Below, one piece after another: positions 1 to 64,000 of a stretch of DNA of 64,000 nt. Within the stretch, counting starts at the first letter, position 1. Every line of letters begins with the position of its first letter. A program made the position numbers and the translations under genes. This DNA is from Bolinopsis microptera. Lineage: Eukaryota; Ctenophora; Tentaculata; Lobata; Bolinopsidae. The notes below the pieces were generated by a model. The model made no database searches. It was not told where the DNA came from and saw only the letters and a list, made by a program, of their open reading frames with translations. The stretch is taken from assembly GCF_026151205.1 (NCBI RefSeq), contig NC_087083.1:11656944-11720943 (forward strand), given 5' to 3'.

Positions 1-208
1 AAAGAAGGTGAAGAGATCTTATCTTCTTGAATTATATCGATTACATATTTTCGTTCTAAATAGACCGTGGAATTATTTTTACACTTCAGTTTATTCTTGA
101 CCGAGTTAGAAGTAACGATTAAAAAATAATTAGAATCGCATGAATTATTACAAATGTACACTGATGATCTACGCCCGTAATAATTTTAATCACTTATCAA
201 TTATTCAG
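1..208 (+). other. Intron of NEDD8
   Basis: AT-rich sequence ending in a good acceptor (ttattcag) just before the NEDD8 terminal exon. I see no coding potential in it. Confidence 0.7.
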
Positions 209-339
209 GTATTCCACCAGAGCAGCAGCGACTGATCTTCTCCGGCAAGCAGATGAACGATGAGAAGACAGCTAACGATTACAAAGTGAAGGGTGGCTCT
301 GTGTTGCATCTTGTACTCGCTCTCCGAGGAGGGATCTGA
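209..339 (+). CDS. NEDD8: NEDD8 ubiquitin-like modifier, last exon (5' part outside window)
   Basis: Terminal coding exon, entered in phase 1 after the acceptor ttattcag at 201-208. It encodes the C-terminal half of a ubiquitin fold, beginning (G)[20 protein letters not shown] and ending in LALRGG followed by one Ile and the stop. IPPx[18 protein letters not shown] and [14 protein letters not shown] are diagnostic of NEDD8 rather than ubiquitin (ALR instead of RLR before GG). Known role: conjugated through UBA3/NAE1 and UBE2M to cullins to activate cullin-RING ligases. The Ile after Gly-Gly would have to be removed by a NEDD8 hydrolase to expose the diglycine. Earlier exons lie left of the window. 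It is the first of four + strand housekeeping genes in tight succession. Confidence 0.95.
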
Positions 340-1196
340 TTGGTTCACGTGACTTTCCTGCCTTGTGATTGGTTGTGACCGACCGGGTGCTTTCTTGTGA
401 TTGGGCCATAGATATGTCATGTGACTGAACTCATGGGCTCTCACAGGTTGAAGTTGGTGATCATGAAAATTGCATAGTGTAAAAATGTTGAACAGTTCGA
501 ACATGACGACCGTCAATTTAGATCTTTGGGTTGTAGAGATCATATGAAAGAAACATTACAGCCACAAAATCATAAAACTACATGGTCATGGTGGTACGGT
601 TGAATTTAATTTTGGGAGAAAGTATAATCAGGAAATCAAACGCTGAATTGGGAAATAAATATTTGGGTTATTTATCTGGTAGTCTCATGTAGCATATTGG
701 ATAGTATTCTCAGCTAAACTGCCAGAACTCCAGAGCGTATCTGCAAAATCATGGGATCAGTATGAAATATCTTCATTCTGCTGGGGTTCCTCATGTTTGA
801 AAAGGATTTAATAAAATAACTGAGAGTCTGTTACAGTGACGTATTGTGTGAGATGAATATTTTACATTTGGAACACATTTGTTGTATTCCAGAACTGTTA
901 CAACTCCATTTGTGTAAATTTAATATGTTTGTAAATATTGTTTGTTGATTTGCTTTAAATAAATTTAAATTTCTCCAGATATATTGCAATTTGAGAATAT
1001 ATCACATTCATTTGTTTAAATCTGCTTCAACATTGATAATCTTGTAAATTGGATGTAGGAAATCGTTTAAATTTTTCTAGTTCTATTATGAATTAAATCT
1101 CTATTACTGTTATTTTTCAAATATAATTACGTAATATAATCGAGGATAAAATACCAAATTATAACAATCTCCACCGTTGTGTAGGCCGCATTAAGG
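340..1196 (+). other. NEDD8 3'UTR and spacer before eL20
   Basis: No exon recognised. An AATAAA at 958-963 is a plausible poly(A) signal for NEDD8. The spacer ends in an acceptor-like gtgtag at about 1177-1182, some 14 nt before the eL20 ATG. This could be a 5'UTR intron acceptor or a trans-splice acceptor. Confidence 0.45.
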
Positions 1197-2374
1197 ATGA
1201 AGTTCAAGTGCGCCGAACTGAAAGAATACGAGATTGTGGGCAAGCCACTCTCCAAGCTCAATGAGAAGACACCCATCTACAAGATGACCATCTTTGCTCC
1301 TGATGAGGTACAGTCTTTACTTACTTTACACTAAATAACTAACAACTAACTAACACTTTACACTAACTTTAACATTAAATTACATTATTACAATGGGGAA
1401 GTCATGTCAATTGAGAACAATCAGAAGATAATGCTTCCTTTTGCACCCCTTCAGTTGACCACTGTTTTTTCGTTCACTGATCCGTTAAACCTAGCAGACA
1501 CTAAATATTCGGCACTCAGCCACTCTGTACTCTGTAGCTAACATTACTTCGCCAGCAAATACTTAGTAATGTAATAGTGATCGCTGTAATCATGATAATG
1601 TACATTTAGCGATAATGTACATTTAGCTTACTTTGGCAACCACAATATCAATCAATAGATAATTTGATTATCCTGATAAGATGATTTTATCAATTCTTCT
1701 GCTAATTAATTACAAGATAACAAGCTTTTTTAACGTAATAAGATTCTTTCAAGTAATAAGATTCCCTCCTAGGTTGTCGCCAAATCTCGATTCTGGTACT
1801 TTCTGAGACAGTTGAAGAAAGTGAGGAAGGTTAACGGTGAAATCCTTAGACTTAGCCTGGTGAATATATTTACTGTGTATACACAATATACACTATGTAT
1901 ATACAATGATGTTATACTACATTCAAATACAGATTTCTCTATCACTGCTTTTAAAAAATCTATAATTTATAAACCCCTGTGATTATTCTTCTTTTGTAAA
2001 TCTGTCATAATCTCCACTTTCTGAACTCAGTCCAATTTCAGCGTAGCAACACCTCCCCCACAAAGATCAAGAACTTTGGTATCTGGGTAAGATACGACTC
2101 CCGATCAGGAAGTCACAACATGTACCGAGAGTACCGTGATGTTAGCCGAACAGGTGCCGTGACTCAGTGTTACCGTGATATGGCTGCCAGGCACAGGGCC
2201 AGGGCTCACAGTATCCAGATCATGAAGATTGAGAGCATCAAGGCTGGAGACACCAGAAGACCCCTGACCAAACAGATGCACGACAATAAAATAGAATTCC
2301 CCCTCCCTCACAGAGTTCTGAAGTACACCAAGAAATCATTGTTTGTTGCCAACAGGCCTAGCACCATGCAGTAA
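1197..2374 (+). CDS. RPL18A: 60S ribosomal protein eL20 (L18a), complete, 3 exons
   Basis: Exons 1197-1307, 1773-1859 and 2042-2374 are all joined in phase 0 and give 176 aa, the same length as human RPL18A. Family signatures are visible: EYEIVGKPL near the N-terminus, [16 protein letters not shown] in exon 2, and [44 protein letters not shown] and FPLPHRVL in exon 3. Role: structural protein of the large ribosomal subunit. The start ATG is the first in frame and is followed by [15 protein letters not shown]. Introns are 465 and 182 bp. No break or odd residue was seen. Confidence 0.97.
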
Positions 2375-2693
2375 CTTATTTTGAATTTTATCTATATGAT
2401 TTAGTTGTCTTATTGCTTACCATATCTAATATAATATGTATAATCGGAGAACTCCTCGTTGGAGTGTGGGATCAAATTTTATTTCAACGTCTGGCGCGGC
2501 TTTTCTAAATGCTAGCTAACTTCAACTTTTCGGCTCACTCCGATGTAAAGTGTCTTGTGCTAAGCATTTTCGAGATATATTTTCTTGCGCGCGTGGCGCG
2601 CACGCACGTTTGATTCGATACATTTTATATGGATTCGATCGGGGCTCTTCTTGAAATTACTCTCCAAAACCATAATAAAAAACTCTAATAGGT

Positions 2694-4879
2694 ATGGCTG
2701 ATACTGTGACACGGTCTTTCCTCAATACCCTAAGTTCTCCGAGCTTCTACAAAAGATCTCTGCTCATTTAACGGATGATTATTCGAGCAAACCTGTTAAA
2801 ACGAGCTATGAAAATTCGATGTCGGTCCTGAACCGAGAACGGAGGAACTTCCTCAAATCCAGACTAGTACAGGTCAGTAAACCTTCTAGAAGATCAAGTT
2901 TAATTGCTTTGGCTGAATTACCTTCTGTCTGCGAGGGAGTTAATTTGACCATTTAAGTCGACCAGACGTAAAGAATAGAAATTCAACGCTTGAATAATTA
3001 ATGGAGATCTGAATCTGAGCTGATTCGTTCAGAGTGATCTAAAATTGTCTGAGACGAATATGTCTTTGAAGCCAAAGACACATTCACCCCCAGCATTTTA
3101 GCCATTTCTTCCTTGAAAACTCCGCTCTAATTTAGAACGTCTGCGAAGAATACTCTACCGGTAGTGAAGATAACCACAAAATAGTTCGTGAAAGCATGGC
3201 AGCTGCCAAACTGAAGACTATGATAAACATTAACCACTGTGGACAGCGAGTCCAGCTGGGGAACATCAATGAGAAGGACCTGGACGTGTACTGTAAACCG
3301 GAGGAAGTTACGGTGAGTTGTAATTAGGAGTTTAAAGTCCCAATTAGTCAGACTGAGCAGGTTGAGCTGTAGTAATACACAGTTCTGAGGTGTTAAAACA
3401 TTTTCATTACTATCTTCAGTAACATCCAAGTTGTAATTAGTAGTAAAGTGAGAGATCTAGTCAGTGAGTGATCTTACAATCACGGGTATATCCATTTACT
3501 GACTATTCAAAGGGAATTTACCATCAAAAGCATCTTTTGAACGAAGAATCTGGAATCGAACTCTGGATCATTGAACTGATTTTGCTTTACGTCCGATTTC
3601 GAAATGTTTACCACGTCAACTTGCCAGGTGATTTTGAGACCGGTTATCGAGGAGCAGGTTGCGAGCTACAAACAAACTATCGATGATTTCTGTGGGGCAA
3701 CCGAACAAAGATCACCGAGTTCTATAATCCAGAACAACTGTTACTTACAATCCAGGGTTAGTCATAATAATACTGATAGGAGATCTAAAATAGAGCCTCA
3801 CACGTCATCCTCCGCTGAGTAGATTTCTTAGTTTATTATCACGATTATGGTTTTAGTCACTTCTTCGTTTCCAGATTGCGAATAACCTGCGTGAGATAGA
3901 GGCGAATCAGCTGTCGTATGTACAGAATGCAGGGAAAGCGCTCCGACTGTATGACAAGGTAAAATATACTGTCACTTAAATCATGAAGAATTTAGACCAG
4001 TGGCGTTACTATTTATCTTATCTTATCTTATCTTATGAGGATTCGTTGCGACGCAACAAGGCCATCGAATGAGTCGACCACCTTTGTTATTTTACTTCGG
4101 CATTACCTGCATTACAATGTAAACCAGCACTTTCAAGGAAGAGCTTTACAAGAAGCGAAGGATCGTTCCTAAGGCCAGCAACGGTTAAGGCACTATGCCA
4201 CACTTTCTTTGGCGCCCCAACAATTTTTTAAGATCCTACTATTGGTATCTGACAGAAGCATCCAAGTTGTGAATCCTCCATTAAACTGTGCAGGTGGCGA
4301 AACAGCGGACAACACCTGAGCAGAAGGAGAAACATCTGGAGCGGGTAACCAGTTTATCAGCAGCAGCCACTAAACTAAACCTTATGGTGGCTAACCTCGA
4401 GGCTAATATCTTATCAGATACTTATACCGCTGAAAATGGTATGTACTTCACTCGTTCTCTTCTCTGTAGGCTCAACTATTAATAATAGTAATATAGTCTC
4501 CATCCTGATATTGGTAAATAATAACACAGTTACTACGGTTGGATTTAGTAAATATGGGAGCAATGTCCAATTACAAGCTAGCTGTTTTCATACAATCATG
4601 AAAAAAGGTTAATAGTGTAGCTCTGTATAGTGTAAATGTTCACTAAAATCAACCCTGTCATGGTTCTGAACCGCTCATCCCACAGTAAGTGCATTGAAAG
4701 TGATACACGCGGAGATAGAAGCAAAGCAGCGCACTCTGGAAAAGGAGCGCAGTCACGCTCAGCACATGTTGGACGCGTACCTAGCACTCGGTGACGAGTT
4801 CACTTCACTCGTGGAATTGTATAGTGATCTCAGGAACTCTTTGGAGACGTATCAGTGGGCTCTGAGTATGAAGGAGTAA
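2694..4879 (+). CDS. HAUS4: HAUS augmin-like complex subunit 4 (5' end uncertain)
   Basis: Six exons: ~2702-2872, 3136-3312, 3628-3756, 3875-3958, 4294-4438, 4686-4879. Splice phases agree throughout (0,0,0,0,1), giving about 299 codons from 2702; human HAUS4 is about 363 aa. Recognition rests on the C-terminal half: NLEANILSDTYTAEN followed by a helical segment with LDAYLALGDEFTSLVELY and QWAL, matching the ILSDTYT, YEVLGEEF and RWAL motifs of HAUS4. The N-terminal exon has FPQYPKFSELL like the NPYFSKLL region. Role: augmin recruits gamma-tubulin complexes to spindle microtubules for branching nucleation; the protein is largely coiled coil. Oddity: ATG 2694 (MADTVTR) lies in a different frame from the HAUS4 reading, and a TGA at 2699-2701 closes the good frame upstream. 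So the start is missing, frameshifted or supplied by an unseen exon. Confidence 0.88.
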
Positions 4880-5232
4880 TGGGAATAGTTCAGTATAGTT
4901 AGTGTATAGTAGACTTGAATTGTTTGTAGTCGTTTGTAAATAGATTTAGTTTTACCAAGTTTTAAGTAGCCGGAACCTTAAATCGAGCACGACTTTCTTA
5001 AACTAATATGTGACGAATATTTGAATTTATTATTACATTTTCTTATTGTCATTTTACATGTATTGTTTGATATCACATATTGTAATATTTCAAACTAGAT
5101 TATCATTGGATTTTATAACTCTGTTGTTTAACCAAAATAACTATGCCAACGAAGTCTTAATCCAAATCATTTTCTTATGCAATTGCACTGAAACTGAAAT
5201 CCAAAAAAACTGAACTGTTAACTTCATTAGAA

Positions 5233-7206
5233 ATGGAGCAGCAAGACATCTCCTACCGCAAGTCAGATTACATAGAGACAGCTAACAACAACAAGGTCTC
5301 TCGCCAATCTGTACTGTGTGGCAGCCAGAACATTGTGTTAGGAGGTAATATTTTAGAGAAGAGCATGTTGTATTGCATGTGTAGTTGCAAATATTGTTTT
5401 TATAATTCTTCCCTAGCAATGTTATATCAGTGAGATCACCTTATCTTAATCCTGTTTTAGGGATATTTTATTTCAGCTTCCTATTTAGAATATGCAATGT
5501 ATTTTACATAAAGTTTTAACACTAAACAGGTTATTCAGGAAAAACGATAATACAGAACGAATGTATTATAAGAGGTGACCTAGCCAACGTTCGTTTTGGT
5601 CGTCAATGTGTTATAGGTGAGTTATAACTGAGTTATTACTGAGTTATCACTGAGTTATCACTGAGTTATTACTGAGTTATAACTGAGTTATAGGTGAGCT
5701 ATTAGGTGAGTTATTACTCGTTTATCTGAACTTTCCAGTGCTGTTTTGTTACTATTGGGGTTTGGTAGCGGTCACTGTTAGCTGTTCCTTTCTCTGCACT
5801 TTTATAAACTTGGATTAAAATAAAAACGTTTGATTGAAACCCACGCCCCCTCAGGAGCAAAGTCAGTGATAAGACCACCGTTTAAGAAGTTCACAAAAGG
5901 AGTAGCTTTCTTCCCCTTCCAGATGGGGGACCACGTAATGGTCGGAGAAGGCAGTATTGTTAACGCAGCAAGTATTGGCAGCTACGTTAACATTGGTGAG
6001 TATTGTTAACGCAGCAAGTATTGGCAGCTACGTTAACATTGGTGAGTATTGTTAACGCAGCAAGTATTGGCAGCTACGTTAACATTGGTGAGTATTGTTA
6101 ACGCAGCAAGTATTGGCAGCTACGTTAACATTGGTGAGTATTGTTAACGCAGCAAGTATTGGCAGCTACGTTAACATTGGTGAGTATTGTTAACGCAGCA
6201 AGTATTGGCAGCTACGTTAACATTGGTGAGTATTGTTAACGCAGCAAGTATTGGCAGCTACGTTAACATTGGTGAGTATTGTTAACGCAGCAAGTATTGG
6301 CAGCTACGTTAACATTGGTGAGTATTGTTAACGCAGCAAGTATTGGCAGCTACGTTAACATTAGTGAGTATTGTTAACGCAGCAAGTATTGGCAGCTACG
6401 TTAACATTAGTGAGTATTGTTAACGCAGCAAGTATTGGCAGCTACGTTAACATTGGTGAGTATTGTTAACGCAGCAAGTATTGGCAGCTACGTTAACATT
6501 GGTGAGTATTGTTAACGCAGCAAGTATTGGCAGCTACGTTAACATTAGTGAGTATTGTTAACGCAGCAAGTATTGGCAGCTACGTTAACATTGGTGAGTA
6601 TTGTTAACGCAGCAAGTATTGGCAGCTACGTTAACATTGGTGAGTATTGTTAACGCAGCAAGTATTGGCAGCTACGTTAACATTGGTGAGTTAGCTGCTT
6701 CATTGTCACTCAAAACTGCAATACAAACTAAAATGTTCGCTGTTTTTATTTAAAGCGTCTTTAGCTTACTAAAACTGGACAGTCTCCTCGTTTTGTCAGG
6801 TAAGAATGTGGTAATTGGTAGAAGAAGTTTTATAAAGGACTGCTCCGCTATCGCTGACAACTCTGTTCTGCCTCCTGAAACTGTTGTACCTCCCTTCACT
6901 TTATGGGCAGGTAAAACCCACTTTACTTTATATAGGCAGGTAGTTTATATTTTATTCTCTTTGTTTGTGGTAACTACTCTAGAGAGGCAGTTACTTTCAC
7001 TTTCTCTTCAATCATTTACGAAACGAACAAAAAGAAAGTTATTTTGTACAGTGAAAATTAAAGACCAAACCACAGATTTGTTAGTAAAACATGTTGTAAA
7101 ATGTTCAGGTAACCCAGCTAAGATAGTGGCGGAGCTACCGGAGTCTACACAGGACATCATGGTGGACTTAACACGCGGATATTTCCATCACTTTATAGGC
7201 CGATAA
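5233..7206 (+). CDS. DCTN5: Dynactin subunit 5 (p25), complete, 5 exons
   Basis: Exons 5233-5344, 5530-5616, 5855-5995, 6800-6910 and 7109-7206, all joined in phase 1, give 182 aa, the length of human DCTN5. Signatures: [57 protein letters not shown] and [12 protein letters not shown]. The fold is the left-handed parallel beta-helix (hexapeptide repeat) of the p25 family, part of the dynactin pointed-end complex that contacts cargo. The ATG is the first in frame and is followed by MEQQDISY. An acceptor-like cattag sits 2 nt before it. Oddity: the end of exon 3 with its 5' splice site is the seed of a 16-copy 46-bp tandem repeat that runs into intron 3. Only the first donor keeps the reading frame. 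Confidence 0.97.
5617..5715 (+). repeat. Degenerate ~12-bp tandem repeat at the DCTN5 exon 2 donor
   Basis: The intron starts gtgagttataactgagttatt and continues as imperfect repeats of gagttatNact. Near its end it again reads gttatag/gtgagct, a copy of the last exon bases plus donor, and then a third gtgag. The repeat thus appears seeded by the splice site itself. Confidence 0.7.
5953..6688 (+). repeat. 46-bp minisatellite, 16 copies, each with an exon end plus 5' splice site
   Basis: The unit begins agtattgttaacgcagcaag and ends in aacattg/gtg. The first copy includes the last 43 nt of DCTN5 exon 3 and its donor. Donors recur exactly every 46 bp, from 5996 to 6686. Copies 9, 10 and 13 carry A instead of G at the last exon position; otherwise the copies look identical. 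Reading past the first donor gives a TAA stop within 12 nt (GEYC then stop). Confidence 0.95.
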
Positions 7207-8139
7207 CTCCTCATCAGTGTGGATTTGCAGGATATTTAACTTGTTTCGTTCGTCGATGGAAAACTCCAATTTTAATAATTTGGCCGGTGCTCTGTTGGGT
7301 TGGGAACAAGAGCATAATTCTTAATTTCCAAAATTCCGGAATTTACTTGTGGAGCTGGAGAATAACTATGTCATGTCGTTAAAGATTTGTAAATAGTTAA
7401 TTTGTAATTATTAATTGTATGTATTATCTTGTACTTGTATTTAATCTTGCCTTCTTGATTGATTTTATGACACTTAATTATGCCAAAAAGGTTTCTAATA
7501 TTTGATGACGTGCAGTTCCATTTGTATACCGCCGAATCTGACAAAAGATACATGATTTTGAGGAGTTGAAAGATAAACTCCTCAAAATAATAAGACTCGT
7601 CCCCAGTTTTCACATAAGAGATACTGTTACATTGGGAATGGAATTAAAATATGGTGGATGATTTCCGAAGTATTTTTAGTTATTTTTTGTACAGATTTTT
7701 AATTCTATTTACCTTTAAACCAAAAAGTGTCCCCCTACTTGTTTACCCAGTGAATAACGATATTGGAACTAAATTACTGAAGCTTTACTGCAAAGTTTAC
7801 ACAGACAATGCTAAAAATTTGGAATCCGCTTCAAAAATACACCGATTTAGGTTACATCCATAGGGGGTCGTTCACATATTACGTAATCAGCCGACAGGGG
7901 GGATTTCCAAATGCTTACGGTTGATTACGGGGGGGGGGGGGGGGTTTGGTTGTTGATTACGTAATCCAAATTTTCTTTTTTACCCTCTAGAATAATAACA
8001 ATTTGACAATATTTTAATTCAAAGGTGCCTGGCGGGATATCATAACAATGATTTCGGCTCATCATGATCAGGGTAGCATGAAACGTAAAGAAAAATGACT
8101 TTCAGGGAAAATCGTCAAAGGGGTGGGGGGGGCTCAGGC
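7207..8139. other. Spacer after DCTN5, no gene seen
   Basis: Short ORFs on both strands have no recognisable motifs. It contains a G homopolymer (about 16 G near 7929-7945) and the 17-bp sequence tcgttcacatattacgt at 7868-7884, which recurs at 10140-10156. This suggests pieces of an interspersed repeat. Confidence 0.5.
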
Positions 8140-8143
8140 CAGT

Positions 8144-8175
8144 GTGAAACGACATTGGGGGTCAAGACGTGATAC
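8144..8175 (-). mobile_element. Fragment of the hAT-like MITE family (inverted orientation)
   Basis: About 32 bp (gtgaaacgacattggggg...gacgtgatac) matches the reverse complement of the left end of the copy at 62483-62515 with one mismatch. Only this end is present. Confidence 0.6.
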
Positions 8176-8425
8176 TGATACAAGTAATATTGCTAGGCTG
8201 TCAGGGGGGGGATTTGAAAATTGCTAAAATATTGTGTTTTGGAGCTTCACAATTTAAAAGATTTTAAAAAAGAGGTAAGAGGCTTGCGACTTTTGTTGTA
8301 AATGTATGCTGGTTCGGAAAAGGAAAAACTTGAGGTGACCCCACGCACCACGTGTTTAATCAGGTGATGCAGTCAGCCAGGTACGTGAAAGATCGTATAT
8401 CATAGAGATCGTATACAATTATGAT

Positions 8426-8520
8426 AGACTAGAGATTCGGCGGAATGACAGGCTGAGTGCCGCCCAGTAATATAAAGCGCATTTGGTTACAGCTAGTTAG
8501 GGTTAAGGTAAAACACTGTT
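8426..8520 (+). repeat. Dispersed repeat shared with the 61.5-64 kb array
   Basis: agattcggcggaatgacagg followed by ctgagtgccgcccagtaa is nearly the same as the segments at about 61927-61969 and 63208-63250. It is followed by telomere-like bases (gttagggttaagg ... ccttaaccctaac). Confidence 0.6.
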
Positions 8521-8642
8521 GTACTTGTACCTTAACCCTAACTCTTCAGTCGAATTTGAGTTTAACTGGTATGTCACGCAACCAAAACATTATTTTGTTA
8601 ATAACTCCGCAGAGGAGCAATTCTAGCCAACAAAATGTGTAT

Positions 8643-8698
8643 TTGTAGGTTTATAATCTACCAAGACGCGCGCCGAGTTGGACTCGTCGACGGTCTTG
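8643..8698 (+). repeat. Dispersed ~55-bp repeat, copy 1
   Basis: ttgtaggtttataatctacc followed by aagacgcgcgccgagttgg and actcgtcgacggtct. The reverse complement of 59999-60052 matches with about five differences, so the two copies lie in opposite orientation 51 kb apart. Confidence 0.7.
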
Positions 8699-9521
8699 AT
8701 AATATTGGAAACAATCAACCGTTACGGTTAAGTCTGTTGCTATTATAATACTAATAGAGCCTCACTCCTCTGTCCTCGTGATCTCGTTTTTCGTGATTCC
8801 TCCCGCTGCCTCTGCTTCTTTTTATCCCTACGTCCTTCTTCTCGGTCCCTCCATAGTCCACACTTTGTACTCGCTTTCCGGTTCCTCCATTGTCACAAGT
8901 GTGAAAATTTCCACCGGTCCTTAACTGTATTATAAGTTAACCGACATTTCGGTCTGTATTAAGTTACCTTGGCAATCCAAATTAATTTGCTTCATTACCA
9001 ATACACAATAATACTAGGCAGCTGTATCAGTGTATGCTACTGAAATAATGTCTCTCAGTTCCACGAACACGTACAACTTGTGATGTGGAACTGCAAGTGC
9101 AACTGCCAGAATGACTATACAACACCAGCGCGGGAGACCGGCCCCTACAATGCAATAAAAATTTCGTAGAATCGACCATCAACCTGAACCATGGCTTCAC
9201 GCTCTAAACAGGTCCCTGACGACTTCCTCTAGGCCTAGCTCTCTCAAATGAGGACAATTTAGCTGTGATAAAACTAAAAGCTCTAAAGTTATAAAGTACG
9301 TAAAATATTTTGCAGAGAGTATGTCATCAGTCATGTCCCTGTAAGAGTACAATGACGTTATAATTATAAACTGGGTTATTTGTGTTAAAAATGTTAAACA
9401 TCCGTCCCCACCAATGAATCGAAACCAGGTACGTGGAACGTTTAAAACGGTGCGTGTGGCGAATGGTTGACATGATGGTAGATCAATGTCTTGCACAACC
9501 TGAAAAAAACTAAAACTCCTT

Positions 9522-9632
9522 TGACTTTGTATCACGTTGTGACCCCCACGGTCGTTTTACTATGGTAGAGTTTCTACGATACAGGGGGAGCCGCGCGCAC
9601 TCGTGCACTTCGGGTTATACAACGTATGACAA
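9522..9632 (+). mobile_element. hAT-like MITE, copy 1 (~106-111 bp)
   Basis: The imperfect terminal inverted repeat is TTGTATCACGTTG at 9527-9539 against CAACGTATGACAA at 9620-9632. The core acgatacagggggagccgcg is shared with the copies at 12958 and 62478. The flanks AACTCCTT (9514-9521) and AACTCTTT (9633-9640) resemble an 8-bp target duplication with one mismatch. Confidence 0.75.
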
Positions 9633-9640
9633 AACTCTTT

Positions 9641-10784
9641 ACATTTTTTGGGGAGTTCAGTCAAGTTTGGTGTTTTATTTGGGAGCAATCCAAAAATTTC
9701 GCTAAAAATCTTTATGTGTAAGCATTGGCAGTGATTTCATTTTGAAAATCTATGATCCAGACGGTAAACGGTGTAACTTTTTAACAAAAGGACATATTCT
9801 TCTGGTGAGTAGACAAAACATTCCAATGATCCCCAACAATAGCACTTTTACCAGGCCATTAATCCATATTTACACTTTACAGATCACGCGCACGGCTTTA
9901 GATTCTAAAAGAATCACATCGTCACAACTATAGTGTTGTGACTTGTGAGTTGATTCACGATGTCAATCCAATTCGCATAGCTCGCCGATCTGCATATGTG
10001 GTTGCGAGAAAATGCGCGGCGCGGCCCAGTAGTGCATCGCGCTAAAAATCAGGCGGTATTTAATTTTAAAAATGATCAGAGTCAGAAAGTCATATTTCTT
10101 ATCAGTGACATTTGCTCTTTGATTATTATTTATTAGCGATCGTTCACATATTACGTCAGCAAGTTTTCGCCCATTTTTACCCCCTTTACTGAATTTTAAG
10201 ACGACATTTCCAGTATAGCTATAACGAGCTGGGAACTAAGTTAAATATTGAGATCATCAATAAATAAGCTAGATGACAGAAATAAACTGGGTTGCCCGCT
10301 AAAAGTAAACTGGTATGTGGTAGAGTTTAGACTTTCTGACACACTCACACAAAATTACTTGTGTATCCCTGGACATCTAATATAAGGACAATTCTATTAG
10401 TTAACTGTGACAGATAAAGATCAATTATCGGCTACTAATGGTTCCCATAACCATAAGTCTCCCCTGCTCACCGCCACTAGTTAATAAGTAGTGTTTATAC
10501 TATGTTTGTTTCTCGTTATCATGGTTACTGATGTTGACACTAACGAACTGGGGAGTACTTCATTAACATTAGTTAATTAACTAATTAACTAATTACCTAA
10601 TTAACTAATTAACATTAGTTTCGTAGACTTACTGGAGATTAAACTTATGAAACACATATTTTAAATATTATTTAATAATCACGTGGTACAATTTACATGC
10701 TTAATAAATCATTACCAATAATACATGTAAAGGAGGAGAGGCTTAAATTGTAAAACTATTACTATTACTATTAGTACTATTTAG
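9641..10784. other. Spacer, no gene seen
   Basis: AT-rich. It contains a short palindromic run of attaactaattaac-type repeats at about 10560-10620 and the 17-bp repeat copy at 10140-10156. No exon recognised. Confidence 0.5.
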
Positions 10785-12042
10785 TATTTGGGGTTACACC
10801 CTGCTATCATGGTGTTCAACCGCGCTGGTCGTATACTCAAAGACAGCAAGACCTTCGCTTTTGGTTTAACACCGATCGACTCAGTTCGTGAGTACACGTA
10901 CCTAGGAATGACTTTCACTCTGACAGGATCCCTGAAGGTCGCACAGTCCAAACTTAGGCAGAAAGGACTTCGGAGTTATTTTTCGCTTAAAAGCATGATA
11001 GACTTACGACACATAAGGAAAGAGATAATCTTTAAACTCTTCGATGCACTTATTGTCCCAGTAGTCTCTTATGGTCTATGGATGCCAGATTTGGCTCCCT
11101 CAGACATACTTTATGGGTGCCTTCTCATCGGGTAACTTTCCCAACCTAAAACAGATCAGGCAAGATCCACTAGAAAAACTTCACATCTCGTTTCTCAAGT
11201 GGACTCTCAACGTCAATAAACAAACATCAAATGCGGCAATTTGGGGTGACACAGGACGCTACCCTTTGGCGATAGAGCTATCATCCCAAGTGTATAACTA
11301 CTGGGAAAGATTAGATAAAATGGAGAAAGCTGGATCTAACAGTCTTGTGCGACATGCCTTCAAAGAGCAACGCAGCCTCAGTCTTTCTTGGAACACCAAC
11401 ATCGAGACTGCACGGTCGGTTCTAAACCAACCCAATGGACATCATCTAAAACTCTCACCTTCACAAATCAAAGAAGCGATGCGTTCCAACTTCAGGCAGA
11501 TATGGAACACTGAGAGATGGAACAACAAGAAACTAACGTTCTACAACACCATAAAGATGAGTTTTGGCTATGAGCAGTACCTCAATATGAATCTGTCGCA
11601 CGCTGAATCCAAAAAGCTGGCTCAATTCAGATCAAGCTCACACAATTTCAATATTGAGACAGGACGTCATGGAACCCACAAAAGAAACCAGATCGTACCT
11701 CGGATATGTAAAGCTTGCTCAACAGAGGACATGGACATGCTCGAAAATTTCGCAGAAATGCCATTCTTCGACCCCATCATCGAAGATGAGGTACACTTCC
11801 TCCGGACCTGCTCCCTGTATGAAGACTACCGACACCGCTTTAGTCAGAGAGCCAAAACCTGTCTTTTCGCTAACTTAGAGGGGCTATTCACAGATGCCAG
11901 CCTCATAAGAGAGACAGCGAGGTTCTTGGTGAGAGCAAACAACAGGCGTTTCCCGAAGAAGGAAGTCACTGAGAAGGATCTGCTGAAGTCCAGCTGTAAA
12001 GTCCCCGCTACACCTCAACAGAACTCCTCTGCGGACACGTGA
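10785..12042 (+). pseudogene. 5'-truncated LINE reverse transcriptase fragment, frameshifted
   Basis: Two overlapping frames (10788-~11075 and 11071-12042) encode the 3' part of a non-LTR retrotransposon polymerase. The first has VREYTYLGMTFTLTGSLK, LRSYFSLKS and KLFDALIVPVVSYG; the second continues YGCQIWLP. The switch coincides with a 7-bp near-duplication (TCTTATGG then TCTATGG). The C-terminal part has a Cys-His cluster (CKAC ... HFLRTC) followed by YEDYRHRF, as in jockey/CR1-type ORF2 tails. A TAG at 10782-10784 closes the frame upstream, so the endonuclease and most of the RT are missing. It is a dead 5'-truncated insertion. Confidence 0.85.
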
Positions 12043-12957
12043 CGGTCAAGTCGAGCTTCATTTCATTTCATATCACGATCACCATATCATATCATTTTGG
12101 AACATGTTCATGGGAATTAAATTATTTTATTTGCACTTGTTTCTCTTTCAACAAAAGATGTGACGAAGTTAAATTTTTATGATTTTTAAATTTTTATTTT
12201 AAGAAAACTCTTGCACATTATTTATTTATTTATTTCTATTATATTGATGTATAGTCAAGACGTGAGTGTTAGGGCTCTCATTGACAAATTTATGTTTAAT
12301 CCTGTTTAATCCTGTTTAATCCCTGCAATTTATATTATTTGAGTGTTTGATGTTGATTGTTCATGTTGACGTCACTGATCAAAACCCCAACTAGTAGCGA
12401 TTATAATACTCCACTCATGAAAGGGAGGAACCGTATACCACGTGATACGGTTTAAAAGTTCCTGGATAAACAGGTGCTCAGTAGCTTTTGAATTACTAGG
12501 GTCTGAATTATTAAGGATAAAAACGTTATATTTATATTAAGATCTAGTTAATGTTGGTCTATAAGGTGTGCTGCTGAACTAATATTGAGTCACTATCATC
12601 TTTAAGGAAATTATCATTATACTTTACACACTTACACAGTAGAACGGCATTTTAAATACATTAATTTGTTAATTCCATCAAATAATGTTCAAAGATAGCC
12701 TCAGAGTAAATGCATTTGTGCATATTAATTAATTAATCGAGCTATTATTGTATTTACAGTTATCTACCCTTATTCTTAATAATGATTGGATGTAAAATCC
12801 ATATCATGGATTGTGAAGACATAATATTAATATATTATGTTCTTAACCTATCAGAATAAATATGATGCCGATTAGTTTATCAGCGAATTTAATCCCAATT
12901 TTATTTTTAGGTGGATAAAAATACTATTGGCATTGCATTATCAAGTGTGAGAATTTA
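12043..12957. other. LINE 3' flank and spacer, no gene seen
   Basis: AT-rich. It contains a short triplicated tttaatcctg at about 12295-12325. No exon recognised. Confidence 0.4.
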
Positions 12958-13038
12958 TTGTATCACGTTGCGACCCCCCCTGACGATACAGGGGGAGCCG
13001 CGCACTTCGTGCGCGGCGGGTCATACAACGTATGACAA
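12958..13038 (+). mobile_element. hAT-like MITE, copy 2 (81 bp, perfect 8-bp TSD)
   Basis: It begins TTGTATCACGTTG and ends CAACGTATGACAA, and is flanked by AGAATTTA at 12950-12957 and 13039-13046. It is internally self-complementary (gcgcacttcgtgcgc; runs of C and G). This is the shortest and cleanest copy. Confidence 0.9.
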
Positions 13039-13046
13039 AGAATTTA

Positions 13047-15825
<2,779 letters not shown>

Positions 15826-17635
15826 AATGAATATATTAAGGTTTAACAATCACTGTTTCAGCGACCTATAATACCCATGTATAATGAGCTCCATTTCGTA
15901 CACTGAGCTCCAGAATCGTCCCCCTTTGTATCGCTGGTACCCTCTCCCTACTCTCTATTTCTGCTTTGTTTGAGCAAGGACCGTTTATTAGTTAATTGTT
16001 TGCGTTGAACTGATGGTCGCTGTAACCATTGACCCAAGGAGTGTATTGGCCAAAATGATCAATACTGCTATACTGCTCAGCCTCTGTTTAACTTATGTTT
16101 TGATGGCTTGGTTTATGAGCCCTGTATTGGTTCATGATGAGGCGTATATTGAACTAAGATCGAATGTTTGATGAACGTTTAACGATTGTCAATACCGTGA
16201 GAGCTACCGATATAGCTAGCTATTCCCAGTCATTGGTGTGACCCAATTTTTGCTACGGATCTATACAACTATAGTGGATTTATTTCAAGTTGACGGTTGA
16301 GATCACCAAAAATTGAATAATATTATCATATCTATTAATCTTAATCGGAGGAACTGAGTGAGTATCTTTTACCGCTTAATTCAAACTCTCTACAGGAGTA
16401 CGACAAACTTTTGTTTAAATCCACCCTTGCGTACACTGTGACTTTAGTGGCTTCGATGTTAATGTGCGTAATGCCTCATCACAGAGTTTCACTAATTTTT
16501 TCATCGCGTCGCGTGCCACCATCAGCTTGAGGAAGCCTCCAAAATGATTTAAAAATCGTTTGACCAATTATTGAGATGATGCACATTAATAAATTGAATA
16601 AACTTCTCGGCTGTCACAGTAAGCTTACGATTCATGAGGTTTTTGTTGTTTCACACATCTCTCCACTCGTATAGACTCAGGCACAAGTAAATGACGCTGT
16701 TTGCACGGCTGAAATGACCATGATTTTAATCAATGCTTCACACGATTGCTAATGCACCAGACAATTGATACCGAAGAAAAGGCAACGCTCTGATATAAAA
16801 GCATAAACACAATTATCCTTTATCTGACTGCGGAGACAATAGAATGATCTATTTGAGCATGCTCACTTTCACATTTCACATTTCACAGTGCCGAACTTGT
16901 GCGATATGTGCGCTGCTGCTCGCACTAGTAAGTCATGTGTACCCGCAGCTCTTATACGCATTATTGATTATTATGTGACGCGGCTGATTATTAATGATTT
17001 CTGGTATGGGCTACACGAGTTTGGATTTCATTACAAGATAATTGATTGTGTGATCACATAATGGGCCTTCCTTCCGTCGTAGTCACGAGTTGACAACATT
17101 TGCATCATTTATACCTGCTCTTCCCCATGTCAAGACATTAATTTACATCTAATCGTTCTATTGCAAGTACTTCGGTATGGATTTCTAAAAAATCTGGCAG
17201 TATTAATGCCATTTTTTTGCATTATGGTTTGAAGTCTATTAGCTTATGAGGGTTTAAAGTTTACGTTTATCAAGTTATACCCATTCTTGTACATTTTATT
17301 CTTTCTATCTCCAGGAAGGGAGGGAGGGTTCCATACCCTGGCAAATCCTATGTGGGCATTTTGATTATCATACAGATTGCTCAATTCATTTCACATCGTT
17401 CTTCAATAAGCTAGACAATGAGATGAATAATCCTAAGCTCAGGCTGTAATGTGCTCGACAAATAAGAAGTACTTGAAGCTGTATGTGATTGGGTGTTGGC
17501 ATGGCTAGAGAGGCAAGAGAGCCATTGAGTAACTTGCTGTACTATATAGCCTATAGAGAGGGAGTGAGAGAGGGAGACTGGGAGAGGGAGAGAGAGTAGG
17601 AGGGAGAGAGAGAGTAGGAGAGAGAGAGAGGGAGA

Positions 17636-17675
<40 letters not shown>

Positions 17676-20600
17676 CCCTGGAATTATTCCTACTGCACAC
17701 AGTGCTCTCCCAGCTCTCTCCGACTTATGATTCAGCTACACACGATCCTACACGCAGAGAGCTCCTCCTGCAACACACTCAGGAGAGAGTATGCAAATGG
17801 CATTGTCTCCTTGGCCAAGGCAATTGGGACGTTTTGCCTGCACTCAATATACGCCACTCCCTAGTAGCAATTTAACGCTGTCTGAGCAATTACCCACCAC
17901 TGCTTTGTCCTGTCCTGAACATGTGCTCCAGTGTTATAGATCTATTAAAATCCCGGGTGTTTTCATAATTCTAATAGCCAGTGTTGGAGGTTTGTGTTGG
18001 AGGTCTGTCTACCTCCGCAAGCAGTCTCTCAGGTTAGTAGCTTAGTGTCTCTCAGGTTAGTAGCTGACTGAGTGTCGTTAGTTCTGCTCCGGGATACGCA
18101 GCGCTTAATTGGACATGGCATAGAATTTTGAAATATTTACTGTGCGTCAATCTTCCCATGTTCATCGCTGGCATTTGTTCGTCACTAGACTTATTTTCAT
18201 GAAAGCTCTCGTTTAATGTCAGCACGTATAATCTCACAGCGTGTTTTACAGCTCACTACCGTGGAAGCTACTAAACGTCGTGGGATCATCATCAAGACTT
18301 TTTTAATGTTGACAGTTTACTGATTCACTTTGAAGGTATTAGTCAAGTATAAGAGCCAACATTTTCTCATATCAGCAGTAAAATAAGCTCGCGACGACAG
18401 CATCTCTTGTGTCAGTGAAACGGCCGCCTGGCGTATCCAGGTGGGCAGGTGAACAAAGTAAGAAAAGCACATGAACTGCTTTAGTAAGGATTCCATTATT
18501 GTTGTATCACGTCACCCAACAAGATGGAACAAATATTATTCCAACATTCTAAGAATAGAAGGAACTACCCGGAGCACATTATAGCTGTTATAGTGTTATT
18601 GTAGTAATCGGGCTGTTATAGTGTTATTGTAGTAATCGGGGGAAACACCAGTTTATAGCAGTTAGTGTCACTTTTATCATTACTGTTAGTTGCTCAGGTC
18701 ACAGGTTCAAACCGGGCTAATTTAAAGCAATATGCGTGGCCGTGTACCTTCACAGGGTCGCCGATACAGGCGATATATATAATGTTAGCACTAGCAGGAA
18801 TTAGTGCGCTGTGAGAATGCGCTGTGGCAAGCTTATCCTGTCAATTCCTAGCTCTGGCGGCCCGCCTGCTCTACCTCGCCACATTATTTTAGTCAGCTGT
18901 GAGTGCAACTTTTTGCGTGTGACACTATGTTTGTTATATATGTGTGTGTTTATTATATACTTAATTACCTGCAGGTAGTAGCCTATTCAGTAGCTCTCCC
19001 ACGATTGTGCGATTATATTGGTTTCCAGTAACAGGCGCCCTTATCGTGCAGTAGTTTTAATTGTACCCGCCCTGATCACTGCAACATAGCTTCATTCTAA
19101 TTTTCAGCTACGTTTCCGGCTGCGACCATCCATCATCAAGCCATGGTAGTATTGGTTGTATTAGTTGTGTACGGTTGTAAACAAATATCAGTATTTTAGC
19201 TTTCCTGCACCTTTTTGGAGAGCTTTTAAACTATAAACTAAGCATGACTTATTATTACATTTTCATTTGTTAAAAAGCAAAAGAATTTACTTGTAAGATT
19301 TGCCTTTGTGTCAAGTTATCGCTAAGCTAGTAACATGTATTTTTAATCGTAATTTTCCCTTGGCTACACAAATCTCCCAAATACCAAATCCCCTGGTGAC
19401 ACAGAGAAACCCTTATTCTGAAAAATTCCTGAAATGTTTTTAGTTTGCGTGCACATATAAGCAGTAGGTACAATGCAATTACTTGTAGAGAGGGGAGGTA
19501 TTTGTAGAGAGAGAGAGAGAGAGAGAGAGAGGGGGAAGATGTTAGTCTAGGGAGGAGAAGAACTGTTGACATGACAACACTACCTATCGTGAGGACAGCA
19601 ACTATCAGTATCAGGCAGAACACAGGTAGAACACGTGCCCACTTGCTAGTCTTACAGCATAACATACAGGCCAGATGAGTCGTTAGTATTGGCTTCCAGT
19701 CGTACGCTGCTATTTGTTTTACTTTCGCTTACTGTAGGGTTATAGAGTTTGAGGAATGTTAAACATTTAAAAAAAGTTTTTCCATTTTGAAAGGCTTACG
19801 GTCGTTCAGTTTAGACTTCTGATATGTTGTGTGCCAACTACTACAAACTTCTACAAATCACATGTTTATTTGTTGTCGAAAACACTTGTATTTTATAGTC
19901 GTTAGTTTTGTTACACCTGGAAACGACAGCGACACTGTCAGCACGCTAACAGTTCTATCTTTTTAAAACACGCCTACTTTATATATTTTATATATTTTAT
20001 ATATTACGATGCTAAACTCTGGCCACTCATTCTGGGGTCGGGCCCCGGCTCACTAGGTCCCTCCAGAGCCTCGTCCATGGCTTTGTCTATGTCGGTCACT
20101 GATTTCCCGCAAGTTGTACCCTTTTATTTTATATATTTTACTACAGCTTCATTGTGTTCGGCACCTATAAGCAGTATGTACAATGCCTATTTTATATATT
20201 TTATATACTACAGCTTCATGGTGTTCGGCATTTTCTTTCGTGTTTTTAAACTGTTTTACACTGCTGATTCAACTTAGCTCCAAATTGACACTGTCCAATT
20301 TTATCGGCCGTTGAGTGCTTGATACGAATATGTAGTACACGAATATGTAGTACACTAATACCCATTACCCATTGGCCATTTCAAACCAGTTTCATGATAA
20401 CAACTTTAAATCTATTATAAGTCGCCATATTTTGTTGCTGCTTTAATTTTGCTGATTTTCTTGACTGAACTCTCTTTGGTTTTCTGCAACTTTTCACTGC
20501 GCACTAGTTACAATTATTTTGTGCACCATTCATTTTGGTTAATTAGCTTTTAATTAGCTTTCGTACTCATGCTTTCAACTTTCATAAGATCGATCATGGC

Positions 20601-23600
20601 CACTTTGATGTAACTGTTGTGTAGTAAGCGCTCGAAAGGAATATAAACTTCACTTTTAAAATTCGTTTATTCGGTTTTATCAAATACAAGTTTATCATTT
20701 ATTGAACTTGCCGCTGATAAATCGTGCATCACACTCACAGGTCTTGATGAGTAGGAATGTGAGTAAAAGGCATTAAAGTTACAAACATTTACATATTTAA
20801 TATTTATCTACATATTTTGACACTTGTAAATTATAAAGCACATGCGCTAAAGCTTGTTGATGTTCTGATCGATATCAAAAGTGCATTATTGTTCATCAAG
20901 TAACATTGATTTACTCCTTCGATTTACTAATCAGATTTTTGTTGCCTTCGAAAACCTGAGCTGTTGAAACACAATTACATGCTCTGGAGATATGGTTTGT
21001 CGTGAATTAATTGATTAACACTTAAAATATTTTGAAGGTAATTGTTGGAAATTATATCCTGGGTTGTATTACTTTCTGTTTGCGTTAGAATCTAGGACAG
21101 ATAGCTATTATCAATAAAGAAAAGAGTTCACGTAAAATAATTTTTGTTAGCCATATGGTTCACATTTGGTACGTGGTAATAAAGTTTGGACATATGCTAA
21201 GGTGAAACATTAAATTAATACAAATATTAAATGAGAATACAAAATTAGCTAGACATATTGTTGATATTCATGGTCTTTATAGTTTTAATTTTGCTACGTA
21301 CGTGGTTATAGATTTTCAAGAAGCCCATATAAGCAACTCTCTCAGACCAATCAGATATTCAGTCTCCAGACTTCAGTATCATTCACTTGCTAAACTGAAC
21401 TATAGCCTATAGACCTTCACAACTGGCATAGTATATTATAGTTATATTCTAATTTGTTCTGTTGATTTTCTCTGATCGACTAAGGAATGCTTCTTTTAGT
21501 ATTCTAGGTCACAGTCTAATATTAACCAACTTTGTGCAGTGAATTTAAATAAGTTAATACTATTAGCAGTCTACTGCATTTAGTAGTTCAACTCGTACAA
21601 ATCAATTATTTAGCCTATTTTTATTGGGAGTTAACTTATATTATTGTTATTATATTATGTTGATAATCTAATACTGCCTTGTTTGAGATTATGAGTCCGA
21701 TACACCATACCGGTTATTGGTTAATAATAATACTAATTAACAGTAGCCGATTAGTGATATATTTTGTACCATCTAGCTATTACAGTATTACAGAGATTCA
21801 ATAGCATGACCAACCACGACCAGTGAATCCTAACTTTGTGCACTTTTTCGAAAGAAACATCTGGCTGAAGTCTGAACGGAACTAACAGTGCGTTAAAAAT
21901 CATTTTAGTAAGAATATTGAGCATTAAACTGGAGTGAGTCCACATTTTTGGACAGGCGGGGGATTTACAGATTTCCAGCAAAAAAAGTTGTACTGTACCG
22001 TGTTTGTGTGAATATACTTTGTCGATTGGTTGTAGCCTGGTAGTCATTTGGTTGTAGCTAGATAGTTGCTAGATAGTCGCTAGGTTGTAGCTAGGTAGTC
22101 GCTAAGTAGTAACTTGGTAGTCGCTTGGTTGTAGCCTGGTTGTAGCCTGGTTGATTCGGAAAAAATGATGTACCCACAAAATACCTTTCTTTCTAACCAA
22201 CAGTTTCACTATTTCATGTTTCTTTTACCAATCAACTAACCCGTGATCCTAAAATCATAAGTCATGAAATGCACGATTTCTATTCTAACCGGACACTTAC
22301 AAGAAAAGCTTTTTTTCGGTCAGTAACAGCCATACATTTCACAACATAATGAATTTCTTATGATTATTGTCACGTGATATCGACATTCGACAATAGAAAA
22401 TACTTTTCTTAGAGCAAGGAAATGTTGGCTTTTTAATGTTCGATACAACAATATGTTTGAAAACATCTACATTTTCTCAATATTACGAGAATTTGTTTTT
22501 CTGTTTAATCAACTCGGATATTTCATAGCGCATTTATATGAATCAGTCATTCCTATATATCAATTGATCATCATTAGGTTATACCAATTATACCAGTACA
22601 ATGAGTTTTAATAACCAGAGTCTGACTTGTAAATATAGTCAAAGGTATTACGTAACGTCCCCTAGTTTTTTATTTAGACTCGGTCAGCTCCTGTCATTAA
22701 GGAAAGCACAAGGTATGCGACTATAAGCAATTGGCAAACATATTTTATGAACTTCACAGTCTTCTTCAGTTGCAGATTCGTCGTCGGTTTCTAATTCTAC
22801 TGTTAGAGTTCAGTTTTTGTATTTTCCCTGGTGTTTGGGATTTTCATTATCTCAAATTAGGGTCGACTAGACGTGGGGAGGTGGCTATTTGAGTGTTACT
22901 TGTGAATGTCATCATTCCACATAAAAAACCCGTCGACAGCAAGAATTTGTCCTATTAACGTTGTTTCTGCTAGAAGATTCTAGGCCTGTAGTTATATCTA
23001 AAAATAATTCCACCAAGAAGACTTGCTGGCACATATTAGTACTAATCCGCGTTGAGTAAATTTTTTGTTTGTCCGCGTCTAATATGGTGATACAGTCTAA
23101 TCGTGAATAGTAAAATAAATATTATTTTGCCACATTTCACGGGTTATTTGTATATAGTGTGAGCCGAAAAGCCGAAAAGGTGCCAGGAACGTTGAGGGTA
23201 CTATTAAATTTGGTAAAAGTGGAATATCGGTCATCTGGCAGAACCAGCTCAAATCGCAATTATTTTTTCAAAGTTCAACTAAAATTTCGATCAGAATCCT
23301 TCCGACCTTTTGTTTTTAGCTTTTTTCCCTCTGACGAGAACAAAGAACAGAGGCCGGAAAACACATACCGAGCATTTAAGAAGTGAAAACACCACTCTAA
23401 GATCCTCATCTCAACTATACCTTCTTATTATAAGATGATGTAAATTATTAATGTAACTATGTAACCAATACTATAGACATCGATCGATCTGATTACAGAT
23501 TAGATAACTATACATCTAACGCTAATTAAGTAACTATATAATTAATAATTAAATTTAATCACTTCTTCTTATAGCAATCCATTGGTTCGTTCTCATTAAA

Positions 23601-25856
23601 AGTTGACCACGAAGTTAAACCGAACTATTCTTAGTAACTTGCTACAGTGGTATCTGAAATAACTGGGGTCTCATGTAGACATAAGCACTAACTCTAAACA
23701 ATGACATTGGTCGCTCAGTAAGCGAAGTAGGAAGCTTACTATTATCTCGTTAATAGTATCTTTACTATTAAGTACTAATCTTATTGATTGCTAGCATTAA
23801 CGGTAACGTTATGACGTTGTCTATAAGTCCTCTTAGAGTTCAGGTCTATGAGCTGCAGGCTGCTTACTGGATGGATGGAGTATTTTACTTACTTTCTCCA
23901 AATTTTTGTGTCCTTAACGCACCTATAAGCTGACTAAATATGCAGTGTGATAGCGCGGTATTGGTACGTTTCAATCTAACGTAAGTGCATATCTTTTGGT
24001 ACATAAATTTGTCTCGTGAGTCGTGTGCCAAAATTGGTCGTGAAATATTTTCCTGTGCGCGGGAGGCGGCAACATGTGCAGCTAGAAACTTGATGTATCT
24101 TTCTCTCTCTCTCTCAGTCTCTCTCTCTTGGATCACGCACGCTATGAGCTCAGCAACCTCAAATGGTTGTAAATCTCAATCTTTATATAGTATCCTTAAC
24201 GTTGAAATTGCACTAAACTCATTGCATTTTGCTATTATTAGCACGAGTTTTAGATATAAGTGCGGATGAAGTTCAGATAGTTTCCGACAGAATGTTTTGC
24301 TCGTGGATTGCTTAAGGCTTCTCTACTGTCACTTTGTAGTTTATCTCATTAACCTTTTAGGCGTTTACAGAGATGTGCGTTGCAGTTCCAGTATTTATAT
24401 CTTATCCAAAATGTTGCATCTATTTGTTTTGTCAGATGACATGGATTCTAACTGCTCTCCTAATTTGTATGCGTATCTCAACTGCAAAAGCCAAAATGAT
24501 TTACATTTCCGAGGCTAACTCCGTCTGAATTACAATTTTAATTATAATACGTTAGTAGTACGTTAAATAATATTAGACACTGCGTCATAATAGTGCTGGG
24601 TGATTATTTTAAGATTTTACACAATAATTCATCTATTTTGTTCGTTGATCGTTCAGATATGGCATTTTACCATCAGGCACTACTGATCTTATCAATATTT
24701 CATTTCAACATCCTTGTCAAAGAATTTTTAAAGGTATTGTTTAAAAATTTTGAATAAGTGCTATTCCATATTTATCAAGGTAGATTTTTCAAATGATGGA
24801 AAGATGGCATTACATCATTAACTTGTAACTAAAATTTTCGACTATTTCACACTAAGAAATGACTGATATCTCTTACAATATCCATGGAGATCTAGGTATA
24901 ATTATTTGAATTGCTGTATTGGTCACCGGATGGTAATTAATGAGTCAATTAAGTTACTTTCTTCAGCACGTTGAGTATAACAATCAGAAAATAGTGCGCT
25001 TATTAAATCAATGACATATTGACAACTAGAGTAATCCGTAGAGTTCTTCTATCACTTTCATTAAGTTGGATTATATTATAATAGCATGTGGGATATGGAT
25101 CTGTATTCTGGATGTTATTGGGGAGGTTAGCAATTCTTTTGGACACGTCCGACGGCTATTAACCGATCAGTTTCTGCAGCACCGACCAATCAAACCCCAG
25201 AAACACTGTCAAGTGCTCAAATTATTATGGATCAACCCGGTTCAAACCCACACCTGTATACAGATCTGTAGTTCGTAGGGAATTTGCAAACAATGGATGA
25301 AAAATATTCAGACAAATCCTACCAATATTCTATTGTTCTTATCTTGATCTCTGATAAACTGATAATTACAAAGATGGCTCCAGAGTACGAGCACTGACTG
25401 GAGACGGTCGAGTACGGTTGCTGTGTGATAGCAATATCTAATCGCACATCATCCCCAAGAAACAATTAACCTTGGACACTTACAACACTTATCATTGTAT
25501 CGGTTTGGCTGTGATCGGTCAATTTGATTTAAGAATCTGACATCAACCAGTTTAAGTTAGTGCGAAGACTTATAATAGTCGAAGTTCAAAGTTAACTTAT
25601 TTTAAAATTTATTTAATACGTATGAATATTCTTTGGAAACATTGGAAACATTGGGCTTGATCGGGGCATATAAAAGTACACTCACAATTACTTTAACTAA
25701 TTTAAGTTCCATTGCACTTTCTGGCTTAAACGCTCTCGCTTAATCAAAGCACTTACTAACTAGTGACGCACTATGTTCGTACTGTAATAAAGCAGCTCAA
25801 TATCTTCCTCCTGTAAAAGTGTGGAGCCAGCACTTTCATCATCCGTCACCATCCGT

Positions 25857-26090
25857 GACACGTGACACAGGATTATAGAACACGTGACACGAGGATTATA
25901 GAATACAGATATATAAACCTAGCTCCTTTCCCAACTGTGTTGTAGTAAAATAAGCGCTCTCACGCGATCAGCTCTCAAGATCCGCAGTCTACATCACAGC
26001 GCCCACAGCAAGCAGTCTCTCCCTACCTCCCTGTAAACCCACACAATAGGATCCTGCCGCACGTGGGGAGCAGTGCACGTGGGCTGGTTT
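25857..26090 (+). promoter_or_regulatory. Candidate TATA promoter with four CACGTG boxes
   Basis: A consensus TATATAAA lies at 25910-25917. CACGTG palindromes are at 25859-25864, 25881-25886, 26060-26065 and 26076-26081; the first pair lies in a 22-bp tandem (cacgtgacac...ggattatagaa). No coding exon follows directly, so this could be the start of a long 5'UTR for the + strand channel gene 7.5 kb away, or of a non-coding RNA. Inference only. Confidence 0.3.
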
Positions 26091-27603
26091 GTCAGCCTGT
26101 ATATATATACGTAGGAGGTGTATACATTATGCCAACATCGCGGCAACGCATGCACCGGAGACTGATGGCTTGTGTATTGCAGCTCAGCAGAAAGCGACCT
26201 GTATTATGGTATTATGTAATCTCTCCCTGCATGCTCGCCATGAGCCTGGGCTGTATTTCGGTTGTCTGTGATGAAGCTTGAGCGTTTCAGGAGGAGGCGA
26301 TTACATTCTTAGGAGTAAGGCACATGTTCAAGTACATATAGCTTGCTTAGTATGACTATAGGCTGTACTCTGCAGACAAAGCATAAATGCCACAGAAAAT
26401 AACCGGACTAAAGTTAAACTCCGGAGCTGGCCATGCTCCCCTCCTGTTCAGTGTATGAGTCATGTTACAGGGATAACATTGACACAAATAACCTAGTGTT
26501 GAACAGTTGTTTAAAACTTCTCAAGTACACTTACAGCTGCTGAAATATGTTTTTCCATTTGTTTCATAAACTTGAAAGTGAAATCTTCCCTAATGCTAGC
26601 AGTTAGAATGTAGATTTCTGTTATGTTGCACTTGTCGTCTATAATACTACCTGTAGACACCTGCGTACTTACATTTTTGTGTTATACTCTTTGTATATCT
26701 TGACATATCATATTATTATCATTATTTGCATTGTCTTAACCCTCGGTTTTTTTTTGTCATATGTTTTATTTTTACATATTTCGGATGTTGAATGCTGGTT
26801 GCGAAACATGTGTTAACTAGCAAATGTTTACGAAATATACCCAGTAGGTGACTATGGGTGAGGGATCACTCGTACATGTGTTCACATTGGCAAGGGAACA
26901 TTTTCGTGAACTTTATAACTCCAATATCGAGATTATTAACAAGCTGACAACCTGTTCATGAATCTTGAAACCTTTTCAGTTTCTTTATTATACGCTACTC
27001 TAGCCGTTGCATTACTCTATTAGTCGTTCAGTCATTAGCTTCCTGAAGCGATGATACACCCGGGTTCCTTACACTTACAGGGATTCAGAAGAATCCTCTA
27101 GGGGTTGCAGGACATTTGGGAATTACTGGACCCTATTACATGCTCAATCCCGGGTATTTAAAGTGGCTTGTGGATTGTCATCAATCGTTTTTAATGCATT
27201 TATATTTATGTTGTTTACAGAATTTCTCAGAAATGTTGAAGCCACATTGGTCATCGCATCGCCTGATCTTTGTTTTGATCTTTGCAAAACATTTATTTGT
27301 TGGAATATTTGACCAGTGTAAACATTTCTTTCACAAGCAGATACTCCTTTAATGAAATAGCGATGGTGACATATTGCACTAGCTGCATTTAGACAGAGAA
27401 CAATACATTTCTGGAGAATAAAGATTTCAGCTCTTGAATAGCATTGAAAACTTTGTTGATTTCCTTTGTTTTGGCTGACGATATGATCACAGCTGACAAC
27501 GGATAAGGGATAATAAAGAACTCAGAACGTGCTGATCAGGTTTAGAGTCACAACAGCTAGCGTGTCCGTCACAGAATTAGTTGTCTCCTCCTCTCAGCAC
27601 TAC

Positions 27604-27646
27604 CCACAGTGCACAGTGCACAGTGCACAGTGTACAGTGCACATTT
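27604..27646 (+). repeat. Short (cacagtg) tandem repeat
   Basis: Five to six imperfect copies of cacagtg (cacagtgcacagtgcacagtg). Minor. Confidence 0.7.
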
Positions 27647-27714
27647 TACCAGTTACCACCAGTCCTGAGGTGTGGTGACATTTGTGACTAGTGTCAGTTA
27701 ACTCTGTTTATTTG

Positions 27715-29009
27715 CTCTCTCTTTCTCTCTTTCTCTCTTTCTCTCTTTCTTTCTTTCTTTCTTTCTTTCTCTCTTTCTTTCTTTCTTTCTCTCTTTCTCT
27801 CTTTCTCTCTTTCTCTCTTTCTCTCTTTCTCTCTTTCTCTCTTTCTCTCTTTCTCTCTTTCTCTCTTTCTCTCTTTCTCTCTTTCTCTCTTTCTCTCTTT
27901 CTCTCTTTCTCTCTTTCTCTCTTTCTCTCTTTCTCTCTTTCTCTCTTTCTCTCTTTCTCTCTTTCTCTCTTTCTCTCTTTCTCTCTTTCTCTCTTTCTCT
28001 CTTTCTCTCTTTCTCTCTTTCTCTCTTTCTCTCTTTCTCTCTTTCTCTCTTTCTCTCTTTCTCTCTTTCTCTCTTTCTCTCTTTCTCTCTTTCTCTCTTT
28101 CTCTCTTTCTCTCTTTCTCTCTTTCTCTCTTTCTCTCTTTCTCTCTTTCTCTCTTTCTCTCTTTCTCTCTTTCTCTCTTTCTCTCTTTCTCTCTTTCTCT
28201 CTTTCTCTCTTTCTCTCTTTCTCTCTTTCTCTCTTTCTCTCTTTCTCTCTTTCTCTCTTTCTCTCTTTCTCTCTTTCTCTCTTTCTCTCTTTCTCTCTTT
28301 CTCTCTTTCTCTCTTTCTCTCTTTCTCTCTTTCTCTCTTTCTCTCTTTCTCTCTTTCTCTCTTTCTCTCTTTCTCTCTTTCTCTCTTTCTCTCTTTCTCT
28401 CTTTCTCTCTTTCTCTCTTTCTCTCTTTCTCTCTTTCTCTCTTTCTCTCTTTCTCTCTTTCTCTCTTTCTCTCTTTCTCTCTTTCTCTCTTTCTCTCTTT
28501 CTCTCTTTCTCTCTTTCTCTCTTTCTCTCTTTCTCTCTTTCTCTCTTTCTCTCTTTCTCTCTTTCTCTCTTTCTCTCTTTCTCTCTTTCTCTCTTTCTCT
28601 CTTTCTCTCTTTCTCTCTTTCTCTCTTTCTCTCTTTCTCTCTTTCTCTCTTTCTCTCTTTCTCTCTTTCTCTCTTTCTCTCTTTCTCTCTTTCTCTCTTT
28701 CTCTCTTTCTCTCTTTCTCTCTTTCTCTCTTTCTCTCTTTCTCTCTTTCTCTCTTTCTCTCTTTCTCTCTTTCTCTCTTTCTCTCTTTCTCTCTTTCTCT
28801 CTTTCTCTCTTTCTCTCTTTCTCTCTTTCTCTCTTTCTCTCTTTCTCTCTTTCTCTCTTTCTCTCTTTCTCTCTTTCTCTCTTTCTCTCTTTCTCTCTTT
28901 CTCTCTTTCTCTCTTTCTCTCTTTCTCTCTTTCTCTCTTTCTCTCTTTCTCTCTTTCTCTCTTTCTCTCTTTCTCTCTTTCTCTCTTTCTCTCTTTCTCT
29001 CTTTCTCTC
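27715..29009 (+). repeat. 1.3-kb array of the 8-bp unit CTCTCTTT
   Basis: After a short irregular lead-in (27715-27793) the tract is perfect CTCTCTTT to 29009, more than 150 copies with no visible variant. It is a strand-asymmetric polypyrimidine tract. The long ORFs through it, SLSLFLSF on + and KEREKERK-type on -, are artefacts of the period. Confidence 0.98.
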
Positions 29010-29269
29010 AGCTTGTATTTATGGAGTATTCTACTAGGAAATTGTGGTCGAACATCGGTTAAAATGTGGTGTGGCACTGACCCTGAAATAGAACGGGTAC
29101 ATGGTAAGCCACCTCTCCTGTGGACGGCGTTAAACTGATAAATTACCAGTCTTCGTGTGGATATGAGTAAGAGAGCTTGGTTTGTAATTTAATGGCAGGC
29201 TCTAACATGTATTTATAAGTTTAGGGTAAAATGTTATTGTAATTTGTGGGAGACATCAGTAGTATATGC

Positions 29270-30668
29270 CTGATGTTAGGGAGGCATGTACTACTGATGT
29301 TAGGGAGGCATGTATTACTGATGTTAGGGAGGCATGTATTACTGATGTTAGGGAGGCATGTACTACTGATGTTAGGGAGGCATGTACTACTGATGTTAGG
29401 GAGGCATGTACTACTGATGTTAGGGAGGCATGTACTACTGATGTTAGGGAGGCATGTACTACTGATGTTAGGGAGGCATGTTCTACTGATGTTAGGGAGG
29501 CATGTACTACTGATGTTAGGGAGGCATGTACTACTGATGTTAGGGAGGCATGTACTACTGATGTTAGGGAGGCATGTACTACTGATGTTAGGGAGGCATG
29601 TACTACTGATGTTAGGGAGGCATGCACTACTGATGTTAGGGAGGCATGCACTACTGATGTTAGGGAGGCATGTACTACTGATGTTAGGGAGGCATGTACT
29701 ACTGATGTTAGGGAGGCATGTACTACTGATGTTAGGGAGGCATGTACTACTGATGTTAGGGAGGCATGTACTACTGATGTTAGGGAGGCATGTACTACTG
29801 ATGTTAGGGAGGCATGTACTACTGATGTTAGGGAGGCATGTACTACTGATGTTAGGGAGGCATGTACTACTGATGTTAGGGAGGCATGTACTACTGATGT
29901 TAGGGAGGCATGTACTACTGATGTTAGGGAGGCATGTACTACTGATGTTAGGGAGGCATGTACTACTGATGTTAGGGAGGCATGTACTACTGATGTTAGG
30001 GAGGCATGTACTACTGATGTTAGGGAGGCATGTACTACTGATGTTAGGGAGGCATGTACTACTGATGTTAGGGAGGCATGTACTACTGATGTTAGGGAGG
30101 CATGTACTACTGATGTTAGGGAGGCATGTACTACTGATGTTAGGGAGGCATGTACTACTGATGTTAGGGAGGCATGTACTACTGATGTTAGGGAGGCATG
30201 TACTACTGATGTTAGGGAGGCATGTACTACTGATGTTAGGGAGGCATGTACTACTGATGTTAGGGAGGCATGTACTACTGATGTTAGGGAGGCATGTACT
30301 ACTGATGTTAGGGAGGCATGTACTACTGATGTTAGGGAGGCATGTACTACTGATGTTAGGGAGGCATGTACTACTGATGTTAGGGAGGCATGTACTACTG
30401 ATGTTAGGGAGGCATGTACTACTGATGTTAGGGAGGCATGTACTACTGATGTTAGGGAGGCATGTACTACTGATGTTAGGGAGGCATGTACTACTGATGT
30501 TAGGGAGGCATGTACTACTGATGTTAGGGAGGCATGTACTACTGATGTTAGGGAGGCATGTACTACTGATGTTAGGGAGGCATGTACTACTGATGTTAGG
30601 GAGGCATGTACTACTGATGTTAGGGAGGCATGTACTACTGATGTTAGGGAGGCATGTACTACTGATGT
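29270..30668 (+). repeat. 1.4-kb array of a 24-bp unit, ~58 copies
   Basis: The unit is tactactgatgttagggagg followed by catg. Variants are confined mainly to the first 15 copies (tattac, ttctac, gcactac); the rest are identical. Because 24 is a multiple of 3 and the unit lacks stops in several frames, ORFs of 470-510 codons appear on both strands. Confidence 0.97.
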
Positions 30669-31404
30669 AACACAGCAAGAAAGCACATGTGATCCAGGTA
30701 TATAATGCGCGTGCGGTACTTGTACAGCTATTGACACTAAATATATATCTCACTATAGAACCATCTAAACTAGAGAGAGCTCTGCCAGTGAGAGAGAGAG
30801 CGAGGGAGAGCAGCCAGTGAGATAGAGTTGCTCTATAATTACTCTCACACCACTCTCTCTCCAGCTCTCTCCAGCTCTCTCTCTCTCTGCCAGCCTGTTT
30901 AACATCTGATTTTATATATGTGATAGTGATGATCCTTCATTACAGCTACAGCTCATTTCCTCCCTATGGTGTGTTCGGTAGTTTGCAGGAACAAGCACAG
31001 ATAGATATTAATCTGTGCTATTCTCCTTTTGTTGTGCCTATAACGCAACGTCACTTGATAGTAGTATTTCCGTATTCACCTGAGCAACTGGACATAAAGC
31101 AGCTATTAGCAAGGTTATCATGGTAATCTTTTTTGAATTAATCATCCCTTGTTGCTTTATATCGGTGCGTATTTTAATTGTCATAATATTTCATTATCGC
31201 TAGTCGTGTAGTAGTATGACAAATTCTACTGATGATGAGCCATTAACCGTAATTACAATGATTAACAATCCACGGCGATATTTTGATGCCCATAACATTG
31301 TCCACCATGTAACGTAAAGAAGTGATTGCATTAATACTAATAGTGATTATTGTGTGTGTTTATAAACGATAGTCGATTAGAGGACACCAGTAAACAACCA
31401 TCTG
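30669..31404. other. Spacer with purine and pyrimidine tracts, no gene seen
   Basis: GA-rich 30768-30822 and CT-rich 30850-30892 could fold back on each other. No exon recognised. Confidence 0.4.
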
Positions 31405-32299
31405 GTCCCTGACACACTGTGTGATACTCACACTGTGTGAGTATGACACTGTGTGAGTATGACACTGTGTGATACTCACACTGTGTGAGCATCACACTGT
31501 GTGAGTATGACACTGTGTGAGTATGACACTGTGTGAGTATGACACTGTGTGATACTCACACTGTGTGAGCATCACACTGTGTGAGTATGACACTGTGTGA
31601 GTATGACACTGTGTGATACTCACACTGTGTGAGGATCACACTGTGTGAGTATGACACTGTGTGAGTATGACACTGTGTGAGTATGACACTGTGTGAGTAT
31701 GACACTGTGTGAGTATGACACTGTGTGAGCATCACACTGTGTGAGCATCACACTGAGTGAGTATCACACTGTGTGAGTATGACACTGTGTGAGCATCACA
31801 CTGTGTGAGTATGACACTGTGTGAGTATCACACTGTGTGAGTATGACACTGTGTGAGTATGACACTGTGTGAGCATCACACTGTGTGAGTATGACACTGT
31901 GTGAGCATCACACTGTGTGAGTATGACACTGTGAGTATGACACAGTGTGAGTATGACACTGTGTGAGTATGACACTGTGTGAGTATGACACTGTGTGAGT
32001 ATCACACTGTGTGAGTATGACACTGTGTGAGTATGACACTGTGTGAGTATGACACTGTGTGAGTATGACACTGTGTGAGTATGACACTGTGTGAGTATGA
32101 CACTGTGTGAGTATGACACTGTGTGGGTATGACACTGTGTGAGTATGACACTGTGTGAGTATGACACTGTGTGAGTATCACACTGTGTGAGTATGACACT
32201 GTGTGAGTATGACACTGTGTGAGTATGACACTGTGTGAGTATGACACTGTGTGAGTATGACACTGTGTGAGTATGACACTGTGTGAGTATCACACTGTG
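31405..32299 (+). repeat. 0.9-kb array of the 16-bp unit acactgtgtgagtatg
   Basis: About 55 copies with gtatga/gtatca/gcatca variants. A higher-order pattern (a gatactcacactgtgtg inversion every few units) is visible in the first 230 bp. Shadow ORFs on the minus strand (HTVSYSHS) are artefacts. Confidence 0.97.
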
Positions 32300-33463
32300 A
32301 TCACTCAATATCAGCTGCTTTATCGTGAACTGATCCCCAGTAGTCAGTACAGGCTCTAATTCTTGGTCTAATCTGAGTGGTGTGACGTGACAGTGGTGAC
32401 TGCATGTGGACTATTGTTTTGCGTCTCTGCAGGTAAATCCTGTGTCTCCGTGTGAGCAACAGAAGCAGTGCATTCACCTTTAGACAATCGAGCGTGGGCA
32501 CTACTCAGATCAGTAGTACGGACAGTGCGTGGTGGGAGGCTGACAGCAGGGAGGCGATACTCTCTTGTATTTACAGCATTGTTTTTTAAGATCACCTGTC
32601 TTTCATCAGTTTGTCAGTTCTTTACTTTGTTTTGATTGTGATATTATTCTGAGCACGTTGCCACTCCGTGCTCAAAGGGAATAAAGGACGAAGGATCTAG
32701 AGACTAACTCAATAAACAAATTAAATCATTACAAATAGTTGAGTAGAATCAACGGTTCCTTGCTGTAATATTGAGAATAAGTTTAACTGTCCTCTCTTAA
32801 TTTTGTGGCCAGTTTGGTTGTCTACACTACTGTGATTTGTTGTTATTAATACAGGTAAACCTCCTATGAAACCTTATAGAATTAGCTTTGTCCCGCAGTG
32901 CTGATCTAATAACATTAGAAATTTTCCCCGGAAACTAAAAGAAACTGTTTATGAAAAAAGTTGTTATAGGACCAAAAACTATTCGGATTCAGGAACCAAC
33001 TATTGATCCTGAAACGTTCCTTATAGTTTTTTCCTTTTCTTTGATGAATGTATTTTGATGGCTACTTTTACACTTCAAACATTTATTTTCCATCGTAATC
33101 TATAACTTATAGCAACTTTCAGTTTCCAATATTTATTCAGATTATAACTTTTCCATTTTAAATGAAATCGACGTTATGAGATTTTTGTTTTGAATCTTCA
33201 CTTACAAAGATGTAAAAGTTGGCTCAGTGTTCATTAAGAAGCCTACGACTATAAGAATGTTTACTAATCTACAACTTAAATTTAAGCTACTCTCTTGAAT
33301 TAACGTCTACACTCATGTAATATAACTAATACTCTCACAAACCACCTCTAACTGTACACTAAACTCTAATACGTGTCTAGAATGACCGACAGACCGTGAT
33401 CCCGGCTACTCCAGTAAGATGTCACAGTGAAAGAGGAGGCAGGCGCAGTGACCCATCCCATGA
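32300..33463. other. Region upstream of the Slo start codon
   Basis: No coding exon recognised. Probably the 5'UTR or an intron ahead of the Slo coding start; a TGA lies immediately before ATG 33464 in frame. Confidence 0.4.
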
Positions 33464-35223
33464 ATGGGGAATAATAACGGCAATGCTCTCAGTTGCCGCC
33501 CCGACCGAGTATGGATCATCTTCATTATCTCTTCAGTGGCCCCGTTTGTTGGCGGTCTCGTCGCTATCATGTCTTGGAGAATGACGGGTGAGTTGGGAGT
33601 TACAGAGGGTTATTATTCGTGGGCGTTGTCTTTTATTTTTGTCTCTCGGGAAAAGGTAAACACATGTCATTGTCTTGAGAAGTGTCGGGATTTCGCAAGT
33701 TTGAAAATTGGATGATTTTTTGAATCTGTGATCTTCGATGAAACATTGGCACATGAATATTGAATAATCAACAAAGAAAAATCGCTTGTCATCAGTTGTT
33801 TCGAGAAGAGGATATATCTTCGGTGTTAAAAAATGCTATCATCGTAAATAAGCGTTTCCTGACAACTTCTGTTCATTACAACAGTTTTATGGTTTTGTGA
33901 ACGTATAATATTGTGTATGATCAAAGGGAGTTTAAAGTCAAGCACGATAGTTAAGAATCAATAATCATTGATTTGCTAACTCCACCTGGACTCGCTTATG
34001 GAATATAAAGCGGTCCGAAGTATTTAGTTTAGCCCCCCTCCCCCACCCCCTGTATTTGCCATAATACAATCTTAACTCTCACAGTACATCTGATACGGTA
34101 TTGTAAGATGCGAAAAAGGAGACGAGATCAAGACAGCGAAGAAATATACTTCAGCTGCATAAGGTTTGTTATAAAGCTGCATTATTTATACTTTACTCCA
34201 AATTTACTGAATTATCATTCAAAAATATATATATATATATCTTTGTAGATATTTATACATATTGTCTACTTTACATTGTTCAGGTTTATTCGGCGAGTGT
34301 ACAACATTCAACGAAGAGTAGTCCAATTTGCTGAGGACATTAGTTATCCTAAAACTAAAAAAGGAAGGGCCATGACCTGGGTTCAGCTTCTCATGAACCT
34401 CATAGCTATAGGTAACTCCACAACTTGACAATTCTTCTTTTATAGCTAGGGTTCAACAAACAGCAAGGAAATTATTTCAACCTGACGCAACCTAGTAGAT
34501 AATGTATGAAGTAGATTATTCCCTGACTAATCCCCTCTTTACCACAAGGTTCATTTGCCGCTCAGACGCCTGCAGATATTGAGAGATGTGTGAAACTCAC
34601 AGAGATAACTATCATTGTTGATCTTATCTGTAATATATTTTTCTTATGGAGATTTGTTGTTATGGTGAGTTTATTTTATCACTTTTATCAGCCCTAATAT
34701 GGGTGTGAGTACCAAAACGTAGTAATATCATATGGATTCTTCGGCACTGCATTGCATGGATTCGGGTTAATATCACGGATAATGGATACCTAGGCAAGCT
34801 AATATGAAATTACCCAGCAGTAAAACAAAATACAGCAGCTTGGATAAATGAAACCTTTTTGACCTAGGGCACATATGTTTTGAAATTATCGATGACTACC
34901 TTTTCAGTATATAGTATCCAAAGACAAGCTATGTTTTTGGGTAGAAATTGGCTCTTTGATAGATTTTTGTACGATTCCTCCTGCTCTTGTAACCTTTGGG
35001 GTAGGGAAAACTTGGCTTGGTGAGTACAATATAAACTTTGTTTCTAACCAACTAAAGATTGCTCAAAAAATGGAATAAAATAATTATCAATTCAAATGTT
35101 AAATTTTTTGACCGGAAAAAAATTTGATCTTCAAACTGGACTCTCAGGGCTGCGGTTTGTAAGATGTCTAAAACTCTTATCGTTTGGTGACGACATCGCT
35201 GCAGTAAAGCTTATATCTTCACA
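33464..35223 (+). other. slo: Slo exons 1-6: S0 and voltage sensor (S1-S4)
   Basis: Exon 1 carries S0 ([20 protein letters not shown]), the extra N-terminal helix that marks Slo1-type channels. Exon 2 is a basic loop ([14 protein letters not shown]). S1 spans exons 3-4 and S2 is in exon 4 ([15 protein letters not shown]). S3 is in exon 5 ([20 protein letters not shown], aligning with KLWFWLEVNSVVDFFTVP of BK). S4 starts exon 6: [12 protein letters not shown] has basic residues spaced like LRFLRALRLIQF of BK, with the last Arg replaced by Lys. Voltage sensing is therefore plausible. Confidence 0.9.
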
Positions 35224-38200
35224 GTAAGAGTGCATGCCTATCCAGGAATGTTTACAATTTAATACATTTTCAAACTAATAGACAAAGAAGTGTTGAAATT
35301 GATAATACAACACACCTTAAATTTTAGGTTCATTCATTTGTGCAAGTGCAATAGTTCAACATACCTCTTATAAAACTATGTGAACAATATATGTTGTCGA
35401 ATGGTCACGTTTATGATGATTTTAAAATGTACTTTGTTGATGACTGGATTATTTTCAGTAAAATGCTGACACTGTCTCGAACTCTGTGTCAGTTCGTCAG
35501 TTTCTGGCTCACAGCTGCGGGATTATATTTCTTGGTGGCGAGAATGTCGGACTCGGGCAACAAAATCCACTTCTTTGAATGCATGTACTTTTTATTAGTA
35601 AGTAATAACCTTGTTTGAAACTTCCCTTACCTGTGTTAAATATGTATCTTAACTTTGCACAGTATGCAACGTTAACACAGCCCAATGTTAATATTCAAAT
35701 ATTGAAGACTTATGACAAAAGACTAGACAAATTGAAAATATTTTGAAAATGTAATTTTAAAGTGTTGACATATAAGAAATGGAATCCATGAGTACACCAC
35801 GTCATTAATCTCAGGTCACAATTTCAACAATTGGGTATGGTGACTTGAAGCCAGAAACAACTACGACCCGTTTAGTTGTAATAGTATTAATAGCCGTAGG
35901 GCTGGTAAGTGAGCTGAGGCTAGAAGAGCATATTTCCCGAGCCCTCCAACATTCTACCTGCTGCCAGTGTGTTGGGGGAGGAGGGGTCTGCACGTGCGCG
36001 CGCGGCTCACCTTGGTAACCAACACCATCTAGGTTACCAAGTTCGGGTCCGCGTGCAGGTGCAAGGCATTGAGCACTGTTCGTTGACTTGTCTATTTCTA
36101 TCTCAGGTAACAATAACCACTATTGGCTACGGAGACATCCATCCAATGACTCTGAGTTGCCAAATTATTGTCATTTTCATCATTGCAATTGGAGTGGTAA
36201 GTGTGTCGGGTGCTTATTTTCAAGCGCGTAATCAGTGAACGTTGTGAGAGAAAGAAATAGACAAGTGAATGGGCTGTATTACACTCTTGCTGCTTACTTT
36301 TTGCTGATAAGTTCTGGGTATTGGTGAGGAGGTGAATATGTTTTGATACGAGATATTGATTATGGGTTAATGTTGGTTGATCATTGTCATGTGTCAAAAA
36401 AAGGTGGTTCACCTCCTTGTCAATATTCACAACTATTCTTTTTACGATTATATTTTATGCTGTCTTGATTCTGTTGCAGTATTATCCTTATTGCGCATAC
36501 TCCTGCTACACAAATTCCGCTGCTGTGTGAAACAAAGCAAAATATTCTTATTATCCATAAACCAAGTTAGTACTCGTGACTAGCAGTTATATTTTAGGCT
36601 GTATTCGCTTCATTCGGTCCGGCTGTGATAGAGATGTTTAAAAAGAGTCCCCCATATGTGCTTGACTACGATGACAGCAAAAGCAGGTGATGTGTAATAC
36701 TTTATCAACACGATTTGAGATTTGAGGTGTCAATCTTAAAATACTTTATATTTATTTATATTTCTCAGCGTACAAAACAGCTGCTGCACACACTATTATA
36801 AGATTAAGACGTGTAAGGTACACTAGAACATTTCCCAAGTTTTGATGCACAAGAAATATTCATGATTTTGTAAATTTACTTACAAGTGCCACGTGTCAAA
36901 GCAATAACTAACACACAATTATCACACATTTCCCCGGCCTTTCGACGCCTAAAATAACGCCGATCCGGTATAATACCACGTCATGTTGAACAAAATCAGC
37001 CCGTGTCACCACGTAATAACTGGCAACATCCTTCAGTCACGTGGTGGTGTGCGGGTACATAAACACGAGTACAGTTAGCAACTTCATGAGAGACTTCCTA
37101 CATCCTGAGAACGAGGACCACGAAACTACAGCGGTCTTTCTCAATACGTACGTGATACAGATAGTGGACATTTTTAATTTTAGTTATATCTCATTATGCC
37201 TCAACTTCGTCACTTTTAACTTGGCGCAAATTTTGAGGATTAGCGACGGAAGGTGTTGATAATTTTATCCAAACTTTGTGACATCTACTGAAGTTTTCAG
37301 CAAACCAGATTGACCACAATTGAAGTTTATTTACTTCATTTTCAGAATACCGCCGCCGGAAGACTTACAAAATCTGATGCACCGAAACTTTTATAGATGC
37401 CAATATTACCAGGTACAAATTACCACTACCACAGACTAGCTACACACTAGCTACACTACCACAAACTAGCTACTGACTTAAGGCGGGTAGTATTCCCGAG
37501 ATCCATTGACAGCTTTCTTTTCTCCACAGCTTTCTGTCCTCCATCAGTCTAGCTATCTCATCTACTGACTTCAGCCCAGTATCTGCTTTTAGGTTATCTA
37601 GTAGTGTTAAGTGAGGTCGCCCCCTGTTAGTATGCCCAGACTAGCTAGCTAGACTTAGTATTGGAGAGTTTGGAAATCCAATTAAAACTGCCTGCTGGGT
37701 ACGAGTTCAAAACTATAACTTTAAACTAGTGTTCTAGACAGTGTTACACGCCGTTTTAACGTTGGTAACACACTAATTTCACCCAGGGAAGCCCGTTGCG
37801 AGCAGGTGATCTGGCCCGAGTGAAGCTGTCCACAGCTAAAGCTTGTCTCGTTATCGCTAATAAACACTCGGCTGAGCCCGACGCAGAGGATGCGGCTAAT
37901 ATTCTCAGGTTTATAGTGTATTTTATAGTGTATTTTATAGTGTATTATAGTACATGTACTATATATAGTGTTTATATAAATTACAATTAATATGAAATTA
38001 ACCGCAACACTGTTTTGTTTCAGAGTGATATCTATAAAGAATTACAAGTCAGATGTTAGAGTAATAATACAAATCCTAAATTACCATAACGAAGAACATC
38101 TATTTAATGTACCTGACTGGAACCACCAGCTCTATGGTGACGAAGTTATCTGCATCAATGAGGTTAATTTTATGATTGTCTTCAAACAATATCTTTAATT

Positions 38201-41200
38201 TCTTTGCTTTTTTTTCAAACAATATCTTTAATTTCTTTGCCTGGCTGGCAATTTGCTTATTGATCTGTCTTTTGTATTATACTAAATGTAGAACAAAAGA
38301 CATGTCCGGATTTCTCTGCGTGCAGCATTTGATAGTGCAAGTGTAACCAGAACTTTGGCTACGACATCATTGAAAGTAAACAGAGATCTGTAGCTGAAAG
38401 AGATCTGTACAGCTGATTGTGATCTGATTTACAGAAGAGAGTGATGTGTAAATACTGTGTTTATACTAAAACAAGTGTGATTATTTCAGTTAAAGCTGGG
38501 GCTACTTGGTAAAAGCTGCCTGTGTCCTGGGTTCAGTACTATGATCGCCAATCTCATCATGATGAGTTCGTTCCACCCCAGTAACTACGTGAGTCATTGT
38601 GCAGCACAGTTATAATGGGTCCATTATCCCAATTATCCACAGTCTGCTGTTAGATTGTGAAATACTCATTGTTTCACCGCATGAACAGCTTATTAAACAA
38701 TGACTCATCTTAAGACTAATCTTAAGACTAATCTTTAGACTTGTCTTAGAACTCACTTTAAGACTAATTTCACGTTACCTCGATCATTATCACAGACATT
38801 AGTAAAGAGATAATTAATGTTTGCTGTTTAGCGGAAAACAAATTCATGACCATCACAAAGCCACCGCAATTTTATCAATGGGATATGAATTTTTTATATA
38901 TTTTGCGAAAATTGATATTTACATTTCAGTGAAATCTAAAAATCGCTATTTGTGTTTACATACAATCCTCCCTGAATATCGAAACTGATTAAGAACCTGA
39001 CACTAAACTATCTGCAGAGTAAAGATGTGAGATCTAATTGGGAGTATGAGTACGGGTACGGTGCTTCTAACGAGCTCTATACCGGTTCTCTAAGTAGTGA
39101 CTTCCTTGATATGACTTTCCCTGAAGTTGCAGAGTGAGTTGTCCTGAAGGGACCCCAACATTTTGATTAGGTTTTATGAATTTTGTTCAGGTTATAATAA
39201 TGTTTGCTCTCAAGAAAACCTTCAGCTTCAATAATTTTCCTACAGATTTACTTTATGTGTCATAATCTGTCGTATGATGTCACGTGATAACTTTCACAGG
39301 ATTTGTTTGATAAAACTTCACATACTGCTGATTGGAGTTGAAACCAATTCTTCTTCAACTGGGTAAGATATGAATTGAGTAACTACTAACTATTGATTAA
39401 CTCCGTTACTGGAGCCTTTTAAAATAGGAGTTCTTCACAGCTGATTTATGTTAGTTATCCGTTATGGTGCCGCGAAACGGGCCATATGAAAAAGCACTAT
39501 TTAATTAAACATTACTTAGCTCGGTTGTATCATGAAAAACTATGTAAAACCTAGTGTTTCACGAAAAATCTCTAAATTAAAATTAATGGAAGTTATCTGA
39601 TAAATTCTTCTTGAAAAGACCTCAGACCTACTAAATTTGAATTAAAATCGTTGATAAATGAATTGATCAGGAACTGATGGAAGATATTTCTCAAAATTCC
39701 ATAACTTATTCATTACTAATTGATTATTAATCTTCCCTCAGGATTTTGTTCAACCCGAGTCCTCATATATTCAGATTCAGACAAGGCACTCAAGGGATCT
39801 TCATTGCTCAAAATCCAACCGTAATTAAGAGGTAGATATTTAAAAAAAACTAATTCCTGAGTTAATATTCCTTCAGGATTTTGTTCAACCCGAGTCCTCA
39901 TGTATTCAGATTCAAACAAGGCACTCAAGGAATCTTCATTGCTCAAAATCCAACCGTAGTTAAAAGGTATGTATAGAATGCACGGTTCGATGCATGGACC
40001 CACACCAGGCTTTAGTGAAGATGCGCATCTCTACAACCCTGCCGCTTTACTGATGACCCGTTTTGACACAAAGATTTCGCATCCGTTCATTTGTTACTTC
40101 ACATGAACAAAACAAGTGAAGCATTAAGCATGTCGCACTGAGTTTGCAAGAGTTTTTAATATATATTTTTATAAGTTTGTGTGCACTGTGCATATCTTAT
40201 ATTTGAGATATGCTAACAGTTATAATTATCAATTTAACTTGCTTGTAGTGCATATCTTATATTTGAGATATGCTAACAGTTATAATTATCAATTTAACTT
40301 GCTTGTAGAACCGTTTATCGTACTGGCATGGCGAAGAGATTGAGTTGGAGGTGAAAACAGCACAGCCGTGATTGTTAACATTTCTTACCAAATAAAAACA
40401 CGAGCACATGATATAATTGTTTCTTGCAAACAATTATTTTAGCAATTGAAATTGTGGAAAAATTTAAATATTTAGAAGAAAAAGTGTTTTTTCTATTAAA
40501 GTTATTGATTGTATAAGAATCTGCATGGTCCACAGCAGCGTTTAATAAAAAAGCAACAGCAACATGATAAACTCCTTTTTTGCACGCTTTTATTGAATTT
40601 GTTTAATACTTTATATTATAGAACAAAGCAGAAGAACAACAATCCTTTTCAGTGCGGCGCTGTTTTGTTTCAAGTGTCACGAATACGCTATACAGTCCGA
40701 GATTGTTAAATGTACCTGCGATAAAAGTGATTGTAAGTCTATTAAACTTACTCAATAGAGCATGTGCTCATACTTTGTAATTTAATTATTCATTTCAATA
40801 CCACTAATCAATACCACTAATCAATACCACTAATCAATACCACTAATCAATACCACTAATTAATACCACTAATTAATACCACTAATCAATACCACTTCAA
40901 TACAATGTTTATCGTATGTAATTTATTTTGAAATCATTAAAAATCCTCTAATATCTTTTGAAAGAAATCTTTGGATATTCTTTAAGGCATCGTAAGCCAT
41001 AAAACATTAGCATAATCATCAACTTCGTTATCTTAACTAATTGTAAAATCATTCAAAACATGCGTAAGTGATACTAAATGATTCTCAACGATCAGTGTCT
41101 TCGATAAACCGAACCGAAATTTTTAGAGCAATGCCTGGCGTAGGTATGAGTAAGTGAAAAGTGTGGATAGAAATGTTACGTATTCTTACGTAATGTTACG

Positions 41201-44200
41201 TATTTCAGTCATGACATACTAGTTCCGCATGGAAAATATATGGGTTTTGTTAAGTTTTGAATGTTCTCGTAGCTTGTATTTTTAGAAATGTAACCGGGCT
41301 TGTGTTCCTGTAGTTATTAATAGTGAATTGTGATGTATTTGTGATGGATCCCTTACTGATAAAACGCTGTGTATGTAACAAGTGGCTTAGTACCAGAACC
41401 AATAACTTACGTGATTATTTATTGAACTTATAGTGTGGGATAACTAATAAGCGTGATCATCTGAAATTTATAAATAGTCTCTGGCAACAAGTTTAACAAA
41501 TACTTTGCAACGCAGCGTTTTAGTATGTTGTAAGACTAAGAGGAACCCACTTAGTAACGTTGTGAAGTTCATGTTTGTCTACTTGTGGGAGTATCTTGTA
41601 GCATACTGCATAGTAATATTACTTATAGTATTATTAATATTACTTATAGTAATATTACTTATAGTATTAGTAATATTACTTATAGTTATATTACTTATAG
41701 AAATAAAACTTGAAAGAAATAAGTACAACATATTTTGATACGAACTACCGTCCAGAAAGTTTTTAAATACTGAAATTGTGATTGGAAAGTTTTGTGTCCC
41801 AAGCGTAACAGCGTGCACTATATTGATCTCAGAGATTGAATATGCAAGGCAGCCTATAAAAAATATGTATTTTTTAGTTGTTAGAAGATGAACTGATATG
41901 TTTTGTACTATTTTCAGCGGGTTACACCAACAACAGGTCTAACTCTAACTCAACTTCTAAACCAAAAACACAGAAGAAAAAGAAACAGTAAGTTCGAGAC
42001 CTGCTGACTGGTGCTCTCATTCTTAATTTTTACTTTATCAAACATTCCTTCTGAAAAAACACTTTGAAACATAATATCTGCAAATCTGCATACTTCATAT
42101 CATGTTCATACAATTCTCACTCTTAATAACTGAACTATTCAGGAGTGAATATGTACCTTACTGGAAACGGCTCTCACAAGAGGAGCGAGCCAAGATGGAC
42201 GAGAGACTCACTCTGGATGGTTCTGGAACCTTCCACTGGCGGGAATCGTGCCTTCTGGAAGAAGTTACCATGACCAAAGAAGATGTTGCTACACTCACAG
42301 GTACTGAGGCGTTTTTATATTCCTGTTGTGATATTCGGGATCTGGTAATGTTCACTTGTAGTAGTTATGTCACATGATTGATTTGATTGATTGATTGAGG
42401 AGCACTACCCGAAGGCATTACTCGGCACTAACGCCTTAAAATCTATAATTACAATCAAATATAAATATATGCACAAAATGTATAAAGTATTAATAATGTA
42501 TAAAATATGATTATGCTATTAGCAAATTTAAATAGTACTATTAAGAATTTTAAATAACTCTTATCTCTTGACATAAATTTAGAACAGCGACACAGGGTCT
42601 GAAGAATGCGCGGTGATATTTTTATCTTTTAAAAGTTGTAAATGACAGTGAAATTGCGCGGTGTCGATAGTATTGTAAAAAAATGCTCGAAGATAGTCAT
42701 ATTTTGTTATGAGGTTAAAGTTTTGTTGCTCGTTATTATGATCAACGTATGTTGTACCAAATTATTTAAATTTCTAAAAGTACGAAATTTGAGTTGTCCC
42801 AGTCCTTGTCATCCGGTTTATGTGCTTGTGCAGTAAGCACATGCTTGTTGACTGTAGACTTGAATGAATTTAGGAATTTGTCTTGTAGGCAAGTGGTGAC
42901 ATATTTTATGTCCTTGTTAATAATGTTGACTGTTTGGTTATATAACTTAGGCCCAATGTAAGAAATGCTCTTGTCTGAATTACATAAACGGTTAAATGGT
43001 ACTGCAAAGAACTTAGGTTCTCTTCTAGGTGCGTTTAAGTTTGAAACAGTGAACATTCTTATAATATTTGGTGGAGCAGTGTTAGAATAAACTTTGTGCA
43101 TTAAGCATAATATACATTTAGCTATCGCGTTCGGTAAAGCTAATACTTCTAGTTTATTGAAAATTTCCTTTGTGTGTGAAGGTGTGCTATTCAGATCTTT
43201 GTCATAAAAATAGCGGTGGTATTGGTTATCTGCAGCGCGAATGCCCTTTTTCTGGGCCGAGAAGACTCTTTTAACGGAGTTTAGCGATCTTGTTCCCCAA
43301 ACTGTGCAGCAGTAGTACAAGTGAGACTGAACAAAGCTGTTGTATATCAACTTGAGTGCTTTGTTAGGTACTGAGCCTTTGAGTTTGTAGAGAATACCCG
43401 CATTTCTAGATACTTTAGTGGCTAAATGTCTAATGTGGTGGGCCCAATTTAGCTTAGTATCAATGATCACGCCAAGAAACTTTTCGTGATAACTTTGCTT
43501 TAGTCGCTCACCTCCCATGTAGATTTCTATATCCTTAGTTTTCTTATATTTTGTAAAGATCATATATTTAGTTTTGCTAGCATTTAATTTAAGCCCGTTA
43601 TTAGTAGCCCAATCAATTATCAAAGTCAGAATCTCATTCACCAATGCATTAAGTTGTTCAAATGTATCTGTAGCCCGTTATTAGTAGCCCAATCAATTAT
43701 CAAAGTCAGAATCTCATTCACCAATGCATTAAGTTGTTCAAATATATTACCATTGATGGTGCCAACTACGGATCATGCAAGATTGCTCCCAGATATCATG
43801 GCTGGCGATTATTCTATAGTCTCATATTTGATATGCATCGTCAAGCTGTTCATTTTAATATAATATATTGAATATTATGTTTTTCGACGAAGGCTTTCTA
43901 AATCTTGGTGTTTGGGAATAAAAACCCTTTATTTCAGATCACATTATCGTGTGTGTGTTTGGAGATAACAACCCTTATTATAGATCACATTATCGTGTGA
44001 GTGTTTGGAGATAACAACCCTTATTTCAGATCACATTATCGTGGAATCAAACAGGAATTAAAGGAATAACACCCCCTTATTTCAGACCACATTATCGTGT
44101 GTGTGTTTGGAGATAACAACGCTCCTACAGTGGGTCTAAGAAATCTACTCCTGCCACTAAGGAATAGCAACCTTCCTTCAGTAGAAGTTAAGAAGGTCCT

Positions 44201-47200
44201 GTTGCTAGGAAAGAAGGAGTATATAGAAAAAGAGTGGAAGGATATTGATGAGTTCCAAGACGTTTATTTCATGGAGGTTAGATATTGTCAATAAATTTTA
44301 CATTGCATGTTCTATAAACTATTGCGATTGCTGTAACGTTTTTGCAACTATTCGCACTTACAGCCTGCAAATTTAACGAGCCCTAGCTCAAGGGTTAAGT
44401 TCACTTTCTAGATATAAGAAATAAAACGTCATATTGACGTAAGCGGAATTATAACATAATCGATCTGTTTCATCACTTTTTGCTACTTAGTGTCCTGGAC
44501 AGTTGACAGGTACAGCTGTATCAGTTACAATGTTACATATTGTTTCCCCAGTATTTTATTTTGTAGCAGTATACTTGTTAACTGCCTATCAAGGGAAGGA
44601 CGCCTATTTGTTATTTATAGTTAAAACTCCCAATTAATGAAACTAACTCTGTTCAGGGCTCACCTATCAGAAGAGAAGATGTGATATCGGCGGGAGTTCA
44701 AAACTGTCTGATGTGTCTCATCCTGTCCTCGGCTCTACAAAGCAAGGCTACCGACCCCAACCTGGTGGACAAGGAGACTATTCTCTCTTTCTTACAGGTG
44801 ATACCTTATCTAAATTCTTTCTCTCTCTCTAGGGTTGACCTTCTATTGGCGCAATTCTCTAATTTGTGGGCAGTTAAATATACTGTGGATATGTCAGCGA
44901 TATAAGGGTTAAGAAGTTTGTGTGAAGTAGAGTTCCTTTTAGCGGTTCAATTAAAGTGTAATGTTGTTTAATTTCCTTTAATCCATACAACTATCTAACT
45001 GCTTGCAGCAAATCAAGACAACTTACTCATTAAGAAAGCAAAACTACTAGACATTCTGAGTGTTTGTTTATGTAATTTCGTCTTGGACGGACAGTGACAG
45101 TCAGATCAAGCAAAAGTACAATTTCCAACTATAAATCTATCTTAAATCAGAATAAATATTTGCAGTATTTGAAGGGTGATTACTGATTACTGATTAGGTG
45201 TGTATCATCATAGGCTATGCATAATATCCGTTACTGATAACGGTCCGCTGAGACTGACTGCAACGTCCCGAGTATTTGGTTCCTCCCTCCTAAACCCCTT
45301 TACGTAAACTCTGTCCTGAACGTTTCACGCCGTTACCCACACCGCCGGCAACACAGTCAGTTCCTGTCGCGGTGAGGAGTGTGAATTAGCTGTTGCAGTG
45401 TGTGGGGTCTACAATCTACATGTTGTATCAGCTAGTTGTCTACATACCTGTATCTAGTGCTAGGAGAGCACGTGGGCGCTCTAATAACCCATTATCACCA
45501 CTAGGTACTGCTTCTATTTCTAACACTGCTCTCACGTCTACACCATACACGTGTAATTCTACAATGGTTTTGTAGTGGTGTGCTTTACAACACCACGTGA
45601 CTTAACATTTCTCAAGGCATGAGATACACGTGTAATTCTACAATGGTTTTGTAGTGGTGTGCTGCAGGGTGGGCCGCGTGTAAACGGTACAGATATTGAG
45701 ACTTTAGAGTTTAAGAGTGCAATTACATGCTTTATATAAATGTACAAAATAATTTACTGAGAATATATAATAATAAGGAGTGTATAAGGAAATGACGAGG
45801 TTGAGAGTTTTATATTTAGTAGGTATATAATGTTAAGTGTGCACTGTGCACGACCTGGTTTGTTTCAGATGGTTAGCATTATTTGAAATACATTCTCACT
45901 AATATTTTTGATTAATTCCTCCTATGATCAGATTAAAGGATGCCGGGGCACCGAGAGTACGGACACACCCAACACAACCAAATATCGGCTGTCGGAGAAA
46001 CCCATCAGAAACCGAGCCCAGATCCCCATAATATCAGAAATAGGTTTGCCATATTTAATTTTGTCACATTTAATTTTCCTTCTGACAACTATTCATGGCT
46101 CCATTACAATAACCACTCGAACACATTATTCAGTTTTACGCGATTTTTCTGTTCAAAATTGACGTAATATTTTTGGTTCTACTTCTACTGTAATCGAACA
46201 ACTATGGTACAAATAACAAAAGCGATATCGTTACAAGATCAGGTTCAGAAGATAACCCTCACATAATCACTTACCTAGTTAACGATTCGAACGTGCAATT
46301 CATGGAAAAATCTAAAGACTCGGGTGTTGGAGCCCTGTACATGGCTTTACCTTTCACACGGGGCCAAGCCTTTATCGTTTCAGTACTGGATGCCATACTG
46401 TCTTTGGTAAAAAGTGTTTGTTGCATGTTTGCCTGGTTTACTTTGAAAGCATTTGTGGGACCGGTGTGGAGGTTGTCAACAGTTGGCTGTTGGCACACTA
46501 TGAAAAAGAGCGCGAAATATTTTAATATGCAAAATAATCACTGTAGTAGTGATGGTCACATAATCTCGCGTTATGGCAGCAAATTATAATTATAATTACG
46601 TAGATTAAAATAATGTAACATATCCGGTAGAGGAGTACCCTGACTCCTGTTAAATATCCTGGATAGGATTTAGGACACATCGTAAGTTTGGCATACAATG
46701 GCAAATAAATGTGTGAGAAAAGCTTGCGGAAAATAAAAAGACAACTCCACTCTCCAGTGGACTGATGTAGAGATAGTGTCTCCACACTGTGTACATCATA
46801 ATGAAACTGGGTTTTCTGTTTGCTGTGTGTATGTACTAGCATGATCTTGTTTTTCAGTGTCTGATTCTAATGTTCAATTCATGATGGCACACAGCCAGGA
46901 ATCCTTCTCCTCGTCTTCCCCACTTCAAATGTCACTGCCCTTTTCGCGAGGCCAAGCTTTCATTGTGTCTATCCTTGATTCCCTCTTATCTCTCGTTATC
47001 AACGGGGACCGTGATGTAAGCACCACATTGTTAGCCACATTGTTAGCCACATTGCCTATACGTTTCCTATTTCTTGCTAGAATCTTGCAAAACTGACGCG
47101 ATTATACGCAGCTAGTGAACTGGAACGTTTATAAACACTGCTGTTTATAAACACTGATGTTTATAAACACTGATGTTTCTAAACACTGCTGTTTCTAAAC

Positions 47201-50200
47201 ACTGCTGTTTATAAACACTGCTGTTTATAAACACTGCTGTTTCTAAACACTGCTGTTTCTAAACACTGCTGTTTCTAAACACTGCTGTTTCTAAACACTG
47301 ATATTTATAAATACTGCTGTTTCTAAACACTGCTGTTTATAAACACTGATATTTATAAACACTGCTGTTTCTAAACACTGCTGTTTCTAAACACTGCTGT
47401 TTCTAAACACTGCTGGTTATAAACACTGATGTTTCTAAACACTGCTGTTTATAAACACTGCTGTTTATAAACACTGCTGTTTATAAACACTGCTGTTTAT
47501 AAACACTGCTGTTTATAAACGCTGCTGTTTATAAACAATGCTGTTTATAAACACTACTGTTTCTAAACACTGCTGTTTCTAAACACTACTGTTTATAAAC
47601 ACTGATATTTATAAATACTGCTGTTTCTAAACACTGCTGTTTATAAACACTGATATTTATAAATACTGCTGTTTCTAAACACTGCTGTTTATAAACACTG
47701 ATATTTATAAATACTGCTGTTTCTAAACACTGCTGTTTCTAAACACTGCTGTTTCTAAACACTGCTGTTTATAAACACTGATGTTTCTAAACACTGCTGT
47801 TTATAAACACTGCTGTTTCTAAACACTGCTGTTTATAAACACTGCTGTTTCTAAACACTGCTGTTTCTAAACACTGCTGTTTCTAAACACTGCTGTTTAT
47901 AAACACTGCTGTTTATAAACGCTGCTGTTTATAAACAATGCTGTTTATAAACACTACTGTTTCTAAACACTGATATTTATAAATACTGCTGTTTCTAAAC
48001 ACTGCTGTTTCTAAACACTGCTGTTTCTAAACACTGCTGTTTATAAACACTGATGTTTCTAAACACTGCTGTTTATAAACACTGCTGTTTCTAAACACTG
48101 AGGTTTCTAAACACTACTATTTATAAACACTGCTGTTTCTAAACACTACTGTTTATAAACACTGATATTTATAAATACTGCTGTTTCTAAACACTGCTGT
48201 TTATAAACACTGATATTTATAAATACTGCTGTTTCTAAACACTGCTGTTTCTAAACACTGCTGTTTCTAAACACTGCTGTTTATAAACACTGATGTTTCT
48301 AAACACTGCTGTTTATAAACACTGCTGTTTCTAAACACTGAGGTTTCTAAACACTACTATTTATAAACACTGCTGTTTATAAACACTGCTGTTTATAAAC
48401 ACTGCTGTTTATAAACACTGCTGTTTCTAAACACTGCTGTTTATAAACACTGATGTTTCTAAACACTGCTGTTTATAAACACTGCTGTTTCTAAACACTG
48501 CTGTTTATAAACACTGCTGTTTCTAAACACTGCTGTTTCTAAACACTGCTGTTTCTAAACACTGCTGTTTATAAACACTGCTGTTTATAAACACTGCTGT
48601 TTATAAACGCTGCTGTTTATAAACAATGCTGTTTATAAACACTACTGTTTCTAAACACTGAGGTTTCTAAACACTACTATTTATAAACACTGCTGTTTAT
48701 AAACACTGCTGTTTATAAACACTGCTGTTTCTAAACACTGCTGTTTATAAACACTGCTGTTTATAAACACTGCTGTTTATAAACACGGCTGTTTATAAAC
48801 ACTGCTGTTTATAAACACTGCTGTTTATAAACACTGCTGTTTATAAACACTGCTGTTTATAAACACTGCTGTTTATAAACACTGCTGTTTCGAAACACTG
48901 CTGTTTATAAACACTGCTGTTTCGAAACACTGCTGTTTATAAACACTGCTGTTTATAAACACTGCTGTTTATAAACACTGCTGTTTATAAACACTGCTGT
49001 TTATAAACACTGCTGTTTCCTCGTATTTATTAACTAACCGGCGGTATATGATACTATTTACGTCATTGCTTCTGGAAAATTCGGAGGAAACTATAGTGAC
49101 TAGCGGATTCTTTAAGCTGTTGTGATATCGCTATAAATTACACTGCAAATCAGCTTATTTTACTCTTATTATTTACTTTCTGATTTTTCTTGGGAATTAA
49201 ATACGAACTTTATTATGTATTATGAGGTTGTGTTGTTTCTGGAACCTTCTTTATATCATCAATATTTACATCCATCAAACTACCGTGCATAAAGTTCTCA
49301 GATATTTATCTGAATTTTAAAACGCAAAACTTGTTGATGGGTTTGTGCGTGTGCAGATTTTTCTGAAAATTACATCCTCCTTACATTTCACATCCTCAGA
49401 CATTCTACAACGAAAAGTTGATGAGTATTATAAGAACTTTGATCACTGGAATCGGAAACAGTCATAAAAACGAAACAGCAGACAACTACCTCCCCGGTTT
49501 GTATTATCACTATTTAACTGTTTACTGCTGTCTTTTATGACCCGTGGAAATTCAGCTACTGATGAGTATTATTTAAAGAACTAGGGAACTATGTACATTA
49601 TAATTAGTAATAATTAGCAATAAATAAACTATGTACATTAGAATTAGTAATAATTAGCAATAAACAAACCACCAATCCCCATCAGAGAACAGCGAGGAGG
49701 ATGTGATGTACTATCAGCCCTGGTTGAGAACTAGGATGTCCTGTAGAATAGCTCAGATCTCCCTACGAGACGAGAGATTCTCTAGATTCAGGGTAAAACA
49801 TTTTCATACAATGGAGAATCGAGCAATATACAGGCTATATTATATGTATTAGCCTCGTTATCATGTTATCTGACACATTTAAATACAACTTTGTTCAATT
49901 AATGAATAATTATAATAATTATAATAATAATTAGTGAATAATCCGCAGGTTTATGGTGAACTGTTTGTATATTTGCTTCACAACTATTCGATGCTAGCCC
50001 TCGGATTGTACCGCAGTTACCAGTGGGCTAATAAAGGAATCAAAGGTATTTCTTAGAATATGTATCAAATTTCATCACAGAATTTTGGGATTCTACGTAT
50101 TAGACAGAAGTATTTGAAACCTTTTCATTTTCCAGTAATATTTACTTTATTGCCAAATTTTGACTGATAATGACAACATCTCACCCAGGGAAAAGTACCA

Positions 50201-51597
50201 AAGCAAGAGATAATCATAACGAAGATAGATATGTAACGACAGCTCCTTCATACGATGCGAAACTCAGGCCAAACGACAAGGTTCATAACGTTTTAAATAA
50301 TAAGACACAAAAAACAAGCTTGACTACGTTTACAAATTACATGATCACTTGATTTCTTCATGCTGAGAGCGATTACAAATTAAATTAATTATGAACACTT
50401 ATTGTTTTACCAGGTTTTCGTTCTGGCACAATCGGAAATGGAGCTTCCTTTCCCACTTGAAATGGGGAAAAATGAAATGGATGGGTCCGATGACGATGGA
50501 ATGTCGTATCAAACTAGCAGAGGTAATGATTTAGCCGCTTAAAATTGCCGATTATATCCAAATGTTTCTTGTATGATCAACGAATCAATATTTTGACGAT
50601 ATTTTTTGATTTACCGAATTTATCGGTAATTAAACAATAAACATAATAGGTCTAAATTCAATCATTTAAAGCAATTAAAATGATTGCTTTGTAGTTCAGT
50701 TTTAATAACTTACAATATTATTGTCCCTCGCTTACGCTGCTATAACGATTTCATATGATGTTATGCAAATCATTATCATGACATCATATGTTTACTTGTA
50801 CCTGATTATTTATGTATGCTTCTATAAGCTTATGTATACTTGGATAATGTATATGCTTATACAAGTCGGTAATTTCAGCAGCCGGCTACCTACGAGTTTA
50901 GGAAATCCTTTAGTCAGTTCAATATTACAATAGTAGGTTCGGACATGCGTGACTTACAACAATTGATTTACATCAATGATTTATCACAGCACTTCAAGCC
51001 TTTTGAATACAATGAAAATATTTCTCGAAATTCGAATCAGCATTGGTTTTTGTGCAGCAAAATGATCTAACTGATGATTCCAATCCTGATGATTTTAATC
51101 CTGATGATTCCAATTGTTATCATGTTTTTTATCTTTTTCTCCTCCTTAAATGTAGCGCTCATCTTGCGCCAATTTTCTTTTCTGGGAGATAATTTACTGC
51201 CTATTTTATCGTCGGGACGTGTCGAAAAATAATCTGATCACGACTGTTACCACTGTTAAGTTATTTTGCCTGATCATTATCATGGGCATGTGTATTACAA
51301 AATCACAAAATAACAGAAAACCTTCTTATTTCAGAAACCTCTCCACCCGCTTCTATGAGGCCAATGTCGGACGTTTCCGTTCCTATCGCAGTGGAGGAAA
51401 TCCAGCCAGTAACTCAACCTTCCAACCCTGGTAATAACACTGACGAGCCAGGTCTCCCAGTCGGGGAACCTGCCCCTAAAGGAGAGGATCTAGTATCCCA
51501 CACTGTGGAGCTCCCCGCCGTCTACACTACTGACAACTCCGAAACTCTGAAGGCTCCCAATAACGCCAGCAATGATATTGCACACCTTATTGCATGA
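33464..51597 (+). CDS. slo: Slo-family (BK-like) potassium channel, ~1,101 aa, with duplicated exons
   Basis: 29 exon positions, all phase-consistent: 33464-33587, 34085-34163, 34284-34411, 34549-34664, 34908-35019, 35148-35223, 35459-35597, 35815-35904 or 36107-36196, 36598-36686, 37037-37147, 37346-37412, 37787-37908, 38024-38162, 38490-38588, 39018-39133, 39300-39362, 39742-39831 or 39877-39966, 41937-41987, 42143-42300, 44086-44276, 44657-44797, 45932-46043, 46279-46406 or 46858-47015, 49400-49496, 49686-49792, 49949-50045, 50189-50280, 50414-50522, 51335-51597. Domain order is S0, S1-S4, S5-pore-S6, RCK1, linker, RCK2 and a polar tail. Role: tetrameric plasma-membrane K+ channel gated by voltage and/or cytosolic ligand through the RCK gating ring. 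It aligns best with Slo1 (KCNMA1), but the calcium bowl is absent. ATG 33464 is chosen because a TGA precedes it and [11 protein letters not shown] leads directly into S0. The only weak junction is the linker at 41.9 kb. Confidence 0.93.
35815..36196 (+). other. slo: Slo duplicated pore exon (8a 35815-35904, 8b 36107-36196)
   Basis: Two 90-nt phase 0-0 exons, each with its own cag acceptor and gtaagt donor, lie 202 bp apart. Both encode the selectivity filter TIGYGD and the start of S6: 8a [20 protein letters not shown], 8b [20 protein letters not shown]. Identity is 16 of 30 residues, concentrated in the filter. Using both would insert a second filter, so they are most likely mutually exclusive. 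They differ just after the filter (LKPETTTTR versus IHPMTLSCQ), in the outer vestibule and the top of S6. Confidence 0.9.
35990..36062 (+). promoter_or_regulatory. Intronic hairpin between the two pore exons
   Basis: A perfect 10-bp inverted repeat (CTTGGTAACC 36011-36020, GGTTACCAAG 36032-36041, 11-nt loop) is extended by imperfect GC-rich arms (35990-36005 against 36049-36062). The local sequence is strikingly GC-rich compared with its surroundings. It is a candidate structural element for alternative splicing; function is inferred. Confidence 0.5.
36598..39362 (+). other. slo: Slo exons 9-16: end of S6 and RCK1 domain
   Basis: S6 ends in [17 protein letters not shown]1 begins with the Rossmann strand SHVVVCGYI (HIVVCGHI in BK) and continues [71 protein letters not shown] and [20 protein letters not shown], ending near [20 protein letters not shown]. 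Order and spacing follow BK closely. Acidic residues are kept in the HPENEDHE loop where BK has an RCK1 calcium-site cluster; whether they bind calcium cannot be read from sequence. Confidence 0.9.
39742..39966 (+). other. slo: Slo duplicated exon after RCK1 (17a 39742-39831, 17b 39877-39966)
   Basis: Two 90-nt phase 2-2 exons at a 135-bp offset differ at only about five bases. The protein starts ILFNPSPH in both; differences are I/V, R/K and I/V. Both have intact acceptor and donor. The upstream flank (taattcctga...ttccttcag) is copied as well. The duplication is recent; either or both copies could be used without breaking the frame. Confidence 0.88.
40183..40308 (+). repeat. 60-bp direct duplication ending in an acceptor
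   Basis: catatcttatatttgagata ... aatttaacttgcttgtag occurs twice with a period of exactly 60 bp, so the acceptor gcttgtag is present at 40241-40248 and again at 40301-40308. Confidence 0.85.
40309..40350 (+). other. slo: Candidate 42-nt Slo microexon
   Basis: Between acceptor gcttgtag and donor gtgaaa lies a stop-free 42-nt segment that would enter and leave in phase 2, adding [13 protein letters not shown] plus a split Arg. It preserves the frame between exon 17 and the linker exon. No homology was recognised, so it may be optional or spurious. Confidence 0.35.
40793..40906 (+). repeat. ~13-bp tandem repeat (aataccactaatc)
   Basis: About eight copies in a Slo intron. A second simple array (attacttatagtattaata type) lies at 41617-41703. 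Confidence 0.85.
41937..42300 (+). other. slo: Slo exons 18-19: inter-RCK linker
   Basis: Exon 18 is a short basic/polar segment ([17 protein letters not shown]). The phase-consistent acceptor is caacaacag at 41936; the stronger-looking ttttcag at 41917 would be out of frame with exon 17. Exon 19 (42143-42300) contains [13 protein letters not shown], aligning with the MFHWC region of BK ahead of RCK2. Confidence 0.7.
42375..43744 (-). pseudogene. 5'-truncated LINE reverse transcriptase in a Slo intron
   Basis: The 292-codon minus-strand ORF (42766-43644) encodes the end of a non-LTR retrotransposon polymerase. It reads [50 protein letters not shown] and a C-terminal region without Cys-His knuckles, as in CR1/jockey-like RTs. 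The 3' end is marked by a (TCAA)n-type tail (tgattgatttgattgattga on + at 42375-42398). The 5' end is truncated. A ~69-bp piece at the truncation point (gcccgttattagtagcccaa...) is repeated at 43594 and 43674. It is antisense to the host gene. Confidence 0.85.
43935..44085 (+). repeat. Three partial copies of the first RCK2 exon's acceptor and 5' end
   Basis: The string (ttatttcag)atcacattatcgtgtgtgtg/tttggagataacaac, the acceptor and first ~35 nt of exon 20, occurs upstream starting near 43929, 43976 and 44022. One copy lacks the ag acceptor (ttatagatc) and the last is cut short after cgtgg. Only the final copy at 44086 leads into a full exon. Confidence 0.85.
44086..46043 (+). other. slo: Slo exons 20-22: RCK2 domain, first part
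   Basis: [20 protein letters not shown] is the RCK2 Rossmann start (HVVVCIFGDVSSALIGLRN in BK). [14 protein letters not shown] aligns with IVFVGSIEYLKREW, and exon 21 has [20 protein letters not shown]. Exon 22 is a hydrophilic loop ending in [10 protein letters not shown], matching VNIPIITEL just before the calcium-bowl position. Confidence 0.9.
46279..47015 (+). other. slo: Slo duplicated exon at the calcium-bowl position (23a 46279-46406, 23b 46858-47015)
   Basis: Both exons enter in phase 1 and leave in phase 0. 23a begins [20 protein letters not shown] and 23b [20 protein letters not shown]; both then have LPF(T/S)RGQAFIVS(V/I)LD. In BK the matching stretch is VNDTNVQFL, then the Asp-rich calcium bowl, then a QPFACGTAF-type segment. 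The bowl is missing in both versions. 23b uses the stronger donor gtaagc at 47016, which adds VINGDRD; a weak gttatc donor after 46994 would give the same length as 23a. Confidence 0.88.
47127..49018 (+). repeat. 1.9-kb array of a 16-bp unit with a palindromic core, in a Slo intron
   Basis: The unit is TGTTTATAAACACTGC, about 118 copies. TGTTTATAAACA is a perfect 12-bp palindrome; many units carry the non-palindromic TGTTTCTAAACA instead. Larger blocks (a run ending tgatatttataaatactg) recur, showing higher-order duplication. Confidence 0.95.
49400..51597 (+). other. slo: Slo exons 24-29: RCK2 second part and C-terminal tail
   Basis: [17 protein letters not shown] aligns with YFNDNILTLIRTLVTG of [15 protein letters not shown] aligns with [31 protein letters not shown] with YGDLFCKALKTYNMLCFGI, and [20 protein letters not shown] with the RYVITNPPYEFELVPTD region. 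The last exon is a Pro/Ser/Thr-rich tail without a domain, ending HLIA. A possible poly(A) signal lies at 52429-52434. Confidence 0.9.
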
Positions 51598-51615
51598 CGG
51601 TGATTTGGCTACAGT

Positions 51616-52349
51616 TTACATCCACAAAGTGCCAGAGTTTGGATCCACTACGTCGGGCTCGTTATTGTGTTTCTCAAAAGGGGACAAGTTTCTGTCACGG
51701 TCAGTAAAATAGAAAGATTTCTCGGGAAAAATTGCATCAGAATCATAGTGACCAGCTGGGATCAGGTTTGATAAAAGTTTGCGTGAGACCGGATTTGGAT
51801 ATTTGAATATATCGTATGCAGCAGAAATTAACCCGAAGGTTTTGAACATGCAAAGAAGAAAAACTCGGTCCATTGAACGATCAAAATTTAAAACTCAAAA
51901 TATGATATCGTTAAAACGTTAAAAGATGCAATACCCTGTTCATCTTGAGCAATACATTTTAATCCTGACCTTCAAATAACTAAAAGTCGTTTGTAACTGC
52001 TATCGTGACGAAACTTTGGTAAACATTTAGATTAATTTATTTTACGTTTTTAGATTTTTACCGCCCTGGCCAGTTCCGTTTGTGTTCGTTGATGAGGAAT
52101 TCGAGTAATTTGAAAATTGCGATTTTTATTTATGTAGTTTAAAGGATTTGGAACTCTGTTACTGTATTGGCTGATGTCGTAGAATTTTAGTTTAATACTT
52201 ACTTGACGAGGATTTGTACCATGAAAATCCCACGATGCCAACTTTAATCTTTTATCCGAGTTCGGCATCAAATCTAAAAGTGAGAAGAGAGGAATTTTGA
52301 TGTTATCTTTCTTGCTTTCATCGTTTAGGTTTGTAACTATTTTAGTCAT
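51616..52349 (-). other. Two unrecognised minus-strand ORFs tail-to-tail with Slo
   Basis: ORFs at 51616-51873 and 52050-52349 have protein-like composition (GHYDSDAIFPEKSFYFTDRD; RLKLASWDFHGTNPRQ). Within the upstream ORF a 70-nt segment is bounded on the minus strand by a good acceptor (cttctcacttttag) and a gtaagt donor. I could not join the two ORFs in phase, and I recognise no family. This might be a decayed or real small gene converging on Slo, or chance. Confidence 0.3.
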
Positions 52350-52665
52350 GCCAAGTTTTATAAAAAGTTAATTTTTAGATTTTGTAATGAAAAGATTCAG
52401 TGTCTTAATTAGATCTTTCAGTTTATGAAATAAAATATTCAAAGAATAATAAAATGAATAAATTCATTCTCAATGACTTCGTTAGCTGTAGGCTAACAGT
52501 AACAACATTAACACATTATAGGATATTAAATGCACAAATATGAAATACAAAAAGTTGGTCCATTTGGAGATGGATTAATAGATTTCAAGAATTACATCGA
52601 TGTACAATAGTGCATATTGCAGCTTCCTTTATTAATGATTTAAAGACGACGAGAGTTCATAACTA

Positions 52666-53543
52666 CCTTATCGGACCTTATTTGGACGGACATTACTTGA
52701 ACGCTGGAGGCCCTAGCGTTCATCTTAATGTCCGTTCAAATAAAGTCCGTTCAATTAATGTCCGTCCAAGTTAAAGTCCGTTGAAATTTTTTCAAAAATT
52801 TTTCCATTTCGAACTTTTTGTCCCAGAATATGACAACTATGAGAACTTTATTGTGCCGTAAGTTAACGACGGAAAGGTTCTCCTTGGTTTGCCGGAGGCA
52901 CAGAAAACTCTACTAGTATATGATGTTTTCAAGGGTCACTTGGCGGAAAAAGTCAACGAAATTATGGCACTAAACAACATAGTTCATGAGCTAGTCACCG
53001 CCAACATGCAACATGACAAACTTGTTCCAGCCTCTAGATATTACGGTAAATCGTGTTGACGTTGCCAAGGACATTGTCCGACGATTTTATAGTTCATAAT
53101 ACTGAGGAGAGGTAATGAAACAGTGCTAGGAAAGCTCCACGTGATGTTAAGGTTAACCTAAAGTTGTCTAAGATAAAAACCACTTCACGCCGAATGGCTT
53201 GTAAAAGTTAACACTGAAATGCAGGACCGGGGTAGTTTGATAAAAAAGGTTTCCATAAAGCTAGAAATCACTGATGCTTGTTTAAGCATGGACTATTTCA
53301 TGCACAAAAAACCATTTGACGAAGATGATAGGTGACATTAGACACTGATCATGTACACATATTTTAACATTTTTACTGCTTAATGACTGCTTTTCTTACT
53401 TACTGCTGAAATTTAAAAAACGTCAACAAATTGAAAAAAATTCGGATTTTTGATGGTTTTGAATGCCTTCGAGCGTTCGTATTAATGTCCGTTCATAATA
53501 ATGTCCGTTCATGTAATGTCCGTCCAAATAAGGTCCGATAAGG
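52666..53543 (+). mobile_element. Decayed pogo-like DNA transposon with perfect TIRs
   Basis: It begins CCTTATCGGACCTTATTTGG with the inverted copy at the right end, about 28 bp perfect, flanked by TA on both sides. Subterminal repeats of the form atgtccgttcaaNtaa occur inside both ends. Internal coding remnants identify the family. Confidence 0.85.
52904..53099 (+). pseudogene. DDE_1-type transposase remnant (pogo/Tigger-like), frameshifted
   Basis: One frame reads KTLLVYDVFKGHLAEKVNEI then NNIVHELVTANMQ, resembling the KALLIYDVFKGQ ... VPANMT motif of DDE_1 transposases. A second frame resumes FQPLDITVNRVDVAKDIVRR then FYSS, the conserved block just after it. A frameshift separates them and the rest is gone, so no active enzyme is encoded. 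Confidence 0.8.
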
Positions 53544-53689
53544 TAGAATAAAGGAGCCTGGGGTTGTGGACTGTTTGATATTTCACCATAATAAGATTAT
53601 TGATGGTATGTTAGTCTGCACGAAAGTGAGTCGATCATCTGATGTAAATCCTAACTTAAAACTAGAAATCGTCCCAATCAACTGACTAA

Positions 53690-55700
53690 TTGATCACTAG
53701 GCAAAAATTCCATTAAATCTGTCAAATATCATATTTGAAAATGGGACAGAGAATGAAACAATATCATTTTTCAATTTTTTTCGGGATTTTGAATTCCAGT
53801 ACCTCAATTTGGTTTCATACCATCATCGATTAACTGAATAATTGGTCTATGGGCAAAAATTCCATCCGATCTGTCAAATTTGTGTTCAGAAATTTTCATA
53901 TTTGAAAATGGGACAGAGATTAGAAAATATGAATTTTCGTTTTGTTAAGATTTTTGCTGTGAGCTTCCTACGACCGAAATCAAACTTCCAGCACCTCAAT
54001 AATGTCATATGGGGTCTATAGTTGACCGACTAATTGGTTGCAGGTGAGAAATTCTGTCAAAACTGTAAAATTTCGGTACTGGAAATTTCATCTTCAAAAA
54101 CTGAAAATGGGACAGAGAATGAAACAATATGATTTTTCAATTTTCTTCGGGATTTTGACTTCCAGTACTTCAATTTGGTTTCATACTATCATCGATTAAC
54201 TGAATAATTGGTCTATGGGCAAAAAGTTCATCCAATCTGTCAAATTTGTGTTCAGAAATTTTCATATTTGAAAATGGAACAGAGATTTTAAAATATGAAT
54301 TTTCGTTTTGTTAAGATTTCTGCTGTGAGCTTCCTGCGATCGAAATCAAACTTCCAGCACCTCAATCGTGTCATATGGGGTCTATAGTTGACCGACTAAT
54401 TGGTTGCAGGTGAGAAACTCAGTAAAAACTGTAAAATGTCGGTCCTGGAAATTTCATCTTCAAAAACTGAAAATGGGACAGAGAATGAAACAATAGGATT
54501 TTTCAATTTTCTTCGGGATTTTGACTTCCAGTACCTCAATTTGGTTTCATACCATTAACTGACTAATTGGTCTATGGGCAAAAAGTTCATCCAATCTGTC
54601 AAATTTGTGTTGAGAAATTTTCATATTTGAAAATGGGACAGAGATTTTAAAATACGAATTTTCGTTTTGTTAAAATTTCTGCTGTGAGCTTCCTGCGATC
54701 GAAATCAAACTTCCAGCACCTCAATCGTGTCATATGGGGTCTATAGTTAACCGACTAATTGGTTGCAGGTGAAAAACTCAGTAAAAACTGTAAAATGTCG
54801 GTCCTGGAAATTTCATCTTCAAAAACTGAAAATAGGACAGAGAATGAAACAATATGATTTTTCAATTTTCTTCGGGATTTTGACTTCCAGTACCTCAATT
54901 TGGTTTCATACTATCATCGATTAACTGACTAATTGGTCTATGGGCAAAAAGTTCATCCAATCTGTCAAATTTGTGTTCAGAAATTTTCATATTTGAAAAT
55001 GGGACAGAGATTTTAAAATATGAATTTTCGTTTTGTTAAGATTTCTGCTGTGAGCTTCCTGCGATCGAAATCAAACTTCCAGCACCTCAATCGTGTCATA
55101 TGGGGTCTATAGTTGACCGACTAATTGGTTGCAGGTGAGAGACTCAGTAAAAACTGTAAAATGTCGGTCCTGGAAATTTCATCTTCAAAAACTGAAAATG
55201 AAACAATAGGATTTTTCAATTTTCTTCGGGATTTTGACTTCCAGTACCTCAATTTGGTTTCATACCATCATCGATTAACTGACTAATTGGTCTATGGGCA
55301 AAAAATTCATCCAATCTGTCAAATTTGTGTTGAGAAATTTTCATATTTGAAAATGGGACAGAGATTTGAAAATATGAATTTGTGATAATAATTTTATAAA
55401 AATACAAAAGTTGTGATTTAATATTTTCTGGTGTTGGGCCATCCTTTGGGTTGTGGAGCTCAGTTCTGCTTCGTATAGGTCTATATAATGACTAATTGGT
55501 CTATGGGCAAAAAGTTCATCCAATCTGTCAAATTTGTGTTCTGAAATTTTCATATTTGAAAATGGGACAGAGATTTGAAAATATGAATTTGTGATAATAA
55601 TTTTATAAAATACAAAAGTTGTGATTTAATATTTTCTGGTGTTGGGCCATCCCTTGGGTTGTGGAGCTCAGTTCTGCTTCGTATAGGTCTATATTGTGCA
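53690..55700 (+). repeat. ~366-bp tandem satellite, dimeric, about five units
   Basis: The string attggtctatgggcaaaaa recurs at about 53841, 54207, 54566, 54932 and 55286 (spacing 366, 359, 366, 354). Each unit has two diverged halves of ~183 bp, both with aaaatgggacagaga and gactaattgg. The right end carries a different ~208-bp direct duplication (gttgggccatcc...gtataggtctata at ~55430 and ~55640). Confidence 0.9.
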
Positions 55701-57637
55701 TAAGGCTAGTTTTAAAGTTGAAAATCGAAAATTTGCACACGTGGTGACACGCCCAATTTGATATAAAATTGCTAAAATCACTGAAAATTGCTATTTTTAC
55801 CATTTTATGTCAACTTTGGAGTCCCGTTGTGATCCAAGTCCTCTTTGAAATCTTTTGAAACTTTGTATGCTTATCAAACATTATATAAAACACCAATATG
55901 CAAAAATTAACGGTGATTCAATATTGTATGCGCACGCAGCGTCCGCTCAAAGTTTGCACGTGCGAAAGATGAGAATTTTGCTCATTCGACAGTTAAATGG
56001 CATTATATATGAATTTAATGCCAACTTGAATGAGTATAAAGTGGCATATTCAGTCATTGATCGACAAATATGCTTACCTAAACACAAGGAAAATTTCGAA
56101 ATCGTTGAAATTACCTCCTTATCAATTATGAAGTTATGAGTTTACATTTCGACTTTGTAAAGTACCCTGACATTATAATCAAAAAGAGATGATATTTGGC
56201 CAAAACCCATAATCATGTGTAGACTGTAGAGTGGACCCGTGGACCGCTGCCAGTGTCTCTCTTTCCCAAACAAAAGGAAATGATATTATTATTAATTTGA
56301 ATAACCGTCCGCAAATGCAAAATGATACCGAGTATGAAATCGGTCGCTCGCTTTTCCCATTCATATACAATTGTAATAAATTAAGAAAAACTACCCGAAG
56401 GCAGTCAAATGACCTTATCGTAGACCTGGGAACAGGGCAGGCAGCAGCCTCCACAAAAGTCACGTATTCAACGTCCCGCTTGATGTTAAAAACTAGTTGA
56501 TACTGGATACTATATTTAGAATAGTTGTAGACTCCTTAGTTCGTTGATATAATTTATAACCTTTGAGTTTGATGCAGATGGTTTGATTTATCACTTTGAC
56601 TTTAGAATAACTTTGAGACAAATAATAAACTCATATAAATTTATCACATGCTAATAATACGGTACTTTAAATATTACCGAAAGATGAATTTTAGCGGGTA
56701 ACTTTATCGATCCTTTTACAGTTTTGCTAGCCCGACATCTCGCCAGGTTGAACAGCAGTGGTCTAGATGTATCAGTTTGGCTGATCTGGACCAGAGAACG
56801 CGGCTCTAGAACATATTTCTAACGAGCGAGTTAAACTAATTACTTATAGAACCACACGAGATTCAAGGCAAGGGATTCAAGTTAGACTTAATAGTAATAT
56901 ACGCAAGTTAGAGTATTAACAAATAGACAACTGACAACGTTTGATGATACACATTACACAAGGATTACAAGAATTAGCTTTCTAATAATCATTATCATTA
57001 TTATTAACGCTGTGAGCTGCTCGTAGAGCACAATTTCGAGTAAATTAATTGTCACTATTAGTTCAGTCATTTAAGGACATCTACCTATATAACATGCATA
57101 TGTAGCTTCGTTTAAGCCTATTTTGAAGTCTCTCGGACCTTCAGAAGCAAAGGGTCAGTTACGTCATTGGGTCAATATGGGCGTGGCCCTCCTAGGTTTT
57201 CCCCACGGTAAAAAATGTCTCCAACCGAAAATCGTTTATTCGTACCTTAATTGAGTTTGGGAAGGACTGTGTAAAGTTTCGTGAGTATCTGAAAATTTGC
57301 AGGTTCATGTCCATAAATTTCCATAATATAAATGACTGGACTATATGACAATGTTTAATGCCTATTTTTTCGGCTTAGGATTAACCTGAGCGTGCTTATA
57401 TTAATCACTCTACACTCGATCTTCGATATTTTTCTAAAAGGGCCCCCGGCAGTTGAAACAAACTTGAATCAATGTATTTTCGGACGCTGATTCCGAATCA
57501 CCCCCAATTTAATTATCATCCGGATTAACCATTACTCATTACTGACAGTTTATTAACTTGGTTAAAAATAAACTAGCTATAAAATACTCACTTCGATTAG
57601 GAAATTATTGCAATAGAAAAATAGGGAAGAAATAAAG
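55701..57637. other. Spacer, no gene seen
   Basis: ORFs at 55855-56139 and 56179-56500 lack motifs, splice context or homology I can recognise. AT-rich, with no clear promoter. Confidence 0.4.
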
Positions 57638-57752
57638 ATGACACGATTCTTTTCGATTACTCTTCTTGCATTGATCCACGTACTCTGGGCCAGTGGTAAG
57701 TCAAACGCTTTTTTAAACAAGTCAATACTGCCTCTGTGTTAGTTCATTATTT

Positions 57753-57789
<37 letters not shown>

Positions 57790-59176
57790 GGGGGGTGTGG
57801 GGAATGGGGGTTGACTTTCTGGTACGACTTTCTATTATCACTCGATCGAGGAATATATCAAATCAAATAATAACGATGCGCATTTTATTCCATATTTGTA
57901 TAATGTATAATTTTAGATTTGTTTGGAGAGGCGAATCATACACAGTTTAGGCTCTTGAAATCTTCGATATAAAAATCATCTTGAGAGAACCTCCTGAATA
58001 GAATTAAGTTAGGCTCATATTTAGGCGAAACAAAACAATCTTAAATCTTTAATGTATAATGTTCGGCTTATTTTTCAGACCCCAAATGTCCTGCTTCCCA
58101 TCCCTACGCCTACAGTGACGGACGGTACTGTTGTAAATCGAACAAGGAGAAGTACTACGGTCCACATGGTAGCAAGTGTGATGGCAGTGTGATTCAGAGA
58201 GACAGTACATGCTGCGAGGGAGACCAGCACACGCCGTGTCCCAGTGGAAACTGTGAGAATTACCAAGGTACGGGTGACCTTAGAAGTGTTAAATCAATTT
58301 AAAGAATCGTATATATATACATATTTGTAGCTGTACTTCTACAAATTAAAAGCCTGTGTCGATATATAATAGATATGTATACTATAGATAATATATTCCT
58401 CAATATTATTCCTTATTACTTTTCTTATCAATCTCACAAAATGAGTATTCTAGCAATTTGTGAGATTTAGCTTCACTGTAAATAAAATAAGTTAATTCTA
58501 TTAAAACACATTAATATATTTAAAAAACTCTTTTTAAAGAGGTTTGTGGCTGTGACAACATCAATGGCGATGACTACGAAGTTACTGACATCGAATACGA
58601 CATGGATAATAAAACTGTTTCTGCAGTTCGGCCTGATCTCGTTGAGTGAGTTTCGCAGTATACGAAATAGCGAAATCGAATTAATTTTTGTTAGACTTTA
58701 TATAATTGTTTAATCACTTATTACATAATTATGTAATAAGGTTTCAATCGTTTAATCCGTTTAATTCGTTTATGAAAATTACAAATCGATTTAAATTTCA
58801 GTGAAAAGGAATTGTGCACCGACGGACCGCCTTGGATGAGGGGGGTATGCCTTGCTTTGATGCACAGGAAGAAGGTTTACATTCCTTACGTGAAGACATG
58901 GACTCACAAAAGATTGAACGGTACGTTAGATTAAATACTATAAAAATCCATAGTAAGGTCAAGCTGTGTTTTAAAAATTCAAGACGCACGACGGGGAAGT
59001 CTTAAGTTAATTTTATTAACAATCCTACGCAATCTAAGCTTAATTTCAAAATGCATGAACAGGAACGTTTTTTTTCAACTACTTAGAATTTAAATATTGT
59101 TAGTTTGATATTTTCAGGTTGTTCTTGCAAAGAAGAGGGAGTGCTGGAAGAGGGAGTGTCGAACAAAGTTCTGTAG
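57638..59176 (+). CDS. Small secreted Cys-rich protein, 176 aa, 5 exons
   Basis: Exons 57638-57695, 58079-58267, 58540-58645, 58802-58920 and 59118-59176 (phases 1,1,2,1) give 176 aa. Residues 1-19 are a signal peptide (MTRFFSITLLALIHVLWAS). Exon 2 encodes a compact Cys-rich module, CPASHPYAYSDGRYCCKSNK followed by CDG, STCCEGD and CPSGNC. As I recall it, modules with YxYxDGxxCCK and a paired CC recur in secreted proteins of cnidarians and some other invertebrates. The C-terminal half has two more Cys pairs (VCGCDN; GCSCKEEG) and an acidic stretch. No enzymatic motif. A poly(A) signal AATAAA lies at 59217-59222. Function unknown; the extracellular location is inferred from the signal peptide and cysteines. 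Confidence 0.85.
57760..57798 (+). repeat. Poly(G) tract in intron 1
   Basis: About 29 consecutive G followed by tggggggtgtgggg. It is likely to form G-quadruplex or to be mis-sized in assembly. Confidence 0.9.
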
Positions 59177-59222
59177 AATGTATGTAGTTGTACGACCGCC
59201 CACGTGCAAATTAGATAATAAA

Positions 59223-60480
59223 TAGGAAGTTGCATAGTAACCATGGTAACGGTGTTCAAAAGCGCACGTGCACATGCAATTACATGCAGTCTGTATTACC
59301 AAGACGAGTTCGTTAGTGTTCTCCTTGATCATTTCATGTTTAATTCCTGTTTAATTCCTGTTTAATTCCTGTTTAATTTATACAAAGATTTGCGAGCGCC
59401 ATTTCGATCGGTTTTTAGTTTTTACGTTGTGTTCAGTGCGATCAGCTACATTTTAATCGGCTGTATCTTCGATTGTGACGGATATTTGTTGATGCTATAA
59501 AAACTGACTACCAAAGAATACTATTAGCTTCCTCCCTGTGACCACGGGCTTTCTAGCATTATTTTAAAATTGATAACATGGCTACAACTACAAGCATCAT
59601 TAAAATTGTGTGCAATTATTTTAGTCACTGAAGAAGCAGTATAGTACTCAAGCTTCATATTTTTAGTGACAAATTATCGAATTCGTTGCACATAGAAAAA
59701 TCAATTAATCAAAATATCATTCTGTTTATCAATCATGAAAATAACCCAGGTGAGTAGAAGTAGAGACAGTGAGGATGTCTGGAGCGTTTGAGGACAAGAA
59801 CATATTTAGATTAGATGATTAAAAGATTAGAAGATAAGAAGAATAGAAGATTAAAAGATTAGAAGATCAGAAGATTTCATTTGATCAATTTTTCCTACCT
59901 TTCGCTTAAGACTTGTTTTTTCATTCGATAAACTTATACTGTGATCAGTGGCTCTTACTTAACGGGTGATACTCGTAAAATATTTGTTCCATATATTAGG
60001 ACCGTCGACGAGTCCAACTCGGTGCGCGTCCTGGTAGGTTGTAAACCTACAAGCTCTTACTAATTCGCTCGCCCAAAAATTTCACGTGACTTTGGTTTTT
60101 ATGGTTTTGCAGCCGTACAAAATGGTTTTACATAAACCCTAATCCCAACCCTAACCCTAACCATAATCCCGAAGCTATCCATAACCCTTACCACAACCGT
60201 AACCCTAGTTGTAACAAAGCCAGGTTGTGAGAAAAATAAAACATATTTTGCTATGAGTATAACTATGAGCACCCAAAACATATAAAAATGTCGATACAAT
60301 CGACCACCATGATATTAAACGTCTTGTACTGATTTTTTAAGACCTAAAACTAACATTACAGGACGTGAAGAATAAAGATCTTATCGTTATCATTACATGC
60401 ATAGAATAATCTAACTCTACATAATATAACCCTTATAATTCGTAACGATATACGCTATAATTATTTATGTCACATAAATC
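59223..60480. other. Spacer with simple repeats, no gene seen
   Basis: It contains four copies of tgtttaattcc (59337-59380), an agattagaaga-type run (59808-59875) and telomere-like ccctaaccctaacc (60135-60165). No exon recognised. Confidence 0.5.
59999..60052 (-). repeat. Dispersed ~55-bp repeat, copy 2 (inverted relative to 8643)
   Basis: aggaccgtcgacgagtccaa then ctcggtgcgcgtcctggtag and gttgtaaacctacaa. Its reverse complement matches 8643-8698. A short hairpin (taggttgtaaaccta) lies at one end. Confidence 0.7.
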
Positions 60481-60511
60481 GTCCCTTTATTTTGTCTAAG
60501 TCTTGTTAAGC

Positions 60512-61033
60512 TTAAAATAGAGTGACTGCAAGGCAAGAGACGAGCTGGATGAGAAGGAAAGAGAATGTTATTTTACTTTCCGAGGATACATAGTTCTCCC
60601 TTTCTCCGTCGTCCTGGGATATCATGTTGCAGTTATCAGTGCTGCAGACTTCCAATTTGCAGGAAATAACATTGTTATCTCCTACATCGTCTTCTAAACC
60701 TTCACACATGGCATCCTCCGTGTTTTCCGCAGTGGAGCCGTCCGGCAGACACACTCTTCCGACCATGTCAACTGTCATTGATTCACCTTCTACAATTAAG
60801 CTTACAGTTGCACAGACCATTTCGATTTGACTTTCATCACAAGGCATCATGCTGGATGAGTCACAGCCTGAAGGTAATTCTCCGGTCTTGAACAATCCAC
60901 CATTCGATTCCATAATTTCCTTCGTGGCATCGGAGTCGTACTTGAAGGCTGCCTCGCTACACTGATAACAACTGATAGCCTTGGTACAAATCGCAATACA
61001 ACTTGCAGCTATTATAGCTAATATTATCTTCAT
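60512..61033 (-). CDS. Ly6/uPAR-like GPI-anchored surface protein, 173 aa, intronless
   Basis: It starts at ATG 61031-61033. Residues 1-19 form a signal peptide (MKIILAIIAASCIAICTKA). The mature protein begins ISCYQCSEAA, the typical CxxC start of a three-finger Ly6/uPAR domain, and ends it with CSTDNCN, the hallmark C-terminal CN. The C-terminus is a hydrophobic stretch (FSFLLIQLVSCLAVTLF) after small polar residues, as expected for GPI attachment. TTTATT at 60486-60491 is AATAAA on the minus strand, about 20 nt past the stop; TATA-like bases lie near 61092-61102. No ligand or function can be read from the sequence. Confidence 0.82.
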   Translation of the reverse strand: MKIILAIIAASCIAICTKAISCYQCSEAAFKYDSDATKEIMESNGGLFKTGELPSGCDSSSMMPCDESQIEMVCATVSLIVEGESMTVDMVGRVCLPDGSTAENTEDAMCEGLEDDVGDNNVISCKLEVCSTDNCNMISQDDGERENYVSSESKITFSFLLIQLVSCLAVTLF

Positions 61034-61485
61034 CTTCTTAACTTCTGCTACTGAGACATGTTAATCAAAGCACGGTACACTTCAGAGTTCAGATGTATAT
61101 AATAATAGTAACAATCAATCAAAGATATCAATAAAAAATATTTCATTAAAGGATACTAATAAAAGACAGACATATTAAATATAATATATTTTAAACTAAT
61201 TACAACACTACAAATCTATTACATTTATTGAGGATGATACAGAAGAAATGTATTTAATGTAGTTATTGAGGAGTCCTAACTCTCCTCACATCCTCAAATG
61301 GAGTTTTCTTTCTACCATATATATATAATTATATATAACTGATAATCGTCTAGGGAAAAATATGAAATAACTCATCATGGATCACGTTATTTAATTTTAC
61401 GGAACATGTGGGATTGCTCAATGCAACCTGATATAGTGTGTATATATAATGTGAAAGAAATTGTATTCAAAATTATGGAAAGATC
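61034..61485. other. Ly6 upstream region, no other gene seen
   Basis: AT-rich sequence; likely the promoter side of the minus-strand Ly6-like gene. Confidence 0.4.
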
Positions 61486-62477
61486 AAGGATCGAATGAGT
61501 AAAAACTAAAAACCGTATTTACTTTTAGCGCTCGCTCTCATATCTAAATATCTTGCTATCACTTAACGACACGTCACCAATGATAATAACAATTAGGATA
61601 AACAATACCCAACGAAGAGCTAGCAACTATATCAGACAGCTGTGGAGACTGATAACGGAAGCCAAATATTAGACTTTATAATTGGTTTGGGGGAGCTGTA
61701 AACCAATTATCTAATCACCTCGAAATGAGGAATGTGTCTAGCTGTTAACTGGGACTTGAAATGATATATGATGTAGTTAAAATATGTCAAGAGGAAATCG
61801 GATGATCTAATGAATCACTTTACACTCGACTATTAGGTTTTTTGTTTGGGACTGGCCCAAAGAACCAGCCATTACCTGGCTGGGGACCCCAGGCTATATA
61901 ATGTTCATGAACAACCACCGCGAATAGAGATTCGACGGAATGATCATAGGCTGAGCTCCACCCAGTAAACCAGCCAAGGTTTACTCAAAAATATATAAAA
62001 TATAATAATTATTATCTATTAAAAGTCAAAAACTCACACATGCACAAGATTAGATATTATGACTCATGACTTACTTAAAGTTAAACACGTTTAACTTAGA
62101 AATAAATGGCCCTGAGGGATTATTCAGATCCAAACCCTTTACTCTGACCCAATCATATTCCTAACTATATTCTTATCTGGAGTACAATTGGATGTACCGA
62201 AAGCACATCCAATTTGATACGTATGAACTATGAAATAGTTCGATAACTTGCTTTATTCTGCACGTTGACGTCATGTTTATACCAAAATCAAAATTGAACA
62301 GAGAATAGTTATGAAGATCAAAAATCGAATGAGTAAAAACCGTATTTCATATTTACTTTTAGCGCTCGCTCTCATATCTAAATAATGTCTTGTTGTCACT
62401 AAAGACACGTCACCAATTACAATAACAAGGATATACAATACCCAACGAAGAGCTACTGCTAGCAACTATATCAGACA

Positions 62478-62904
62478 TTCATGTATCACGTCGTGACCCC
62501 CAATGTCGTTTCACTGTAAAGTTCACTGTAGAGTTCACTGTAGAGTTCACTGTAGAGTTCACTGTAGAGTTCACTGTAGAGTTCACTGTAGAGTTCACTG
62601 TAGAGTTCACTGTAGAGTTCACTGTAGAGTTCACTGTAGAGTTCACTGTAGAGTTCACTGTAGAGTTCACTGTAGAGTTCACTGTAGAGTTCACTGTAGA
62701 GTTCACTGTAGAGTTCACTGTAGAGTTCACTGTAGAGTTCACTGTAGAGTTCACTGTATAGTTCACTGTAGAGTTCACTGTAGAGTTCACTGTAGAGTTC
62801 ACTGTAGAGTTCACTGTAGAGTTCACTGTAGAGTTCACTGTAGAGTTTTTACGATACAGGGGGAGCCGCGCACTCGTACGCGGCGGTCGTACAACGTATA
62901 ACAA
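62478..62904 (+). mobile_element. hAT-like MITE, copy 3, expanded by an internal minisatellite
   Basis: Flanked by the perfect 8-bp duplication ATCAGACA (62470-62477 and 62905-62912). The sister unit at ~61631 reads ATCAGACAGCTGTGG without the insert, giving an empty site. The ends match the copies at 9527 and 12958. Confidence 0.92.
62510..62846 (+). repeat. 12-bp minisatellite (gttcactgtaga), ~28 copies, inside the MITE
   Basis: Nearly perfect repeats between the MITE's left end and its acgatacagggggagccgcg core. The shorter copy at 9527 has a single gttttactatggtagagtttc at the same place, which looks like the seed. ORFs through it (STVN / VHCR repeats) are artefacts. Confidence 0.95.
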
Positions 62905-64000
62905 ATCAGACAGCTGTGGAGACTGGGTAACGGAAGCCAAATATTAGACTTTATAATTGGTTTGGGGGAGCTGTAAACCAATTATCTAAGCACCTCGAAA
63001 TGAGGAATGCGTCTTATAGCGGTTAACTGGGACTTGAAATGATATATGATGTAGTTAAAATATGTCAAGAGGTAATCGGATGATCTGATGAATCACTTTA
63101 CACTCGACTATTAGGTTTTTGTTAGGGACTGCCCCAAAGAATCAGCCATTACCTGGCTGGGGACCCCAGGCTATAATGTTCATGTCTCATGAACAACCAC
63201 CGCGAATAGAGATTCGACGGAATGATCATAGGCTGAGTGTCGCCCAGTAAACCAGCCAAGGTTTACTCAAAAATATATAAAATATAATAATTATTGTCTA
63301 TTGAAAGTCAAAAACTCACACATGCACAAGATTAGATATTATGACTCATGACTTACTTATAGTTTTTATAAAGTTAAACACGTTTAACTTATAGAAGTAA
63401 ATGGCCCTGAGGGATTATTCAGATCCAAAACCTTTACTCTGACCCCAATCATATTCCTAACTATATTCTTATCTGGAGTATATACTTATACTTATAGTTA
63501 TATGTTAAAACCCTAACTATAACTAAACGACCTGCGTTATATCTCCACCGAAACACGAAAGCACATCCATGAATTTGATACGTATGAAATAGTTCGATAA
63601 CTTGCTTTATTCTGCACGTTGACGTCATGTTTATAAACATGATATATGATTTTAGTTTATATGATTTATTTAGTTAACACACGTCAAGAGGTAATACTAA
63701 TGGGATGATCTGTTGAATAACTCTACACTCGACTATCATGTATTTGTTAGGGACCGGCCCAAAGTACTATAGCCGATGTTTATACTCAAAAAGTCAAAAA
63801 CTCACACAAGATTAGAAATAAATAATGTTATTGTGACTTACTTAAAGTTAAACACGTTTTTTAGAAATAAATGGCCCTGAGGGATTATTCAGATCCAAAC
63901 CCTTTACTCTGACCCCCAGGCCCAATGGCCAATCATATTCCTAACTATATTCTTATCTGGAGTATATACGTATTATACTTATAGTTATATGCTAAAACCC

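Follow-up and report, generated by a model that had tools for sequence, protein, structure and literature searches.

Alternative exons that encode a selectivity filter are already known in the cation channel NALCN, and tandem Slo exons are already known in the gating ring (excerpts of PMC3557258 and PMC9741552, respectively). NALCN carries the tandem, mutually exclusive exons 15a/15b and 31a/31b, which span pore helices and filter, as do the two exons described below (exons A and B), and exon 15 also includes the start of S6 (Senatore and Spafford 2013, PMC3557258, as excerpted). In these pairs, one exon is ancestral and the other derived, and independent gains and losses are described in the same excerpts of PMC3557258. 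However, NALCN is a four-domain cation leak channel whose alternative exons change the selectivity residue (E or K; excerpts of PMC3557258). In contrast, the ctenophore gene studied here encodes a tetrameric K channel whose two exons leave the filter intact but alter the outer mouth and upper S6, and a predicted stem covers one of the two acceptors. Pore splicing was reportedly also described by Kim et al. in 1997 for Shaker of the lobster Panulirus. That case belongs to the Shaker family, whereas exons A and B belong to the Slo family.

In Slo/KCNMA1 of human, fly and worm, tandem duplicated exons are used as alternatives and are lineage-specific (excerpts of PMC9741552). These events were mapped on the gating-ring structure 3naf and none was found in the filter, although events outside this structure could have gone unmapped (PMC9741552, as excerpted); the best match of 3naf to the protein analysed here begins at RCK1. 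Two further exon pairs of the ctenophore gene, e17a/e17b and C1/C2, lie in the same protein region as the human, fly and worm tandem exons in these excerpts (PMC9741552). According to the original prediction, no BK gene with duplicated filter exons was known. In agreement with this, none was found in the excerpts of PMC9741552 or announced in the titles and abstract openings surveyed among open-access papers on Slo pores, a survey that says little about ctenophores. Finally, in docking-site/selector and loop-out systems, inner and outer introns pair and one of two exons is looped out, as is predicted here (excerpts of PMC6071210 and PMC10790352).

We analysed a window of 64,000 nucleotides from the ctenophore Bolinopsis microptera (contig NC_087083.1, termed C12 in our searches), which contains a Slo1-family gene (Table 1). 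All introns of the 28-exon model were GT-AG, and both the version with A, 17a and C1 (930 aa) and the version with B, 17b and C2 (940 aa) were free of stops. With the first 639 aa as query, the best PDB matches were Aplysia Slo1 (451 bits) and human Slo1 (450 bits), compared with 113 bits for Slo2.2. Slo3 was present in this comparison as the gating ring only and, like for like, gating-ring chains gave 285 bits for human Slo1 versus 201 bits for Slo3. The last 295 aa (the RCK2 part) scored 195, 123 and 37 bits against Slo1, Slo3 and Slo2.2, respectively. Pfam domains above cut-off were Slo-like_RCK, BK_channel_a, Ion_trans_2 and Ion_trans, and exon e1 aligned to the hydrophobic stretch at the N-terminus of Slo1 from Aplysia and human, the S0 segment. 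The Slo/BK-type channel named in the original prediction is thus of the Slo1 family by descent, but the acidic stretch that makes up the calcium bowl is missing from it (Aplysia QFLDQDDDDDPD aligned to RCK2 of the window gene, in which neither C1 nor C2 has an acidic bowl). Within the double inner ring, formed by E321 and E324 in BK, exon e9 has Ala for E321 and keeps E324. Among D362, D367 and E535, the RCK1 calcium site residues of BK, the alignment had D362 and E535 kept and Glu instead of Asp at 367. 'BK' is right as a family name; as a functional identity it is a putative label, read from sequence.

Table 1 Positions of the Slo1-family gene, its tandem exon pairs and the inverted repeat around exon B (window numbering)
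Feature	Positions	Strand	Description
Slo1-family gene	33464..50045	+	exons e1-e25, 28 counting three pairs; S0 to RCK2; model stops short of 3' end
Exon e7	35459..35597	+	S5, turret, pore helix; upstream exon common to A and B
Exon A	35815..35904	+	phase 0-0, AG/GTAAGT; pore helix end, filter, outer vestibule, upper S6 (human Slo1 283-312)
A-B intron	35905..36106	+	55% GC, strongly folded
Inverted repeat, left arm	36075..36104	+	covers B polypyrimidine tract, ends directly before AG
Exon B	36107..36196	+	phase 0-0, AG/GTAAGT; same segment as exon A (human Slo1 283-312)
Inverted repeat, right arm	36248..36277	+	within intron downstream of B
Exon e9	36598..36686	+	lower S6 and linker to RCK1; downstream exon common to A and B
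Exon e17a	39742..39831	+	late RCK1; in-frame identity to e17b 82/87 nt
Exon e17b	39877..39966	+	young copy of e17a; 135-bp tandem unit, 1.8 copies, 93%
Exon C1	46279..46406	+	RCK2; 85% identical over 46 aa to P1 exon
Exon C2	46858..47015	+	RCK2; alternative to C1

Profile searches gave at least 6 matches for PF03493 and at least 10 for PF22614, and every match listed fell within three Slo-family genes on the contig of the window. These were the window gene, a paralogue near 3.39 Mb (P1) and a second paralogue near 10.39 Mb (P2). The contig carrying all three is chromosome-sized (15.2 Mb). P2 has a canonical pore (VGYGDVYPTT) and its intron positions differ from those of the window gene. P1 is the closer paralogue, with stretches of 96% identity over 26 aa, 94% over 48, 86% over 37, 80% over 61 and 72% over 94 aa, as well as weaker ones (e.g. 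41% over 83 aa); some of these local matches extend into introns.

Several other features were recorded in and near the locus. The e18-e19 intron holds an open frame on the minus strand (42766-43677) that resembles, by eye, a non-LTR reverse transcriptase, and the C2-e23 intron holds a 16-bp minisatellite of 118 copies (47127-49018). Further arrays occupy 5953-6691, 27716-29009, 29270-30668, 31414-32299, 53736-55381 (366-bp unit) and 62510-62847 of the window. At 60515-61060 on the minus strand, an open frame with a signal-like start has a Ly6/uPAR-like cysteine pattern (by eye). About 60-90 kb past the window end (contig positions 11782391-11809362) there are four ionotropic glutamate receptor matches with open frames of 765-949 aa. 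For fragments of two ionotropic glutamate receptors of this genome (397 and 406 aa), the top PDB hit was ML032222a, a protein of the ctenophore Mnemiopsis leidyi. In P1, a minisatellite derived from the end of the gene's own S5 exon, repeated ...VSFWLTAGGLYFLVSTT, lies at about 7590-10700 of the reverse complement of contig positions 3384001-3408000.

Two complete, in-phase exons with conserved filters are present between the shared S5 exon and the shared lower-S6 exon of the window gene. Their coordinates, 90-nt length, identical phase, TIGYGD motif and 16/30 residue identity were all exactly as first claimed. The splice sites, described as strong, were fully so for B and in part for A. Both donors read GTAAGT; the acceptor of B (14/17 pyrimidines) ranked joint top with that of e11 among the gene's 27 acceptors, and that of A (11/17) was average. 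The four junctions 35597-35815, 35597-36107, 35904-36598 and 36196-36598 all fell at AG/GT sites and kept the frame. A and B are neighbouring homologues that match in length and phase and have separate splice sites, the arrangement expected of mutually exclusive tandem exons.

A six-frame search of the entire genome (264.65 Mb in 232 contigs) with exon A returned 19 matches at E <=10, A included. The best match after A itself was exon B (E 4e-4), followed by a paralogue's pore exon (E 0.006) and 16 weaker matches; among the best 8 loci of these 19 matches, the 5 ranking after the paralogue read as other K-channel pores. When 40 of the 90 bases of A were changed at random, 16 identical residues were seen in 1/20,000 trials, never more, and a stop codon arose in 68% of trials. 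The rank of B in the genome and the rarity of such identity under random change demonstrate that the resemblance is not due to chance. No further pore exon of the gene was found among local matches scoring >=42 in 33000-54000. Joined to one another, A and B (both phase 0-0) form an open frame, so the coding sequence imposes no exclusivity on this pair.

Three tandem pairs were found in the gene (A/B, e17a/e17b and C1/C2), at least two of which differ in age; C1/C2 is an older RCK2 pair and e17a/e17b is young. The 45-nt intron between e17a and e17b is so short that joining both may be hindered, and an intron too short for the joining of two exons is a named mechanism of exclusivity (excerpts of PMC6071210). 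The e17a/e17b duplication is perhaps polymorphic. C1 and C2 together shift the frame and meet stops, so these exons are usable one at a time only, and this forced alternation within the same gene counts in favour of exclusive use of A and B. By eye, the stretch 43938-44085, directly upstream of e19, also contains three partial and imperfect copies of that exon's acceptor and first bases; these are either decoy acceptors or leftovers of tandem duplication.

The A-B intron had a GC content of 55%, compared with 21-43% in the gene's other 26 introns. Folding covered 23 of the 27 introns (those <=520 nt), and among these the A-B intron had the lowest z score (-4.3, and -4.15 in a separate run), followed by e14-e15 (-3.0) and B-e9 (-2.6); the e14-e15 intron folds well though it has no known alternative exon. 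Positions 35930-36075, within the A-B intron, were single copy in the genome, as was the B-e9 intron where searched. In this search, which skips very common words, the single copy ruled out a dispersed mobile element as the identity of the A-B hairpin.

Exon B is closed in the predicted loop of an inverted repeat, the arms of which pair at 27/30 positions, 3 being G-U. The ungapped pairing score of this stem was 46.5, equalled by 0/100 shuffles of the B introns (shuffle maximum 33). B was the only one of 19 tested exons so enclosed, the other 18 scoring 18-26. Tested exons had both flanking introns of about 520 nt or less and received 12 shuffles each, except B (100); the 9/28 exons outside this set were the two end exons and neighbours of introns >520 nt, with C2 scored separately. 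Among random placements of the same geometry, the score was reached by 0/600 in the window with tandem repeats excluded (maximum 40.5) and by 0/250 within P2. In P1, where palindromic minisatellites are common in introns, 14/250 placements did so, and such stems are therefore not rare everywhere in the genome. Minimum free energy folds of 241 nt (z -3.5) and of 511 nt including both exons (z -5.0) closed the same stem. The complementary intron segments of this predicted stem, which could mask or loop out B, exceed chance.

No comparable stem was found at the P1 pore exon (score 21.5), and no competing stem was found for A, whose flanks scored 18.5 (shuffle mean 21.1). The e7-A and B-e9 introns paired at 23.5 against a shuffle mean of 23.9, offering no docking site for A. 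Unlike in docking-site systems, a single stem was found at the locus, and no competing partner for A. Stems were also absent at the RCK2 pair (C1, 22.5; C2, for which the initial 95 nt of the following intron were used, 19.0), and the C1 equivalent of P1, with approximate flanks, scored 18.0. The second lower-S6 exon of P1 reached 50.5 (shuffle maximum 30.5), which was discounted because its flanks are self-palindromic minisatellites; the nearer flanks alone scored 22.0. In the excerpts of the literature used here, skipping of an exon tends to increase when its flanking introns are complementary (PMC10790352), outer introns of exclusive exon clusters tend to pair with inner introns (PMC6071210), and both masking and looping-out count as established mechanisms (PMC10790352, PMC6071210). 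Against a role for the stem, deletion or swapping of comparable inverted repeats that would loop out exon Ab of U2AF1 made no difference in reporter assays (excerpts of PMC5224494).

We consider it likely, with a probability of roughly 0.7, that A and B are mutually exclusive pore exons of one Slo1-family channel gene and that B is gated by RNA structure. One-at-a-time use is predicted from the sequences of the exons, and the role of the stem in exon choice from modelled pairing. The stem lies over the acceptor with the top pyrimidine content, and A has a plain, open acceptor, so a masked strong B would compete with an open plain A. In the default fold, the stem would hide the polypyrimidine tract of B, e7 would be joined to A and A to e9, and B would be lost in the lariat. 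If a helicase, an RNA-binding protein or the rate of transcription kept the stem open, the stronger acceptor of B would win. The folded A-B intron would hold the donor of A near the acceptor of B, and this proximity would disfavour the otherwise in-frame joining of A to B.

At codon positions one, two and three, A and B were identical in 18, 25 and 7 of 30 codons, respectively, with pN 0.33, pS 0.77 and saturated dS. Third positions are saturated and second positions are not, which indicates that the exons are old. This pattern of purifying selection supports the earlier argument that divergence under a conserved filter reflects maintenance of both exons. Between B and the P1 pore exon, pN was 0.22 and pS 0.84. 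The main alternative is that one exon, likeliest B behind its stem, is a leftover that is rarely or never spliced, leaving a single pore in practice. No more than one pore exon was seen in P1, the stem would exclude B, and the gene does hold functionless-looking tandem part-copies (upstream of 44086, three copies of the e19 start, identified by eye, two of which were also scored). However, both exons have open frames, intact filters and intact splice sites, their identity is low at third and high at second codon positions, and the B type, with the low pN relative to pS given above, is the one that P1 retains. We therefore regard a leftover exon as unlikely, though the most credible of the alternatives.

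A second P1 pore exon was not found between 11048 and 13350 of the P1 locus. P1 does have two RCK2 exons and, for the lower S6 and linker, two phase-matched exons with 22/29 identity, equivalents of e9, located at 11539-11627 and 12391-12479 of the reverse complement given above. Beside a single filter exon, these two may possibly be alternative inner-gate exons. Identity over the pore segment was 19/30 for B and P1, 16/30 for A and B and 14/30 for A and P1. Compared with human Slo1, P2 and Aplysia, respectively, A shared 15, 15 and 11 of 30 residues, B shared 11, 11 and 11, and P1 shared 11, 11 and 9. B and P1 agree against A at seven exon positions (12, 19, 20, 21, 24, 25 and 28), and at no position do P1 and the outgroups agree against A and B jointly. 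By this pattern of shared residues, A and B parted either before the window gene and P1 did or at the same time, which would make both exons long-lived. The simplest reading, suggestive but not proof, is that A/B is older than the window gene/P1 split and that exon A was then lost from P1. Against such early dating, human Slo1 has the B and P1 residue at position 24, Ile at 3 and Ala at 27 are common to A and B alone, and Aplysia is equidistant from A and B; the 30 residues available are also a weak basis for dating.

Next in plausibility, and likewise unlikely, is that the stem serves another purpose, either back-splicing of B into a circular RNA or formation of an A-to-I editing duplex, and that proteins choose the exon. 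Editing of K-channel pores does occur in other animals, which speaks for a duplex. A single-exon circle of 90 nt would be unusually small. Circular RNA is known to arise where introns are complementary (excerpts of PMC10790352). However, one arm sits on the polypyrimidine tract, and masking of the acceptor is the most direct effect of such a position. Inclusion of A and B in tandem, giving two filter segments or a dominant-negative subunit, is permitted by their shared phase and open joint frame. We consider it highly improbable, as putting another filter segment where lower S6 belongs would be expected to break the pore fold, and the acceptor of B lies within the stem, behind a strongly folded intron. 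An assembly error that set two haplotypes or genes side by side, of which the near-identical e17a/e17b could in principle be an example, is the least probable of all, since A and B differ at 40/90 bases within one gene and the searched flanks are single copy.

On the preferred reading of exclusive exons, the two pores would differ at the outer mouth. By the chain numbering of human Slo1 the filter Asp is residue 292, and the 14 differences between A and B include 294 (K/H; Y in human), 296 (E/M), 301 (R/Q), 306 (V/F) and 312 (L/V), the last three in upper S6. The residue two past the filter Asp, position 294, is Lys in A (GYGDLKP) and His in B (GYGDIHP). This position (BK Y294) corresponds to Shaker 449 and Kv1.3 H451, so that B and A present the His and Lys states of the Kv1.3 H451/Shaker T449 position. 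In BK, Tyr at this outer-mouth position confers TEA block, and Kv1.4 has Lys there. Among Kv1 channels, His and Lys at this position are found in separate genes, whereas here they are two exons of one Slo gene. The filter Asp is likewise numbered 292 in excerpts of PMC6054526, and C-type inactivation depends critically on Kv1.3 H451 and Shaker T449 (excerpts of PMC9271579). Judging by homologous positions, a pore from A, with four lysines at its outer mouth, would show little external TEA block, altered inactivation and lower conductance. A pore from B, with four histidines, would be sensitive to outside pH and zinc and would inactivate in a Kv1.3-like manner. The TIGYGD motif is the same in both exons, so K+ selectivity is expected to be unchanged. 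The proposal that two pores would alter conductance, block or gating is thereby qualified: effects on block, inactivation, conductance and gating are predicted, and a change in selectivity is not.

Beyond the original observation, the analysis added the stem around exon B, two further exon pairs and the paralogue P1. A broader reading is possible, and we offer it tentatively, at less than even odds. Slo pores of this lineage may be built of interchangeable exons (filter, outer mouth and upper S6 in the window gene, lower S6 and linker in P1, and RCK2 in both), with a stem that switches a ring of Lys or His. Kv1.4-like and Kv1.3-like mouths would then come from one gene, splicing would set inactivation, pH sensitivity and block, and the switch would be no younger than the gene pair. 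The stem itself offers a simple and testable model for how RNA structure may select an exon, and the exon pair amounts to a ready natural experiment on the outer-mouth residue that controls block and inactivation. Real isoforms would mean that a Slo channel can change its pore by splicing, at a site without events in the excerpted human, fly and worm Slo survey (PMC9741552).
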